Below, in pieces: positions 1-64,000 of a stretch of 64,000 bases of DNA (positions are counted from its first letter, which is position 1; every line of letters starts with the position of its first letter). The notes under the pieces were generated by a model. The model was not told the origin of the DNA. It searched no databases and saw only the letters and a program-made list of their open reading frames with translations. The DNA comes from Desulfallas thermosapovorans DSM 6562. GTDB lineage: Bacteria > Bacillota > Desulfotomaculia > Desulfotomaculales > Desulfallaceae. Where the stretch lies: positions 62,001 to 126,000 of the forward strand of contig NZ_VNHM01000001.1 of assembly GCF_008124625.1 (NCBI RefSeq). The letters are read 5' to 3'. Position numbers and translations under genes: made by a program.

Positions 1-1
1 C

Positions 2-574
2 CATCACCGGGTTATGGTATTGGAAGTAATGGGACGATATGCCGGGTGGATAGCGCTGGCTTCCGGTTTGGCTGGTGGAGCCGATGTTATTTTAATACCT
101 GAAATACCATACAATATGGATGTTGTAGTGGAGAAAATCAATGCCCGCAGCCGGGAGAAGAAAAAATTCAGCATTGTAGTAGTGGCTGAAGGTGCTAAAC
201 CCCTGGGCGGTGAAATGGTGGTTAGCAAACGCGTTGAGGATAGCTTTGATCCCATTCGTTTGGGCGGTATCGGCAATGTGGTGGCCCAGGCCATTGAATC
301 CGCAACAGGCAAGGAATCCCGGGTAACCGTGCTGGGACACCTGCAAAGGGGCGGGTCACCCACTGCCTATGATCGTATTTTAGCCACCCGTTACGGCACA
401 GGGGCGGTAAATTTAGCTGCCGAAGGTCAATTCGGACGCATGGTATGTCTTAAGGGACAAAATATCGAATCAGTTCCACTGGAGCAGGCCATAGGGGAAC
501 TGAATAAAGTGCCTGTAGATGGAGAACTGGTCAGGGTAGCCAGGCAACTGGGCATTTGCCTGGGCGATTATTAA
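2..574 (+). CDS. pfkA: 6-phosphofructokinase, C-terminal part (cut by window start)
   Basis: ATP-dependent 6-phosphofructokinase, which phosphorylates fructose 6-phosphate in glycolysis. The frame is open from base 2, so the N-terminal third lies outside the window; 190 residues are visible. They begin HHRVMVLEVMGRYAGWIA, the family segment around the substrate-binding EVMGR motif, and continue with a GADVILIPE stretch and the GHLQRGGSPTAYDR block typical of bacterial PfkA. The gene ends at TAA 574, about 30 bp before the next gene on the same strand. Family identity is clear. Whether it uses ATP or pyrophosphate cannot be told, because the N-terminal glycine loop is missing. Confidence 0.93.
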   Translation, partial: HHRVMVLEVMGRYAGWIALASGLAGGADVILIPEIPYNMDVVVEKINARSREKKKFSIVVVAEGAKPLGGEMVVSKRVEDSFDPIRLGGIGNVVAQAIESATGKESRVTVLGHLQRGGSPTAYDRILATRYGTGAVNLAAEGQFGRMVCLKGQNIESVPLEQAIGELNKVPVDGELVRVARQLGICLGDY

Positions 575-604
575 ACCGTGGTCTGAAAGGAGTGTCGGGC
601 GGCT

Positions 605-877
605 ATGATAATTAATTATTCTGAACTGGCTGTAAAGGAATTGATTAATGAGGTTTTACAAGCATACGCCAGCCAAAACCCGGGCACTTGTAAATGCGAA
701 CGCTGCAAAAATGATATTATGGCCCTGGCACTAAATAATTTACCCCCCAAGTATGTGGTCACTGATATTGGTAGAGTTTATACAAAAGCGGTTTTTGATC
801 AAGTAGGGGGCAAAGCCCAAGTTATTGCTGCACTGACCTCGGCAATTCAAAGAGTACGGCAGCATCCCAGACATTAA
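605..877 (+). CDS. ComFB-like late competence family protein
   Basis: A 90-residue protein matching the ComFB family, first named for Bacillus comFB in the late-competence comF operon; its biochemical role is not established here. The N-terminal half is helical (NYSELAVKELINEVL). It is followed by the family's cysteine group CKCERC, then DIMALALNNLPPKYV, the most conserved segment. The cysteines could bind a metal, which is inference. The ATG follows AAGGAG at 587 with rather long spacing. It lies between pfkA and a radical SAM gene on the same strand. No comFA or comFC is nearby, so a competence role is not supported by context. Confidence 0.8.
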   Translation: MIINYSELAVKELINEVLQAYASQNPGTCKCERCKNDIMALALNNLPPKYVVTDIGRVYTKAVFDQVGGKAQVIAALTSAIQRVRQHPRH

Positions 878-903
878 AAAAATTAGTAGGAGGTGATTCT
901 TCC

Positions 904-1779
904 ATGCATCTTGAACCTCCGGTCTTCAGGCCACCCAGCGAAGCATTCAGCCTCATTTTCCAACTCACCATCGGGTGCCGCCATAATGCCTGTACTTTTT
1001 GCGGCATGTATAAAGGCAAGACGTACCGCGTAAAAACATGGGAAGAAATCAAGGGGGATATAGATATTTGCTCAGCCCAAATGAAGGGTATTAAAAAGGT
1101 TTTCCTGGCAGACGGTGACGCTCTGGCGGCGGATACACCTCTCATTTTAAAAACAGCTTTTTATCTTTATAAAAAATTCCCTGGTCTGAAGCGAATCAGC
1201 ATGTACGCCGGTCCCAAGGATATTTTGACCAAATCTGTGGATGAGTTGAAGGAAATTCATAACGCCGGGATTAGTTTATTATATCTTGGCGTAGAAACCG
1301 GTAGTGACAACATATTAAAGACTGTCTGTAAAGGGGTATCTGCCAAAGAAATGATACAGGCCGGGAGAAAAGCTCTACAAACTGGATTTGAACTATCGGT
1401 AACTATCATCAACGGACTTGGAGGCACTGCATTATGGAAGGAACATGCTTTGGAAACCGCCAAGGTAATTACTGCCATAAACCCCACATACCTGGGTGCG
1501 CTGACCCTGATGCCTGTTCCCAACACAGTTTTATACAGGCAGATACAGCAAGGTAAGTTTATACTGCCCGATGCCATGCAAATCCTACGGGAAATGAAAT
1601 GTTTACTGGAAAATATGGACCTAACCAATTGTATTTTCAGAACCAATCACGCCTCCAATTACTTGCCTTTACGCGGGATATTAAATAAAGATAAGAATAG
1701 TCTGATAACTATACTGGAGCAAGCCATTTCGCAACCTGGAACGATACCGTTAAGACCGGAGTACAGAAGGGGCTTGTAA
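904..1779 (+). CDS. Radical SAM protein (CX4CX2C type)
   Basis: A 291-residue radical SAM enzyme of the Elp3/MiaB/NifB fold. The iron-sulfur cysteines are Cys25, Cys30 and Cys33 in GCRHNACTFCGMYKG, giving CX4CX2C instead of the usual CX3CX2C; subfamilies with this spacing exist. Later segments fit the barrel: FLADGDAL, then ISMYAGPKDIL, then LYLGVETGSDNILK (the SAM-binding GxxTGS-like strand) and TIINGLGG. There is no methylthiotransferase TRAM domain and no B12 domain. An AGGAGGTGAT Shine-Dalgarno lies 5-6 nt before the ATG. The substrate cannot be predicted, and the neighbours give no hint. Confidence 0.85.
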   Translation: MHLEPPVFRPPSEAFSLIFQLTIGCRHNACTFCGMYKGKTYRVKTWEEIKGDIDICSAQMKGIKKVFLADGDALAADTPLILKTAFYLYKKFPGLKRISMYAGPKDILTKSVDELKEIHNAGISLLYLGVETGSDNILKTVCKGVSAKEMIQAGRKALQTGFELSVTIINGLGGTALWKEHALETAKVITAINPTYLGALTLMPVPNTVLYRQIQQGKFILPDAMQILREMKCLLENMDLTNCIFRTNHASNYLPLRGILNKDKNSLITILEQAISQPGTIPLRPEYRRGL

Positions 1780-1809
1780 AAAAGATTTTTATAAAAGTAA
1801 AATAATAAA

Positions 1810-1870
1810 GCAATTGCTTACTATTTATGGTAATATATGCTTATATTACCATATTGGAGGAGGCAATTGC
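1810..1870. promoter_or_regulatory. Nested symmetric repeats over a ribosome binding site
   Basis: An 11-bp perfect inverted repeat, ATGGTAATATA (1827-1837) and TATATTACCAT (1842-1852), has a 4-nt loop. It is flanked on both sides by the 8-bp palindrome GCAATTGC (1810-1817 and 1863-1870). The Shine-Dalgarno GGAGGAGG (1856-1863) of the next gene lies between the hairpin and the right-hand palindrome. In RNA the two outer palindromes can pair with each other and would enclose the ribosome binding site. A translation-control or operator role is inference; the symmetry is read directly. Confidence 0.6.
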
Positions 1871-1871
1871 T

Positions 1872-2369
1872 TTGTTTGTAAAATACCTAATCACTTTCGC
1901 CGTCTGTTTACTGTTTTCACTAAACTGTGCCGGTGCTCAATACGCGGTGGACCCACGAGCGACCGTTATTGATAATGAAGAACATAACATTATGCGACTG
2001 ATCAAACAGGCGATGGAATATAATTGGTGGTCTAGCGAATCGAATTACCAGGTTGAATTAAGCAGGTTTTATACAGATCCCGCTCTAGATAATATTTTGG
2101 ATTCGGTTAAAAAATATAGAGTAACCAGCACGGATTGGTACAGCTTGACTTTTCTTGAGAATTGCCATATTGTTTATAAAAATGGAAATACAGCAGTTGC
2201 CTCAGCATATTTGAAAGATATAGACGTTATAACAAAAAATGTACAAAAGGGTAGGGGAGTGTTTACTTTACAAAAATCACAAGACGGTTTTTGGCGCATT
2301 AAAGATATGGATTTCTATTGGTGTCCCGATAACAATCCGTTACTAGACCAGGAGGTGACTAATTATTGA
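1872..2369 (+). CDS. Secreted protein of unknown function
   Basis: The start is taken as TTG 1872, because GGAGGAGG lies 8 nt upstream and the resulting N-terminus is a standard signal peptide: a lysine followed by a hydrophobic run (YLITFAVCLLFSL) and a cleavage-like AGA just before QYAVDP. An ATG at 1827 would put 15 extra residues in front and has no ribosome site. The mature part (about 140 residues) is rich in Asp, Tyr and Asn and has an SNTF2/DUF4829-like look (a C-terminal segment on the pattern gVFTLQKSQDGFWRIKDMDF), suggesting an NTF2-like fold; that is a weak inference. It overlaps the next gene by 4 bp, so the two are probably translationally coupled. Confidence 0.65.
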   Translation: MFVKYLITFAVCLLFSLNCAGAQYAVDPRATVIDNEEHNIMRLIKQAMEYNWWSSESNYQVELSRFYTDPALDNILDSVKKYRVTSTDWYSLTFLENCHIVYKNGNTAVASAYLKDIDVITKNVQKGRGVFTLQKSQDGFWRIKDMDFYWCPDNNPLLDQEVTNY

Positions 2370-3559
2370 GCCTGAAAATTGGTATTTTTACTGACAGTTA
2401 CCGACCGTACACCAGTGGCGTGGTCCGGTCAATTGAAACGTTTTCCGAGGAACTACAGGCTCTTGGTCACGAAATATATATTTTTGCACCTGAGTATCCG
2501 AATCATCATCAAGAGCATTTGCATGAAAAAAAGGTTTTCCGGTTTTCGTCCATACCGGCACCGACAAATCATGATTATGCCCTGGCTGTACCGTTTTCAA
2601 TACGTTTACGCCCCACTTTAAAAAAACTAGGCCTGGATGTTATTCACGTTCATTCGCCTTTTTTGCTGGGACGCCTGGGGGCACGGTGCGCCAAAAAATT
2701 AAACATACCGCTTGTTTTCACCTTTCATACACTTTATGACCAGTATGTTCATTATGTGCCCATCGGTCAAAACATAACCAAAGGAATTACAAGAAAGTAT
2801 TGTGCTGATTTTTGTAACCATTGCGACCTGGTAATAGTACCCACCGGTATAATTGGTGACCACTTACAAAGGTGGGGAGTTAAAACGGAAATACAAGCTT
2901 TGCCTACCGGCATTAATATCGATAGTTTCAGAACGAAAGAAAAACGCTGGTTGTATAAAAAATTTAATATTGGACCAACCGAAAAAATTTTAATATCTGT
3001 AGGTAGACTTGGTAAAGAAAAAAATTTTTCATTTATATTAAAAAGTTTTAGTCAAATCAACTTAGAATACCCGCAAACTACATTGGTGTTGGTTGGTAGC
3101 GGTCCTGAAAAGGAAGCGCTGGTTAATTCAGCAAAGGAATTAGGCATCCTAAATAAAGTTATCTTTACCGGTACCTTATCCAAAGAGGAAATAGCCAAGG
3201 CATATAACAGTGCTCACATCTTTGTTTTTGCATCGGTTACTGAAACCCAGGGGTTAGTGGTGGGTGAGGCCAAGGCAGCAGGGTTACCGACGGTAGCAGT
3301 TAAGGCTTTTGGTATATCTGAAATGGTGGTAGACAATGTCGATGGTTTCTTAACCGGTCTGGATATAAGTGAATTTGCCGGCAAGGTGAAATTACTTCTA
3401 CATGATGAGGACTTATGGAGTATAATGAGTCAAAATGCCTTTAATAATGCCGAGTATATCTCATCAACACGATGTGCTCAGCAATTATTAAACCATTATT
3501 ATAACGTAATAGAAAAGTGTAATAACAATAAAAAATATAAAATAGGAAAACTAAGTTAG
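2366..3559 (+). CDS. Glycosyltransferase family 4 protein
   Basis: A 397-residue GT-B fold glycosyltransferase. The N-terminal domain begins IGIFTDSYRPYTSGVVRSI, the acceptor-side glycine loop of GT4 enzymes that glycosylate lipids. The C-terminal domain has SVGRLGKEKN and the nucleotide-sugar block FVFASVTETQGLVVGEAKAAGLP, including the E-x7-E pattern. Closest well-known relatives are diacylglycerol glucosyl/mannosyltransferases, so membrane glycolipid synthesis is likely but not proved. The start is TTG 2366 with AGGAGGTGAC upstream, overlapping the upstream stop by 4 bp. The gene ends before a hairpin terminator at 3593. Confidence 0.85.
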   Translation: MSLKIGIFTDSYRPYTSGVVRSIETFSEELQALGHEIYIFAPEYPNHHQEHLHEKKVFRFSSIPAPTNHDYALAVPFSIRLRPTLKKLGLDVIHVHSPFLLGRLGARCAKKLNIPLVFTFHTLYDQYVHYVPIGQNITKGITRKYCADFCNHCDLVIVPTGIIGDHLQRWGVKTEIQALPTGINIDSFRTKEKRWLYKKFNIGPTEKILISVGRLGKEKNFSFILKSFSQINLEYPQTTLVLVGSGPEKEALVNSAKELGILNKVIFTGTLSKEEIAKAYNSAHIFVFASVTETQGLVVGEAKAAGLPTVAVKAFGISEMVVDNVDGFLTGLDISEFAGKVKLLLHDEDLWSIMSQNAFNNAEYISSTRCAQQLLNHYYNVIEKCNNNKKYKIGKLS

Positions 3560-3592
3560 ATTGAATTCAATAAGGCTAAAAACCGCATTTAG

Positions 3593-3618
3593 TGGGAACA
3601 CCTACGTGTTCCCATTTT
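3593..3618 (+). terminator. Rho-independent terminator after the glycosyltransferase
   Basis: Perfect 9-bp stem TGGGAACAC/GTGTTCCCA with loop CTAC, followed by TTTT. It ends the two-gene unit on the + strand. Confidence 0.7.
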
Positions 3619-3717
3619 AAATAACCATAATCCGGATAACCTTGTAATAACGACATAGATATTAGCATTACAGCACAAACTTTAAGCACTTGGAGTTTGA
3701 AAGGATGGTTGATAGTT

Positions 3718-4257
3718 ATGGAGCAATGGTTGCCGATAATATACGGATACTTATTTATATTCACCGCCAGGGTGATTGATATGTCCCTGGACGTCATACG
3801 CATCTTGATGTTAATGCGAGATCGCCGCGTTTTAGCCGCTGTGATAGGCTTTTTTGAAGTATCGGTATTTGTGCTGGCATTAAATGAGGTATTAAAAGGC
3901 GGTCTGGATGACCCGGGCAAAGTAATAGCCTATGCTGGAGGTTTCGCTACCGGTAACTACATAGGGAGCTTAATTGAAGAGCGGTTAGCCATGGGCTTTT
4001 TATCAATTCAATTATATCCGCCCCACAGTCTGGTAAATGAAGTTGTAAATCAAATGCGCCAAGCCGGATTCGGCGTAACCAGTGTTACCGGTTGTGGTAG
4101 AGACGGTGAAAGGATTATCTTATTCGTACTTATTAAAAGAAAAGACTTTAATAAGGCGTTGAACATCATCGATCAAATCTGCCCGGATATGTTCTTTAAC
4201 GTTTCTGACGCCAAACGCATTCATGGAGGTGTTTTCCCAATCAAGAAAGGTAAGTAG
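3718..4257 (+). CDS. UPF0316 membrane protein (DUF5698 + DUF2179)
   Basis: A 179-residue protein of the UPF0316 family. Three hydrophobic segments occupy about the first 85 residues, with the family signature FTARVIDMSLDVIRIL near the N-terminus. The C-terminal part (VTSVTGCGRDGERIILFVLIKRKD) is the DUF2179 cytosolic domain, also found in YitT-type proteins. Function is unknown. ATG 3718 is preferred over TTG 3697, because AAAGGATGG lies about 10 nt before the ATG while the TTG has its GGAG only one base away. It is apparently a single gene. Confidence 0.8.
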   Translation: MEQWLPIIYGYLFIFTARVIDMSLDVIRILMLMRDRRVLAAVIGFFEVSVFVLALNEVLKGGLDDPGKVIAYAGGFATGNYIGSLIEERLAMGFLSIQLYPPHSLVNEVVNQMRQAGFGVTSVTGCGRDGERIILFVLIKRKDFNKALNIIDQICPDMFFNVSDAKRIHGGVFPIKKGK

Positions 4258-4598
4258 AGCAAGAAGTAGTTTACATAATATCTATTATCGGAAGTAAAAT
4301 AACGTTTTTTATCGCCCTGAGCTCCTTTCTCATCATTGCCTGTAATATATTCCTGTAATATATTTATGAAATTCATGAAAATTTCTCCACGCAAATCACT
4401 CATATAGATGATAGTTTAACAGTAAATAGTCATGTAAAGTATAAAAATAAACTTTACTTTAGCCTATTGTCTTAAAATGTTTAACTTATTTTGATTTTAT
4501 TTTGATTTAATGAAAAAAAAACAAAAAAGACCCCAAAAGGGTCTTTTTTGTTCATCGTTTTTTGTTTGTTCTTGTATATAGTATTATATATTACTTTT
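4258..4598. other. Intergenic region between convergent genes
   Basis: 341 bp without a supported gene. It holds a 13-bp tandem duplication (CCTGTAATATATT at 4339-4351 and 4352-4364), AT-rich sequence, and the bidirectional terminator at 4523-4549. Confidence 0.6.
4523..4549 (-). terminator. Terminator of the methylmalonyl-CoA operon
   Basis: Perfect 11-bp stem AAAAAAGACCC/GGGTCTTTTTT with loop CAAAA. The T tract on either strand makes it bidirectional; it lies 50 bp after the stop of the last operon gene. Confidence 0.88.
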
Positions 4599-5960
4599 TT
4601 ATTGTTGGTTGGCTTCCTTTTTCTTCTTTCTTTCCTTAAGAAAATTAGGAGCAACTTGCGGGAACAAAGCAACCGACACAATGTCCTCCTCTTTTTCCAT
4701 ATAATCTTTGCATTCTTCGCGTGCCTTGGGCAACTCCGGTTCAATTAAGTCCGCCGGACGGCAAGTGATGGGTTCTTCATCGCCAATGATCTTCTTGCGG
4801 GCCTCTTCATTCACCGGCGCGGGAGGGCGTCCATAATAACCGCGCATATAATTTTTGACTTCATCGGTGGCTATTCTGTAACGGTCTCCAAGCAGCACGT
4901 TTAACGCCGCCTGGGAACCCACAATCTGACTGGAGGGGGTAACCAGCGGCGGGTATCCAAAATCTTCCCTCACTCGGGGTACTTCAGCCAAAACTTGAGG
5001 TAGTTTATCCAGGGCATTTTGCTCTTTGAGCTGATTGATAAAGTTGGAAATCATACCACCTGGGATTTGGTAGGTCAACACATTGGTATCCGGGCTGCAG
5101 CTGGCGTTATCAAATTCAGCGTAATGGGTGCGAACTTCCTTAAAGTATTCAGCAATTTCCGAGAGTAATTCCAGATCCAATCCAGTATCATAGGGAGTAT
5201 CCTTAAGGGCTGCTACCATACTCTCGATGGATGGCTGTGAACTCTGCAAAGCCATGGTGGATATGGCACAGTCAAGAACATCGACACCGGCTTCAACAGC
5301 TTTCAGATAGGTCATGGAGGCCATACCACTGGTGTAGTGGCAATGTAGTTGCACCATAATGCCAAGCTTTTCTTTCCAACCCTTGATAATATCGTAAGCG
5401 GGCTGGGGGGCTAATATACCCGCCATATCTTTCAAGCAGAGCGAGTCAACACCCATTTCCTTAAGTTCAGCACCTGTGCGCATATAAAAATCATAGTCAT
5501 GCACCGGGCTGATGGTATAAACAACTGTACCCTGAGCATGAGCACCTTCTCTTTTAACAAACTCAATGGCCTTTTCCATATTACGGGTATCATTTAGCGC
5601 GTCAAAAATTCTAAAGATATCGAGGCCGTTATCCACCGTTCTCTTAATAAACTCTTCCAGCACATCGTCTGCATAGTGTTTATAGCCGACCACGTTTTGG
5701 CCGCGCAGCAGCATTTGTAGCTTACTGTTTTTAAAGTGACGTCTAACCGTGCGCAGTCTTTCCCATGGATCTTCGTTGAGAAAACGCATGCAGGAATCAA
5801 AAGTAGCGCCGCCCCATATTTCAACGGCATGGAAACCAACTTGCTCCACTTTTTCCGCAATAGGCAGCATATGTTCGGTACGCATACGGGTAGCCAACAA
5901 AGATTGATGCCCGTCCCGCATTGTTGTGTCCATTATTTTTACTCGCCTGGTTTCTCCCAT
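4599..5960 (-). CDS. Transcarboxylase 5S / oxaloacetate decarboxylase alpha-like carboxyltransferase subunit
   Basis: A 453-residue biotin-dependent carboxyltransferase that moves CO2 between oxaloacetate/pyruvate and biotin. The HMGL-like TIM barrel begins VKIMDTTMRDGHQSLLATR and contains the catalytic lysine segment SLCLKDMAG and the metal ligands in LHCHYTSGMA. The C-terminal half is the conserved carboxylase domain. There is no biotin-attachment domain: the chain ends in a lysine-rich tail with no AMKM motif. ATG 5960 is chosen because GGGGAGG lies just before it; an in-frame ATG at 6002 has no ribosome site. As the last operon gene it would interconvert pyruvate and oxaloacetate together with the methylmalonyl-CoA carboxyltransferase. 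Pyruvate carboxylase subunit B is the alternative name. Confidence 0.87.
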   Translation of the reverse strand: MGETRRVKIMDTTMRDGHQSLLATRMRTEHMLPIAEKVEQVGFHAVEIWGGATFDSCMRFLNEDPWERLRTVRRHFKNSKLQMLLRGQNVVGYKHYADDVLEEFIKRTVDNGLDIFRIFDALNDTRNMEKAIEFVKREGAHAQGTVVYTISPVHDYDFYMRTGAELKEMGVDSLCLKDMAGILAPQPAYDIIKGWKEKLGIMVQLHCHYTSGMASMTYLKAVEAGVDVLDCAISTMALQSSQPSIESMVAALKDTPYDTGLDLELLSEIAEYFKEVRTHYAEFDNASCSPDTNVLTYQIPGGMISNFINQLKEQNALDKLPQVLAEVPRVREDFGYPPLVTPSSQIVGSQAALNVLLGDRYRIATDEVKNYMRGYYGRPPAPVNEEARKKIIGDEEPITCRPADLIEPELPKAREECKDYMEKEEDIVSVALFPQVAPNFLKERKKKKEANQQ

Positions 5961-6002
5961 CTTTATAACCTCCCCGGTCATATTGTAATTATACAGGGGC
6001 AT

Positions 6003-6944
<942 letters not shown>

Positions 6945-6974
6945 TTATTAGGCGTTTACTTATTAGGCGTTTAC
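6945..6974. repeat. 15-bp tandem duplication upstream of mdh
   Basis: TTATTAGGCGTTTAC occurs twice without a gap (6945-6959, 6960-6974), immediately upstream of the mdh Shine-Dalgarno on the minus strand. It is probably a recent slip duplication. Confidence 0.8.
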
Positions 6975-7057
6975 TATTGCCAAACTTTCAAGAAATCAGC
7001 TAGGGTATCCATTAAAAAATGTCTGTCAAACCCCTCCCTTAAGCAGTACTGTAATGT

Positions 7058-7088
7058 GGACATACCCCCTTGTTGGGGAGGTATGTCC
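7058..7088 (-). promoter_or_regulatory. Intercistronic hairpin between carboxyltransferase gene and mdh
   Basis: GGACATACC/GGTATGTCC arms, extended by CCC/GGG with one bulged base, form a strong stem 9 bp after the carboxyltransferase stop. No T tract follows on the minus strand, so it looks like an RNA-stabilising or partial-termination element within the operon, not a full terminator. Confidence 0.55.
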
Positions 7089-7096
7089 TATTTTCT

Positions 7097-8620
7097 CTAT
7101 ACAGGTAGATTACCATGCTTTTTCCGGGGACGGCTTTCCTGTTTGCTATTCAGGGCACCCAAAGCGTCAATAATTTTTTCCCTGGTATCCCGAGGGTCAA
7201 TAACATCGTCTACAAAACCCCTGGCACTGGCCACATAGGGGTTAGCAAAATTATCGCGGTATTCCTGCACCAGACGATTTCTTTCCTCCACAGGATTTTC
7301 GGCGTTGGCAATCTCATTACGGTTAATTATATTAACCGCACCTTCGGGCCCCATAACCGCAATCTCTGCAGTGGGCCACGCATAAACCATATCCGCCCGC
7401 AACGAACTGCTGCACATAGCCAGGTAAGCGCCCCCATAGGCTTTGCGTAATATGACGGTTATTTTGGGTACCGTAGCTTCTGAATAAGCATATAACATTT
7501 TAGCACCGTGTCTTATTATACCACCAAATTCCTGGGCTGTCCCGGGCAGAAATCCGGGTACGTCCATAAATGTTACCAGTGGTATGTTAAAAGCATCACA
7601 GAACCTTACAAAGCGGCTAATTTTATCCGAAGCATTGATATCAAGACACCCGGCTAAAAAGTCCGGTTGGTTGGCCACAACACCCACTGATTGGCCGTTA
7701 ATTCTGGCAAAACCGATAACCGCGTTTTTTGCGTATAATGGTAATACTTCAAGGAAATCACTACCATCAACAACTGCTAAAATAACTTTCTTCACATCAT
7801 AAGGCATATTGGGCTGGGTCGGAACAATATTGAGCAATTCATCGCGCTTGATTGAGGGTTCATTGGCCTCGTAACATGGTGCCTGCTCCCGGTTATTGGA
7901 AGGCAGGTAACTCAACAGTTCTTTGACCATATCCAAGCAATGCTCTTCATTCTCGCCCATAAAGTGCGCGACACCGCTAGTTTGGTTGTGAGTCAAGGCT
8001 CCGCCCAGTTGCTCCATGGAAACTTCCTCACCAGTAACAGCCTTTATCACCTGCGGCCCGGTAATAAACATTTGGGAAGTCCCTTCCACCATAAATATAA
8101 AGTCCATCAAAGCTGGTGAGTAAACAGCACCCCCTGCACATGGTCCCATGATAACGGATAATTGGGGAATAACTCCCGAAGCTATAGTATTACGGAAGAA
8201 GATTTCACCATAGCCGTTTAAAGCATCCACACCTTCCTGAATGCGCGCCCCGCCCGAATCGTTTAAACCTATTACCGGGGCACCGGTGCGCATTGCTAAA
8301 TCCAGCACTTTGCAAATCTTTTGGGCATGAATTTTACCTAGCGAACCACCCGTTACGGTAAAATCTTGAGCATAAATATACACCTTCCGGCCATTTACCA
8401 GTCCATACCCGGTAACCACGCCTTCACCGGGGTTTTTGTTAGGATCCCCGGCAAATACATCTATTTCTTTAAAAGTGTCGGGATCAAAAATATAATCAAT
8501 TCTCTCCCGGGCGGTTTTTTTACCCGCACTGTGCTGTTTGGTTATTCTTTTTTCACCACCGCCGGCCTGAACCTTCTCCCTTAGCGCCTGTAACTGTTTA
8601 AGCTTTTCCTGCATACTCAT
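7097..8620 (-). CDS. mmdA: Methylmalonyl-CoA/propionyl-CoA carboxyltransferase (decarboxylase alpha, 12S-like)
   Basis: 507 residues, the usual length for MmdA, PccB and transcarboxylase 12S. Two crotonase-like carboxyltransferase domains are visible: the N-terminal half with [14 protein letters not shown] and the CoA-site [13 protein letters not shown], and the C-terminal half with [11 protein letters not shown] and [10 protein letters not shown]. It removes the carboxyl of methylmalonyl-CoA (or adds it to propionyl-CoA) through a biotin carrier. No separate biotin carrier or membrane beta subunit is encoded in the operon. With the 5S-like subunit at 4599, a transcarboxylase-type exchange is more likely than sodium-pumping decarboxylation. 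The ATG has GGGGAG 10 nt upstream. Confidence 0.92.
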
Positions 8621-8638
8621 TACTTTGCCAACTCCCCT

Positions 8639-9040
8639 CTAATCGCGTTCACACAATTCAACCAATGTGCCATGGGTTGCCTTGGGATGCAGAAAAGCTA
8701 TTTTTGCGCCACCGGCCCCCCGCCTGGGTTTTTCATCGATTAATCTTATACCCTGTGATTTAAGTTGGGCCAGTTTCTCTTCCAAATTGTCCACCCGGAA
8801 GGCAACGTGTTGAATACCTTCACCGTTTTTCTCAATATAGCGGGCTATGGGACCGTCCGGCGTAGTACTCTCCAATAACTCCACTTCACTGTCACCGGTG
8901 GGGATAAAAGCTACCTTGACCTTTTGATCCTCCACCACTTCTTCTTCGGTAACCTTAAGGCCCAGAACTTTTTCATAGAATTCCTTGGCCGCTGCCAGGT
9001 TTTTTACAGCTATTCCAATATGGTCTATTTTTTTAACCAC
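8639..9040 (-). CDS. mce: Methylmalonyl-CoA epimerase
   Basis: 133 residues of the vicinal-oxygen-chelate superfamily. It converts (S)- to (R)-methylmalonyl-CoA. Metal ligands fit the family: His in [10 protein letters not shown], His in GIQHVAFRV and Glu in the C-terminal LVELCE. The pattern [17 protein letters not shown] is characteristic of this enzyme. The start is GTG 9040 with GGAGGG upstream. It lies between the carboxyltransferase and mutase genes, as expected for the pathway. Confidence 0.95.
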
Positions 9041-9121
9041 CGGCGCACCCTCCTCATATCATAAAATACATTTCTAAAGCATTGTGCTTTTATTTCTCTT
9101 TACATTACATTGTAACCTTTT

Positions 9122-9523
9122 TCAGGCTTTGCCAACCTTGCCTTCAATGTACTCTATGATGGTCTGTGTACTGGTCCCCGGTGTAAATATTTCGGCTATT
9201 CCTTTACTCTTTAATTCGGGGATATCTTCATCAGGAATAATACCACCGCCCAGCACCAGAATATCATCCGCGTTTTGCTTGCGCAACCCTTCCACCACGG
9301 CGGGGAACAGGTGCATATGAGCACCGGAGAGGCAACTAAGAGCTACAACCGCCACGTCTTCCTGCAGCGCTGCGCCAACTATCTGATCCGGTGTCTGGCG
9401 CAATCCAGTATAGATAACCTCCATGCCGGCATCACGCAGGGCCTGGGCAATCACCTTGGCCCCTCTGTCATGGCCATCCAAACCAGGTTTTGCCACCAGC
9501 ACTCTGATTGGTTTTCCGCTCAT
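9122..9523 (-). CDS. Methylmalonyl-CoA mutase, small (B12-binding) subunit
   Basis: 133 residues forming the cobalamin-binding domain. The DxHxxG motif is DGHDRG near residue 18, providing the lower axial histidine. LSCLSGAHM and [14 protein letters not shown] complete the B12 fold. The subunit is separate from the catalytic one, as in archaea and many Firmicutes. It partners the large subunit encoded 18 bp upstream. A second, similar small subunit is encoded at 57335. Confidence 0.95.
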
Positions 9524-9541
9524 CCACGCATTCCTCCTCGA

Positions 9542-11209
9542 CTAAAAAACGATTTGTTGCTGGTATTCGCCAAAAACACCCCTCAGCACACCGCAAATCT
9601 CACCTAATGTTGCGTAATTCTTGACAGCTTCAATAAAATAGGGCATTAAGTTCTCGCCGGTTGCAGCTACCCCTTTAATATCATTAAGTAGTTTTTGCAC
9701 TTTTTCGTTATCGCGCTCTGCACGTAGTTTTACCAATTTATCCGCCTGTCTCTGGCCAACCAGGGGATCGACCTTGAGCAAATCCTTAGGCCGGTCTTCT
9801 TGCATTTGAAACTTATTAACGCCGATGACAACTTTGGTACCGTTTTCAATATCTTTTTGATACTTATAAGCGCTGGTATGAATTTCTTTTTGCATAAACT
9901 CAATGGCTTTGGGCGCCCCGCCCAAATCGTCAATTTTCTTGATATACTCATAAGCCTTTTGCTCTATTTCATTGGTTAGATTCTCCACAAAATAAGAACC
10001 ACCAAGGGGATCCACAGTATCCGCCGCGCCTATTTCATACCCAATGACCTGCTGGGTCCTCAAGGCAATTAGTACGGAACTATCGCTGGGCAGGGCCAGA
10101 GCCTCATCCCGGGAGTTGGTGTGCAAGGACTGGGTGCCGCCCAACACAGCGCTTAAAGCCTGGTAAGCCACGCGCATAATATTGACATCGGGCTGTTGAG
10201 CTGTCAATGTACAGCCAGCGGTTTGGGTATGGAAACGCAGCATCAGGGACTTGGCATTTTGGGCACCGAATCGCTCTTTCATAATTTTGGCCCAAAGCCG
10301 GCGAGCCGCCCGGAACTTGGCAATCTCCTCAAAGAAATTCAGGTGCGCGTTAAAGAAGAAACTCAAGCGCGGTGCAAAATCGTCCACATTCAAACCGGCA
10401 TCGATAGCAGCCTGTACATAGGCTATACCATCCGCCAGGGTAAAGGCCACTTCCTGTACGGCTGTGGACCCGGCCTCCCTGATGTGATAACCGCTGATGC
10501 TGATTGTGTTCCAACTGGGGACGTTTTTAGCGCAATAGGCAAATATATCGGTGATGAGACGCATGGAATGCTCGGGTGGGAAAATGTAAGTTCCCCGGGC
10601 CACGTATTCCTTTAATATATCGTTCTGGATAGTTCCTTTTAGCTGTTCCTGCTTTACCCCCTGTTTTTCCGCCACGGCAATGTACATAGCCAGCAAAATG
10701 GCGGCCGGGGAGTTTATGGTCATGGAAGTGCTCACTTTATCCAGGGGGATTTGATCAAAGAGAGTTTCCATATCCAGCAGTGAATCAATGGCAACCCCCA
10801 CCTTGCCAACCTCACCCATAGAAAGCGGGTCATCTGAATCATAACCAATTTGAGTGGGTAAGTCGAATGCCACACTGAGACCGGTTTGCCCCTGTTCCAA
10901 CAGATAACGGAACCGCTTGTTGGTCTCCTCGGCGGTGCCAAACCCGGCATATTGCCTCATGGTCCATAGACGACCCCGGTACATATTGGGCTGCACACCC
11001 CTGGTGTACGGGTATTCACCGGGAAAACCCAGGTCATCTGGTTTTTGACCGGCTATATCTTCGGGTGTATAAACTGTGTTGATAGCAATGCCCGAGTCAG
11101 TGACGAATTCAGGCTGCCGCTCCGGTCTTTTGGCAGTTAGTTTTTCCAGTTTTATGTTATATTTTTGCCTTTGTTCCTTAATACTTTCAAGCACATCCTT
11201 CTCAAACAA
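9542..11209 (-). CDS. mcmA: Methylmalonyl-CoA mutase, large (catalytic) subunit
   Basis: 555 residues. It catalyses (R)-methylmalonyl-CoA to succinyl-CoA by adenosylcobalamin radical chemistry. The residues that hold the substrate carboxylate in the Propionibacterium enzyme (Tyr89, Arg207) are conserved as Tyr87 (MRQYAGF) and Arg205 (EYVARGTY), so this is a true methylmalonyl-CoA mutase, unlike the copy at 55659. Other family blocks are present: [39 protein letters not shown] and [11 protein letters not shown] 11209 is preferred because AAAGGAGGAG ends 6 nt before it; the ATG at 11233 lies upstream of that ribosome site. Confidence 0.95.
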
Positions 11210-11242
11210 GCTATCTCCTCCTTTTACAGACAATCGAGGGGA

Positions 11243-12109
11243 TTATTTTAATACTTGGCGCAGTAAACCGGGTACTTCAAAGGGCAGGGTGGCCACTTTG
11301 GCACCTGCCGCTTGCAGTGCCTCCACTTTGCCGTTAAAAGTTCCTTTGCCCCTTTCAATGATGGCACCGGCATGCCCCATTCGTTTCCCGGGCGGTGCAC
11401 TTTTACCGGCAATATAAGCCACTACCGGCTTGGTCATTTCCTTGATATACAAGGATGCTTCTTCCTCGGCATTACCGCCGATTTCCCCGACCAAAACTAC
11501 AGCTTTGGTTTCCGGGTCCTTTTCAAACTTTTCTAAAACATCCACAAAAGACAGTCCCACAACCCTATCACCGCCCAGGCCAACTACCGTTGATTGACCG
11601 AAACCATTGGCTGTCAGATTACCTACAATTTCATAGGTTAACGTCCCGCTACGGGCTACAACGCCAATTGGTCCCTCAACGAAGAATTGGTTAGGTGGAA
11701 TACCGATTTTACATTTTCCGGAGGATACAATACCAAAAGTGTTCGGACCTATCACAGTTGTTCCCTTACGGCGAGCGTATTCAACTATCTCCATTTCATC
11801 ATGTACGGGAATATGTTCGGTTACAATAACCAGAACTTTAACCCCCGCTGTTATAGCCTCAAAAGCCGCATCCTTGGCAAAGGGAGCCGGTATGAATAAT
11901 ACCGAGGCATCCACCTTTTGCTCCGCACAAGCTGCAAAAACAGTATCATACACCGGGGTGCCTTCCACCTCTTGGCCACCCTTACCGGGGGAAACCCCAC
12001 CTACAACTTTGGTGCCGTAAGCAATCATCTGGCGGGCGTGAAACCTGCCCTGGTTACCTGTAATCCCTTGCACAATAACATTGGTATTTTCGTTGATTAT
12101 AATGGCCAC
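11243..12109 (-). CDS. sucD: Succinyl-CoA synthetase, alpha subunit
   Basis: 288 residues. The CoA-binding Rossmann domain starts at VIVQGITGNQG. The phospho-histidine lies in RMGHAGAIIERG near residue 246. It forms succinate and a nucleoside triphosphate from succinyl-CoA, giving the pathway's substrate-level phosphorylation. GTG 12109 has AAGGAGTG upstream. It follows sucC by 27 bp. Confidence 0.96.
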   Translation of the reverse strand: MAIIINENTNVIVQGITGNQGRFHARQMIAYGTKVVGGVSPGKGGQEVEGTPVYDTVFAACAEQKVDASVLFIPAPFAKDAAFEAITAGVKVLVIVTEHIPVHDEMEIVEYARRKGTTVIGPNTFGIVSSGKCKIGIPPNQFFVEGPIGVVARSGTLTYEIVGNLTANGFGQSTVVGLGGDRVVGLSFVDVLEKFEKDPETKAVVLVGEIGGNAEEEASLYIKEMTKPVVAYIAGKSAPPGKRMGHAGAIIERGKGTFNGKVEALQAAGAKVATLPFEVPGLLRQVLK

Positions 12110-12136
12110 TATATTAACACTCCTTTTTAATGCACG

Positions 12137-13249
12137 TTAATTAGCGTTTGCTATTTCCACGGCCTTGGCTGCGGCTTCCTGCATTACTTTATAAGCTTCC
12201 ATACCGTTTTCCTTAATGATTCTGACCCCTTCTTCTTCGTTGGTACCCACTAACCTGATTACCACAGGGACAGGAATCTCCTTGGCCTTTTTCACTTGAA
12301 TAAGAGCATTGGCCACATCGTCACAACGGGTTATGCCACCAAAAATATTAATAAAGATTACCTTGGGATTGGTTTGCAGCAATAATTCTATAGCCTTCGC
12401 AGTACCCTCCACACCGGTACCGCCACCGGCATCCAAAAAATTAGCCGGTTTGCCACCGTAGTAGGCCAGAGTATCCAAACTTCCCATGGACATTCCGGCG
12501 CCATTAGCCATGACGGCAATATTGCCGTCCAGTTCCACGAATGCCAATCCCAAATCGTGGGCTTGCTTTTCAATATTTGTACGATCTTCCACATAAGGAA
12601 TATCCTTTTGCCGGAACAGTGCATCATCATCGATGGTAACCTTGGAATCCGCAGCAATCAACTTGTCACCACTTATTACCAAGGGGTTAATTTCCACCAG
12701 TTCCGCATCCTTTTCCCTGAACATCTTATATAGCAAAGGCAGTAAACGATTAAATTCTTTGCTGACCTGACCAGTTAGCCCTAGCTGTCTTCCTATTTCC
12801 CGGGCCATAAACGGGTAGACTCCCATGGTTATATCAATATGCTGTTTAATAATGTATTCATCGGGAACTTCCTCTATATCCATGCCCCCCTGAGCGGAAG
12901 CTATAATAACTGGTTTTTTAGCGGAGCCATCGATGGTAATGGCTAGATATAACTCCTTATCGATTTGGATTTTTTCCTCCACCAGTACCTTTTCAACCTT
13001 ATGGCCGTTTAGAACCATTGATAACACCTGGTCTGCCGCTTCTCTGGCCTCATCAGGGTTATCGGCAAATTTAATGCCACCACCTTTGCCCCTTTTACCG
13101 GCCAGAATTTGTGATTTTACCACCACCGTACCGCCGATTTCTCCTGCCACTTTGGCTGCCTCGTCGGAGTCGGACACCATCCTGCCACGGGGCACGGTTA
13201 TACCAAAGGATGAAAAAAGATCTTTGCCCATGTACTCAAATAGTTTCAC
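12137..13249 (-). CDS. sucC: Succinyl-CoA synthetase, beta subunit
   Basis: 370 residues with an ATP-grasp N-terminal domain (MKLFEYMGKDLFSSFGI, KSQILAGKRGKGGGIKFA) and a C-terminal ligase domain (NGAGMSMGSLD, NIFGGITRCDDVANAL). It is the nucleotide-binding partner of SucD. Start GTG 13249 follows GGGAGGATAAGTT. Whether it prefers ADP or GDP cannot be told by eye. Confidence 0.96.
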   Translation of the reverse strand: MKLFEYMGKDLFSSFGITVPRGRMVSDSDEAAKVAGEIGGTVVVKSQILAGKRGKGGGIKFADNPDEAREAADQVLSMVLNGHKVEKVLVEEKIQIDKELYLAITIDGSAKKPVIIASAQGGMDIEEVPDEYIIKQHIDITMGVYPFMAREIGRQLGLTGQVSKEFNRLLPLLYKMFREKDAELVEINPLVISGDKLIAADSKVTIDDDALFRQKDIPYVEDRTNIEKQAHDLGLAFVELDGNIAVMANGAGMSMGSLDTLAYYGGKPANFLDAGGGTGVEGTAKAIELLLQTNPKVIFINIFGGITRCDDVANALIQVKKAKEIPVPVVIRLVGTNEEEGVRIIKENGMEAYKVMQEAAAKAVEIANAN

Positions 13250-13271
13250 AACTTATCCTCCCTTGTATTTT

Positions 13272-13832
13272 TTATCTTATTGCGTATATTTTAGAGCCTT
13301 CTTCGTATAAATCCCCGCCCAGGGTATCGTTAACTACGATCACCGGAAAATCCACAACTTCCAGACGATGAATCGCTTCCGGGCCAAGTTCCGGGTAAGC
13401 CACCACTTCACATTTCTTGATGCTTTTGCTGATAAGAGCGGCGGCACCCCCAACAGCTGCAAAATATACTGCTTTATATTGTTTTATCGCCTTTATTACC
13501 TCTGGGGAACGTTTACCCTTGCCCACCATTCCTTTTAAGCCCAGCGCTATAAGCTTGGGAGCATATAAATCCATTCTGCCGCTGGTGGTAGGACCGGCGG
13601 AACCTATAATTTGCCCGGGCTTGGCGGGGGACGGACCTACATAATATATAATCTGTCCCTTCAGATCTATAGGCAATTCCTGGCCATTATCCAGCAACTC
13701 CACCAGTTTTTTATGCGCGGCATCTCTTCCGGTATACAAGACACCGTTTAACAACACCTTTTGACCAATACGCAACTTTTCCAGAACGTCATCGGAAACA
13801 GGTGTGGTCAATTTAATCTTAGTCATAGCCAT
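13272..13832 (-). CDS. Fumarate hydratase class I, beta (C-terminal) subunit
   Basis: 186 residues of the class I, iron-sulfur fumarase beta chain: VLLNGVLYTGRDAAHKKL, YYVGPSPAKPGQIIGSAGPTTSGRMD and GKGKRSPEVIKAIK. It adds water to fumarate to form malate together with the alpha chain. Start ATG 13832 follows a G-rich ribosome site. Split alpha/beta genes are usual in this bacterial group. Confidence 0.95.
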   Translation of the reverse strand: MAMTKIKLTTPVSDDVLEKLRIGQKVLLNGVLYTGRDAAHKKLVELLDNGQELPIDLKGQIIYYVGPSPAKPGQIIGSAGPTTSGRMDLYAPKLIALGLKGMVGKGKRSPEVIKAIKQYKAVYFAAVGGAAALISKSIKKCEVVAYPELGPEAIHRLEVVDFPVIVVNDTLGGDLYEEGSKIYAIR

Positions 13833-13852
13833 ACTTATTCCCCCCCACTGTC

Positions 13853-14695
13853 CTATAATATAACTTCTTTATGCCTGCTGGCATGGCAATTAATATTGAC
13901 CGCCACGGGCAGGCTGGCTATGTGGGCGGGATAAACATCCACATGCACGGCAAGGGCAGTGATACGTCCACCCAGGCCCTGGGGTCCAATGCCGAGATTA
14001 TTTATACTAACTAGAAGTTCCTTTTCCAATTCAGCAATTTCCGGCCTAGCATTTGGCTTGCCCACCGGCCTCAATAACGACTCCTTGGCCAGCAAGGCTG
14101 CTTTTTCAAATGTCCCGCCTATTCCCACACCTACAATAATGGGCGGGCACGGGTTGGGCCCTGCCGCCATTACAGTATCAATAACAAACTTCTTTACCCC
14201 TTCTACTCCTTCAGCGGGCTTGAGCATTTTTATGGCACTCATATTTTCACTGCCGCCCCCCTTGGGAGCCACGGTTATTTTCAATTTATCACCCGATACC
14301 AGTTTTAAATGTATCACAGCGGGTGTATTGTCACCGGTATTTACTCGATCCAACGGATGTCCAACTATGGATTTTCTCAGGAAACCATCAGTATATCCCC
14401 TGCGGACACCCTCGTTGATAGCGTCTTCCAGAGAACCTCCTTCGATATGTACATCCTGTCCTAACTCTACAAAAACCACTGCAAAGCCGGTATCTTGACA
14501 CATGGGAACTTCTTCCGATTTGGCTATACCAGCATTATCAATAATTTGCTGAATAATCTCTTTACCGGTCAAAGAAATTTCCTGTTCATAAGCTTGTTGC
14601 AGAGCTTCTATCATATCCCGCCCCAGAAAATAGTTGGCTTCCATGCAAAGCTTGGCCACCGCTTGTGATATATTGGCAGCATTAATTGTTTTAAT
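13853..14695 (-). CDS. Fumarate hydratase class I, alpha (N-terminal) subunit, with an ATT start
   Basis: Iron-sulfur chain of class I fumarase. Cluster cysteines are visible in EVPMCQDTGFAVV and GPNPCPPIIVGVG, with a third near NINCHASRHKE. The most likely start is the codon ATT at 14695, giving 280 residues beginning (M)KTINAANISQAVAKLC. This lines up with the family N-terminus, and AGGGAGGGGA ends 5 nt before it at optimal spacing. No ATG, GTG or TTG exists in frame there; the first conventional start is GTG 14659, which lacks a ribosome site and removes 12 conserved-looking residues. It is the first gene of the operon, 33 nt downstream of the predicted sigma-54 start point. Confidence 0.9.
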   Translation of the reverse strand: MKTINAANISQAVAKLCMEANYFLGRDMIEALQQAYEQEISLTGKEIIQQIIDNAGIAKSEEVPMCQDTGFAVVFVELGQDVHIEGGSLEDAINEGVRRGYTDGFLRKSIVGHPLDRVNTGDNTPAVIHLKLVSGDKLKITVAPKGGGSENMSAIKMLKPAEGVEGVKKFVIDTVMAAGPNPCPPIIVGVGIGGTFEKAALLAKESLLRPVGKPNARPEIAELEKELLVSINNLGIGPQGLGGRITALAVHVDVYPAHIASLPVAVNINCHASRHKEVIL

Positions 14696-14739
14696 GATAA
14701 TCCCCTCCCTCGTTAAGACGGTATATTGACATTAAACAA

Positions 14740-14754
14740 GCAATATTTGTGCCA
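14740..14754 (-). promoter_or_regulatory. Sigma-54 (-24/-12) promoter of the methylmalonyl-CoA operon
   Basis: On the minus strand TGGCACAAATATTGC has GG and GC separated by exactly 10 nt and matches the consensus TGGCAC-N5-TTGC. The predicted start point is near 14728, about 33 nt before the fumarase ATT codon. It lies downstream of a sigma-54 activator gene. Confidence 0.88.
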
Positions 14755-14885
14755 TCAGATAATTAATTCCAATAATCACCAATGCCACCATCATAAAGCC
14801 TGCCAATAAAATTCTAACATATTTTATTTTTAAAAAGTACAATTAGAGCAAATTAAGCAATAATTTTTTAATTTTTAGAACCATA

Positions 14886-14902
14886 TCCATTGAACCAATG
14901 GA
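14886..14902. promoter_or_regulatory. Candidate enhancer site for the sigma-54 activator
   Basis: Perfect inverted repeat TCCATTG-AAC-CAATGGA, about 145 bp upstream of the -12 element, the usual distance for an upstream activator sequence. It lies just after the activator's stop codon. No T tract follows on the minus strand, so it is less likely to be a terminator. Confidence 0.55.
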
Positions 14903-14943
14903 GTATAAAGAATTAATTTAAATCTAAATTTTTTAAATTTTTT

Positions 14944-16638
14944 CTAAACGTTTGAATTTTCAAATTTCGCCCTTTTAATTTTATTGTATAAAGTGGCTAA
15001 AGATATATTTAAGGCCTGTGCCGCCCTCCGTTTACCCTCAACTGTATTTCCATACTTGGCGAGGGCTTTACTTATTAATATTTGTTCCATCCTGTCGATA
15101 GGTATTAGTTCCATGTCCCTCTCCGGCGTTGTTTTAAGTTGGCTGACATGTTGAATAAAATTTTTCTTGGACAGCACATCTTCATCGACGGTAACCATTA
15201 CCCTTTCCACCACGTTCTCCAATTCCCGTACATTACCCGGCCAATCATAACTGTATAACACTTCTTCGGCATCCGGGGTTAACCCCTTAACTTTCTTACC
15301 CAGCTTGCGATTTAACTTAATGATTAAATGGTTGACTAATATAGGTAAATCCTCTTTGCGAACCCGTAAAGGAGGTATTGTTACTTCCACAACATTAAGT
15401 CTATAGTACAAATCCTCCCTGAATTTTCCCGACCTAATCAATTGAGGTAGATTTCTGTTGGTGGCCGCAATTACACGAACATCAACACGAATGGTTTGGT
15501 TGCCACCCACCCTTTCAAACTCCATTTCTTGCAAAACACGCAGCAGCTTGCCTTGTAGAATCAAATTCATATCACCAATTTCATCAAGAAAAATTGTTCC
15601 TCCGTTGGCCAATTCAAATTTTCCAATTTTAGATTTGGTTGCGCCTGTAAAAGCGCCCTTAGCATAGCCAAAAAATTCACTTTCCAAAAGATTCTCCGGG
15701 ATAGCAGCACAATTAACTTTAATAAAAGGCTTCTCCCGCCTTGAGCTGGCATAATGTATCGCATGGGCAAAAAGCTCTTTACCAGTACCGCTTTCCCCCA
15801 ACAAAAGCACCGTTGAATTACTACGAGCCGCCCTTTCGGCTACTTGAATACTTTTCTTTAAATCCGGGCTGTTACCTAAAATATCTGCAAAACTGTACTT
15901 GCAGGTGGTTACCTGGCCTAACTTATCATATAGATTTTCAATCATTGTGGTGTGGTGACGCAGTTCATCCATAAGCTTCATCACATCAGTAAAATGTTGA
16001 AATACCACCACCGCCCCTTCCAAGTTACCATCCACGATAATAGGCGAAGCATTGCTTACCACCTCTGCATTACTTCCTCCCACCCGGACACGGTGGCCGA
16101 AAATATTTTTTCCGGTTTTTAGCGCCATAGCCAGTGCGCCATCCGGTGATATATCAAATACGTTTTTTCCAATTCTTTGTTCCCCCGGAATCCCGGTGAT
16201 CCGAGTAAAGGCCGGGTTTACGTATTTAACCACTCCGTTATTATCCGCCACTTCAACGGCTTCCTGCACGGAGTTTAATATAGTGGACAGTTCCCCCTGG
16301 ATTCTTTTGATTTGCAAAAGTTCCTCTTTTTCCCTAAAAAGCCGTAACATTATATTTACCGCGCTGGTCTCAACAACTGATACTGAACCACTGATTCCTT
16401 TGATAAAATTGTTCACTTCTTTGCTGCCAACTGTATTGATAATTACATCTATATTTTTTATTTCGGGGAGTTTTTCTATATCCAAAATTTTCACATTCTC
16501 ATTGGTCCATAAATCCACTGTCTTCTTTTCCGCGCCTGTTTTAAACAAGCATACTATCTTCACATCCTCAATATTTTTCAATAAGCTATAAACAGACGCT
16601 CCATCATCCCCTATACCGATAATAACTACCCTTTGCAT
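14944..16638 (-). CDS. Sigma-54-dependent activator with N-terminal Rossmann-like and PAS domains
   Basis: 564 residues. Residues 1-100 look like a nucleotide-binding Rossmann fold (VVIIGIGDDGASVYSLL, then IDVIINTVG). A PAS domain covers about 115-225 (LNSVQEAVEVADNNGVVKYVNPAF). The AAA+ domain starts near 250, with Walker A GESGTGKE at 281-288, the sigma-54 contact loop GAFTGA at 328-333, LDEIGD and the arginine-finger segment FREDLYYRLNV. A Fis-type helix-turn-helix ends the protein (RRAAQALNISLATLYNKIK). It is positioned like the PAS/sigma-54 regulator of the Pelotomaculum methylmalonyl-CoA cluster. The ligand is unknown; a dinucleotide or redox signal for the N-domain is inference. Confidence 0.92.
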   Translation of the reverse strand: MQRVVIIGIGDDGASVYSLLKNIEDVKIVCLFKTGAEKKTVDLWTNENVKILDIEKLPEIKNIDVIINTVGSKEVNNFIKGISGSVSVVETSAVNIMLRLFREKEELLQIKRIQGELSTILNSVQEAVEVADNNGVVKYVNPAFTRITGIPGEQRIGKNVFDISPDGALAMALKTGKNIFGHRVRVGGSNAEVVSNASPIIVDGNLEGAVVVFQHFTDVMKLMDELRHHTTMIENLYDKLGQVTTCKYSFADILGNSPDLKKSIQVAERAARSNSTVLLLGESGTGKELFAHAIHYASSRREKPFIKVNCAAIPENLLESEFFGYAKGAFTGATKSKIGKFELANGGTIFLDEIGDMNLILQGKLLRVLQEMEFERVGGNQTIRVDVRVIAATNRNLPQLIRSGKFREDLYYRLNVVEVTIPPLRVRKEDLPILVNHLIIKLNRKLGKKVKGLTPDAEEVLYSYDWPGNVRELENVVERVMVTVDEDVLSKKNFIQHVSQLKTTPERDMELIPIDRMEQILISKALAKYGNTVEGKRRAAQALNISLATLYNKIKRAKFENSNV

Positions 16639-16738
16639 AGTTCACCACCTTCTCAAGATCAGTAAATAATTTTCTATTGTTCAGATAAGTTCGACGATTA
16701 AGTCAAAAAACCCTTCTAAATAATAAAATTCAACTTTG

Positions 16739-16752
16739 CGAACAAGCGTTTA
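16739..16752 (+). promoter_or_regulatory. LexA (SOS) box in the lexA promoter
   Basis: CGAACAAGCGTTTA is close to the Gram-positive LexA operator CGAAC-N4-GTTC/TG. It overlaps the predicted -35 region (TTTACT) of a promoter whose -10 is TATAAT at 16771-16776, so LexA should repress its own gene. Confidence 0.75.
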
Positions 16753-16801
16753 CTAATCTTTTTTATATGATATAATTGTTATATATTTCGAAAGGTGTTG
16801 T

Positions 16802-17416
16802 TTGATATTGAAAGATAACCTGAGTAAACGCGAAGAAGATATTTTGAGTGTTATTCAACACAATATAGAAAGCAAGGGATATCCACCTTCGGTGAGGGAA
16901 ATTGGTCAAGCGGTGGGTTTAAAGTCAAGTTCCACTGTACATGGCTATCTACGACGATTAGAGGAAAAGGGAATGCTTAGAAGAGACCCTGCCAAACCCA
17001 GGGCCATTGAAGTAATATATGCTCAAGGCAAACCCTACAAGGAAATGATTCCCGTACCGGTGCTGGGCCGGGTTGCCGCCGGAATACCTTTACTAGCGTT
17101 GGAAAACTGTGAGAACGTATTTCCTTTACCAGTGGATTTTGTGGGGCATGGCGAATCTTTTATGCTCAAAGTAAAGGGCGACAGTATGATTGAAGCTGGT
17201 ATTCTAGAGGGAGACCTTGTGCTGGTCAGACGCCAGCCCAGTGTAGAGAACGGAGATATAGCCGTTGCGTTAATCGAAGAGGAAGCAACTATCAAGAGGT
17301 TTTTTAAGGAAAATGATCATATAAGGTTGCAACCAGAAAACTCTCGATTAGCACCTATACTAGTAAAGGAAGTACAAATACTGGGCAAGGTGGTCGGCCT
17401 GGTAAGAAAGTTTTAG
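16802..17416 (+). CDS. lexA: LexA repressor
   Basis: 204 residues. The N-terminal winged helix includes [25 protein letters not shown]. The self-cleavage site Ala93-Gly94 lies in GRVAAGIP; the catalytic Ser128 is in KGDSMIEAG and Lys165 in EATIKRFF. It represses SOS genes until RecA triggers its cleavage. The start is TTG 16802 or TTG 16808; AAAGGTG at 16791 serves either. A LexA box precedes it. Confidence 0.96.
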
Positions 17417-17429
17417 ATAAGTGGCAACA

Positions 17430-17464
17430 AGAACTCCTTATTACACCAGTCAATAAGGAGTTCT
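17430..17464. terminator. Hairpin terminator between lexA and the LysR gene
   Basis: Perfect 13-bp arms AGAACTCCTTATT/AATAAGGAGTTCT with a 9-nt loop, between two convergent genes. The T-rich tract is weak, and the element may serve both strands. Confidence 0.7.
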
Positions 17465-17481
17465 ATATAATACTTCAAACG

Positions 17482-18375
17482 TTAAGTACCGCTGTATTCC
17501 TTCAACATTGCAATAAAGGTATCGGCTGCGTAATTAGTAATACCAGGATGAAACTGGGCCAGGTAAAAACTGCGGGTCATGTTAACGCCCTTTAACCTGG
17601 CTTCACCCACTTTACCGGCCTCGATTACATCAGTGGCCGCCCAACGGGAAACAAAGGCTATACCCATGCCTGCCTGCACTGCACTAATTACTGACCGGGT
17701 ACTGCCCAGTTCTATTTCTGTTTTTAATTTATCTAAACATAAGCCTTGTTTAGCCAGTATATCAAATATGGATTTTCTAGTGCCTGAACCTTCTTCCCGT
17801 AATATCAGGTTTTCACCTGCTAAACGGGAAATATCTACACTTTTCCCCGACCAGTGATGATGCGGGGGAACGATCAACACCAGTTCATCATCAAGCCATT
17901 TTTCAAAATGCACATTATCCTGCTGCCCGGCGGCACCCACTACACCCAGGTCGATATCCCTTTCTTGCACCATCCTAACCACATCACCACTACCTGCAAT
18001 GCGCAGGCTCACCCGCACTCCGGGATATTTAGACCTAAAAGAGCCGATTATACCGGGCAGAAGGTATTCCCCCGGTATGGTGCTGGCACCTATCAGAAGG
18101 TGCCCTGACTTTAGGCCCCGCAAGGCATCCAATCCAGCCCTGATCTTATCATAATGGCCCAGCATCTGTTTAGCCTCGGGATAAAGCAACCTGCCGGCCT
18201 CTGTCAGGGTAACCTTTCTTTCACTGCGCTGAAAAAGAGTGATGCTAAGGTCCTCTTCCAAAGCTTTGATCTGAAAACTAACAGCGGGCTGGCTCATAAA
18301 CATCTGCCTGGCAGCTCTTGTAAAACTTTGCAGTTCAGCTACCCGCACAAATGCTTCCAATTGCTTAAAATTCAT
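17482..18375 (-). CDS. LysR-family transcriptional regulator
   Basis: 297 residues. The N-terminal winged helix (FKQLEAFVRVAELQSFTRAARQMFMSQPAVSFQIKALE) is a textbook LysR domain. The effector domain follows, with GASTIPGEYLLPGIIGSFRSKYPGV and an ILREEGSGTRK anion-binding-like segment of the CysB/CbbR type. The target is unknown. The layout resembles the LysR group often found with selenium or sulfur metabolism genes, but that is only a resemblance. ATG 18375 is preferred over the TTG one codon earlier. It follows the PLP-enzyme gene by 6 bp and may be co-transcribed with it. Confidence 0.88.
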   Translation of the reverse strand: MNFKQLEAFVRVAELQSFTRAARQMFMSQPAVSFQIKALEEDLSITLFQRSERKVTLTEAGRLLYPEAKQMLGHYDKIRAGLDALRGLKSGHLLIGASTIPGEYLLPGIIGSFRSKYPGVRVSLRIAGSGDVVRMVQERDIDLGVVGAAGQQDNVHFEKWLDDELVLIVPPHHHWSGKSVDISRLAGENLILREEGSGTRKSIFDILAKQGLCLDKLKTEIELGSTRSVISAVQAGMGIAFVSRWAATDVIEAGKVGEARLKGVNMTRSFYLAQFHPGITNYAADTFIAMLKEYSGT

Positions 18376-18381
18376 CAATTA

Positions 18382-19620
18382 TCACCGCCGTAAAACTTCC
18401 GCGGCCGCTCGTATCAAGCCTATTTTTGTATAATTTAACGACAGGCCGCCCTGAAAATATGCCACGTATGGTTCCCGCACCGGCGCGTCAGCGGTAAATT
18501 CCAACGAAGCGCCCTGCACAAAGGTACCTGCGGCCATAATGACCGAATGGGCATAGCCGGGCATGGGAGCTGGAACCGGCGCAACATGGCTGTCCACCGG
18601 CGAAGCACCCTGGACCCCCCGGCAAAATGCTTGCAATCGTTCCGCAGAACCCAAGACCACAGCTTGGATAATATCTGTACGGGACATTTCTGGAGTGGGA
18701 AAAACCTCAAACCCCAGTTCCTGAAAAAAACATGCCCCCCAGATAGCTCCGCGCAATGCTTCCATTACAGCATGCGGGGCCATATATAATCCCTGGTATA
18801 AAAGGCGCTGCCAGCCCAATGTAGGCCCCACATCAGACCCGATACCCGGGGCGGTTAAACGCCCGGCTGCCAACCGTACCAGTGATTGTTTTCCAGCTAC
18901 ATAACCACCGGTAGGCGCCAATCCCCCCCCCGGGTTCTTAATTAGCGAACCGGCAATTAAATCAGCACCATGTTCAGTTGGTTCCGACTCCTCGACAAAT
19001 TCACCGTAACAATTATCTACAAAGATAATGGTATCCGGCTGCCTGTCCTTTATAAACCGGCAAAGCTTGTCCAACTGTTTCATATTAAGGGACGGCCTGG
19101 TGCTGTAACCGCAGGAACGTTGCAACAGCACCATTTTTACAGGCTGCCGCAATGCCTGGTCTATACTTGACCAGTCCAGTCCATAATCAGACAACAATTC
19201 AAGTTGCCGGTAACGTACCCCCATGCTAGACAGTGAACCCTCGATGGTAGCCCCCGCGCCAATTATTTGCTCTAAGGTATCATAGGGCTTGCCCTGTACA
19301 GTTAGTAATGTATCACCGTTCTTCAACACCCCATATAAGCACAGGGCTATGGCATGGGTGCCGCTGACGATCTGCCCCCTTACCAGGGCGGCCTCAGTGC
19401 CAAAAATCCTGGCAAACATTTCCTCCAGGGTTTCACGGCCATCGTCATCATAACCATATCCTGTTGAGCCCTTAAGATGATAAGTGCTGACCCGTGCTTC
19501 CACAAAGGCATTCAGTACCTTGGCGTGATTTGCATGTTCCACGGGCTTTAGTGCACCGTATATTTCTTCAACTTTTCTATCCACTTCGGCAGCAATAGCT
19601 GTTAAATCTTTCAATTGCAC
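18382..19620 (-). CDS. PLP-dependent methionine gamma-lyase/aluminium-resistance family protein (YnbB-like)
   Basis: 412 residues of the fold-type I PLP family, annotated as aluminium resistance protein or YnbB in Bacillus. Visible blocks: STYHLKGSTGYGYDDDGRETLEE at the N-terminus (interrupted here only for description), VRGQIVSGTHAIALCLYG, the cofactor Asp in IIFVDNCYGEFVE, and the Schiff-base lysine region GSLIKNPGGGLAPTGGYVAG. The physiological reaction is not established. GTG 19620 is the start, because AAGGAG lies 7 nt upstream; an ATG-like frame start at 19671 would run into spoVK. Bacillus also keeps spoVK and ynbB together. Confidence 0.87.
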   Translation of the reverse strand: MQLKDLTAIAAEVDRKVEEIYGALKPVEHANHAKVLNAFVEARVSTYHLKGSTGYGYDDDGRETLEEMFARIFGTEAALVRGQIVSGTHAIALCLYGVLKNGDTLLTVQGKPYDTLEQIIGAGATIEGSLSSMGVRYRQLELLSDYGLDWSSIDQALRQPVKMVLLQRSCGYSTRPSLNMKQLDKLCRFIKDRQPDTIIFVDNCYGEFVEESEPTEHGADLIAGSLIKNPGGGLAPTGGYVAGKQSLVRLAAGRLTAPGIGSDVGPTLGWQRLLYQGLYMAPHAVMEALRGAIWGACFFQELGFEVFPTPEMSRTDIIQAVVLGSAERLQAFCRGVQGASPVDSHVAPVPAPMPGYAHSVIMAAGTFVQGASLEFTADAPVREPYVAYFQGGLSLNYTKIGLIRAAAEVLRR

Positions 19621-19642
19621 ATGTCCACTCCTTGGCTTGTAT

Positions 19643-20593
19643 TTAATTTCGCACACTATCGCGTGCCCCAACCATATCCTCCCTGGTTAAAACCATTAAA
19701 TCTTCCCTGGTTATCTGCTCTTGATCCATAAGTCGCACCGCCTGTACACGCATAGCCCTTTCTATTAAGTTACGCACCAATCTGGCATTGCCATTATGCT
19801 CATGCAACCTGGGCACGGCTTCAATAATCATCCTTAACTCTTCCCTTGCCCCGCTTGATAATTTATACTGCCTTTGTTGTAACATCATATCAGCTATAGC
19901 CAGCAATTCATCCGTGCTATAATCGGGAAAATTTATGTGTATAGGAAACCGGGAACGCAAACCCGGGTTGGTTTGCATAAACTTGTTCATTTCCTCCCTG
20001 TAACCGGCTAAAATAATTATTAAATTATCTTTGTTGTCCTCCATGCCCTTGACGATGGTATCGATGGCCTCCTTGCCAAAGTCCTTTTCACCGCCTCTTG
20101 CCAGAGAATAGGCTTCATCTATAAATAAAATACCCCCCAGGGATCTTTTAATCTGTTCTCTGGATTTTTGAGCTGTATGGCCAATGTATTCCCCCACCAA
20201 ATCTGCCCTTTCCACCTCCACCAGGTGCCCTTTGGGTAAGATGCCCGCTTCTCGGAATAATTTGCCCAGTATTCTGGCTACGGTGGTTTTACCAGTGCCG
20301 GGATTTCCTTTGAACACCATATGCAGCACCTGGGACTCAGTATGTAATTTTTCCCTGGAACGGCGTTTTTGTATTTCCATATATGCATATATTTCGCCAA
20401 TATGCTTCTTCACATTGTTTAAGCCGACCAGAGAATCAAGCTCTTTTCTAATTTCATTAACTTTATTATCCAAATCGCCAGCCTTGGTGCCATGCTTTTC
20501 AGATATTAACATATTTTTATCAGTGTTTAAAGCATCGCGTTGGGTAAGCTGACCTTTCCCCCCGGATGTATGCCACATTTTGATTTTAACCAT
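19643..20593 (-). CDS. spoVK: Stage V sporulation protein K-like AAA ATPase
   Basis: 316 residues of the CbbX/SpoVK AAA family. ELDSLVGLNNVKKHIGEI precedes Walker A GNPGTGKTTVA, followed by GEYIGHTAQKSREQIKRS, Walker B GGILFIDEAYSLARGG and the sensor segment NLIIILAGYREEMNKFM. SpoVK is needed late in Bacillus spore maturation. Start ATG 20593 has GGTGAGGTGATTG upstream. Position between hfq and ynbB matches Bacillus synteny and supports a spore former. Confidence 0.9.
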   Translation of the reverse strand: MVKIKMWHTSGGKGQLTQRDALNTDKNMLISEKHGTKAGDLDNKVNEIRKELDSLVGLNNVKKHIGEIYAYMEIQKRRSREKLHTESQVLHMVFKGNPGTGKTTVARILGKLFREAGILPKGHLVEVERADLVGEYIGHTAQKSREQIKRSLGGILFIDEAYSLARGGEKDFGKEAIDTIVKGMEDNKDNLIIILAGYREEMNKFMQTNPGLRSRFPIHINFPDYSTDELLAIADMMLQQRQYKLSSGAREELRMIIEAVPRLHEHNGNARLVRNLIERAMRVQAVRLMDQEQITREDLMVLTREDMVGARDSVRN

Positions 20594-20641
20594 TCAATCA
20601 CCTCACCGGGCGTTATATTAATTTCTATGCGCCCGGTCAGG

Positions 20642-20691
20642 TTAACCTGACTAAAAATTAAAAGTCTCTCTTATTAGAGAGACAAGGTTAA
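20642..20691 (-). terminator. Terminator after hfq
   Basis: Stem GTCTCTCT/AGAGAGAC with loop TATT (20664-20683), flanked by outer arms TTAACCT/AGGTTAA. The minus strand continues TTTTAATTTTT. Confidence 0.82.
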
Positions 20692-20754
20692 AACACAAAA
20701 AACCTGTCAACGGACACGCAATGTATAAGTTTAAAACACTGTCCGTATATATCT

Positions 20755-20997
20755 TTAGACGGGTTTAACCTCCGAAAAAGATGTATTAACAGGCTTCATG
20801 GGACTAACTGTGGAAATGGCGTGTTTGTAAACCATCATTTGTTTGCCGTCGCTTTCCATAATAACTGTAAAATTATCAAAACCTTTAACCATACCTTTTA
20901 ATTGAAAACCATTAATCAAAAAAATGGTCACCGGTATATTATCTTTCCTTACCTGGTTTAAAAATGCGTCCTGTAAATTTATTTGAGCCTTTGTCAT
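20755..20997 (-). CDS. hfq: RNA chaperone Hfq
   Basis: 80 residues. Sm1 motif: [30 protein letters not shown]; Sm2: [12 protein letters not shown] with the conserved YKHAIS. It binds small RNAs and mRNAs as a hexamer. The short C-terminus is typical of Firmicutes. It is located next to miaA, as in most bacteria. Confidence 0.97.
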
Positions 20998-21034
20998 ATA
21001 ATTCCCTCCGTTGGTATTTTTGTACCTTTTTTTT

Positions 21035-21991
21035 CTAACGATTCTTAATAATTCCGGACATTAGATGCTCAATTACATCTGCAACACGTTTTATTGTATC
21101 ATACTTCTCCATATCTATCCATTTGATACTACTATATCGCCTAAACCAAGTCAACTGTCGCTTGGCAAATCGCCTGGTATTTTTTTTCAATAGCTGTACC
21201 GCTTCATCCAAGGAATATTCATTGTATAAATAGCCGGCAATTTCCTTGTATCCCAGGCCCTGCATAGAGATTAGATTGCGATGGTACCCGGCGTTTAATA
21301 AGCTTTGTACCTCGTCCACCAAACCACTTTCTATCATCTTATCGACCCGTGTTTCTATTCGTTTATATAGTATATCCCGCTGGTAATAAAGTGCAATAAA
21401 TAATATATCATAATCCGGATAGGGCAGCTTGTTATTGTTACGAAACATAGCACCCGCATTACCGGTTTGGTGGTATATTTCCAAAGCCCGAATGATTCTT
21501 TTAAGATCATTCACATGAATACGGGCTGCCGTTACTGGATCAACTGTTTCAAGCAATTTATGCACAGCTTCATTTCCCTTTTGTTCAGCCTCCCGTTTTA
21601 ATGACTTGCGAAGTTCCTCATCCGCCCCTACACCGCTGAAATCATAATCATAAATTACCGCATCTATGTAAAAACCGGTACCGCCCACCAAAAGCGGCAC
21701 ACTGCCATGGTTGTGGATATTTGCTATGGCCTTCCTTGCTAAATTCTGAAAAACCGCCGCGGTAAAATTAACATCGGGGTCAACAATATTTATTAAATGA
21801 TGGGGCACCCCTCTGGTTTCCTCAACAGTAGGTTTGGCAGTGCCGATATCCATAAAACGATATATCTGCATTGAATCTGCTGATACTACTTCACCATTTA
21901 ACCTGTCGGCCACCTCTACGGCAACCTCAGTTTTCCCGGTGGCCGTAGGACCCGCAATAACCAGAAGCGGTATTTTATTATTATTTTTCAT
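21035..21991 (-). CDS. miaA: tRNA dimethylallyltransferase
   Basis: 318 residues from ATG 21991, chosen because GGGGATGTG precedes it; TTG 22003 and ATG 21997 are upstream options. It transfers a dimethylallyl group to A37 of tRNAs reading UNN codons. P-loop [41 protein letters not shown] and [12 protein letters not shown] are all family blocks. Its product is the substrate of MiaB, encoded at 30934. Confidence 0.96.
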
Positions 21992-22003
21992 ACACATCCC
22001 CAA

Positions 22004-22807
22004 TCATTCTTTCTTAATCATAATACCATATTTCACCTGGGAGTGTTTTCCCCCTTCGATACGACTAAAACCCAACCTAATTAGTTCATGTGCCTCTTTG
22101 TTATCTTTAACCACCACTCGTCGCCTCGCCACCCGCAATGCCGCATCAATCACCTCGGGAATTAACAAACGTGTATCAGCCAGTGGTCTGAGGGCATTTA
22201 TAGCGCTTGATTTCAACACCGGGCGGCGAAACATGGGGTCAAAATAAACCACGTCAAAGCTGTTGGGGGGCATGGTATCAAGGATAGTACGATGGTCGGC
22301 ATTGACCACCACTATACGTTCCATGGCCTCTTGTATAGCCTTAGCTGCCCTTTTATAACTATGCAAACCTGCCCGCACAATGGAAGCTATAATTGGGGAT
22401 GATTCCAACCCTACTACCAACCCCTCTTTTCCGAGCACAAAACTGGCCACAACAGCATCCACACCCAAACCCAGTGTGCAATCCAACAACTTTTCACCGG
22501 GTTTTAAACCCATGGCATTGATCATCGTATCATTTTTACCCGATCGTATTTCTTTTATACGCAGAATAGCCATACTGGGGTGGAAAAAAAGTTCTGAATC
22601 ACCGGTAATGCAAGTTATTTGCTGGTCTTTGACCACTATTACATGTTCTGCGTGCCATTCTTCAGCCAATTCTTGTATGGTTTTCTTACCCCTTGGTACT
22701 AAAGGAAAACCTGTTTCCGCGCTGATTATTTCTGCCCGATCCCATTGCTTTGCACGGGGTTTCAAGGATGTGGTTACAATGCCGCACCGGCCATTTTGTG
22801 CTATCAA
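22004..22807 (-). CDS. Class I SAM-dependent methyltransferase, RsmJ-like
   Basis: 267 residues. The SAM-binding core has LLDCTLGLGVDAVVASFVLG, an acidic VVGLESS strand end and the catalytic-type motif DVVYFDPMFRRP, similar to the YFDPMFP of the 16S rRNA m2G1516 methyltransferase RsmJ. The N-terminal 85 residues are a separate domain. RsmJ function is therefore plausible but not proved. The start is TTG 22807 after GGAGGGG. It is between mutL and miaA, and its stop abuts miaA. Confidence 0.75.
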   Translation of the reverse strand: MIAQNGRCGIVTTSLKPRAKQWDRAEIISAETGFPLVPRGKKTIQELAEEWHAEHVIVVKDQQITCITGDSELFFHPSMAILRIKEIRSGKNDTMINAMGLKPGEKLLDCTLGLGVDAVVASFVLGKEGLVVGLESSPIIASIVRAGLHSYKRAAKAIQEAMERIVVVNADHRTILDTMPPNSFDVVYFDPMFRRPVLKSSAINALRPLADTRLLIPEVIDAALRVARRRVVVKDNKEAHELIRLGFSRIEGGKHSQVKYGIMIKKE

Positions 22808-22822
22808 ATATAACCCCTCCGG

Positions 22823-24691
22823 TTAAGTACGTTTAAACATAACATCCAGTTCTCGACGGGTGAACGAAACCACGGTGGGACGGCCATGGGGACAAGTATA
22901 CGGCTCGCCGGCCCCGGCCAGCCGTGCCACAAGTGCTTCCATCGCTTCCGTGGAAAGTCTTTCCCCGGCTTTAATTGCCGCTTTACAAGCCAACAGTGAG
23001 GCCAGGGCATGTTTGGTTTTGGCACTGCTTATCTTTCCTTGCTCCATGATAGACTCTGCCACATCCGCCAGCAATTGTTCACTCTGTCCGGGGGGAAATT
23101 CCGCTGGTATACCACGCAATAACAGGCTCCCTTGTCCGAAATCTTCAAAAACAAAACCCACTGCCCGCAGTTCAACTGCATATTCCTTAAGCAGTTCTTG
23201 TTCATGTAACCTTAAATTGATATTAACCGGCTTTAATAAATACTGCACCTGGGGATTGGGTACAGACAATTGTTTGAAAAACTTTTCAAATAATACGCGT
23301 TCATGGGCGGCATGCTGATCAATAATAAATAAACCATCGGCTGCCTGGGCTAGAATATAAGCATTCAATAACTGCCCGACAATTCGTAGATCCGGGAAGG
23401 CAGGGTTTTCCTTATAACTTTCAGCAACCTCAGCCAACTGGTCGGAATGATGATCATCAGCCTTTGAAGGCAAGGTTACTGTGGCACCAAGTTCATCCTT
23501 ATTTCCACTTGAGCTTGAGCCCGCCGGTGCCTGCTGATCACAGGCCGGAACATAACTTGCGGCAACCCTTTCCTTTAAACTGTTACCATTCCCCGCTCCA
23601 GCCTGTCCCTTATTAGATACCTTATGCTGGTTCGCAGGGGAAGGGAGATTTAGAACAAAAGGCTCGCTGGTGGCAGGCATTTTTACAGGATGGGGAATAA
23701 GACCGGTTTCTCTTAAAGCTCTACGCACCGCATCCGTAATCAATAATTGCAAGTGCTCCTCATTGGATAGTTTAACTTCCATCTTGGCGGGATGTACATT
23801 TACGTCTATTTTATCAGGCGGGAGCCAGATTAACAAAACCGCCACCGGATAGCGGGCGGCAGTTAATTTCCCCCGGTATGCTTCTATAAGGGCGTTATTA
23901 ATCGACCTGCTCCGGACAACACGGCCATTAACTGCCACGGTAATTTGCTGCCGTGTACTACGGCTTAATTCCGGCTTACTAATATAGCCTTCTACTTTAA
24001 TATCTTGCTCTTGGTTGTTAATTGCCAGCATCATGTTGGCCGTGCGGACATCATAAACCGAGGCCAACACATCCAATGTATTACCTGATCCCGGGGAACG
24101 GAAAATTTCCCGACCGTTATGGCTAAAAATAAATCTGGTCTGGGGCCTGATGAGGGCCATTTTATACACCATATCAGCAATTAGTCCACCTTCGGTGGAC
24201 TTGGATTTCAAATGTTTACGGCGTGCGGGAGTATTGTAGAATATGTCCTGCACATTGATGAGCGTACCCACTGGACAACCGACCGGTTCCTTTCGCAGCA
24301 CTTGGCCGCCTTTAATAACCATATGGTATCCCATATTATTTTCCGGCACCCGAGTTTTGATGGATAGTCTTGCCACTGCGGCAATACTGGGCAGCGCTTC
24401 TCCCCTGAAACCCAGAGTATTAATGCAGTTCAGATCTGCAATACTTTTAATTTTACTGGTAGCATGACGCTGAAAAGCCAGGGGGGTATCCTCCTGGCTT
24501 ATACCGCAACCGTTATCAACAACCTCAATGGCCTCAATGCCCCCACCGGTAATGGCAATATTAATTATATTAGCCCCGGCGTCCAGTGAATTCTCCACCA
24601 ATTCCTTGACAATGGAAACAGGTCGCTCAATTACTTCACCCGCCGCGATACGACAAGCGGTATGTTCACTTAACAAATATATTCTTGGCAT
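22823..24691 (-). CDS. mutL: DNA mismatch repair protein MutL
   Basis: 622 residues. GHKL ATPase blocks: IAAGEVIERPVSIVKELVEN, EVVDNGCGI, HATSKI and GFRGEALPSIAAVA. After a low-complexity linker (about 345-430) comes the C-terminal endonuclease domain with DQHAAHERVLFE, and the metal-site segments ACKAAIKAGE and CPHGRPT. It is therefore a nicking MutL of the type found in species lacking MutH. It belongs with mutS at 27775, although two unrelated genes intervene. Confidence 0.97.
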   Translation of the reverse strand: MPRIYLLSEHTACRIAAGEVIERPVSIVKELVENSLDAGANIINIAITGGGIEAIEVVDNGCGISQEDTPLAFQRHATSKIKSIADLNCINTLGFRGEALPSIAAVARLSIKTRVPENNMGYHMVIKGGQVLRKEPVGCPVGTLINVQDIFYNTPARRKHLKSKSTEGGLIADMVYKMALIRPQTRFIFSHNGREIFRSPGSGNTLDVLASVYDVRTANMMLAINNQEQDIKVEGYISKPELSRSTRQQITVAVNGRVVRSRSINNALIEAYRGKLTAARYPVAVLLIWLPPDKIDVNVHPAKMEVKLSNEEHLQLLITDAVRRALRETGLIPHPVKMPATSEPFVLNLPSPANQHKVSNKGQAGAGNGNSLKERVAASYVPACDQQAPAGSSSSGNKDELGATVTLPSKADDHHSDQLAEVAESYKENPAFPDLRIVGQLLNAYILAQAADGLFIIDQHAAHERVLFEKFFKQLSVPNPQVQYLLKPVNINLRLHEQELLKEYAVELRAVGFVFEDFGQGSLLLRGIPAEFPPGQSEQLLADVAESIMEQGKISSAKTKHALASLLACKAAIKAGERLSTEAMEALVARLAGAGEPYTCPHGRPTVVSFTRRELDVMFKRT

Positions 24692-24697
24692 TTCTTC

Positions 24698-26056
24698 TTA
24701 CCCTTCCGTTACCCATTCCTGTCCCTTTACTTTATCATAATACATGCAAGTATCAGTGGATTTATCTTGCATATAAACATATTCGCATTCTTTTTGTTTT
24801 TTAGCCTGTTCGTAAATATCATATGCCTCGCTTTGGCAAGCATGGCAAGCCTGAAAAGGTATGGAAACAGCATAAATTCTAATCGGCGCCCTGTAACCCC
24901 TTTCGCCCCGGGACTTGATAATGATATAACCCGGACAATCGGGGCACATACGTACCTTTTCAAATTGCTCCTCTTCAATATAATCGGTATCATAATAGAT
25001 AAACTTTTTGCGCTGGTAATATTTATCATTACCAAATACATTGGGTAAATCCACTTTATCTTTATTAGCCCAGGATTCCAATAACTGCTCCACCATGCGC
25101 TGTACCTGTGCTATCCTTTCCGGGCTCTCCTTAAATCTCCCCGGCCAGTAATCGGGTTCCATAACATTGGAATAATCCACATCGGCCAGGGCTAGGATTA
25201 TGGCCAGATTAATATAGGGCAAAGCTGTTTCAATAGCATAACCACCCTCCAAAACAGCCAAATGTGGTTGCAATTTTTTAGTAAAATCGGCATAGGCCCT
25301 GGCAGTGAACCTCATGCTACCCAAAGGATCGGTATAGTGATTATCCTGTCCCGCTGAATTAATGATAATCTCCGGCTGAAAATCCTTCACCACAGGCAAT
25401 ACCAAGTTATCTACCACATACATAAAGGCCTCGTCTCCGGTGCCCGGAGGCAGGGGCACATTAAGCGTTTTAGCGTAGGCCCCGGGGCCACCCAGTTCGT
25501 GGGTAAAACCCGTACCCGGAAAAATGGTACGACCATCCTGGTGGAATGATATGAATAAAACATCGGGATCATGATAAAAAATATCCTGGGTACCGTCACC
25601 ATGATGGGCGTCTGAATCAACAATGGCTATTTTTTTTATACCATGACGGCGCCGCAAGTATTCAACCAGAACTGCTTCGTTGTTAATGCTGCAGAAACCT
25701 CGATTTCCGTGCACAACACGCATGGCATGATGACCCGGCGGGCGAACCATGGCAAATCCGTTTCTGATTTCCCCGTTTACAATACTATCCCCTAACTGCA
25801 GCGTAGACCCGGCGGCAATCAGGTGGGCCTCGGTGACCTGGCTTTGCACCATAGGCACACAAAAATGCGTTCTTGATATATCGTGCAAAGAGGCTAGACG
25901 GGGTGCATATTCATGAATTTGGGGTAAATCCATAACACCCTCTTCAAAAATTTGATCTCGGGTGTATAGTAACCTCTCTTCCCTTTCGGGGTGAGTGGGG
26001 GAAATAGCCCAGTCAAAGGCAGGAAAGAAGATTAAGCCTGTTTTTTTATTAATCAC
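24698..26056 (-). CDS. Histone deacetylase-family protein with C-terminal zinc ribbon
   Basis: 452 residues. Residues 1-330 are an arginase/deacetylase-fold HDAC domain. His pair RPPGHHAMR, zinc ligands in IVDSDAHHGDGTQD and SAGQDNHYTDP, and VLEGGYAIE near the end are all present, so it should be active. About 90 C-terminal residues add two CxxC pairs (MCPDCPGY and CHACQSE), which could form a zinc ribbon; this is beyond the AcuC length. The substrate may be acetyl-lysine (AcuC-like) or an acetylpolyamine. It overlaps the next upstream gene by 4 bp (GTGA), implying coupling with the hydantoinase-like protein. Confidence 0.85.
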   Translation of the reverse strand: MINKKTGLIFFPAFDWAISPTHPEREERLLYTRDQIFEEGVMDLPQIHEYAPRLASLHDISRTHFCVPMVQSQVTEAHLIAAGSTLQLGDSIVNGEIRNGFAMVRPPGHHAMRVVHGNRGFCSINNEAVLVEYLRRRHGIKKIAIVDSDAHHGDGTQDIFYHDPDVLFISFHQDGRTIFPGTGFTHELGGPGAYAKTLNVPLPPGTGDEAFMYVVDNLVLPVVKDFQPEIIINSAGQDNHYTDPLGSMRFTARAYADFTKKLQPHLAVLEGGYAIETALPYINLAIILALADVDYSNVMEPDYWPGRFKESPERIAQVQRMVEQLLESWANKDKVDLPNVFGNDKYYQRKKFIYYDTDYIEEEQFEKVRMCPDCPGYIIIKSRGERGYRAPIRIYAVSIPFQACHACQSEAYDIYEQAKKQKECEYVYMQDKSTDTCMYYDKVKGQEWVTEG

Positions 26057-27735
26057 TTAAACCCACCCCTCGCTCCGATATGACCGATTATGCCCCTTGG
26101 TGTTTGTACGCTGATGTCATAAATTCTCCCCGTGGTAATCCAGTTGCGTACCATAGTAAATACATCCCGACGGGTATATTCAGTTTTTTCCACCGCATTA
26201 CCCAATCCATACTTTTCCGCTCGTTTTTTCAACCATTCATCGGCTAAAAGCAGGGCATCTTCTTCTGTAAAGGGATCCTTTTCTATTTTACCCTGATAAC
26301 CTTCTTGTTCAATAGTGTAGTAGCCTTGTTCCGTATCCGCCCGCAAATTAATTTGGATTGTAGGTATCGCCACAGCAGCCCCTATGGCATTAGCCACCGG
26401 AGAGTAAGGTGGGATTACCGGATTAGCCCCTATTCTGGCTGCTATTTGGGTAATAAAGCCCGCAGCTCCGCCACCCACACCTACCACCATATCCGGCCGT
26501 TCCTTACGCTTTTGCAAAACTTCCCAGACCCGGTAAGCAGGTTCCTGCTCCCATTGGATGAACATAGCTTCAATTTCCTGTACAATTACATCTATAACCA
26601 TATTAATTATCTTCTGTGCCACTTCACTGGGACTCATGCCCAGTGGCTGGCCCAGCATCTCCATGGCTTCGGTAGCTTTTTTAGGACTGCCAAGTCTGGT
26701 CAATCCCAACACCCTTAACGCATCTGTTGGCGTGGGCATTGGGCCACCCAGGCAGAACGCCGGCCCCAGTCTTTCAGAATAAACTAAAATTTCTTTACCC
26801 ACCCGCTCCACTAAACTATCTCCGCCTACAGCCACAGATTTTACGGCCAGGGCCCGGACCTGTGTAAGGTTGTCATAAACCGGGGCACCCCTGGCGGAAA
26901 GCAACGGTTGGCCGCTTAGTATTAAAGCCAGGTCTGTGGTGGTACCACCGATATCCACCACCACCGCCGTTTCCCCCGGCGGTATCAGTGCTTGCACACC
27001 CAGGGTACTGGCGGCCGGCCCGCTGAAGATAGTCTCGATGGGCACACCGGATACTTTGTTGAGAGGCATGGTACCGCCATCAGCTTTAAGTATATATACC
27101 GCTCCCTCAATACCTCGCCTGGATAGAGCCGCCTGTACCGAGTCAACAAAAAATGAATATTTATCCTTAGTGGCACAGGCCAACATGGTGGAAACCACCC
27201 GTCGTGGGAAATTTAGTTGACCGGCAACCTGATGTCCCAATTCCACATGCCAGTCCGGGTGTAAGCTTGCTAACTTGGAAGCAACCGTTTTTTCATGCTT
27301 ATTGTTCCGTACGGAAAACTTTCCAACCACGGCTACCTTTTTATATCCTCTGGCGTTTAAATTATTTATGGCTTTCTCAATTTCGTTATCATTCAGGGGT
27401 ATGATTTCCCGCCCCCTGTAATCCATGGCGCCCGAAATAATAAAAGTATCTGTGTTATACTTATAATGCACGTGGCTTAAACCGGGTCCGGGTATTAGTA
27501 TCAAACCCACGGGGTCATATTTTTTTTCCGCAATTAAATTTGTAATCAAGGTAGTACTGAAGACAACCCGCTCAATTAATTCTGCAGGTACACCCTTCAT
27601 GATCCTATCCAGTGCATCCAATAAAGATGTTATGATATCCTCACTGCTGGGCACTGTAGCCGAAGCCCGTACCAACCCCTCATTCAGGAGCACCGCGTTG
27701 GTACTGGTACCTCCCACATCTATACCGATATACAT
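26053..27735 (-). CDS. Hydantoinase/oxoprolinase family protein (HyuA-like)
   Basis: 560 residues. The N-terminal domain starts MYIGIDVGGTSTNAVLL with the ASKHA phosphate loop, followed by FSTTLITNLI and VGLILIPGPGL; the central domain has SGPAASTLGVQALI and VVVDIGGTTTDLALI. The family includes ATP-dependent hydantoinase and acetophenone/acetone carboxylase subunits. No HyuB partner lies nearby, so the substrate is unknown. It shares a 4-bp overlap with the deacetylase gene. Confidence 0.83.
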   Translation of the reverse strand: MYIGIDVGGTSTNAVLLNEGLVRASATVPSSEDIITSLLDALDRIMKGVPAELIERVVFSTTLITNLIAEKKYDPVGLILIPGPGLSHVHYKYNTDTFIISGAMDYRGREIIPLNDNEIEKAINNLNARGYKKVAVVGKFSVRNNKHEKTVASKLASLHPDWHVELGHQVAGQLNFPRRVVSTMLACATKDKYSFFVDSVQAALSRRGIEGAVYILKADGGTMPLNKVSGVPIETIFSGPAASTLGVQALIPPGETAVVVDIGGTTTDLALILSGQPLLSARGAPVYDNLTQVRALAVKSVAVGGDSLVERVGKEILVYSERLGPAFCLGGPMPTPTDALRVLGLTRLGSPKKATEAMEMLGQPLGMSPSEVAQKIINMVIDVIVQEIEAMFIQWEQEPAYRVWEVLQKRKERPDMVVGVGGGAAGFITQIAARIGANPVIPPYSPVANAIGAAVAIPTIQINLRADTEQGYYTIEQEGYQGKIEKDPFTEEDALLLADEWLKKRAEKYGLGNAVEKTEYTRRDVFTMVRNWITTGRIYDISVQTPRGIIGHIGARGGFK

Positions 27736-27774
27736 ATCTATACACCCCCGACCCGTATCAAACCTATAAAAGTA

Positions 27775-30420
27775 TCAATTCTCTGAACTTATATTAATCT
27801 CCTTCAATAAATTTTCACCTAACCCCACATCATCTTTTAATTTTTCCGTCCATTGATGCAATAAGGTTAACGCTTGCATTGGAGTAATATGCATCACATC
27901 AACTTTAGCAAGTTCTTTAATTATTAATCTCTCTGGACACTGATCGCAACGGCCTGCAACTGATATTTTCACAGCCCGGTCGGTTCCAGTTTCAGTATCT
28001 TGACGGTTCATCACGGTTATCTCCATCCGGTGCAAAACATCATGGGCACGGTTTAGGATTTCTTCGGGTAAACCAGCCAACCTGGCCACCTGGATACCGT
28101 AACTTTTATCAACCTTACCAGGCAATACCTTTCTTAAAAAAATTATTTCGTCATTTTCCTCGTGTACACTCACTGTGCAGTTAACTACTCCTGGCAGAGC
28201 CTCTAAATCGGTTAACTCGTGATAATGGGTTGAAAAAAGGGTTCTCGCACCAATTTTATCATGGATGTATTCTACCAAAGCCCTGGCAATGCTTATACCA
28301 TCATAAGTGCTTGTGCCTCTGCCCACCTCATCCATAATAATCAAACTGTTGGGAGTGGCGTTATTAACAATATTCCTGCATTCGCTCATTTCAACCATAA
28401 ATGTGCTGCGACCACCGGCCAGATCATCCGCCGCGCCAATACGGGTAAAGATATAATCAACCACACCTATTTCAGCTGCGGCCGCCGGCACAAAACTTCC
28501 CATTTGCGCCATCAGTGTAATTAGAGCTACCTGGCGCATATATGTGCTTTTTCCGGCCATATTGGGTCCAGTAAGCAATATCAATTTATTGTTCTCATCC
28601 ATATATGTATCGTTGGGGACAAAGTTACCTGCTTTTAATACCCGCTCAACCACCGGATGCCGGCCATCTGAAATAACAATCTTCCTGCTGCTATTAACAA
28701 TGGGGCGCACGAAATTATACCGCTGGGCCGACTCAGCTAAAGATGACAGTACATCAAGAACAGCCAGTCTGCCTGCAGTACCCTGTATACGCTGTAATTC
28801 GCCGGCCACGGTTTGCCTGATTTCACCAAACAATTGGTATTCCAACTGAACTAACCGGTCCTGGGCACCAAGGATCATATCTTCGTATTCTTTTAACTGG
28901 TTGGTAATAAAACGCTCTGCGTTGACCAAAGTTTGCCTGCGTATATAATGTTTCGGTACTTGGTTTAAATTAGCTTTGGTCACTTCAAGGTAATAACCAA
29001 ATACTTTATTAAAACCCACTTTTAAAGATTTTATACCCGTTCTTTGTCTTTCCTCGGCCTCCAGCCGGGCTAACCAATCCTTGCCATTGCGGCTGGCTGC
29101 TCGCAATCGATCCACTTCCGGATGAAAGCCCGATTTTAAAATACCACCGTCTCTGACTTGTACCGGGGGGTCATCCACCAACGCCCGGTGCAGCAGTTCA
29201 TTAATATCACTCATATCATCCAGTGAGTTGATAATATCAATCAGTAATTCCGAGTTTACATTATTTATTAATGCCTTGATTTTAGGTAAAACATCAAAGG
29301 ATTTCCTTAATGCCAGCAAATCTCTGGCATTGGCGCTTCCATAAGCTACCCGCCCGGCCAATCGTTCCAGGTCATAAACCTGTTTTAGATTTTCCCTGAG
29401 TTGAGTACGCATAATTAAATTATTTAATAATTCTTCCACTGCATCTAAACGCTTTTTTATTGTGGATGAATCCAGTAAAGGTTGTTCAATCCATAATTTT
29501 AATAACCGGCTACCCATGGCTGTACATGTATAATCAAGTACCCAAATAAGTGTACCCCAACGCTGTCCGTCCCTAATAGAACTGGTTAATTCCAGATTAC
29601 GCCGTGATACGGCATCAATCTTCATATATTGGTGGGTATGATATATCTGTGGCCGGTTAATTTGCTGCAGGTTCCTCTTTTGGGTTTCCATTAAGTATAA
29701 CAAAATTCCTCCAGCTGCACGCAAACCTAAAACCAGCCGGTCAATACCGGTTTCCCTCCATTCGCTGCCAAACTGTTGATTAATTATATTTTCAGCCGAT
29801 TCCAGAGTAAACAAACTATCATCAATGGCGGTAAATAGTATATTGACTGCTCCTGTCAGTCTTTTACTTAAATCAGCATTAGCTTCGGAAGTTAATAGCA
29901 ATTCAGCCGGTTGCAAGCGATGTATTTCATCAATGAGTTCATTATAAGCGTTGGGACCATTAAACTGTGTAACAAAAAACGAACCGGTTGAAATGTCAGA
30001 GTATGCCAGCCCGCAACCCGTTTCCTCCACCACAACTGCAGTTAGGTAATTATTTTTTTTGTCATCCAGATATTGTCCCTCCATCAATGTACCTGGAGTA
30101 ACAATCCGTGTTACCTCCCTCTTGACGAGTCCTTTGGCCTGGCGGGGATCTTCCGTTTGTTCACATATGGCCACCCGATGACCCCTTTCAATGAGCCGGG
30201 CTATATAGGTTTGGGCCGCGTGATGAGGCACACCACACATAGGTACCTTTTTCCCGCCGCCCCCGTCACGGGCGGTTAAAGCAATCTCCAATTCTTTGGA
30301 AGCAAGTAGTGCGTCATCAAAAAACATTTCATAAAAATCGCCCATGCGAAACATCAGGATGTGGTTTTGATAACTTTTCTTTATTTGTAAATATTGTTGC
30401 ATCATCGGAGTATAAGCCAC
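27775..30420 (-). CDS. mutS: DNA mismatch repair protein MutS
   Basis: 881 residues from GTG 30420. The start is set by GGGAGGGAACATC immediately before GTG and by the N-terminus MAYTPMMQQYLQIKK, which matches MutS; the 26 residues upstream in frame cover the promoter. The mismatch-reading motif is FRMGDFYEMF. The ATPase has GPNMAGKSTYMRQVA, then DEVGRGTSTYDG and STHYHELT. It recognises mispairs and recruits MutL. A separate promoter is plausible, because a terminator lies between it and the upstream gene. Confidence 0.97.
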   Translation of the reverse strand: MAYTPMMQQYLQIKKSYQNHILMFRMGDFYEMFFDDALLASKELEIALTARDGGGGKKVPMCGVPHHAAQTYIARLIERGHRVAICEQTEDPRQAKGLVKREVTRIVTPGTLMEGQYLDDKKNNYLTAVVVEETGCGLAYSDISTGSFFVTQFNGPNAYNELIDEIHRLQPAELLLTSEANADLSKRLTGAVNILFTAIDDSLFTLESAENIINQQFGSEWRETGIDRLVLGLRAAGGILLYLMETQKRNLQQINRPQIYHTHQYMKIDAVSRRNLELTSSIRDGQRWGTLIWVLDYTCTAMGSRLLKLWIEQPLLDSSTIKKRLDAVEELLNNLIMRTQLRENLKQVYDLERLAGRVAYGSANARDLLALRKSFDVLPKIKALINNVNSELLIDIINSLDDMSDINELLHRALVDDPPVQVRDGGILKSGFHPEVDRLRAASRNGKDWLARLEAEERQRTGIKSLKVGFNKVFGYYLEVTKANLNQVPKHYIRRQTLVNAERFITNQLKEYEDMILGAQDRLVQLEYQLFGEIRQTVAGELQRIQGTAGRLAVLDVLSSLAESAQRYNFVRPIVNSSRKIVISDGRHPVVERVLKAGNFVPNDTYMDENNKLILLTGPNMAGKSTYMRQVALITLMAQMGSFVPAAAAEIGVVDYIFTRIGAADDLAGGRSTFMVEMSECRNIVNNATPNSLIIMDEVGRGTSTYDGISIARALVEYIHDKIGARTLFSTHYHELTDLEALPGVVNCTVSVHEENDEIIFLRKVLPGKVDKSYGIQVARLAGLPEEILNRAHDVLHRMEITVMNRQDTETGTDRAVKISVAGRCDQCPERLIIKELAKVDVMHITPMQALTLLHQWTEKLKDDVGLGENLLKEINISSEN

Positions 30421-30439
30421 GATGTTCCCTCCCGGGAAT

Positions 30440-30470
30440 ATTATATCATAAAGGGAATCATTCATTTCAA
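30440..30470 (-). promoter_or_regulatory. Possible vegetative promoter of mutS
   Basis: On the minus strand TTGAAA (30470-30465) and TATAAT (30445-30440) are 19 bp apart, about 20 nt before the mutS start. The spacing is long, so this is tentative. Confidence 0.4.
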
Positions 30471-30498
30471 GTGGCGCATATGGATTCAATTTGCTCAA

Positions 30499-30529
30499 AA
30501 AAACCCGGCATTTTACAAGCCGGGTTTTT
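30499..30529 (-). terminator. Terminator after the RicA-like gene
   Basis: Perfect 11-bp stem AAAAACCCGGC/GCCGGGTTTTT with a 9-nt loop; the T tract works on either strand. Confidence 0.88.
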
Positions 30530-30534
30530 AAAGC

Positions 30535-30915
30535 TTAGTGGCCACATCCACTGCAGGAAGAGCAGCATTCGTCACTACATGATGATTGTTCACCGGTTAT
30601 GGCTTTTGAGATAATATTATTGATTTCCTCCAACACTTTTTCAAAATTTTGCTGCGCTTGAAAGAAACTGTATATCAATGGATTATCAAGCATCCGCTTT
30701 TCCAAATCAGCAACTTCTTTCTTTTGGGTCTCTGTTAATTGCTGCCCCTGTCTTTGCATCTCCATGTATTGTCTTTGTTTTGCGTTGAATTCCTGGATAA
30801 TGCTTTGGGCCTCTTGATCCTGCATCATTGTTAGTTCCGCGTTTTTCATATTGTTGAGTTCCTCGGAAGCTGCAATCTCTTGCCCCAGCTCATAGGCTTT
30901 TTCCAATATAGACAT
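30535..30915 (-). CDS. YlbF/YmcA (RicA-like) family protein with Cys-rich tail
   Basis: 126 residues. A helical core (residues 1-105) fits the YlbF/YmcA family: AYELGQEIAASEELNNMKNAE and NPLIYSFFQAQQNFEKVLEEIN. The last 15 residues hold six cysteines (CSDECCSSCSGCGH), fitting the iron-sulfur binding reported for the Bacillus RicA/RicF/RicT complex, which helps RNase Y process mRNAs. In Bacillus, ymcA also follows miaB and precedes mutS, supporting RicA over YlbF. It is 18 bp after miaB, so co-transcribed. Confidence 0.8.
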   Translation of the reverse strand: MSILEKAYELGQEIAASEELNNMKNAELTMMQDQEAQSIIQEFNAKQRQYMEMQRQGQQLTETQKKEVADLEKRMLDNPLIYSFFQAQQNFEKVLEEINNIISKAITGEQSSCSDECCSSCSGCGH

Positions 30916-30933
30916 TTTATAACCCCCATATAT

Positions 30934-32259
30934 TTATTCCACCGGGATAAACTCTCCCTCTAGATGGGTAAGGCCAGATCCGGTAATGCGCAATGGCACC
31001 AGCTTACCAACCATGTCCTGTTTACCCCGAAAAACCACTATTTTATTGGTTCTTGTCCTAGCACTCATCAAATTAGCATTTGTTTTGCTTGGCCCTTCCA
31101 CCAAGCACTCAAGTGTTTTTCCCACTTCCTTTTTGTTATTGCGTAAACTTATTTCATTTTGCAATGAAATGAGTTTTTCAATACGCTCCACTTTTATCTC
31201 ATCAGGTATCTGGTCTTCCATACCTGCCGCAGGGGTGCCCTGCCTTTTGTTATATATGAAAGTAAAGGCACTGTCAAATTCAACTTTTCTTACAAGCTCC
31301 ATTGTATCTGTAAAATCCGCGTCAGTTTCGCCGGGAAAACCAACCATTATATCCGTGGTTAATGAAACACCAGGCACGGCCGAACGTATTTTTTCAACTA
31401 ATTCCAGATAGTATTCCCGTGTATATCCCCGGTTCATCTTTTTTAGAATATGGTTGCTACCGGCCTGCACGGGAAGGTGGATATGTTCACATACTTTATT
31501 TAAACGAGAAACTGTTGTCACCAGTTTATCACAAAAGTCCTTGGGATGAGAAGTCATATATCGTATCCTGCATAAATCTTTTATATCGTTTATCTTGACC
31601 AGTAAATCAGCGAAATCAACACCGTCTTTCAGGTCTTTACCATAAGAATTTACATTTTGGCCAAGCAATGTAATATCTTTATAGCCCCGCTGCACAAGTT
31701 CCTGAATTTCATTAATAATGTCTTCGGGCTGTCTGCTTTTTTCCCTCCCGCGCACGTAAGGTACTATACAATAAGTACAAAAATTATTGCACCCGTACAT
31801 AATATTGACCCAGGCCCGTACTCCATGGAAACGCTTTTTGGATAATCCTTCGATTATTTCTTTTTTATCAGGCCAAATGTCTATAATTTGTTTTTTTTGC
31901 TCTTCTACCCGGTCTATCAATTCCGGCAACATATGTATATTATGGGTGCCAAATACAATATCTACATACTGGAAACGTTGTTTTATTCTTTTACCGATAT
32001 GCACTTGCTGGCTCATACACCCGCCCATGGCGATAATTAGATGTGGCCTTTGTTTTTTTAGCTGGCCTAGCCTGCCTAAAAGACCGAATACTTTGTTTTC
32101 CGCCGTTTCCCGAACACAGCAAGTGTTAACAACAACGATATCGGCATCATACTGGTCTTCCGCGGATAAATACCCTTTATTCTCCAGCATGCCGGCAATC
32201 AATTCGGAGTCGTGCTCATTCATTTGGCAACCGAAGGTAATAATATAATACTTCTTCAA
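30934..32259 (-). CDS. miaB: tRNA-2-methylthio-N6-dimethylallyladenosine synthase
   Basis: 441 residues. UPF0004 domain with cysteines in FGCQMNEHD, NTCCVRETA and GGCMSQ; radical SAM motif YGCNNFCTYCIVPYVRGRE; C-terminal TRAM domain (KTLECLVEG to LEGEFI). It methylthiolates i6A37 made by MiaA. The two iron-sulfur clusters need all six cysteines, and all are present. Confidence 0.97.
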   Translation of the reverse strand: MKKYYIITFGCQMNEHDSELIAGMLENKGYLSAEDQYDADIVVVNTCCVRETAENKVFGLLGRLGQLKKQRPHLIIAMGGCMSQQVHIGKRIKQRFQYVDIVFGTHNIHMLPELIDRVEEQKKQIIDIWPDKKEIIEGLSKKRFHGVRAWVNIMYGCNNFCTYCIVPYVRGREKSRQPEDIINEIQELVQRGYKDITLLGQNVNSYGKDLKDGVDFADLLVKINDIKDLCRIRYMTSHPKDFCDKLVTTVSRLNKVCEHIHLPVQAGSNHILKKMNRGYTREYYLELVEKIRSAVPGVSLTTDIMVGFPGETDADFTDTMELVRKVEFDSAFTFIYNKRQGTPAAGMEDQIPDEIKVERIEKLISLQNEISLRNNKKEVGKTLECLVEGPSKTNANLMSARTRTNKIVVFRGKQDMVGKLVPLRITGSGLTHLEGEFIPVE

Positions 32260-32322
32260 TTTTTCACCATCTTTTTGTACAATTAATATCTGCTATTATA
32301 ACACATATTTTTATTGGTAATA

Positions 32323-32350
32323 CAAAAAAGGACGGTCGAATGGACCGCCC
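32323..32350 (-). terminator. Terminator after the crotonase gene
   Basis: On the minus strand a GGCGGTCC...GACCGTCC stem (one wobble pair, 4-nt loop) is followed by TTTTTT. Confidence 0.75.
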
Positions 32351-32362
32351 CCTTCATTGCTA

Positions 32363-33145
32363 TTATCTACCTTTAAATTCGGGTTTTTTCTTATTTAGAA
32401 AAGATGAAATACCTTCATCTCTGTCTTCCGTGGCAAACACCACTCCAAAAAGGTCAGCCTCGTGCCTGAATGCTTTTTCCAGGTCCATCTCCAAACCTTC
32501 ATTCACCGCTTCTTTGGTTAACTGTACCGCCACTGGACCACGGGAGGCAATACGTTTAGCCATGTTTTTACAAAAATCCATCAGTTCCCCGGTGGGCACC
32601 ACATGGTTTACCAGTCCCATGCGTTGTGCGGCTTCGGCGTTATACATATCGGCAGTAAACAATATTTCCTTGGCTAGACCGGGATTAACCAACCTGGTTA
32701 ACCGTTGAGTACCACCAAAACCAGCAATTAATCCAAGATTAACTTCCGGTTGGCCAAGTTTGGCGTTTTCTGCAGCAATGCGAATGTCGCAAGCCATGGA
32801 CAGTTCACAACCTCCACCCAGAGCAAAACCGTTAATGGCAGCAATTACTGGCTTGGATAAGTTTTCAATCTTACTGAATACGTTCTGCCCCAACCGGGCA
32901 AACTTTCTGGCTTCCAAAGGCTTCAAAGTTTGCATGAAAGCTATGTCAGCACCTGCCACAAAGGCTTTATCTCCAGCGCCGGTGATAATGACCACCCGCA
33001 CATCATCATCCTTTTCCAATTGATCCATAGCTGCATCTATTTCCTGCAATGTTTCCGCGTTTAAAGCATTAAGCACCTTGGGCCTGTTTATCGTCAATAC
33101 AGCAATATCGTTATCTTTTTCCAACAAGATATTATTCCAAGCCAT
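32363..33145 (-). CDS. crt: Enoyl-CoA hydratase (crotonase family)
   Basis: 260 residues from ATG 33145, just behind AGGAGGGATTTT; the frame continues 6 codons upstream without a ribosome site. It hydrates crotonyl-CoA to 3-hydroxybutyryl-CoA. The oxyanion-hole segments AGADIAFMQ and NGFALGGGCELSMACDIRIA are present, and the catalytic glutamates lie in ELSMACD and FGQPEVNLG-like LGQPEVNLGLIAGFGGTQ. It is the third gene of the thiolase-dehydrogenase-crotonase set. Confidence 0.94.
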   Translation of the reverse strand: MAWNNILLEKDNDIAVLTINRPKVLNALNAETLQEIDAAMDQLEKDDDVRVVIITGAGDKAFVAGADIAFMQTLKPLEARKFARLGQNVFSKIENLSKPVIAAINGFALGGGCELSMACDIRIAAENAKLGQPEVNLGLIAGFGGTQRLTRLVNPGLAKEILFTADMYNAEAAQRMGLVNHVVPTGELMDFCKNMAKRIASRGPVAVQLTKEAVNEGLEMDLEKAFRHEADLFGVVFATEDRDEGISSFLNKKKPEFKGR

Positions 33146-33168
33146 TAAAATCCCTCCTGGCAAGTTAA

Positions 33169-34023
33169 TTATTTTTCGTATACATAAAAACCTCGACCGG
33201 ATTTTCTACCTAGCCAGCCTGCCGCCACATATTTGCGCAACAGCGGGCAGGGACGATATTTACTGTCACCCAGACCATCATGTAATACTTCCATAATATA
33301 AAGGCAAGTATCAAGACCAATCAAGTCTGCCAAGGCCAACGGTCCCATGGGATGATTCATACCCAACTTCATAACCTGGTCAACCGCCTCGGGCGTGGCA
33401 ATTCCTTCATAAACGCAATAAACAGCTTCGTTAATCATGGGTATCAATACGCGGTTACTCACAAAACCGGGAGCGTCATTTACCTCCACAGGTACTTTAT
33501 TCATCCGCTCGCTCAATTCTTTTACCTTGTTAAATGTATCATCACTGGTGGCCAAGCCGCGAATGATTTCCACCAGTTTCATTACCGGCACAGGATTCAT
33601 GAAATGCATGCCGATGACTTTTTCCGGGCGCTTGGTTACAGCGGCTATCTCAGTAATCGGTAAAGACGATGTGTTGCTGGCCAGAATAGCATGCTCGGGT
33701 GCGATTTCATCTAATTCGCGAAATATTTTTGCTTTTATCTCCATATTTTCAATGGCTGCTTCCACTACTATGTCTACATCCGTAGCATCTTGTAAGCTGG
33801 TGGACGGCTTAAAGCGTTTGAGGATTGCCTCTTTACCTGCCTCATCCAACCGGCCTTTGCTCACATCACGGCTAAGATTTTTCTCAATTACGCCCAAACC
33901 TCTGCTGACAAATTCATCTTTAATATCGTTCAGTACAACATCCAGTCCTGCCATGGCTGAAACTTGAGCTATACCTGAACCCATTTGCCCGGCGCCAATT
34001 ACCATAATTTTTTTAATTTCCAC
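33169..34023 (-). CDS. hbd: 3-hydroxybutyryl-CoA dehydrogenase
   Basis: 284 residues from GTG 34023, placed by GGGAGGGATAACT; a start at 34038 would lie on the ribosome site. The NAD-binding loop is [13 protein letters not shown]. The catalytic His is in [17 protein letters not shown], and [19 protein letters not shown] and [16 protein letters not shown] complete the family pattern. It oxidises 3-hydroxyacyl-CoA to acetoacetyl-CoA. Confidence 0.95.
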
Positions 34024-34066
34024 AGTTATCCCTCCCAATTATTTATAAGTTTTTTTAATTAACCAG

Positions 34067-35248
34067 CTAAATATTTTCCACCACCAACGCGGTACCTTGC
34101 CCGCCACCGATACATAATGTGGCCAGGCCATATTTGCTTCCCCGGCGTTTCATTTCATGCAAAAGGCTAACCAGTATCCTGGTGCCGCTGCAGCCAATGG
34201 GGTGTCCAATGGCAATGGCACCGCCGTTGACGTTGGTTATATCCGCAGGCATTTCCAGTTCCCGCACCACTGCCAGTGCCTGGGCGGCAAATGCCTCGTT
34301 GGCCTCGATAAGATCCATATCCGCTATGGTGAGACCTGCCTTGGCCAGAGCCTTTTTACTGGCGGGAATCGGACCCAGTCCCATGTAGGCAGGATCAACC
34401 CCGGCGGAAGCCGTTGATCTAACAGTGAATAAAGGTTTTACCCCCAGTTCAACAGCTTTTTCAGCGGACATAACCACCACAGCAGCTGCCGCATCGTTAA
34501 TTCCGGAAGCATTACCGGCCGTTACAGTACCGTCTTTTTTAAATGCAGGTTTTAACTTGGCCAGTACTTCAATGGTCGTACCCCGGCGGGGGAACTCATC
34601 GGTATCAAAGTAAACAGGATCTCCTTTTTTAGATGGCAGCTGCACCGGCAAAATCTCTTCTTTAAAACGTCCTTCATCAATGGCTGCAATGGCCCGTTGC
34701 TGGCTCCTGACCGCAAAAGCATCCTGTTCTTCCCTGGTAATACCGTACTTAGTAGCAATATTCTCTGCGGTTATGCCCATATGTACATCATTAAATGCAC
34801 ACCATAACCCGTCTCTAATCATAGCATCCACCAGCTTAGCATCACCCATGCGATAACCCCAGCGTCCTTTTTCCACCAGGTAAGGAGCTGCAGACATGTT
34901 CTCAATTCCCCCGGCCACTATAACATCAGCTTCACCGGCGGATACCAGTTGAGCAGCCAGGCCAACCGTTTTCAACCCGGATCCGCATACTTTGTTTAAA
35001 GTCCAAGCCGGTATCTCATGGGGAATGCCGGCCTTCACGGCTGCTTGACGGGCCGGGTTTTGTCCTAAACCAGCCTGTAAAACGTTACCCATGATTACCT
35101 CATCCACCTGGTTGGGCTCTATACCAGCTCTGCGCAGTGCCTCATTTATTACCAGTGCACCCATGTCCGCAGCGGGTATACCGGCCAGTGAACCACCGTA
35201 CTTACCTACCGCTGTACGAACCGAACTGACAATAACAGCTTCACGCAT
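34067..35248 (-). CDS. thlA: Acetyl-CoA acetyltransferase (thiolase)
   Basis: 393 residues, typical thiolase length. The nucleophilic cysteine is in [15 protein letters not shown], the catalytic His in [17 protein letters not shown] and the second Cys in LCIGGGQG. It cleaves acetoacetyl-CoA with CoA to two acetyl-CoA. It is first in the thiolase-hbd-crt unit, with its own upstream palindrome. Confidence 0.95.
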
Positions 35249-35324
35249 AATTATTCTCTCCTTTCTAAACTTTCGTAATTACGCAAATAAGACAATAATT
35301 TTTTAACAATAAACGACATTGTTT

Positions 35325-35343
35325 GTGCATGATATTAATGCAC
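35325..35343. promoter_or_regulatory. Operator-like palindrome upstream of thiolase gene
   Basis: GTGCAT-GATATTA-ATGCAC, a perfect 6-bp inverted repeat, lies about 80 bp before the thiolase start and after the preceding terminator. The binding protein is unknown. Confidence 0.45.
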
Positions 35344-35352
35344 TTCAATTAA

Positions 35353-35387
35353 TTTTAAGCCGGCGAAAATGTTCCGCCGGCTTAAAA
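35353..35387 (-). terminator. Terminator after the ETF:quinone oxidoreductase-like gene
   Basis: Perfect 13-bp stem TTTTAAGCCGGCG/CGCCGGCTTAAAA with a 9-nt loop. It separates the acyl-CoA dehydrogenase/ETF unit from the thiolase unit. Confidence 0.8.
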
Positions 35388-35406
35388 ACAAAACATTTAT
35401 TACAGG

Positions 35407-37422
35407 TTATTGCAAATAATGTGCCACTAGTTCTGCAATATCCTTAGTTTTTACATTCTCTGCTTGATCATGTTCTTTAAGACCGTCTTCAATCATAGTT
35501 AGGCAGAACGGGCAGTTAACAGCTATCACTTCCGGCTGGGTTTGTAAAGCCTGCTCCGTTCTCATTACGTTAATTCTGTTACCCAGCGTCTCTTCCAGCC
35601 ACATTCTACCGCCGCCTGCACCACAGCAAAATGCCCTGTCTTTATTTCTAGACATTTCTACAAAAGAGGCACCTGGCAACTGTCCTATAATGCTACGAGG
35701 TGCATCGTATTCGCTGTTATAACGTCCAAGGTAGCAGGAATCGTGATAGGTCAGTTTAAATGAGTCACCGGCACCTTGTAAGTTCAACTTTTTATTCGCA
35801 ATTAAGTTATTAATCAACTGAGTATGGTGAATGACTTCGTAATTACCGCCAAAGTTGGGGTATTCATTTTTTAAACTATTGAAACAGTGCGGACAGGCGG
35901 TAATAATTTTCTTAACTCCATATTCGTTGAATACTTCAATATTCTCTTCCACCAGGGATTGATATAAGTATTCGTTACCCAATCTGCGGGCCGAATCACC
36001 ACAACATTTTTCCTCACTGCCTAAGACGGCAAAACTTATACCCGCAGCTTTAAGTATTTTAACCAACGCGGTGGTTACATTTTTAATCCGGTCATCAAAT
36101 GAACCTGCACAGCCTACGAAGAGTAAATACTCAGCATCTTTATTGTCTTCCATGGTAGGCACATCAAGGTCATCAGCCCAATCCCCACGGTTGGACCAAC
36201 CAACACCCCAGGGGTTGTAGTTTCGCTCCATATTGGTAAAAGCCAATTGAGCTTCACTGGGAAATTCACTGCGGTCCAGAACCAAATTGCGTCTCAAGTC
36301 AATGATTTTATTAATATGTTCGTTTAATTGCGGGCAGTGCTCCTGACAAGCATAACATGTAGTACAGGACCAAATGATATCTTCACTGATCACTTCACCG
36401 GCCAGTTCCGGTAAACTGGCTTCATCATTTGTTTCAGCGGCTGCATAGGCTTCTTTCAAATTGCCCGCGGCTTTAGTCTTACGGGGTAAATTATCTTTAA
36501 GAGCAGCTATCAACTTTTTGGGGGATAATGGCTTACCGCTTAGATAAGCCGGGCAGTTATCCTGACAGCGGCCGCACTCGGCACAAGCAAAACAATCCAG
36601 TAGCTGTTTCCAGGTATAGTCGGTAATTTTACTTACCCCGAAATTTTCTTCTTCTTCGTTTTCCAAATCCAAACTTTTAATGGATCCGCCCCGGGGCTGT
36701 AAATTACGCAGATATATATTTATGGGTGCCGCCAGCGGGTGCACCAGATGGGAGTAACGGAAAAAGACCAGCAGCCCAAAAGCCAGAATAACATGCATCC
36801 ACCAAAAGACTTCATATATAACCTGACTACTTGATGGTGACATGCTGCTCCACATCGCTACCAGCATACCGGTTACAGGGGCCAGCACATAACGGTCTGC
36901 GCCGGCAGTTACGGCGTTTGCCCCGCTGGACACGAAATAACTTATAACTAGTAGAACAATTCCGGAAATTAAGCCGACAATAACCCTTTCCTCAGACCAG
37001 TCGCCCACTCCCAGGCGCGGCACTTTGGCAATATATCTACGATAGGCAGATACCAGCATACCAATGATAGCCACTAAACCAAAAACATCGACTAATAAGT
37101 AAAAATATGGATTACTCCCCAGAACCGGAATCATTAAGCCGGGAAACAATCCTTCCAACATTACTACAATTATACCAAGTGAAAAAATCACCAGACCCCA
37201 AAAGATACAAAGGTGCATTAAACCCGCCCCGGGCTCACGCATTAATCTTTTTTGCCCCAGTACTATACTAAGAGCTCCCAATAACCTCTGCCCGGGTTGG
37301 TCAAACCTATTTTCAGGCTTGGCCATAGCCAAAATTTCATACCGTTCTTTTATACCCATACCAAAAGAATACAAGCTATAAAGCAACAACACTATAAAAA
37401 GTAAAATTTTTAAAGTTAACAT
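35407..37422 (-). CDS. Membrane iron-sulfur oxidoreductase, probable ETF:menaquinone oxidoreductase
   Basis: 671 residues. The N-terminal third has about five membrane segments of the NarI/cytochrome b type (for example residues 4-24 and 68-90), with conserved histidines such as LMHLCIFWG and WWMHVILAFG that could hold haem. Then come two ferredoxin-type sites, CAECGRCQDNCP and CTTCYACQEHCP. The C-terminal half is HdrD-like with two CCG motifs, EEKCCGDSARR and AFCCGAGGGRMW. This architecture next to etfAB is the proposed link from acyl-CoA dehydrogenase/ETF to menaquinone in sulfate reducers and syntrophs. ATG 37422 follows GAGGTGA at 8 nt; the frame opens slightly earlier. Confidence 0.9.
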   Translation of the reverse strand: MLTLKILLFIVLLLYSLYSFGMGIKERYEILAMAKPENRFDQPGQRLLGALSIVLGQKRLMREPGAGLMHLCIFWGLVIFSLGIIVVMLEGLFPGLMIPVLGSNPYFYLLVDVFGLVAIIGMLVSAYRRYIAKVPRLGVGDWSEERVIVGLISGIVLLVISYFVSSGANAVTAGADRYVLAPVTGMLVAMWSSMSPSSSQVIYEVFWWMHVILAFGLLVFFRYSHLVHPLAAPINIYLRNLQPRGGSIKSLDLENEEEENFGVSKITDYTWKQLLDCFACAECGRCQDNCPAYLSGKPLSPKKLIAALKDNLPRKTKAAGNLKEAYAAAETNDEASLPELAGEVISEDIIWSCTTCYACQEHCPQLNEHINKIIDLRRNLVLDRSEFPSEAQLAFTNMERNYNPWGVGWSNRGDWADDLDVPTMEDNKDAEYLLFVGCAGSFDDRIKNVTTALVKILKAAGISFAVLGSEEKCCGDSARRLGNEYLYQSLVEENIEVFNEYGVKKIITACPHCFNSLKNEYPNFGGNYEVIHHTQLINNLIANKKLNLQGAGDSFKLTYHDSCYLGRYNSEYDAPRSIIGQLPGASFVEMSRNKDRAFCCGAGGGRMWLEETLGNRINVMRTEQALQTQPEVIAVNCPFCLTMIEDGLKEHDQAENVKTKDIAELVAHYLQ

Positions 37423-37535
37423 GTTGACCTTCACCTCGCCGATTATTTCGGCATTCCCGGGCTAATACCCGTTTTTGGCCAACACATAACCTCTTTTCCC
37501 TGTTTTCCCCATTTTTGAATAATGATAATTTTTTT

Positions 37536-37567
37536 GCAGCAGAGCAGCCCTTTAGACACTCTGCTGC
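37536..37567. promoter_or_regulatory. Intercistronic hairpin between etfA and the membrane oxidoreductase gene
   Basis: Arms GCAGCAGAG (37536-37544) and CTCTGCTGC (37559-37567) form a 9-bp stem. On the transcribed minus strand it is followed by A7 and not T, so it is not a normal terminator; it may stabilise or separate mRNA segments. Confidence 0.5.
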
Positions 37568-37577
37568 AATTATTCAT

Positions 37578-38552
37578 CTAAGCAAGCACTTTCTTTAATT
37601 CTTCCTTTAAAATAGGTACAACTTCGAAAAGGTCTCCAACGATACCATAGTCGGCCACTTTAAAAATGTTGGCCTCTTCATCTTTATTGATAGCCACGAT
37701 GCATTTGGCAGAGCTCATACCGGCCAAATGCTGGATAGCCCCGGAAATACCACAGGCAATGTACAGTACAGGTGAAACAGTTTTACCGGTTTGTCCCACC
37801 TGGAAGCTATGGGGTACCCAACCTGCATCCACCGCAGCCCTGGAAGCACCTACGGCGGCACCCAGTACATCGGCTAACTCTTCTAAAATTTTAAAGTTTT
37901 CGGGTCCCTTCATACCCCGGCCACCGCTGACAATAATATCGGCTTCGGTAAGTTCCGGGCGTTCTGAAACCTGACGCACGATATCCTTAATAACCTGGCG
38001 AATATCACCGGCGTTGGCATCAACTTTAACCACTTCAGCCGCCTTGGGATTGGCCACAGCAGCAAACGTATTGGGGCGAATTGTTGCCATGACGGGCCTT
38101 GCTTCGGGGCAGGCAGCCTTAACGAAAACTTTGCCGGCATACAACGGGCGAGTAAAAATCAGCTGCCCATCGGCAATTTCCATACCTGTGCAGTCGGTCA
38201 TCAAACCGGTTTGCAGACGCTGGGCCACCTGGGCAGCCAAATCGCGACCGGTTACCGTGCAACCAAGTAAAAAGGCACTGGGTTCATACTGTTTAATCAA
38301 ATCAGCTACTACATTGGTGTAACCATCGGTGGTGTAATTTTCCAAAGCAGCATTATCTACAACATATACTTTATCTGCACCATATTCACCAAGGGATTCA
38401 GCTAATCCAGCCACATCTTTACCAACTAAAACCGCACACAACTCTTCTCCAAGCTGATCAGCTGCTTTACGACCTTCGGTTAACAATTCAAAAGTAACTT
38501 TTTTAACCTGTCCTCCAAGCTGTTCGGCAAAAACCCAAATTCCTTTCGCCAT
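37578..38552 (-). CDS. etfA: Electron transfer flavoprotein, alpha subunit
   Basis: 324 residues. The C-terminal FAD domain is clear: [53 protein letters not shown] and [20 protein letters not shown]. It accepts electrons from acyl-CoA dehydrogenases together with EtfB and passes them to the membrane oxidoreductase encoded next. Start ATG 38552 follows GAAGGAGG. Confidence 0.96.
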
Positions 38553-38588
38553 TAACTATTTCCCTCCTTCAAAAAATATGCTATTTGA

Positions 38589-39359
38589 CTAGATAACCTT
38601 TGCTTCTTCGCGCAACAGCTTGGCAAGTTCTTGGGCGGCTTGGGCTGCTTCACCCGGAATTATTTTACCAGCTTGACGCGCTTCCGGCAGCGAGAAGGAG
38701 ATTGCCTTTACTTTAGGAGCGACCTGGCTGTCATCCAAACCGGTATCTGCCAAAGTCATTTTTTTCATAGGCTTCTTCTTAGCTTTCATAATACCCTTCA
38801 TGGAAGGATAACGAGGTTCATTTAAGCCTTTCTGAGCAGTAATCACTGCCGGCAGGGAAACTTCCACAACTTCACTGCCGCCTTCAATTTCACGGGTGGC
38901 CAGAGCTTTGCCGCCCTCAATTTCCAACTTGGTAACCACATTGACCACTGGAACATTTAAAATTTCCGCTACTCTGCCGGCCACCTGTGCCGAACCATCA
39001 TCAATAGCCCTGAAACCGCCGAGAATGAGATCATATTCCATGTCGCCAATAACTTTGGCCAGGATGGTGGCGGTGGAGTATTCATCAATCTCCATGTCAC
39101 CAACATCAACCAACACAGCATTATCTGCACCCATTGCCAAAGCCTGTCTCAGTGCATCCTGAGCTTGTTGGCCACCAATACTGATTACGGTAACTTCACC
39201 CTCACCTTTTTCTTTTATTCGCAGGGCTTCTTCCACAGCAAACTCATCGTAGGGGTTCATAATCATACTAACCCCTTTACGCTCTATTTTGCCGTTACTG
39301 TCCAGAGTGATTTTGGCCTCCGTGTCAAAGGTTTGCTTCAGGCAAACTAGGATTTTCAT
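38589..39359 (-). CDS. etfB: Electron transfer flavoprotein, beta subunit
   Basis: 256 residues. MKILVCLKQTFDTEAKITLD, MNPYDEFAVEEALRIKE, the nucleotide-binding stretch ALAMGADNAVLVD and the signature LPAVITAQKGLNEPRYPSMKGIMKAKKKP are all present. It binds AMP or a second FAD in the ETF dimer. Whether this ETF bifurcates electrons is undecided from sequence; pairing with the membrane oxidoreductase argues for the non-bifurcating type. ATG 39359 is preceded by AAAGGAGG. Confidence 0.96.
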   Translation of the reverse strand: MKILVCLKQTFDTEAKITLDSNGKIERKGVSMIMNPYDEFAVEEALRIKEKGEGEVTVISIGGQQAQDALRQALAMGADNAVLVDVGDMEIDEYSTATILAKVIGDMEYDLILGGFRAIDDGSAQVAGRVAEILNVPVVNVVTKLEIEGGKALATREIEGGSEVVEVSLPAVITAQKGLNEPRYPSMKGIMKAKKKPMKKMTLADTGLDDSQVAPKVKAISFSLPEARQAGKIIPGEAAQAAQELAKLLREEAKVI

Positions 39360-39786
39360 ACGCTTCCTCCTTTGCTGATTAAGTGTAACTTAATACACCG
39401 GGTCCATTACTTGATTGACCTGGGTTTTGGGATGATGGCAATAGTGCAACTATTCGGAATGCTCGTGAGGGTGTGGTCTGATATCACTAATCAATCACAG
39501 CGGTTGCACACAGATTACAAGTGTAAACTGTAAGATACATGCCATCATTAATTATCATTCGTTATGAAAAATAAAAATCCTTTTTTTCTTCTTAACCGTG
39601 TTATAATATTTAAGAATAATTGCCATCACAATTACTAATAGTTGGCACTTAATTGTGTCCTTTTAGCAAATACATACATAATATAGCAAAATAATTGTTT
39701 CACCAAATGATAGCAATAAGAATGGGCGACTTTGCCGCCCTAAGGGTTACAATACAGCACATTTATTAATATCAAACCAATAACGC
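39360..39786. other. 427-bp intergenic region between acyl-CoA dehydrogenase and etfB
   Basis: No gene is supported. It holds two operator-like repeats near etfB: ATTAAGT-GTA-ACTTAAT (39378-39394) and AATAGT-GCA-ACTATT (39440-39454). A weak hairpin GGGCG...CGCCC (39724-39740) lies after the dehydrogenase stop and may end or attenuate that transcript. Both repeats have a 3-nt centre, which suggests a dimeric repressor at an internal etfB promoter. Confidence 0.5.
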
Positions 39787-40926
39787 CTATTTTAAAATAT
39801 TAGCCGCAATTACTATGCGCTGCACCTCACTGGTACCCTCGTAAATCTCTGTAATTTTAGCATCCCGCATCATGCGCTCCACCGGATACTCCCTGGTATA
39901 ACCATAACCGCCGAAAATCTGTACCGCTTTGGTAGTCACCCACATGGCACATTCCGATGCGTATAATTTAGCCATGGCCGATTCTTTACTATATGGAAGA
40001 CCTTTATCTTTTAGGTAAGCGGCCCTGTATACCAACAGCCTTGCCGCGTCTATCCGGGTAGCCATGTCAGCCATCATCCATTGTAAACCCTGGAAAGAAC
40101 TTAGCGGTTTATTAAACTGTTCGCGTATTTTACTGTATTTAACTGCTTCGTCGAAAGCGCCCTGGGCAATACCCAATGCCTGAGCGGCTATACCTATCCG
40201 GCCGCCGTCGAGAGTCATTAAAGCTATTTTAAAGCCCTTGCCGTCCTCGCCAAGTAAATTTTCCTTGGGAATACGGCAATTCTCAAACACCAGCTCATAT
40301 GTGGAAGAAGCCCTGATGCCCATTTTATGTTCTTTTTTACCAAAGGTAAAGCCAGGTGTACCCTTCTCCACAATAAAAGCTGCTGTTCCTCTACTTCCTT
40401 TTGATTTATCGGTACTGGCGATAACTACATAAATATCAGCCTTTTCGCCGTTGGTAATAAATATCTTGGTTCCGTTTAAAACATACTCGTCGCCATCAAG
40501 CACAGCAGTTGTCTTTACAGAACCGGCATCAGAACCAGCGGAGGGCTCAGTTAAACCCAAGGCTCCGATTTTTTCACCGCTGGCCAGCGGCACCAGATAC
40601 TTTTGTTTCTGCTCCTCCGTACCAAATGCATATATTGGCCATGAACACAACGATGTGTGGGCGGAAACCAACACCCCCGTGGAAGCACATACCCGTGATA
40701 ACTCCTCAACGGCGATGGCATAACAGACATTATCCATTCCCGCACCGCCATATTCCTCAGGGAAAGGTATACCGCTGAGGCCCATCTCGGCCATGTCATC
40801 CCATAGCTTCCAATCATACTCTTCGGCTTCATCCATGGGGCCTGCCTTGGGGGCAACTTCCTTTTCCGCAAAATCCCGTACCGTCTTACGGATCATTTCT
40901 TGTTCTTCACTTAATATAAATTCCAC
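39787..40926 (-). CDS. Acyl-CoA dehydrogenase (short-chain type)
   Basis: 379 residues from GTG 40926, placed by AAAGGAGGAATAGGT. It oxidises acyl-CoA to enoyl-CoA and passes electrons to ETF. Family blocks: [17 protein letters not shown], the FAD segment [26 protein letters not shown], and the catalytic-glutamate region [13 protein letters not shown]. The closest everyday equivalents are butyryl-CoA dehydrogenases; exact chain length is inference. It is the first gene behind the sigma-54 promoter at 41039. Confidence 0.94.
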
Positions 40927-41038
40927 ACCTATTCCTCCTTTTGTGTATGGAGACAAAACTTTATGGGCATAACCAGCTACTACTTATGCGCATACTTGCT
41001 AAGTTTTCACCAAGTTGTCCCCTTTTCAACTATTATCA

Positions 41039-41055
41039 CGCAAGAAACATGCCAA
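41039..41055 (-). promoter_or_regulatory. Sigma-54 (-24/-12) promoter of the acyl-CoA dehydrogenase gene
   Basis: The minus strand reads TTGGCATGTTTCTTGCG: GG and GC are exactly 10 nt apart, with TGGCA and TTGC both matching the consensus. Predicted start point is near 41028. Confidence 0.82.
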
Positions 41056-41236
41056 ACCTAATAAACAGAATAGTGCGGAAAAGTTAGCTCTACAAAACCT
41101 GTTATCCCACTCGAAAGGTTATCAAACCAACACATAACGGTTTATTGCAACACCAATCCTATTCCAAGATCGTTTATATGTCTACACACATGGACAAAAA
41201 AACGGCTACCACCTCTTTCATCTAATACCACACCCC

Positions 41237-41268
41237 AACATACTGATTGAACATTCAGTCAGTATGTT
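41237..41268. promoter_or_regulatory. 32-bp palindrome, candidate enhancer or repressor site
   Basis: Outer arms AACATACTGA and TCAGTATGTT are perfect 10-bp inverted repeats. The 12-bp centre is itself nearly symmetric (TTGAACATTCAG), so 14 of 16 base pairs are symmetric overall. It lies about 195 bp upstream of the sigma-54 promoter, at enhancer distance. A TetR-type fatty-acid repressor is an alternative binder. Confidence 0.6.
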
Positions 41269-41334
41269 ACTAATAAGTTATTTCATAATCGCATAGTCGT
41301 CAATAGTTTTTAAGTTATTTCCCGGTAAAAAATT

Positions 41335-41357
41335 TGGACGGGAGTAACACCCGTCCA
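41335..41357 (-). terminator. Terminator after the AMP-forming acyl-CoA synthetase gene
   Basis: Perfect 8-bp stem TGGACGGG/CCCGTCCA with a 7-nt loop, followed on the minus strand by AATTTTTT. Confidence 0.8.
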
Positions 41358-41366
41358 GTATTTTTA

Positions 41367-43004
41367 TTATTTTTTAACAGCAGCCCATTCTTTTTCACGC
41401 AATTCAATGCGTCTGATTTTACCACTTATGGTCTTGGGCAGGCTTTCAACGAATTCAATTTTCCGTGGATACTTATAAGGGGCGGTCACTTTTTTAACAT
41501 GATCCTGCAATTCCTTGACCAATTCATCTGAAGCTGTATAACCGGGGGCAAGAATTACGAAAGCTTTAACCACTTCACCGCGAACCTCGTCCGGACTGGA
41601 TACCACAGCCGACTCGGCAACAGCCGGGTGTTCAAGCAGCGCACTTTCCACTTCAAAAGGACCAATCCGGTAACCGGAAGCCAGTATTACGTCATCGGCC
41701 CGACCAACAAACCACAGGTAACCATCCTCATCTTTGATGGCGCGGTCACCGGTTATATACCAATCTCCCCGGTAGGATGACGCAGTTTTATCCGGATTTT
41801 TCCAATATTCTTTAAATAATCCCACTGGCCTTTCAGGTTTAACTTTAACAGCAATGTCGCCTTCTTTACCACGGGGTACTATGTTCCCCTCATCATCAAT
41901 AACTTCCACCACAAAACCCGGACTGGGTTTACCCATGGAACCGGCCCGCACCTCCAGGCAAGGGAAGGATCCTGCTAAACATACGCTCTCAGTTTGCCCG
42001 TAACCGTCTCTGATCTTCAAACCGGTATGCTCTTCCCAGGTATCGATTATTTCCGGGTTCAACGGCTCCCCGGCCGCAACCACATGGCGTAATGACTTAA
42101 AGCTATACTGGGACAGATCCTCCAACACAAACATACGATATGCGGTAGGTGGCCCACACAATGTGGTAACGGGATATTTCTCCAAGTTTCTCAATGTCTT
42201 TTTAACGTCAAATCGCGGGGTATGGTGCACGAATAATGCCGCACCGCAACACCAGGGGCCAAAAAAGCTACTCCACGCTGCTTTGGCCCAACCGGTATCG
42301 GACAGGTTCCAGTGCAAATCATTCGGTGTTAAATCAAGCCAGTACTTACCTGTCACAATATGACCAATCGGATAACTGGCGTGGGTGTGCACAGTCATCT
42401 TGGGATACCCGGTGGTTCCGGAGGTAAAGTATAAAATGGCATTATCATCACTTTTGGTATTGACTGTTTCAAACTGGTCCGAAGCACTGCTTACAGCCTC
42501 TTCATAATTTGTCCAGCCCTCTTTTTTATCACCCACTAAAATAAAACTCTTGACACTGGGGCAATCTGCCCGCACTTCATCTACTTTTGGAGCGTTATCA
42601 GCATCGGTAATGATACAAACCGCTTCGGCGGAATCAAACCGGTATTTCAAATCCTTAGGCGTTAACTGAGTGGTACCGGGACTAATAACGGCACCCATGC
42701 GCAAACAAGCAATGTTTATCTCCCACCATTCAAGCAGTCTGGGCATTATTACCACAACAACATCGCCTTTTTTAACCCCTTGGCTGGCAAGGACATTACA
42801 CAGTTGCCTGGATCTTTGACACAACTGGGCAAAGGTTTTCTTTACTTCATTATCATCATCGTCCACCCACCAAATGGCCAGCTTATCCTTGTCTTCAGCC
42901 CACTTATCCAGTACATCTCTGGCAAAATTATAATATTCAGGAACCTCCCATTTAAATTCCGCATACGTTTTTTCATAGTCCACCATATTATGCGTCTGGC
43001 TCAT
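41367..43004 (-). CDS. AMP-forming acyl-CoA synthetase (acetyl/medium-chain type)
   Basis: 545 residues of the ANL superfamily, close to the medium-chain/AcsM-type ligases. The P-loop is YFTSGTTGYPKM, A5 motif DGYGQTESV, A7/A8 GDWYITGDRAIKDEDGYLWFVGRADDVI, and the A10 lysine is Lys529 in KTISGKIRR. It activates a carboxylic acid with ATP and CoA to acyl-CoA, AMP and pyrophosphate; a short or branched fatty acid is likely from context. Lys529 is the position that AcuA-type enzymes acetylate in AcsA. It has its own sigma-54 promoter at 43095. Confidence 0.9.
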   Translation of the reverse strand: MSQTHNMVDYEKTYAEFKWEVPEYYNFARDVLDKWAEDKDKLAIWWVDDDDNEVKKTFAQLCQRSRQLCNVLASQGVKKGDVVVVIMPRLLEWWEINIACLRMGAVISPGTTQLTPKDLKYRFDSAEAVCIITDADNAPKVDEVRADCPSVKSFILVGDKKEGWTNYEEAVSSASDQFETVNTKSDDNAILYFTSGTTGYPKMTVHTHASYPIGHIVTGKYWLDLTPNDLHWNLSDTGWAKAAWSSFFGPWCCGAALFVHHTPRFDVKKTLRNLEKYPVTTLCGPPTAYRMFVLEDLSQYSFKSLRHVVAAGEPLNPEIIDTWEEHTGLKIRDGYGQTESVCLAGSFPCLEVRAGSMGKPSPGFVVEVIDDEGNIVPRGKEGDIAVKVKPERPVGLFKEYWKNPDKTASSYRGDWYITGDRAIKDEDGYLWFVGRADDVILASGYRIGPFEVESALLEHPAVAESAVVSSPDEVRGEVVKAFVILAPGYTASDELVKELQDHVKKVTAPYKYPRKIEFVESLPKTISGKIRRIELREKEWAAVKK

Positions 43005-43329
43005 AAAATCCCCCTTCTTTGCTATATTAATGTATTTTTCCGATGCCAGAAAAAATGCTGTTTATAATTCTGCATTTTTCTTATTATTTGTTATTGCAAA
43101 AAATTAGCCACTTTTCTGACAAATACTTTTAGTGGCTTATATTTATTGCTTAAAGGCACTCAATGACGCCCAACCGGTTTTATCTATATCATATGGGGTA
43201 AAGCCATCGTCAACAAATAAAGACAGTGCCCGAACATTCAACACACTATGGCACCCACATCACCAGCGCGTGTTTTGACCAGTGTAAACAAGGGTTGATA
43301 TGTTTTAAATACACACACTGCAGCGATAC
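43005..43329. other. 325-bp regulatory region upstream of the acyl-CoA synthetase gene
   Basis: No gene. It holds the sigma-54 promoter at 43095-43110, and an imperfect dyad TTGACCAGTGTAAA (43275-43288), about 175 bp upstream, that resembles the palindrome of the mutase operon at 53962. An inverted repeat AGCCACT/AGTGGCT spans 43106-43136 and overlaps the -24 element. Confidence 0.5.
43095..43110 (-). promoter_or_regulatory. Sigma-54 (-24/-12) promoter of the acyl-CoA synthetase gene
   Basis: The minus strand reads TGGCTAATTTTTTGCA: GG-N10-GC spacing is exact and the -12 element TTGCA is consensus; the -24 element is TGGCTA instead of TGGCAC. Predicted start point is near 43084, 80 nt before the ATG. 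Confidence 0.7.
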
Positions 43330-45009
43330 TTAAGCTGTTTCAATCCCAGCATCATCTTCCCTGCCCAATACCTTGGTGGCCGTCTCCCTTAGTTTATATT
43401 TTTGAATCTTTCCGCTGGCCGTGGCTGGGTACTCGTCAACAAACATAATAAAAGCCGGTATTTTATGGCGGGCAATCTTGTCTCTGCAATACTCTTTAAT
43501 CTCGGTTTCATCGGCTGTTTCGCCGGCTTTCAACTGTATAAAGGCCACAACTTCTTCACCATATTTACGACTTGGCACCCCAACCACCTGGACATCTTTA
43601 ATTTTGGGGTGAGTATATAGAAACTCCTCTATCTCACGGGGATATATATTCTCACCTCCGCGGATAATCATGTCTTTTAATCTACCGGTTATTTTACAGT
43701 AACCGTTTTCATCCATGACCGCCAAATCACCTGTATGCAACCATGAATCTCCGTCTATTGCCTGGGCGGTAGCATCAGGCATGTTATAATATCCCTTCAT
43801 GACATGATATCCCCTGGTACATAGTTCACCCTGCACTCCTGGCGGCACTTCCTCGCCAGTTTCCGGGTTAACAATTTTCACTTCCACATTAGGCAGTGCC
43901 CTGCCCACCGTACTAACTCGCAGTTCAATGGGGTCAGTGGTTCTAGTCATGGTAATCCCGGGAGATGCTTCGGTTTGCCCGTAAGTAATGCATATTTCTC
44001 TGGCCCCCATTTTATTAACCACCGATTTCATTACTTCAATGGGACAGGGCGCACCAGCCATGACACCGGTACGCAGGGAGGAAGTATCATACTTATTTTT
44101 GTCCATTTCTTCCAATTCGGCTATAAACATGGTGGGCACGCCATGTACTGCAGTACATTTGTTTGCTTCAATGGTTTCCAGCACTTTTTTAGCATTAAAT
44201 GTTTCCACCGGAGCCATAGTAGCACCAGTAACCACACAACACATCGTGCCTATTACACAACCGAAGCAGTGGAACAAGGGAACAGGAATACACAAAGAGT
44301 CTTTCGGGGAGAGCATCATACATTCCGCCATACTAACAGCATTACCGGAAATATTTGTGTGAGTAAGCATAACTCCCTTGGGAAAGCCTGTGGTACCGGA
44401 GGTGTACTGCATGTTAATTACTTCATCGGGCTGCAAAGAATCTTCCCGAGCCTTTAACTCTTCATCAGTTATTTGTTTACCCAATTCATACAGGTCGTTC
44501 CAATTATACATGCCGGGCATTTTTTCCTCGCCGATATAAATAACGTTCTTTAATTTTGGCAACCGAGCACTGTTTAATTGTCCAGGGGCACAACTGCTTA
44601 GCTCGGGACATAATTCGTACATAATGTCCGTATACTCATTTTGTCGTTTAACACCGTGTACAAGTATAATAGTAGTGGAATCTGATTGTTTTAATAAGTA
44701 TTCCAATTCAAAGGAGCGATAGTTGGTATTAACAGTAACCAGAACAGCACCCATTTTGGCGCTGCCAAACTGAGCCAGAACCCATTCCGGCACATTATTG
44801 GCCCATATCGCAATATGGTCTCCTTTTTTTATGCCCATAGCCATGAGCCCTTTGGCCACCTGGTTGCAGACATCTCTAAATTCACGGTAATTGTATTTTA
44901 TACCTCGATTTTGATAAACCAAAGCAAGATTGTCACCGAGCTCCTTAGCCATTAAATCAACAATTTGACCTATGGTAATTTTACCAATTTCCAACTGAGG
45001 TGCTTTCAT
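43330..45009 (-). CDS. AMP-forming acyl-CoA synthetase (FadD-like)
   Basis: 559 residues, ANL superfamily. P-loop YTSGTTGFPKGVMLTH, A5 ITYGQTEASP, A8 GRLKDMIIRGGENIYPREIEEFL, and A10 lysine in PATASGKIQKYKLRE. It is different from the ligase at 41367 in its N-terminal part and resembles long- or medium-chain fatty-acyl-CoA synthetases. Substrate length is not certain. ATG 45009 is preceded by GGAGG. No -24/-12 promoter was found in front of it. Confidence 0.9.
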   Translation of the reverse strand: MKAPQLEIGKITIGQIVDLMAKELGDNLALVYQNRGIKYNYREFRDVCNQVAKGLMAMGIKKGDHIAIWANNVPEWVLAQFGSAKMGAVLVTVNTNYRSFELEYLLKQSDSTTIILVHGVKRQNEYTDIMYELCPELSSCAPGQLNSARLPKLKNVIYIGEEKMPGMYNWNDLYELGKQITDEELKAREDSLQPDEVINMQYTSGTTGFPKGVMLTHTNISGNAVSMAECMMLSPKDSLCIPVPLFHCFGCVIGTMCCVVTGATMAPVETFNAKKVLETIEANKCTAVHGVPTMFIAELEEMDKNKYDTSSLRTGVMAGAPCPIEVMKSVVNKMGAREICITYGQTEASPGITMTRTTDPIELRVSTVGRALPNVEVKIVNPETGEEVPPGVQGELCTRGYHVMKGYYNMPDATAQAIDGDSWLHTGDLAVMDENGYCKITGRLKDMIIRGGENIYPREIEEFLYTHPKIKDVQVVGVPSRKYGEEVVAFIQLKAGETADETEIKEYCRDKIARHKIPAFIMFVDEYPATASGKIQKYKLRETATKVLGREDDAGIETA

Positions 45010-45228
45010 TGGAGAGCCTCCTTATTTCATTAATAAATTACCGACAAACTAAGCAACAAAGAATAAAATGAATTATTCTATCTACCGGCAAAATCATTAA
45101 AGCTTAAACATTTTAAAATTTTTCTGTTACTTTTTAATATTCTGAATTATCTAACCAATACAACCCCTCCTTTTGCTTGAGACGATGATTAATAGTAATC
45201 AGGTGAAATGTTTAATATAACGCTGGGG

Positions 45229-45262
45229 CAACACAAAAGTCGAAAAACTTTTGTGTTGCCAA
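45229..45262 (-). terminator. Hairpin after the second acyl-CoA dehydrogenase gene
   Basis: A 14-bp perfect stem (GGCAACACAAAAGT and its complement) with a 6-nt loop, 30 bp past the stop codon. The T tract after it is absent on the minus strand, so termination may be partial. Confidence 0.6.
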
Positions 45263-45291
45263 CACCACTGGTTAATCTTCTCATGCAGACG

Positions 45292-46431
45292 TTAACAACC
45301 CAGCAACCTGGCTATGACCATCCGCTGCACTTCCGAGGTACCTTCTCCTATTTCCAATAATTTGGCGTCCCTTAAATATCGCTCCACAGGGAATTCCTTC
45401 ATATAACCATAGCCACCATGGATCTGTATCGCTTCCAGAGCAGCCTTGGTGGCCGTCTCCGAGGCAAATAGTTTAGCAATCGAAGCTTCTTTGGTGCAAG
45501 GCTTGTCGTTGTCCTTCAGCCAGGCCGCCTTTAGGTACATAAGTCGCGCCAGTTCAACATTAGCGGCCATATCGGCTAATTTAAACTGAATTGCCTGAAA
45601 TTTAGAAATACTCTGACCAAACTGCACCCTTTCCTGTGCATACTTAAGTGAAGCGTCAAGACATGCCTGGGCAATACCCACCGCCATAGCACCTATGGCG
45701 ATACGTCCACCATCTAATACCTGAAGGAACTGCTTAAAACCTTCGTTTTCTTTGCCCACCAGATTTTCCTTCGGCACACGCACATCATCGAAAAACAATT
45801 CGGTGGTATTGGAACCGTGAAGGCCCATTTTTTCATAACTGGCTCTGATGGTAAAACCGGCGGTGTCGGTGGGTACCAGTATGGCACTGATACCGCGTTT
45901 ACCCCTGCTCTTATCTGTTACGGCTGTTATAGTGACAAACTTAGCATAGCTGGCGTTGGTAATAAAGCATTTCCCACCGTTAATCACCCAGGTATCGCCA
46001 TCCAGTACAGCGGTTGTTTTAGTACCACCGGCATCCGTTCCGGCTTCGGGTTCGGTAAGTCCGAATGAGCCAATACTTTCTCCGCTGCATAACATGGTTA
46101 AATATTTTTTCTTCTGCTCTTCACTACCAAACAGGTATATGGGAGCACAGCCAAGGGAAATATGCGCTTCATAAGTAATCCCTGTTGATGCGCAGGCCCG
46201 GGTGATTTCCTCCAAAGCCAAGCAGTAACTAATGTAGTCAGCCCCTGCCCCACCGTACTGTTCCGGAAACGGTAAACCCATTAAATCCATGTCGGCCAAT
46301 TTTTTCATAATTTCAGCGGGAAACTCACCACTTTTATCAATATACGCCGCTTTGGGGGCTATCTCCTGCTGGGCAAATTCATATACCACATCCCTGATCA
46401 TTTTTTGATCCCGGGTTAAACTAAAATCCAT
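45292..46431 (-). CDS. Acyl-CoA dehydrogenase (second copy)
   Basis: 379 residues, same length as the copy at 39787 but clearly diverged. FAD segment LTEPEAGTDAGGTKTTAV, FFDDVRVPKENLVG, and the catalytic region [22 protein letters not shown]. The different residue before EGTSE (Gly instead of Tyr) suggests another chain length or branched substrate; that is inference. It lies between the sigma-54 activator gene and the FadD-like gene. No -24/-12 element was found in its upstream region. Confidence 0.93.
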   Translation of the reverse strand: MDFSLTRDQKMIRDVVYEFAQQEIAPKAAYIDKSGEFPAEIMKKLADMDLMGLPFPEQYGGAGADYISYCLALEEITRACASTGITYEAHISLGCAPIYLFGSEEQKKKYLTMLCSGESIGSFGLTEPEAGTDAGGTKTTAVLDGDTWVINGGKCFITNASYAKFVTITAVTDKSRGKRGISAILVPTDTAGFTIRASYEKMGLHGSNTTELFFDDVRVPKENLVGKENEGFKQFLQVLDGGRIAIGAMAVGIAQACLDASLKYAQERVQFGQSISKFQAIQFKLADMAANVELARLMYLKAAWLKDNDKPCTKEASIAKLFASETATKAALEAIQIHGGYGYMKEFPVERYLRDAKLLEIGEGTSEVQRMVIARLLGC

Positions 46432-46509
46432 TATAAAACCTCCCTGGTCAATTTTTTGAATTTTTTAAATTCGCAAAATTTAGGCAACTATACAATGTTT
46501 ATCCCCTAA

Positions 46510-46523
46510 CGGTTAAATAACCG
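46510..46523. promoter_or_regulatory. Operator-like palindrome upstream of the second acyl-CoA dehydrogenase
   Basis: CGGTTA-AA-TAACCG, a perfect 6-bp inverted repeat about 80 bp before the start. The same intergenic region has three GTTAAC sites. The binder is unknown. Confidence 0.4.
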
Positions 46524-46641
46524 CCCCCAGTGGTCTATTTCACCATCCAAACGGTAAAATATCATTTATATACCCTGTATAATAAAACAGCATTGTTAAC
46601 CAACTTTTACGTTCTAGTTAGCAAATAGTTAACAAAACAAA

Positions 46642-46671
46642 AGCAAAGTAACGCTTAAGCGCCACTTTGCT
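46642..46671 (-). terminator. Terminator after the second sigma-54 activator gene
   Basis: Two nested stems: AGCAAAGT/ACTTTGCT outside and CGCTT/AAGCG inside. On the minus strand they are followed by TTTGTTTTGTT. Confidence 0.75.
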
Positions 46672-46724
46672 GACAAAAAAAGTTAACAGACAAGAATCTT
46701 TATAATTAAGTTAAATAATAATTT

Positions 46725-48182
46725 TTACGTTAAATTATATTTTAGCAACTTCTTGTATAAACCCGGTCTAGATATACCCAGTACTTGTGCCGCTTTGGCT
46801 TTATTACCCTTGCTCTCCATTAATGTTTGTAATATCACCAATTTTTCAGCTTGACTCATCACGTCAGCCAAAGTCCGACCATGGGACAGTTTAATGGAAA
46901 ACTCATTAAATTGTTCGTATTCCTGCTTATCCTGGTTAGCCGGTTCATCATTTAACAAATTTATCAAATGATAGGGCAAATGTTCCTTGCGTATAGTATT
47001 ACCTTCCAAAACATTGAAAGCTCGTTCAATAGTATTCTCCAATTCCCGTATATTCCCCGGCCAAGAGTACTTATAAAAAATATTTTCAACTTGAGGCGAT
47101 ACACCTGTCACCGTTAATCCAAATAATTTATTATACTTTGCGATAAAATGACTTACCAAATCTTTGATATCTTCTTTTCTTTCCCTTAGCGGTGGGATAG
47201 CAAGATTAACTACATTTAACCTGTAGAACAAATCTTCACGGAACTTTTTGTATTTTACCATATGGTGTAAGTTTACATTGGTAGCCACAACCACCCTGAC
47301 GTCTGAAACTTTAACCTCTCCGCCACCGAGCTTTTGTATTTCCTTTTCTTGTATAAACCGCAATAACTTTGCCTGCAAAGCAAAGGACAAATCCCCAATC
47401 TCATCAAGAAAAACGGTCCCACCATTGGCCAGTTCCAGTTTTCCCACCTGACCACCTTTTTTCCCGCCTGTAAAAGCCCCATCTTCATAGCCGAAAAATT
47501 CCGACTCCAACAATGTATCGGGAATAGCCGCACAGTTTATTTTTATGAAGGGGCCTGACCTGCGCAAACTGGCGGCATGGACGGCTTGGGCAAAAAGTTC
47601 TTTACCGGTACCGCTTTCGCCGGTGATTAATATGTTTGAGTTACGGGGCGACACCTTTAACAATGTCTCTTTCAAATCCATCATTTGAGGACTGTTACCG
47701 ATAATGCTATCAACAGTATATATAACATTAAAGCCCTTGTGCTTAAAAGAAGGCTTTTTTCTGGTTACTTCCCCATTGCCCGGGAGGCCTTGCTCCGAAC
47801 TTAAAAAAGTCAGCTTGGCCAGCGCACCCCGAACCCGCTGTTTTATAATTATAGGCAGGTAATCCGCAATAAAACTGCGCCCTTCCACACTGGATATTTT
47901 ACCTATCTCTGGTTCTCCTGTTTTCAATATTTTTAAAAGCCTGCGCAGTCCATTATGCCTGCAAACATCAACTAACCTATGACCAATTAAATTATCCGGA
48001 GACGTTTTTAAACTATCAGCCAGCGCACGGTTAACTTGTTGAATCACACCTTTTTCACTAATCACCAATAGTCCTTCGCTACTATTTTCGAAAATTGTAT
48101 TGAGAATTATTTCGGCTGAATACCCGTCACGGACACCGATTTTATTATCCAGCATATCCTTTGTGCTCTCCGGATAAAGCAC
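46725..48182 (-). CDS. Sigma-54-dependent activator with PAS domain (GAFTGG variant)
   Basis: 485 residues. A PAS domain covers about residues 25-125 (ENSSEGLLVISEKGVIQQVNRALAD is its start). AAA+ domain: Walker A TGESGTGKE near 188-195, LDEIGD, and FREDLFYRLNV. The sigma-54 contact loop at 235-240 reads GAFTGG instead of GAFTGA. The C-terminal Fis-type helix-turn-helix is KAKAAQVLGISRPGLYKKLLK. GTG 48182 follows GAGGTGATTT. It sits at the head of the fatty-acid oxidation cluster and probably controls some of the -24/-12 promoters here. Confidence 0.92.
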   Translation of the reverse strand: MLYPESTKDMLDNKIGVRDGYSAEIILNTIFENSSEGLLVISEKGVIQQVNRALADSLKTSPDNLIGHRLVDVCRHNGLRRLLKILKTGEPEIGKISSVEGRSFIADYLPIIIKQRVRGALAKLTFLSSEQGLPGNGEVTRKKPSFKHKGFNVIYTVDSIIGNSPQMMDLKETLLKVSPRNSNILITGESGTGKELFAQAVHAASLRRSGPFIKINCAAIPDTLLESEFFGYEDGAFTGGKKGGQVGKLELANGGTVFLDEIGDLSFALQAKLLRFIQEKEIQKLGGGEVKVSDVRVVVATNVNLHHMVKYKKFREDLFYRLNVVNLAIPPLRERKEDIKDLVSHFIAKYNKLFGLTVTGVSPQVENIFYKYSWPGNIRELENTIERAFNVLEGNTIRKEHLPYHLINLLNDEPANQDKQEYEQFNEFSIKLSHGRTLADVMSQAEKLVILQTLMESKGNKAKAAQVLGISRPGLYKKLLKYNLT

Positions 48183-48480
48183 CCAAAATCACCTCGTTTA
48201 AATATTTTGACTTTATTAAATATTTTATCAATTAACCATGGTCTTTGTACAGAGCCGGAAGATGCCTTAATTGCAAAATATTATCTGTTTACAGCTTGAT
48301 ACTTTAGATTATTGCACCCTGTTACAATTGGTAACACTGTTACAAAAACCTGTCAATAATAATTTCACCAGGACAGTGCCCGTATTTTTTCGTTCAATCT
48401 CTAAAAATGGGAATAAAAGCAGGAATATAAAAATATTTATCGAATATTATAATGAAAATCCTGGAAAGGAAGTGGGAAAT
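48183..48480. other. Divergent intergenic region between the activator gene and minC
   Basis: About 300 bp. An open frame covers most of it in phase with minC, but it lacks family similarity and a ribosome site. A direct repeat TTAAATATTTT occurs twice near 48198-48227, close to the activator start. Confidence 0.45.
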
Positions 48481-49104
48481 TTGCCAAAGGAAGCGGTTGA
48501 TATAAAGGGTACTAAAAACGGTCTAATTATTTTGCTCGACCCCAACCGGGATTTTGAAGACATAAAAACCGGTTTAAAAAATAAAATGGAGTCTGCCAGC
48601 GGATTTTTTTCCGGCGCCAGATTCACACTATATCATGAAAAACAACTTTATCCAACGGAAAAGACTGAGTTGGAGTCTATTTGTAAATCATACGGTTTAA
48701 TCCCCAACCCCGAGGCCAAGTGGCCGCTAAATGCGCGAAAAAGCGCCGGTATCCCCAAAGAACCGGTTGATATACCCGGAGAAGCCGCGTTATTGGTTAA
48801 GCGCACCCTGCGTTCCGGGCAAATGGTAAATTATCATGGACATGTAACAGTTTTGGGTAACATCCATCCCGGGGCGAAGGTACTGGCCACGGGCAATATA
48901 ATAGTAATGGGCACATGTTCCGGTTTCGTCCATGCCGGTCAAACCGGCAATAAAGAAGCCTTTATCATGGCTTTTCAATTCAACAACAGTCATTTGAGAA
49001 TAGCTGATCAAACACTTTATTATGAACCTGAGCAATCATTCACTGGACCGGTTTTAGCTAAAATTGAACAGGGCAAAATCATTTTACTGGCACAATATGA
49101 ATAG
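48481..49104 (+). CDS. minC: Septum site-determining protein MinC
   Basis: 207 residues from TTG 48481. This start gives MPKEAVDIKGTKNGLIILLD, which fits MinC N-termini; AAAGGA lies 10 nt upstream. The open frame goes back to 48271, but those 70 residues look non-coding. The C-terminal beta-helix domain is clear: LVKRTLRSGQMVNYHGHVTVLGNIHPGAKVLATGNIIVMG and FVHAGQTGNKEAFIMAFQF (read as two stretches). It inhibits FtsZ assembly away from midcell. No minD is adjacent. Confidence 0.88.
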   Translation: MPKEAVDIKGTKNGLIILLDPNRDFEDIKTGLKNKMESASGFFSGARFTLYHEKQLYPTEKTELESICKSYGLIPNPEAKWPLNARKSAGIPKEPVDIPGEAALLVKRTLRSGQMVNYHGHVTVLGNIHPGAKVLATGNIIVMGTCSGFVHAGQTGNKEAFIMAFQFNNSHLRIADQTLYYEPEQSFTGPVLAKIEQGKIILLAQYE

Positions 49105-49135
49105 ATTTCCCTGGTAAACCGGATGTGCAAGTAAA

Positions 49136-49160
49136 AAGCCCACAGTGTTACCCCGCGGGC
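49136..49160 (-). terminator. Terminator after the NUDIX gene
   Basis: On the minus strand the stem GCCCGCGGGG...CTGTGGGC is followed by TTTTT. It lies about 35 bp after the stop codon. Confidence 0.7.
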
Positions 49161-49194
49161 CAGGCAATTATATCTACAGCATTGTTTTTATATG

Positions 49195-49734
49195 CTATTT
49201 ATATATTTTTCTTATATATTTTTCAGCAGTCAGCAAGCCAATGATGGTTTTGGCGTCCAAAATCTCACCACCAGTAACCATTTGCACAGCTACAGAAACC
49301 GGTATTTTTTCCACTTCAATAAACTCATCTTGATCCGGTTTTTGGTTATATTTAGTAAGGTCACGGGCTAAAAGCAAATGGAGCTGCTCCGTGCAGAATC
49401 CCGGTGAAGTATAAAAGGAACATATTTGGTGCCAATCTCCGGCCCGGTATCCCGTTTCCTCTTCCAATTCCCTTTGCGCACAACTAAGGGGATCTTCACC
49501 CGCTTCAATCTTACCGGCGGGTATTTCCCATAATTCCTGGCTTGTAGGATGGCGATATTGTTTAACCATTAGCACTTCATCGACATCCGTTAACGCCACA
49601 ATGGCCACTGCATCGGCACAATTTACCACTTCCCGGGTACCCTGACGGTTATCAGGCAGTCGCACCCGGTCTTTACGAACGGTTATTATTTTACCAGTAA
49701 AAACAGTTTCTGAATCTATGATTATTTCGGACAT
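49195..49734 (-). CDS. nudF: NUDIX hydrolase, ADP-ribose pyrophosphatase type
   Basis: 179 residues. Nudix box GKIEAGEDPLSCAQRELEEETG matches G-x5-E-x7-REUxEExGU. EVLMVKQYRHPTSQELWEIPAGKIE is the ADP-ribose pyrophosphatase subfamily pattern. It hydrolyses ADP-ribose to AMP and ribose 5-phosphate. It follows the DUF3786 gene by 15 bp on the same strand. Confidence 0.92.
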   Translation of the reverse strand: MSEIIIDSETVFTGKIITVRKDRVRLPDNRQGTREVVNCADAVAIVALTDVDEVLMVKQYRHPTSQELWEIPAGKIEAGEDPLSCAQRELEEETGYRAGDWHQICSFYTSPGFCTEQLHLLLARDLTKYNQKPDQDEFIEVEKIPVSVAVQMVTGGEILDAKTIIGLLTAEKYIRKIYK

Positions 49735-49749
49735 GTTATCGCCCCCTAA

Positions 49750-50376
49750 TTATATCCTGGCAATTCTTTTCAATTCCCAAAGAGCCAGTCCCGGTAGTAA
49801 AGCGTAATCTTCAGTATGCAGGTGGCTGGATGCCGATGCGTCAAACAAAACATTACCGGAAGGAGGAAACTCATCATCTCCCTCCCATAATACAAAGGTA
49901 ACAGGTATCTTAGGCAATACGGGCACTGTAACAGCTACATCTCCAATGTCTTCCTTCCAACCGCCCAGCAACAGCGCCGCCTCAACCAGTTTTTCGCTTT
50001 TATCGCCAAATACAGCCACCAATGGTTTTACGGCCCGGTTAGTAAAGGGGCCAACATAAATTGAGCCGCTGGGTAATTCTTTAAATGAAACCTTGACATT
50101 TTCCACAGCCCGGGGACTGCAGTGGGTGAGATAATGTAATAGTATCACCTTATAATCAATTTTTACTTCTTCCCCTTTTACATCCTTCTCAACACAGTAT
50201 TCCACGTCACCCCCGGGATAGTATACACGATAATTATTACCTAAAAACGGTACCGTAAAGTAAGAGCCGGACCGGTCGAAGTCAACCGCTGCATTATTGG
50301 CCATTGCCTCGGGAACAGCCCGGGCAAACTCCTCCACAGCCTTGGCATGGGCAGGCTTTAAATTTATCAATGCCAT
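49750..50376 (-). CDS. DUF3786 domain protein
   Basis: 208 residues matching the DUF3786 family found in anaerobes, often near corrinoid or CO-dehydrogenase genes. Recognisable segments: VPFLGNNYRVYYPGGDVEY, ILLHYLTHCSPRAVE, VLWEGDDEFPPSGNVLFDASASSHLHTEDY (read as a block ending in the conserved H-x-E-D). Function is unknown. It is apparently in one unit with the NUDIX gene. Confidence 0.8.
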   Translation of the reverse strand: MALINLKPAHAKAVEEFARAVPEAMANNAAVDFDRSGSYFTVPFLGNNYRVYYPGGDVEYCVEKDVKGEEVKIDYKVILLHYLTHCSPRAVENVKVSFKELPSGSIYVGPFTNRAVKPLVAVFGDKSEKLVEAALLLGGWKEDIGDVAVTVPVLPKIPVTFVLWEGDDEFPPSGNVLFDASASSHLHTEDYALLPGLALWELKRIARI

Positions 50377-50607
50377 GAAAAACCAATAACCTCCTTCATC
50401 TATCTTTCATTTCAAAATTAGACACTTTAATGAATCCAATGTCATCAATAAGTATTTTACCATAAAAAAAACAGCTATTATTTTTTTCGGTAGAGTTTCA
50501 GTAAATATGAACACTGGTTTTTATTTTGACGAGCAAGGATTTTTTTCAAATTCAGAGAATTATAATACTGGATTTACAATAATATCGCTGTCAGGAGTGT
50601 AATAACA

Positions 50608-51585
50608 GTGCTTCGCATAGGCATACCCAGCGCTATGTTTTACTATATATACTACCCCATGTGGAAGACATTCTTTGAAGAACTGGGTGTTCAGGTGGTA
50701 ACCTCCGGCAAAACTACCCGTCAGCTATTAGATAACGGCGTGCGCGAAGCGCTCGCCGATGCTTGTGTACCCGTGAAAGTATATTTCGGCCACGCAATGG
50801 CTTTAGCCAACCGTGTGGATTACCTGTTTATCCCACGTATCGTTTGTTTAAATAAAAAAACCGTTTACTGCCCCAAATTTTTGGGATTACCTGATATGAT
50901 CCGTTATGGCATTGCCAATATGCCACCCATCATAGATGTACGCATAGACGCCCGGGACCGGAAAGACAGTATACTTTCAGCATATTATAAAGTTGGAAAA
51001 ATGCTTGGTAAAACACCAATGCACATTACCAAAGCTTTACTAAAAGCCCGCATGGTGCAATTTAAGTTTGATGGTTTGCTACACAGAGGATTACAACCCC
51101 TTGAAGCAATGGATACTATATTTAACGGTAAAAAAGGATACACGCCAGGTAATAAAAAACAGTTAAAATTTGCTGTTGTAGGCTATCCTTACATTATTCA
51201 TGACCAGTACATCAGCATAGGTATAGCAAATAAACTGCAAAAAATGGGCATTGATGTAGTCACATCGGATAATCTATCGCCGTTAACTTTGCGTTTGCAA
51301 CGACACGAACCGGCCAAACAATTGTTTTGGACATTCAGCGAGCGTACTTTGCGGGCAACCCGTTATTATGCCCGGCAAAAAGATATTGATGGTATAATAC
51401 ATTTGACAGCTTTCGGGTGTGGGCCGGACTCCATAGTAGACAGATTTATTCAGTTGGATAACTACTCAAGCTCTATACCGTTTATGAGCTTGACCATTGA
51501 TGAGCACAGCGGTGAGGCCGGGGTTAATACCAGGTTGGAAGCATTTGTTGATATGGTCAGAAGAAAAAAAGGAGCGTATTCATAA
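50608..51585 (+). CDS. Acyl-CoA dehydratase activase-related protein (DUF2229)
   Basis: 325 residues. LRIGIPSAMFYYIYYPMWK, then SGKTTRQLLDNGVREALADACVPVKVYFGH, then FIPRIVCLNKKTVYCPKF identify the DUF2229 family related to 2-hydroxyacyl-CoA dehydratase components. Cysteines in DACVP, IVCL and VYCPKF could ligate iron-sulfur. The C-terminus FMSLTIDEHSGEAGVNTRLEAFVDM is shared with the next protein. GTG 50608 follows AGGAGTG. It overlaps the next gene by one base (TAATG). Confidence 0.85.
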   Translation: MLRIGIPSAMFYYIYYPMWKTFFEELGVQVVTSGKTTRQLLDNGVREALADACVPVKVYFGHAMALANRVDYLFIPRIVCLNKKTVYCPKFLGLPDMIRYGIANMPPIIDVRIDARDRKDSILSAYYKVGKMLGKTPMHITKALLKARMVQFKFDGLLHRGLQPLEAMDTIFNGKKGYTPGNKKQLKFAVVGYPYIIHDQYISIGIANKLQKMGIDVVTSDNLSPLTLRLQRHEPAKQLFWTFSERTLRATRYYARQKDIDGIIHLTAFGCGPDSIVDRFIQLDNYSSSIPFMSLTIDEHSGEAGVNTRLEAFVDMVRRKKGAYS

Positions 51586-52703
51586 TGCGTAAGGTAACCT
51601 TTCCCCATATGGGTGAGTCTTATCGTGCTTTTAAAATGCTATTAAATGATTTGGGCAATGAAGTGATACTCCCCCCCAGACCCAGCCGTAAGACATTAAA
51701 CCTGGGGGTTCAATATACCCCTGAATTCGCATGTTTTCCCTTAAAAATATTAACGGGTACATACCTGGAAACCATCGAAAAGGGAGCCAATGTTTTAGTC
51801 ACTTCCGGGGGGGTTGGACCCTGCCGGGCAGGTCTTTATGCCAGTTTACACAAGAAGATATTGCATGATCTGGGACACTCTGTAGAGATGATTGTTTTTG
51901 AACCGCCCCGTTTATATCCCATTAATTTCATCCGTAATGTATATAAATTAAACCCCGCCAGGCTATCCATCAAAGCTATTATTGATCGAATCAAGAAAGG
52001 CTGGCGTCTATTACAAGCCTTGGATAATGTGGAAAAGACAACACATGTGGTAAGACCACGGGAGATAAAAAAAGGTGCCACGACACAAAAATACAAACAG
52101 GCACTGGAATGGTTAAATAAAGCTTCTACCACCAAAGAAATCATTGAGGCTGAAGCGACAGCCCTTGAGGAACTGCATAAGATACCCCAAGATCACCAGC
52201 GATTAATTCTGAAAGTTGGCATTGTGGGTGAGATATACGTGCTGCTGGAACCTGCCGCCAATCTGGAGATCGAAGAAACACTGGGCAATCTAGGGGTTGA
52301 AGTGGAGCGTTCTATGTTTTTAACGGGCTGGACCAGGGACAATACCTGGAAGGAAACCACCGAGGGCATGACCGTAAAAGACGCTGCCCAGCATTACCTG
52401 CCGGAATTAATTGGCGGGCACGGCAGAGACTCCATCGGGCACACGGTATTATATGCCAAGCGTAACTTTGACGGTGTGATCCAGTTGGCCCCTTTCACCT
52501 GTATTCCTGAAATAGTGGCCCGCACCATATTACCTGCCGTTAGCAAGGACTATAACATACCTGTACTTACATTTTTCCTTGATGAGCAGACCGGCAAGGC
52601 AGGGATGAACACCCGCCTGGAAGCTTTTGTGGATTTGATGAAACGCAAAAAATTAAAAAATATGAGCCAAGCCAAATTGCAGCTTACTTCCGGAGCTATT
52701 TAA
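51585..52703 (+). CDS. Acyl-CoA dehydratase activase-related protein (second subunit)
   Basis: 372 residues related to the previous protein: FPHMGESYRAFKMLLNDLG, YTPEFACFPLKILTGTY, SGGVGPCRAGLYASLHK, and the C-terminal FFLDEQTGKAGMNTRLEAFVDLMK, which parallels its neighbour's end. Cysteines lie in FACFP, VGPCRAG and APFTCIPE. In many anaerobes the equivalents are one long fused protein; here they are split. Role in activating a radical dehydratase is inference. Confidence 0.84.
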   Translation: MRKVTFPHMGESYRAFKMLLNDLGNEVILPPRPSRKTLNLGVQYTPEFACFPLKILTGTYLETIEKGANVLVTSGGVGPCRAGLYASLHKKILHDLGHSVEMIVFEPPRLYPINFIRNVYKLNPARLSIKAIIDRIKKGWRLLQALDNVEKTTHVVRPREIKKGATTQKYKQALEWLNKASTTKEIIEAEATALEELHKIPQDHQRLILKVGIVGEIYVLLEPAANLEIEETLGNLGVEVERSMFLTGWTRDNTWKETTEGMTVKDAAQHYLPELIGGHGRDSIGHTVLYAKRNFDGVIQLAPFTCIPEIVARTILPAVSKDYNIPVLTFFLDEQTGKAGMNTRLEAFVDLMKRKKLKNMSQAKLQLTSGAI

Positions 52704-52738
52704 TCTAGCGCCATTTTCAATTGGCAAGGAGTGACTTT

Positions 52739-53719
52739 ATGCAAGCATATTTGGGGATAGACGTAGGTTCTGTCAGCACAAACCTTGTAGTACAAGATTT
52801 GGCCGGAAATGTAATTACCGGCCTTTATTTACGAACCAGGGGACGCCCGGTGGAAACTATACAAAACGGCTTACAACAATTAGCCAAAACAATACCCAAG
52901 CAAACACAGATTTGTGGTGTAGGGACAACGGGTAGCGGACGTTACCTGGCCGGGGTAATGGTTGGCGCAGATGTCATTAAAAATGAGATTACCGCCCATG
53001 CTGTAGCAGCCTCCCATTTTATTCCCCAGGTGCATACAGTTCTTGAAATAGGCGGGCAGGATTCGAAGATAATAATAATAAAAGATGGCATTGTCACCGA
53101 CTTCGCAATGAATACGGTATGTGCCGCCGGTACCGGTTCCTTTTTGGATCAACAAGCCGCCCGGTTGGGCATACCCATTACTGAATTCGGCGATCTGGCC
53201 TTACAATCCCGCAATCCGGTACGTATAGCCGGGCGCTGTACGGTGTTCGCCGAATCGGACATGATTCATAAACAGCAAATGGGCCATCCCGTACAAGACA
53301 TTATTAATGGTTTATGCGAAGCACTGGTGCGTAATTACCTGAACAATATCGGCAAAGGTAAAGAAATTTTGGCCCCGGTTGTTTTCCAAGGCGGTGTAGC
53401 CGCTAATGCCGGTATAAAGGCAGCCTTTGAAAGAGCTTTGGGCATGGAAATAACAGTCCCCCCCCATTACGATATAATGGGCGCCATCGGCGCGGCACTG
53501 CTGGCCAAGGAGGAACTGACACATACCAAAAAAACCACCGGCTTCAAAGGTTTTTCCATTGCCGGGTTAACCTATCGCACCGGCAGTTTTGAATGTGACG
53601 GCTGTCCCAATAATTGTGAGATTGCAGAAATTTACGAAGAAAACCGCGTTATTGGCCGCTGGGGGGCCAGATGTCCAAAATGGGATATTATTCAGGAGGA
53701 TTCACGTGACAGAGCATGA
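52739..53719 (+). CDS. Acyl-CoA dehydratase activase (BadF/BadG/BcrA/HgdC family)
   Basis: 326 residues from ATG 52739, set by AAGGAG 8 nt upstream. ASKHA ATPase: YLGIDVGSVSTNLV, VCGVGTTGSGRYLAG-like phosphate loop, EIGGQDSKIII, and NTVCAAGTGSFLDQQA with the cluster cysteine; the second cluster cysteine is in IAGRCTVFAESD. These enzymes drive an electron uphill to a dehydratase or reductase with ATP. A C-terminal extension carries four more cysteines (FECDGCPNNCE and ARCPKW), not needed in HgdC. No HgdAB-type dehydratase is nearby. Confidence 0.9.
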   Translation: MQAYLGIDVGSVSTNLVVQDLAGNVITGLYLRTRGRPVETIQNGLQQLAKTIPKQTQICGVGTTGSGRYLAGVMVGADVIKNEITAHAVAASHFIPQVHTVLEIGGQDSKIIIIKDGIVTDFAMNTVCAAGTGSFLDQQAARLGIPITEFGDLALQSRNPVRIAGRCTVFAESDMIHKQQMGHPVQDIINGLCEALVRNYLNNIGKGKEILAPVVFQGGVAANAGIKAAFERALGMEITVPPHYDIMGAIGAALLAKEELTHTKKTTGFKGFSIAGLTYRTGSFECDGCPNNCEIAEIYEENRVIGRWGARCPKWDIIQEDSRDRA

Positions 53720-53915
53720 ATTAAAAATACTGGCAGTTTTTTTCAACTCGGTGATCATTATTATAATGCTTGTTTCCGGCCTCTGGGTGGGTATCGATGC
53801 TCGCAAAACAGGTCGTCCCCTGGCGGAATCAATCATATGGGGTATTTTTGCCGGTTGGATGTTGGTTATAGGCCCGATTTTTTATTATTTTTTTAAAAAT
53901 AAGTTTTATAAATAA
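53706..53915 (+). CDS. Small two-helix membrane protein of unknown function
   Basis: 69 residues from GTG 53706, which follows AGGAGGATTCAC inside the end of the activase gene (14-bp overlap). Two membrane segments: about 8-26 (ILAVFFNSVIIIIMLVSGL) and 42-62, with a short charged loop between them containing GIDARKTGRP. The overlap suggests coupled translation and a job connected with the activase set. No family recognised. Confidence 0.7.
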   Translation: MTEHELKILAVFFNSVIIIIMLVSGLWVGIDARKTGRPLAESIIWGIFAGWMLVIGPIFYYFFKNKFYK

Positions 53916-53918
53916 GAC

Positions 53919-53942
53919 CGCCGGTAACCGGCGTTTTTTTTT
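53919..53942 (+). terminator. Terminator of the activase operon
   Basis: CGCCGG/CCGGCG stem with a TAA loop, followed by nine T. Confidence 0.85.
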
Positions 53943-53961
53943 GTACCCATCTGCATTGTTG

Positions 53962-53981
53962 TCGTTGACAGGTGTCAACGA
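53962..53981. promoter_or_regulatory. 20-bp palindrome, candidate enhancer of the mutase operon
   Basis: TCGTTGACA-GG-TGTCAACGA is perfectly symmetric apart from the central GG. It lies about 110 bp upstream of the -12 element at 54089 and after the activase terminator, which fits an upstream activator sequence. Confidence 0.65.
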
Positions 53982-54075
53982 TCATCTACAAACAATTATT
54001 ATTTTCTGAAATAACAAAACATTAATATTTCACGTTAGAACCTCAGGAAACAAAAAAACAAAAATTAAGAAAAAA

Positions 54076-54091
54076 TGGCATACCTTTTGCT
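54076..54091 (+). promoter_or_regulatory. Sigma-54 (-24/-12) promoter of the cobO-meaB-mutase operon
   Basis: TGGCATACCTTTTGCT: GG and GC separated by exactly 10 nt; TGGCA and TTGCT match the consensus. Predicted start point is near 54102, about 42 nt before cobO. Confidence 0.82.
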
Positions 54092-54143
54092 ACTGATATA
54101 TCAAAAGCATATGTTTATTAGGTGCAGGGAGGGAGGTGGCCCC

Positions 54144-54683
54144 ATGTCCCGACCCCGGTTAAACCAGGGTTTGGTGCAGGTATATACAGGAAACGGCAAA
54201 GGCAAAACAACGGCGTCCCTGGGCCTGGCGCTAAGGGCTATTGGTCACGGTTATAAGGTATTCATGCTGCAATTTATGAAAGGCAGCAAAGATTATGGTG
54301 AGATTCAAGCCGCAGAAAAATATTTGCCAAATTTGATTATTGTGCAAAGTGGCTTAGAAACATTTGTCAGCAAAGAAAACCCATCCCGGGCAGACATTGA
54401 TTTGGCCAGGCAGGGTCTAGAAACAGCTCGAAAAGTTATCAGCGAAGGACATTATGATCTGGTTATCCTGGATGAAATCAATACCGCCTTGGACTTTAAT
54501 TTAATTGAACTGGATGATGTACTGGATATCATTAAATCCAAGCCGCGCCATGTGGAATTGGTTTTGACGGGAAGATACGTGCCCCAAAAAATAACGGAAG
54601 TAGCCGACCTGGTCAGTGAAGTTAACCTGATCAAACACCCTTATTACCATGGGGTTGCAGCCAGAGAAGGCATTGAATATTGA
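54144..54683 (+). CDS. cobO: Cob(I)alamin adenosyltransferase (CobO/BtuR type)
   Basis: 179 residues from ATG 54144, which follows GGGAGGGAGGTGG; a longer frame from 54075 would overlap the promoter. P-loop GNGKGKTTASLGLALRAIGHG, FMKGSKDYGE, and LVILDEINTALDF mark the family. It makes adenosylcobalamin, the cofactor of the mutase encoded downstream, so cofactor supply and enzyme are in one operon. Confidence 0.94.
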   Translation: MSRPRLNQGLVQVYTGNGKGKTTASLGLALRAIGHGYKVFMLQFMKGSKDYGEIQAAEKYLPNLIIVQSGLETFVSKENPSRADIDLARQGLETARKVISEGHYDLVILDEINTALDFNLIELDDVLDIIKSKPRHVELVLTGRYVPQKITEVADLVSEVNLIKHPYYHGVAAREGIEY

Positions 54684-54706
54684 TCGCATAGGCGGGTGAG
54701 GAAAGT

Positions 54707-55654
54707 ATGTTGGAAGTTAGTAAACTGATACAGGGGGATAAGCGAACAGCAGCCAAAATTATTACCTTAATTGAAAATAATGGTGCAGGTAAACAAGAAT
54801 TGTTAAGCCAACTATACCCGCACACAGGTCGGGCTCATGTTATCGGTATCACGGGCTCACCAGGTGCGGGCAAAAGTTCTTTAACTGATGAACTCATTAA
54901 ACAGGCACGCCAAAGCGGTCATAAAGTAGGCGTGGTTGCCGTTGATCCCACGTCGCCAATATCCGGTGGCGCACTCTTGGGTGATCGCATTCGCATGCAG
55001 GAACATGCCCTGGATAAAGATGTTTTTATTCGCAGTATGGGTACCAGGGGTTGTTTGGGTGGTCTGGCAAGGGCCACCAAGGACGTAGTCAAGGTACTGG
55101 ACGCTTACGGATGCCGCATTATTATTATAGAAACTGTTGGTGTCGGCCAAAGTGAACTTGATATCATGCATTATGCCGATACCACCCTGGTGGTGCTTAC
55201 CCCCGGAGCGGGGGACCATATTCAAACCATCAAGGCCGGGATCATGGAAATCGCGGATATTTTTGTAATTAACAAATCAGACTTGGGAAATACCAAAAAA
55301 ATTGTTACCGACATTGAACAAATGCTGGACATGAGCCCAAGATTCCAAACGGGATGGCGACCGCCGGTGGTGGAAACAAGCGTAATAAACCAGCAAGGTA
55401 TCGCTGAACTTTGGTCAGTAATCAACAACCACCTGCAGTATACCGGCGACAGTGGTGAATTGCAAGAAGCAGTGCGTAAAAGATTGAGCATGGAATTGAT
55501 GGAACTTGTGGAAGAGGATTTACGCAACAGATTATGGGATTACTTTCATAAAAGCGAAGGAACCAGCGACCTTATTCACTTAATGGCAAAACGCAAGACG
55601 GATCCCTACACCGAAGCCCAAAAGTTTTTGAATAACTTTTTAAAGGAGCGTTGA
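54707..55654 (+). CDS. meaB: MeaB/ArgK-type GTPase chaperone of a B12 mutase
   Basis: 315 residues of the G3E GTPase family. P-loop GSPGAGKSSLTDELI, VDPTSPISGGALLGDRIRM, FIRSMGTRGCLGGLA, ETVGVGQSELDI and the base-recognition NKSD. It gates delivery of adenosylcobalamin to a mutase and protects it from inactivation. It lies 4 bp before the mutase large subunit, so it most likely serves that enzyme; the methylmalonyl-CoA operon has no meaB of its own. Confidence 0.95.
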   Translation: MLEVSKLIQGDKRTAAKIITLIENNGAGKQELLSQLYPHTGRAHVIGITGSPGAGKSSLTDELIKQARQSGHKVGVVAVDPTSPISGGALLGDRIRMQEHALDKDVFIRSMGTRGCLGGLARATKDVVKVLDAYGCRIIIIETVGVGQSELDIMHYADTTLVVLTPGAGDHIQTIKAGIMEIADIFVINKSDLGNTKKIVTDIEQMLDMSPRFQTGWRPPVVETSVINQQGIAELWSVINNHLQYTGDSGELQEAVRKRLSMELMELVEEDLRNRLWDYFHKSEGTSDLIHLMAKRKTDPYTEAQKFLNNFLKER

Positions 55655-55658
55655 ATAA

Positions 55659-57308
55659 ATGGAAGAAATTAAAGCCGCCAAAAATGAATGGTTGGCGGAA
55701 AGAGGCAAAAAAAAGGACCGGGACATTAATTTTGAAACCGTATCCGGCATGCCGGTCCAGGATTTATATACTCCGGATGACATCAAAGATTTCGATTATA
55801 TGAATGATTTGGGTTTCCCCGGTAGTTATCCTTACACCAGGGGTGTGCAGAGTAATATGTACCGTGGTCGCCTGTGGACCATGCGCCAGTTCGCCGGGTT
55901 TGCCACAGCCGAGGAATCCAACCAGCGTTATAAATACCTCCTGGAAAAAGGGCAAACAGGTTTAAGTGTAGCCTTTGATATGCCCACCATCATGGGCTAC
56001 GACAGCGATCACCCCCGCTCCCTGGGTGAAGTAGGCAGGGTGGGTGTGGCCATAGATAGTTTGGAGGACATGGAGACCCTGTTCCGGGATATTCCCCTGG
56101 ATAAAGTTAGTACATCCATGACCACCAACGCACCGGCTGCCGTCCTTTGGTGCCTTTATATAGCCACCGGGGAAAAACAAGGTGTGCCTTCGGAAAAATT
56201 GACAGGCACCATCCAGAACGATATCTTGAAGGAATACATTGCCCAAAAGTCATGGATATTCCCACCGGAACCATCCATGCGCCTGATCACCAATATATTT
56301 GAGTATGCTGCTAAACATGTACCCAAATGGAATACTGTAAGTATCAGCGGCTACCATATTCGGGAGGCTGGTTCCACCGCTGTACAGGAATTGGCATTTA
56401 CCCTGGCAGACGGTTTCGCCTATGTAGAGGCCGGTATTGAGGCAGGCCTTAATGTGGATGACTTTGCTCCCAGGCTGTCGTTCTTCTTTAATTCCCATAT
56501 TGACTTTTTCGAAGAGATTGCCAAATATCGCGCGGCCCGGCGCATTTGGGCCCGGCGCATGAAAGAAAAATACGGGGCCAAAAATCCCAAATCTTTATTG
56601 CTACGGTTCCATACCCAAACTGCCGGCTGCAGTTTGACAGCCCAGCAACCTGAAAACAATATCGTTCGCACTGCGTACGAAGCCATGGCGGCAGTACTGG
56701 GAGGCACCCAGTCACTCCATACCAACTCCATGGATGAGGTACTTGCTTTACCAACGGAAAAAGCAGTGCAAATTGCGTTACGAACTCAACAAATCCTGGC
56801 TTATGAAACAGGCGTGGCCAATGTTATCGATCCGCTGGCAGGTTCGTATTATGTTGAGGCGTTAACAAATAAAATGGAAGAGGAAGCTGAAAAGTACTTC
56901 GAGGAAATTGAACGCCGCGGCGGCGTTTTGGCAGCCATTGATCAGAACTTCTTCCAGCAGGAGATTGCCGATGCCGCTTATCAGTACCAGCGGGCTATCG
57001 ACAAAAAGCAGCGTATCCAAGTTGGCGTTAACGAATTTATAGATCCTGACGAAGAACTGGATATTGAAATACTTACCATTGATCCGGAAATTGAGCGCAG
57101 GCAGGTACAAAAGGTACAAAAACTGCGCCGCGAACGTAACAACTTGCTGGTTAGCGACAAGCTTGATGCGTTGCGCCAGGCTGCCATGGGTACAGAAAAT
57201 ATGATTCCATATATACTTGATTGCGTACGGGCTTACGCCACTGAAGGTGAAATTATACAGACACTGCGCGAGGTATTCGGAGAATATAAGGAAAAACCAA
57301 CTTTTTAA
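55659..57308 (+). CDS. icmA: Probable isobutyryl-CoA mutase, large subunit
   Basis: 549 residues of the acyl-CoA mutase large-subunit family. It resembles the methylmalonyl-CoA mutase at 9542 over the whole length, but the two residues that hold the substrate carboxylate differ. Tyr89 of the Propionibacterium enzyme is Phe78 here (MRQFAGF), and Arg207 is Gln196 (EYIAQKSW). The 118-residue spacing between them is the same in both enzymes, and this Phe/Gln pair is the signature of isobutyryl-CoA mutase (Phe80/Gln198). The expected reaction is isobutyryl-CoA to butyryl-CoA. Other blocks are intact: [36 protein letters not shown]. An automatic annotation would call it methylmalonyl-CoA mutase. 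Pivalyl-CoA mutase is another possibility. Confidence 0.82.
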
Positions 57309-57334
57309 GTTTTCGATCAAGGGAGGTAAAACCA

Positions 57335-57736
57335 ATGGCGAAAAAAATCAGGGTGCTGGTGGCCAAACCCGGTCTAGACGGTCATGACCGGGGTGCCCGG
57401 GTGATAGCCCGTGCATTAAGGGATGCCGGCATGGAAGTGGTATATACCGGCTTACACCAAACACCGGAACAGATAGTGGAAGCAGCCATCCAGGAAGATG
57501 TGGATATCGTTGGCCTGTCCATTTTAAGTGGTGCTCATATGACACTGTTCCCCAGAGTTTGCGAACTGCTTAAGGAAAACGGTGCGGATGATATCATTGT
57601 CATGGGTGGCGGCACCATTCCCGAAGCCGATGTCAAGGCCCTTAAAGAAGGCGGCTATGCAGCAGAAATATTCACGCCGGGAACAACTATAGAAACCATT
57701 GTAGAATGGATTCACTCCAACACAAAGTCAAGTTAA
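57335..57736 (+). CDS. icmB: Acyl-CoA mutase small (B12-binding) subunit, partner of the probable isobutyryl-CoA mutase
   Basis: 133 residues. Cobalamin motif DGHDRG near residue 19, LSILSGAHM and [14 protein letters not shown]. It is very similar to the small subunit at 9122 but comes from the separate operon. It supplies the cobalamin-binding half of the enzyme. It lies 26 bp after the large subunit, with GGGAGG before the ATG, and is followed by a hairpin. Confidence 0.9.
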
Positions 57737-57746
57737 TAAATATCTT

Positions 57747-57770
57747 ATCGCCCGGGTTACCCCGGGCGAT
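57747..57770 (+). terminator. Hairpin at the end of the mutase operon
   Basis: Perfect 10-bp GC-rich stem ATCGCCCGGG/CCCGGGCGAT with loop TTAC; the following T tract is short (TGCTTTG). Confidence 0.72.
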
Positions 57771-57805
57771 TGCTTTGAAAAGCACTTGTCAAGCGATGGG
57801 ATATT

Positions 57806-58978
57806 TTAACAATTACAACCGCTACCGCTAAATTGGCTAAGGTCTCTTCCCTTAACATCCCTTAAACATTGTAGCGCAAATTCCACCTCTTCAAGCTTAT
57901 TAAAATAAGAAAAACTAAACCTTACAAGCTTGGTTTCCAAGGTACCCAACGTACGATGTGCATCAGGGGCACAGTGCAGGCCGGCCCGGCAGGCGATATT
58001 ATACCAGTGGTCCAGGGCACCGCCCACAGCCCCGGTATCCTTACCCTGTAGTTGAAAAGATATTACCGGTGCCCGGTGGTTACCGTCCAATGGCCCAAAT
58101 ATTTTTATTCCCGGTATCCGCCGGGCACCTTCGATAAACCTTTTGGCCAGTGCCAGCTCATGCTCCAATATCTTGGACGTTCCAATACGGCGTACGAAAT
58201 TTACCCCGGCACCAAGCCCGGCAATCCCCACTGAATTTAATGTGCCGCTTTCGTACTTTTCGGGCAAAATATCGGGCTGCCCCGCCACTATTGATTTACT
58301 ACCCGTACCCCCCTCACGCCATGGCCTCACCTTTGCCCGTTCACCCACATAAAGTATTCCGGTACCGGGCGGTCCCATTAGCCCCTTATGCCCTGGTGCG
58401 GCCAGCAAGTCAACATTCATCTTTTCCACGTCTATGTCCAGTAAACCGGCGGTTTGTGCCGCATCCAATATAAATATAATACCGGCCGAACGGGCCAATT
58501 CCCCAACTTCCTTGACAGGCATCACGGTACCGGTTACATTTGAAGCATGGGTTAAAACAATAACCCTGGTATTGGCCCGGATGGCCTTTTTTATATCGCC
58601 CGGGTCAAGGGTACCATCCTCTGCACACTGCACCTTGGTTACCTCAATTCTTTCCCGCAAACCGTAAAGTGGCCTGGTCACCGAGTTATGCTCCATGGAA
58701 CTGGTGATCACATGGTCACCAGCATTTAACGACCCTTTAATAGCCATGTTTAATGCATCTGTGGCATTTAAGGTGAAAATCACCCTATCGCTATCCTTTA
58801 TGTTAAATAATGCTGCTATTGATTTCCTGGCTTCATCTACTATTTTACCTGCCGCCAGCGACATTTTGTGCCCGGACCGGCCCGGGTTGGCCCCTACCTC
58901 CTCTAAACAGCGGCGCATTGCTTCCATCACCTCGGGCGGTTTGGGCCATGTAGTGGCAGCGTTATCGAAATAAATCAT
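57806..58978 (-). CDS. Cysteine desulfurase family protein
   Basis: 390 residues, class V aminotransferase fold. YFDNAATTWPKPPEV, SMEHNSVTRPLYGL, the cofactor Asp in FILDAAQTAGLLDIDV, the PLP lysine in APGHKGLMGP, and the sulfur-carrier-type cysteine in CRAGLHCAPDAH. It removes sulfur (or selenium) from cysteine-type substrates. The C-terminal SGSGCNC tail is typical of one subgroup. ATG 58978 has better spacing from GGGAGG than ATG 58981. No iscU or sufU is adjacent, so the sulfur acceptor is unknown. Confidence 0.88.
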   Translation of the reverse strand: MIYFDNAATTWPKPPEVMEAMRRCLEEVGANPGRSGHKMSLAAGKIVDEARKSIAALFNIKDSDRVIFTLNATDALNMAIKGSLNAGDHVITSSMEHNSVTRPLYGLRERIEVTKVQCAEDGTLDPGDIKKAIRANTRVIVLTHASNVTGTVMPVKEVGELARSAGIIFILDAAQTAGLLDIDVEKMNVDLLAAPGHKGLMGPPGTGILYVGERAKVRPWREGGTGSKSIVAGQPDILPEKYESGTLNSVGIAGLGAGVNFVRRIGTSKILEHELALAKRFIEGARRIPGIKIFGPLDGNHRAPVISFQLQGKDTGAVGGALDHWYNIACRAGLHCAPDAHRTLGTLETKLVRFSFSYFNKLEEVEFALQCLRDVKGRDLSQFSGSGCNC

Positions 58979-59091
58979 CATAAACCTCCCGCATTGAAAT
59001 AAACGTTACTATTGTTGTATAATGCCCGTTAGCTTATACCCCATAAGCAGTAAATTTGTATTATGTAAAATTTGACCCGAGCACAAAATAA

Positions 59092-59128
59092 AAAAGAGCG
59101 CCCAAAATCAGTTTTTGGGTACTCTTTT
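59092..59128 (-). terminator. Terminator after the RACo-like gene
   Basis: Stems AAAAGAG/CTCTTTT and CCCAAAA/TTTTGGG, separated by 2-nt internal loops. The minus strand continues into a T tract. Confidence 0.78.
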
Positions 59129-59235
59129 CTTTTTCATTGTATGGCTTTACGGTCAAACAAGCTAATACTGGCAGTTTCAGCTTTGTTAATGACAAATTAA
59201 GTGCACTGTAAAATAGAGAATACCGCAATTTACGT

Positions 59236-60819
59236 TTAATCGTTCAGAAGCCCCCGCTGGATCATTTTTTCCTTTACTGTGGGGTAGTAATCCAAATTAG
59301 TGTGGGGTAAAAATTTACTGCCTACAAATTTATTCATAAATACTTCGTTGGCGTTAAGCTCAAAATACGTAATATTACGAGCTATATCCTCTGCCTCGAG
59401 TCTGCTTTCCTCGGACAATAACACTAATCTGGCCCCCTCGCCCGAGCTGTTTCCCAGGCGAATCATTCGTTCCCGGGGCAGATCGGGATATAAACCAATG
59501 GTTATGGCCGATTCCAAATCAAGGTACTGGCCAAAGGCTCCGGCGGCATAAAAGGTTGATATATCAGACATTTGACAGCCGACGCCTTCCAGCAGCACTT
59601 CCAGAGCGGCATTCACCGCACCCTTGGTACGCAAAATATTATTAATATCTGTCTGGGTAAAGGAAATATCCTTGTTCGTAGCCGACTGTGCGGCCGGTAC
59701 AACCACAAATTCCTGGCCTTCCCTGAACTTGCCCGCCCGGTCTATTATGCCGGCCAGCAGTAATTCGGCCAGGCAATCCACCAATCCGGAACCGCATATA
59801 CCCAAGGCTTTCTGATTTTCAATGGTACGATACCGGGTCGCCCGGGTTTCGGGGTCAATTCTCACCTGGTAGACCGCCCCAGGTTCCGCCCGCATACCAT
59901 CTCTGGCAACGCCGCCTTCCAATGCCGGGCCGGCGGCACCGGAACAGGCCACCAGCCATTCATTATTGCCCAGTACCATTTCACCGTTGGTCCCAATATC
60001 TACAAATAGAGCCAGTTCAGGTTTTTTATGCAAACCACTGGCCAGTATCCCGGCTATTACATCACCACCAACATAACTGCCTACACTGGGCAGACAGTAA
60101 AGTGGAGCCTGCGGGTTTACAGCCAGACCAATGGCTGAAGCGTTGATAAAACCGGGCAGGTTTACCACCGGAATATATGGGGCCATGCAAATGCGGGATG
60201 GGTCCAAACCTAAAAGCAAGTGCACTATGGTACTGTTAGCCCCCACGGTAACAGCGCTAATGGCCTGTCCTTGGATACCCTTGCTTAAACTCAGTCGCTT
60301 TATAATATTATTTAGCGTATCCACCACCGCTTGCTGCAGTTGTGTTCTTCCCTCATCGGTGGCAGCCCAATAGATTCTGGTTAAGATATCCGCACCATAT
60401 TCTACCTGACCATTAAAATCAGCTGCCATATCAAGAACCCGGCCAGTTACCATATCCACCAGATAACCCACTACGGTGGTGGTGCCAATATCAATTGCCA
60501 ATCCCAAATGACAACTTACCTGATCTCCCGGTTCGATATCTATCAATTGCCAGGAGTCCCCATACCTGGCCACAGTAACAGTAACCCGCCAATCAGCTTC
60601 ACGCAAAACTACACTGATTTTATTCATTAGTGGTAACGGCACCGACAAGTTACGGTAACAATTACCCAGTGCTTCCGTCAGCCTGTCTATATCAGCCTGG
60701 TTGTTCAACAAACTTGGCGGTTCCAGTTCAACATATTTCTTTTGACTCATCGGGTTGATATCAACATCAACAAGCACCCTGTTTTGCAAAATGATTGAGT
60801 AGTCATGTTCAGCTGACAA
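59236..60819 (-). CDS. ASKHA-domain corrinoid activation protein (RACo-like) lacking the ferredoxin domain
   Basis: 527 residues. From about 105 on it is the DUF4445/RACo ASKHA domain: LGLAIDIGTTTVVGYLVD, GQVEYGADILTRI, VGANSTIVHLLLGLDP, FVDIGTNGEMVLG, CSGAAGPALEGG and GICGSGLVDCLAELL. The usual N-terminal [2Fe-2S] ferredoxin domain is absent: the first 100 residues contain one cysteine only and resemble the linker/middle domain. TTG 60819 follows GGAGG 10 nt upstream, and no ferredoxin-like frame precedes it. RACo reduces inactive cob(II)alamin of corrinoid proteins; how this one receives electrons is unclear. Confidence 0.85.
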   Translation of the reverse strand: MSAEHDYSIILQNRVLVDVDINPMSQKKYVELEPPSLLNNQADIDRLTEALGNCYRNLSVPLPLMNKISVVLREADWRVTVTVARYGDSWQLIDIEPGDQVSCHLGLAIDIGTTTVVGYLVDMVTGRVLDMAADFNGQVEYGADILTRIYWAATDEGRTQLQQAVVDTLNNIIKRLSLSKGIQGQAISAVTVGANSTIVHLLLGLDPSRICMAPYIPVVNLPGFINASAIGLAVNPQAPLYCLPSVGSYVGGDVIAGILASGLHKKPELALFVDIGTNGEMVLGNNEWLVACSGAAGPALEGGVARDGMRAEPGAVYQVRIDPETRATRYRTIENQKALGICGSGLVDCLAELLLAGIIDRAGKFREGQEFVVVPAAQSATNKDISFTQTDINNILRTKGAVNAALEVLLEGVGCQMSDISTFYAAGAFGQYLDLESAITIGLYPDLPRERMIRLGNSSGEGARLVLLSEESRLEAEDIARNITYFELNANEVFMNKFVGSKFLPHTNLDYYPTVKEKMIQRGLLND

Positions 60820-60907
60820 TTAACACAAACCTCCTTGAATTGTCCCCACATCATTAATTTTCAGTAAATTTACCCTCTAAATAATAACACAGCCAGTTAA
60901 AATGCAA

Positions 60908-60931
60908 AAGAGATACCACCTGGTATCTCTT
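60908..60931 (-). terminator. Terminator after the winged-helix/coiled-coil gene
   Basis: AAGAGATACCA/TGGTATCTCTT nearly perfect stem overlapping the stop codon; the minus strand continues TTTTGCATTTT. Confidence 0.75.
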
Positions 60932-62327
60932 AAGAAATTACTTGTCCGGTACTTCTTTTAAATTTACTCACTATCCTGGCCATCATCTTTACCAAAGGAT
61001 GGGTTAAATAATTTTCCATTACCCGGCACTCATCCTTTGCCTTGGCCAATTCTTGTTGGGCCAAACGCAATGCATGACCTAGCTTCTCCCCCTCAGCCAT
61101 GGCATGTTTAAGATCAGCACTTAGCGTATTAATCTCTTCCCGCCATATTTTCTGCTCCTGGCTGGTATTTTCCTTTAACCTTTCCATCTTCTGTTTTAGT
61201 TCAACAATTTCGGTTTGCAGCTCAGCAACCCGGTTAGCATGATTTTCCTTAATCTCTATTATTTTAGCCTTATTTTCACGGTCCCGTTCTTTATACTGCT
61301 GCAGCTTGCCGAATAATATCTCCTGGCTGGATTGGCTTTTATTCAACAATTGCTGTAGTTTTTGATTCTCCGCTTCTTTTTCTTTATATCTGGCCACCCA
61401 GAGCCGGCACTGATATAATATGCTGTTGGCTTTGGCCTCCAGCTTTTGCAGGTGTTCCTTGTAACGATATATTTCTTTTTTTCTAAGCGCTAAAAGCAAA
61501 TCTTTTTCGGCCATCTGGGTGGTCATTTGCTCATAGCGCCCCATTTCGCTCTGGCGCAGGGCAAGCGCTGCAGCCGCCTCGCGGTGGGCCGCCGACACCT
61601 CGTCAATTTGCTTCCGCAGGGCGGTGTTTTTACGGGACCATTTATTTCGTTCCCGGTTCCAGCGCTCTCTTTGGCGTTTGAGGGCTTCCAAATATCTTTT
61701 GATTATACGATCATAAACTACTTTGGCCTCCGCATTGTAACACCATACTCCCCTACCTATTTCATCGAAATACGGAAATTTTTTCAATACACCAAGTATT
61801 TCCCCTTGTCCCGTATGACGCCAATTATTAATAACATCTGTCAGTTGAGCCAGTGACAACCCCGTGGGGTGTATCTTTAAAGCCTTGATAATTAAATGCT
61901 TTAATGAATAATGCTCTGTTTCCACTTCCCATTCAGTTAAGCCCCAAAGCCCGTTGGCCAGTTGAATAAACCTTCCGTCACTTATTAAATCAGCTTGCTC
62001 TGCCACCGGCTTACTTTTCTTTCGCTTATTGCCGTTTCTAGACAATTCATTTAAGCTAAGGGGCTTTTGTTTTTTTAATAAGACATTATAAAAATGATCA
62101 TTCTCCCTTTTGCCTTCCAGGTTAATAACCCATATGTAACCATCACTGCTTTCAAAGCATTTATGTTGTTCCAAACATAAGCAAACTTTTTCCTCAACCT
62201 GTTCACGGGTATAATCAACCAGCATTTTTCTGTGTACATAGGGAGCTAATTCCGCAACGGATAGTGATTCAAAGAAAAACAAGGTCTTTTTAAGTACATC
62301 GGTAAGGGAATTTAATTTTCCACTCAT
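60930..62327 (-). CDS. Winged-helix repeat and coiled-coil protein of unknown function
   Basis: 465 residues from ATG 62327 (GGGGTGGTG upstream); an ATG at 62384 has no ribosome site. The first 220 residues show three units that each end in a similar beta-hairpin: FESSDGYIWVINL, DGRFIQLANGLWGLTEW and FDEIGRGVWCYN. They resemble HARE-HTH winged helices, the second also the RNA polymerase delta subunit. About residues 225-440 are one long coiled coil rich in Glu, Lys, Gln and Arg. A short tail follows. It may be a DNA- or polymerase-associated scaffold; no close family was recognised. Confidence 0.7.
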   Translation of the reverse strand: MSGKLNSLTDVLKKTLFFFESLSVAELAPYVHRKMLVDYTREQVEEKVCLCLEQHKCFESSDGYIWVINLEGKRENDHFYNVLLKKQKPLSLNELSRNGNKRKKSKPVAEQADLISDGRFIQLANGLWGLTEWEVETEHYSLKHLIIKALKIHPTGLSLAQLTDVINNWRHTGQGEILGVLKKFPYFDEIGRGVWCYNAEAKVVYDRIIKRYLEALKRQRERWNRERNKWSRKNTALRKQIDEVSAAHREAAAALALRQSEMGRYEQMTTQMAEKDLLLALRKKEIYRYKEHLQKLEAKANSILYQCRLWVARYKEKEAENQKLQQLLNKSQSSQEILFGKLQQYKERDRENKAKIIEIKENHANRVAELQTEIVELKQKMERLKENTSQEQKIWREEINTLSADLKHAMAEGEKLGHALRLAQQELAKAKDECRVMENYLTHPLVKMMARIVSKFKRSTGQVIS

Positions 62328-62518
62328 TTTATGCACCACCCCGGTAAAGTATTTTACATATTTTTCCTTGTATATATACTTCATCTTTTTTTTTAAATAT
62401 CCTTCCTAATTATTAATATCATTTCTATTTTTTTCCTGAACTTTTTACTTGTTCAACATCCCTTACTACCATATAATTAGATAAATAATCCATGTCGTTG
62501 GAATAAGAGGTGGTTGAG

Positions 62519-63151
62519 TTGGAAGTGGATAACAAGGATTACACAGGAAGCAAGATACCCAGTGCTCAACTGGTCTATGAGGGCCCTGTACAGCCGGAAT
62601 ACATCTCCCAACTGGAAATGTCACCTGATTTGCATGTTTTCCGCGAACCGCATAAACAACACCAAGCACTGGTTGATATAGCGGCCTCATCTGATGGAAT
62701 AGTTTACATAGCACGCCACCAAAATATTATTGTAGGTTATGTTACCTTTCATAACCCGGACCAATACAGTCGCTGGTGCAAGCATGACAACATCTTGGAA
62801 CTCGGTGCCATCGAAGTAAGCCCAGCCTGGCGTAAGCATAAAGTGGGCAAAAATCTTATGAAACTGGCCTTTACCAATCCCATCATGGATGAAAAAATTG
62901 TCATCACCATAGAATTTTGCTGGCACTGGGATCTTGAGAACACCGGCCTTGATATTTGGCAATACCAGAAAATGTTAAGTAATTTATTTGGTAGTGTTGG
63001 TTTAGTGCGCGTTCCCACTGATGACCCGGAAATACTGGAACACATCGCCAATGTAATGATGGCCCGGGTAGGCCCCCGGGTATCGGAAGAGGATGTTAAA
63101 AAATTCGAAGAAATGAAATTCTGCGGCGGCAGCATTTTCAATTATAAATGA
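62519..63151 (+). CDS. acuA: AcuA-like GNAT protein acetyltransferase
   Basis: 210 residues from TTG 62519, placed by AGAGGTGG; an earlier GTG at 62510 lies on the ribosome site. Sequence blocks match Bacillus AcuA: FREPHKQHQALVDIA, IVGYVTFHNPD, LELGAIEVSPAWRKHKVGKNLMKLAF (acetyl-CoA pyrophosphate loop in its centre), EFCWHWDLENTGLDIWQYQKM and TDDPEILEHIANVMMARVG (read as blocks). AcuA acetylates the active-site lysine of acetyl-CoA synthetase and turns it off. A candidate target is the ligase at 41367. It converges on guaB through a shared hairpin. Confidence 0.86.
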   Translation: MEVDNKDYTGSKIPSAQLVYEGPVQPEYISQLEMSPDLHVFREPHKQHQALVDIAASSDGIVYIARHQNIIVGYVTFHNPDQYSRWCKHDNILELGAIEVSPAWRKHKVGKNLMKLAFTNPIMDEKIVITIEFCWHWDLENTGLDIWQYQKMLSNLFGSVGLVRVPTDDPEILEHIANVMMARVGPRVSEEDVKKFEEMKFCGGSIFNYK

Positions 63152-63207
63152 TCAAGCATATTAAAGCCCCCGGTTGTAATTTCCGGAGGCTTTAATATGC
63201 TTGATCA
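63149..63207. terminator. Long shared hairpin between acuA and guaB
   Basis: Perfect 20-bp arms (63149-63168 and 63188-63207) starting TGATCAAGCATATTAAAGCC, with further CCGG pairing inside. The left arm includes the acuA stop codon. It lies between convergent genes, so it may end both transcripts; the T tracts are poor. Confidence 0.7.
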
Positions 63208-63267
63208 TTATATTAAAGGCAAACACATGCCTGGATATACCCGGGCCAAAATAGCTGTTATAACCCG

Positions 63268-64000
<733 letters not shown>

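Follow-up and report, generated by a model that had tools for sequence, protein, structure and literature searches.

The window, as we call the whole stretch of 64,000 nucleotides analysed here, carries on its forward strand a four-gene unit that begins with cobO, encoding an ATP:cob(I)alamin adenosyltransferase (54144-54683), and continues with meaB, encoding a mutase-associated GTPase chaperone (54707-55654), icmA, encoding the large subunit of an acyl-CoA mutase of the isobutyryl-CoA mutase type (55659-57308), and icmB, encoding the B12-binding small subunit (57335-57736). Protein matches identified cobO, meaB and icmB, and icmA was typed by Phe, Ala and Gln at the discriminating positions. 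A G+C-rich inverted repeat after icmB (57748-57769) is the likely end of the unit, and on the other side an intrinsic terminator of the upstream gene (53919-53942, forward strand, with a stem at 53919-53933 and then a T tail) separates the cobO unit from badF and a small ORF. The ORF list starts cobO at an in-frame ATG at 54075, which overlaps the promoter element described below. We consider this start unlikely and favour 54144, because the ribosome-binding site is invariant in seven aligned upstream regions and the proteins of relatives start in a similar way (MSRPRL or close).

In icmA, the motifs RQFAGF and YIAQKSW stand where mitochondrial methylmalonyl-CoA mutase has RQYAGF and FMVRNT, and we take Phe and Gln, in place of the Tyr and Arg of methylmalonyl-CoA mutase, to mark an isobutyryl-CoA mutase. 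At the positions that are Ile/Asp in the solved 2-hydroxyisobutyryl-CoA mutase, icmA has Phe/Ala, and from these residues we judge that it is unlikely to encode a 2-hydroxyisobutyryl-CoA mutase. Against the NCBIfam model of the fused enzyme IcmF, the window mutase scores 352 of 1500 bits, which is below the cut-off, and the separate large and B12-binding small subunits found together with MeaB and an adenosyltransferase are the arrangement by which we recognise an isobutyryl-CoA mutase. The other mutase of the window (9542-11233) sits in a propionate cluster and reads RQYAGF and YVARGTY, that is, Tyr/Arg. As read from its sequence, the operon probably lets this anaerobe use isobutyrate, which would be both substrate and signal.

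The operon has the same four functions as a cobO-meaB-isobutyryl-CoA mutase cluster in Syntrophothermus lipocalidus TGB-C1, which was proposed to serve isobutyrate isomerisation and whose mutase is described as a relative of a sulfate-reducer group (PMC5017805); the main text of that paper does not contain the word "sigma". It is also like the acetone-induced B12 mutase clusters of Desulfotomaculum arcticum and D. geothermicum (PMC8084838), which belong to close relatives and hold a related two-subunit B12 mutase, but those clusters include a TDP enzyme and have a proposed 2-hydroxyisobutyryl-CoA mutase, with I/D where the window mutase has F/A.

The -24/-12 element before cobO

The initial annotation had placed a sigma-54 site with exact GG-N10-GC spacing before cobO, and the site is present there: TGGCATACCTTTTGCT lies at 54076-54091 on the forward strand, with GG at 54077-54078 and GC at 54089-54090, and 52 nt separate its end from the cobO ATG at 54144. 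The sigma-54 -24/-12 consensus is TGGCAY-N5-TTGCW, and TGGCATACCTTTTGCT agrees with both this consensus and the GG-N10-GC spacing, with a predicted transcription start near 54102. Exact matches to TGGCAYN5TTGCW number 25 in the 2.96-Mb genome versus 2 for the reversed control, so that chance would account for about 1 exact match in 12, and three of the 25 fall in the window (14739-14754, 35411-35426 and 54076-54091). The loose pattern (at most two mismatches) stays at chance level, with 72 matches in the window and 72.35 expected. The genome has one match for rpoN and 16 for sigma-54 AAA+ activators, 12 of which are strong. A promoter scan gave no sigma-70-like match between the upstream terminator and cobO, and the TTGACA of the palindrome described below was not among its matches as a sigma-70 promoter. 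At 50000-58000, neither a cobalamin riboswitch nor any other known RNA was found at the gathering threshold.

As relatives we used the best 80 of 501 loci related to the mutase, and the cobO start could be placed in 64 of them, which with the window gives 65. The weights of the -24/-12 score were set by hand from the consensus, and the cut-offs, all picked after the first scores had been inspected, differed with the use (17.5 for the display of family cobO genes, 19 for the locus counts and 18.5 for the regions around outgroup activators). At 25-260 bases before cobO, a span of 235 bases, 14 of the 65 loci score at least 19, versus 0.5 expected. They are the window, Desulfoscipio L048, Desulfallas L049, Desulfotruncus L050 and L051, the Peptococcaceae MAGs L053 and L055, five Desulfosporosinus loci (L087, L088, L090, L092 and L103) out of nine in which cobO could be placed, a Desulfitobacterium MAG (L081) and a MAG labelled Actinobacteria (L068). 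The other 51 loci, Desulfosporosinus L095, L097, L098 and L102 among them, have no site scoring at least 19 before cobO; in some promoter-less loci the operon starts with another gene, and in others sigma-54 control may be absent. An alignment of seven upstream regions left 18 invariant columns, nine in the -24/-12 site, eight in the ribosome-binding site and one elsewhere.

The family genomes give a second view of the same site. Operon-type cobO, which we define by at least 80% identity, occurs in 10 of 16 family genomes, and the comparison of ten genomes with six was made on this cobO type. The presence of badF does not track it, because badF, which precedes the small ORF, is matched at 78% or more in 15 of the 16. 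A promoter scoring at least 19.5 precedes operon-type cobO in 9/10 genomes, at -64 to -105, and the general form of the upstream element described below (at most one mismatch) is found in 10/10. Among the other family cobO copies, of which 20 of 24 were examined (30 of 34 family cobO matches overall), the score is at least 19 in one of the 20, at least 18 in two and at least 17.5 in four, and the element is found in none. The family-genome and locus counts overlap, with several close-relative loci (L048-L055) coming from the same genomes. The motif is thus both over-represented in the genome and found at the same place in orthologues, and we are very confident, as far as DNA comparison allows, that TGGCATACCTTTTGCT is a sigma-54 promoter. 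Sigma-54 control of cobO, meaB and the mutase, as the initial annotation had proposed, is well supported by this conservation, by motif enrichment, by the presence of rpoN and activators and by the lack of a sigma-70-like match in the promoter scan.

In G004 (L054), a long T run about 60 bp before cobO replaces the -12 GC while the element is kept; the promoter may have been lost naturally, or the assembly may be at fault. In G010, a genome without icm-type cobO, a cobO copy of 59% identity (L141) has an exact -24/-12 site, TGGCATGAACGTTGCT, and an adjoining activator gene.

The palindrome and the overlapping TGT-N12-ACA element

A 20-bp palindrome had also been reported upstream of the promoter, and we found it in that place: TCGTTGACA-GG-TGTCAACGA is perfect over 53962-53981. 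Perfect inverted repeats with arms of at least 9 and a spacer of at most 2 number three in the window versus 0.85 expected from a Markov model, and are thus no great rarity. In nine relatives, the arms that are perfect about the palindrome's centre measure 5, 5, 4, 4, 4, 3, 3, 0 and 0 bases (9 bp here), and the inner 3-5 bp per arm is the most that is kept in seven of the nine. The core TTGACANNTGTCAA has a single exact place in 2.96 Mb, and the proposal to look for the palindrome elsewhere in the genome led to no second exact core and no enrichment at up to one mismatch (6 places versus 9 for the control). With arms that shrink to 0-5 bp in 9/9 relatives and a core that is not enriched, we rejected the perfect palindrome as the conserved unit.

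What is conserved before cobO is the asymmetric element TGTCAACGATCATCTACAA (TGT-N12-ACA; 53973-53991 on the forward strand, core 53973-53990), which overlaps the right half of the palindrome and lies about 85 bp upstream of the promoter. The case for function therefore comes from conservation of this overlapping element and not from symmetry. The first description of an enhancer-like site holds as far as appearance goes, but what is conserved is the asymmetric TGTCWAC-N7-WACA and not the perfect palindrome. The form common to relatives is TGTCWACGATCnnnWACAA, and the general form is TGTMWAC-N7-WACA. TGTCAACGATCATCTACAA is identical in G014, the variants TGTCTACGATCAGCTACAA, TGTCAACGATCACTTACAA, TGTCTACGATCATCAACAA and TGTCAATGATCGTAAACAA occur in other relatives and TGTCAACTAYMTGATACA in G001 and G004, and the asymmetric extension GATC-N4-ACAA is kept in 7/9 relatives.

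The sole exact match to TGTCWACGATCNNNNACAA in its own genome is 53973-53991, and at up to two mismatches there are 3 matches versus 7 for the control. Across the 16 family genomes, up to one mismatch gives 13 matches versus 3 for the control; all seven perfect copies lie before operon-type cobO, as does one of the six one-mismatch copies, with the other five elsewhere. In the 450 bases before cobO, TGTCWAC-N7-WACA with at most one mismatch has 22 matches versus 1.4 expected, a count taken on both strands that comes from 14 of the 65 loci and compares with 0 for the reversed pattern. In four of the five Desulfosporosinus loci with a promoter, copies of the element face each other. The distance between element and promoter runs from 40 to 365 bp among close relatives, and such variation fits an enhancer. 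Of the 99 -24/-12 sites that score at least 19 across the window and the 80 loci, 22 carry the element upstream at a distance of 40-420 bp, as against 5 with a copy downstream; the minimum spacing of 40 bp was our own choice. The counts before cobO in the 65 loci overstate the significance of the pattern because the pattern was derived from the same loci. Partly independent tests are the family-genome matches, the other cobO copies and the acyl-CoA synthetase promoters described below. Judged by this conservation, it is highly likely that TGT-N12-ACA is the enhancer.

Between enhancer and promoter, L050 has a CATTGCGAG-type repeat that looks like a small mobile repeat, and L051 has a similar one.

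Candidate activators and rival explanations

Our candidate for the activator is encoded elsewhere in the genome (G000:C5:122676-124436; locus L247:16673-18436) and has two PAS domains, an AAA+ domain and a Fis-type HTH. Orthologues of this C5 activator (63-80%) are present in all nine other family genomes with operon-type cobO, and none was found in the six family genomes without it, where the best match is 47-48% (another group) or nothing at E<=1e-120. The ten C5-type activators form one clade with 100/100 support. As statistics this phyletic match is weak, because genomes without operon-type cobO have fewer activators generally (8-18 activator matches per genome versus 15-50 in those with it), and it was drawn from about a dozen activator groups in play. 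An acyl-CoA synthetase gene about 9 kb from the C5 activator has a TGGCACAATTTTTGCA site with TGTCAACACCAGTGTACA 114 bp upstream, and the -24/-12 site and the element precede this gene in 3/3 regions that hold it (G000, G013 and G014), a link seen in a single genus, with the gene absent from 7/10 fetched family regions.

Outside the family, 11 genomes have C5 activator matches of 50-60%, and in their loci a promoter scoring at least 19 precedes cobO only in L068, with promoter-element pairs elsewhere in L064 and L073. Of ten further outgroup regions around a C5-type activator, one has such a pair (L308, before a SatP-like gene). Desulfosporosinus carries the element, yet the activator near icm there (L090:15399-17132) resembles another group more closely. 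Weighing these genomes outside the family lowered our estimate for the C5 protein from an even chance to a little under it, and we propose this PAS-PAS-AAA+-Fis protein only tentatively, from its family distribution, as the activator of the operon.

A SatP-like carboxylate transporter gene lies near a C5-type activator in L284, L285, L287, L288 and L308, with TGT-N12-ACA-like elements upstream; in the first four loci one G is missing from its -24 element, and in L308 the score is 19.0. In G006-G009, where such a transporter lies beside the candidate activator, TGT-N12-ACA elements are present but the -24 elements are one G short.

The activator nearest to the operon is EBP2, a PAS-AAA+-Fis sigma-54 activator encoded at 46725-48182 on the reverse strand, and it could instead be the protein that binds the element and activates the operon. 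EBP2 is syntenic with the operon in several family loci, its orthologues of at least 70% occur in 8/10 family genomes with operon-type cobO and 0/6 others, and G004, where the -12 element is degraded, has no EBP2 on the locus contig either. However, G013 retains the promoter and the element without EBP2 at the locus (best match 47%), which makes EBP2 a doubtful partner and weakens it as the sole activator, and upstream of EBP2's neighbour gene there are GTTAAC repeats and no element match at up to one mismatch, so EBP2 is in our view an unlikely activator, if the nearest. Slightly less probable again is that the operon answers to another activator of the same genome: the C2 protein L032, the C20 group or the TyrR-type L040. 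L032 is the nearest to the Desulfosporosinus activator near icm (53%), but for the element-bearing genomes G001, G004 and G005 no orthologue is among the matches listed, and four genomes without operon-type cobO do have one, which disfavours an L032-type activator on phyletic grounds. TyrR boxes also have the form TGT-N12-ACA, and L040 has an HTH_50 domain; its best matches in other family genomes are 44-50% among those listed, and with no close match listed in the 15 other family genomes L040 is disfavoured too. For the C20 group, G004 has none among the matches listed, and the G013 protein falls outside the clade.

Two further explanations set aside either the enhancer or the promoter. The palindrome might be the operator of an ordinary dimeric regulator unrelated to sigma-54, for example of the CRP/FNR kind (TTGAC-N4-GTCAA), whose sites its half-sites resemble, and its two-fold symmetry is perfect in the window. 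The symmetric half-sites are not conserved, however: the arms measure 0-5 bp in 9/9 relatives while the asymmetric extension is kept in seven, the core is not enriched in the genome, and the distance from the element of this region to the promoter varies by hundreds of bases, all of which makes an operator of this kind improbable. It is also conceivable that the -24/-12 site is a chance match and that a housekeeping sigma factor, or read-through, accounts for transcription of cobO. About 2 of the 25 exact genome matches are expected by chance, but the position of the promoter is conserved across several genera, and a terminator stands upstream of cobO without a sigma-70-like match in between, so that we give this explanation very little weight.

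The locus of G013 (L204) is syntenic except that it lacks both EBP2 and the acyl-CoA dehydrogenase gene next to it, which suggests that the two belong together.

Other -24/-12 sites and a possible isobutyrate regulon

In the explanation that we prefer, cobO-meaB-icmA-icmB would be transcribed from the sigma-54 promoter at 54076-54091, starting near 54102, and an AAA+ enhancer-binding protein at TGTCAACGATCATCTACAA, about 85 bp upstream, would bind there and activate transcription by DNA looping. The C5 activator would probably sense a short branched fatty acid or its CoA ester and would probably turn on the acyl-CoA synthetase as well, and acid activation, cofactor synthesis, chaperone and mutase would thus rise together. 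The promoter element, the conserved upstream element, their linkage to the operon and the candidate's phyletic match in the family are what we see in the DNA, and on these we consider the explanation by sigma-54, enhancer and activator as a whole to be likely.

Sigma-54 regulons of Clostridiales have been described by comparative prediction, and control of fermentation and amino-acid catabolism is known (Nie et al. 2019, PMC6615313). The operon is like those regulons in having a -24/-12 promoter and a putative activator-specific upstream site before a catabolic operon. Unlike them, it has no counterpart among the 39 activator groups in Table 1 of that paper, compared by listed target and not by activator sequence, and the paper's text has the word "mutase" once only, within a domain name. 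None of the matches listed from the open-access literature reports an isobutyryl-CoA mutase operon under sigma-54 control, in keeping with the initial annotation, which had called such control undescribed. Searches of this literature for an isobutyryl-CoA mutase with sigma-54 in Desulfotomaculum and for isobutyrate together with an enhancer-binding protein and a mutase gave none, and one paper (PMC7324539) mentions isobutyryl-CoA mutase and sigma-54 in separate table rows. The operon would therefore be a new target, and possibly define a new activator group, of a known sigma-54 mechanism.

A wider reading, to which we give rather less than an even chance, is that an isobutyrate regulon is conserved across Desulfallaceae, Desulfosporosinus and related lineages, in which PAS-AAA+-Fis activators would recognise the TGT-N12-ACA enhancer and jointly switch on acyl-CoA synthetase, thiolase/dehydrogenase, transporter and a B12 mutase with its own adenosyltransferase and chaperone. 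If so, maturation of coenzyme B12 would be under substrate control and not under a cobalamin riboswitch, and a cofactor-maturation gene would be under a catabolic sigma-54 switch. The anaerobic breakdown of protein includes isobutyrate turnover as one of its steps, and a mechanism that switches on the mutase was not found in print among the matches listed from the open-access literature. With the conserved promoter and enhancer word as a signature, uncultured sulfate reducers and syntrophs could also be searched for operons that use isobutyrate.

Outside the window, Desulfosporosinus L090 has four promoters with the element, before cobO, a transporter, a thiolase and one without an ORF assigned; in L064 the element precedes genes for an acyl-CoA synthetase and a thiolase that lie next to an activator gene, and L056 and L060 have it at a thiolase gene upstream of the mutase, where all of these gene names are our own reading of the sequences. 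Within the window, the enhancer motif at up to one mismatch has five matches, including the operon's own, versus about three expected, so the matches beyond the operon are only suggestive. A one-mismatch enhancer-like element lies 124 bp upstream of the -24/-12-like site TGGCATGTTTCTTGCG (41039-41054, reverse strand), which precedes an acyl-CoA dehydrogenase (39787-40956) that is a possible second target. Weaker -24/-12-like sites on the reverse strand, each with a TGT-N12-ACA-like match nearby, lie at 43095-43110, before an MbcS-like acyl-CoA ligase, and at 39529-39544, before etfB; the ligase, at 41367-43004, is nearest MbcS and falls below the model cut-off (594 of 850 bits).

The mutase operon is no lone case, as the window has further exact -24/-12 sites before the propionate operon and before a thiolase. 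TGGCACAAATATTGCT, at 14739-14754 on the reverse strand, precedes the fumarase-led propionate (mmc) operon (4599-14659), a cluster described for Desulfotomaculum gibsoniae (PMC4148979). It is adjoined by a gene for a PAS sigma-54 activator (14944-16638, reverse strand), which we saw in the window and did not take from that paper. This cluster differs from the cobO operon in that its mutase has Y/R at the discriminating positions and no TGT-N12-ACA element was found before fumarase at up to two mismatches. The exact site at 35411-35426 (reverse strand) is some 163 nt ahead of thiolase-hbd-crt, where an HdrD-like ORF has its 3' end. Elsewhere in the genome, an 11.6-kb contig (G000:C28) holds four exact -24/-12 sites together with a response-regulator-type activator.
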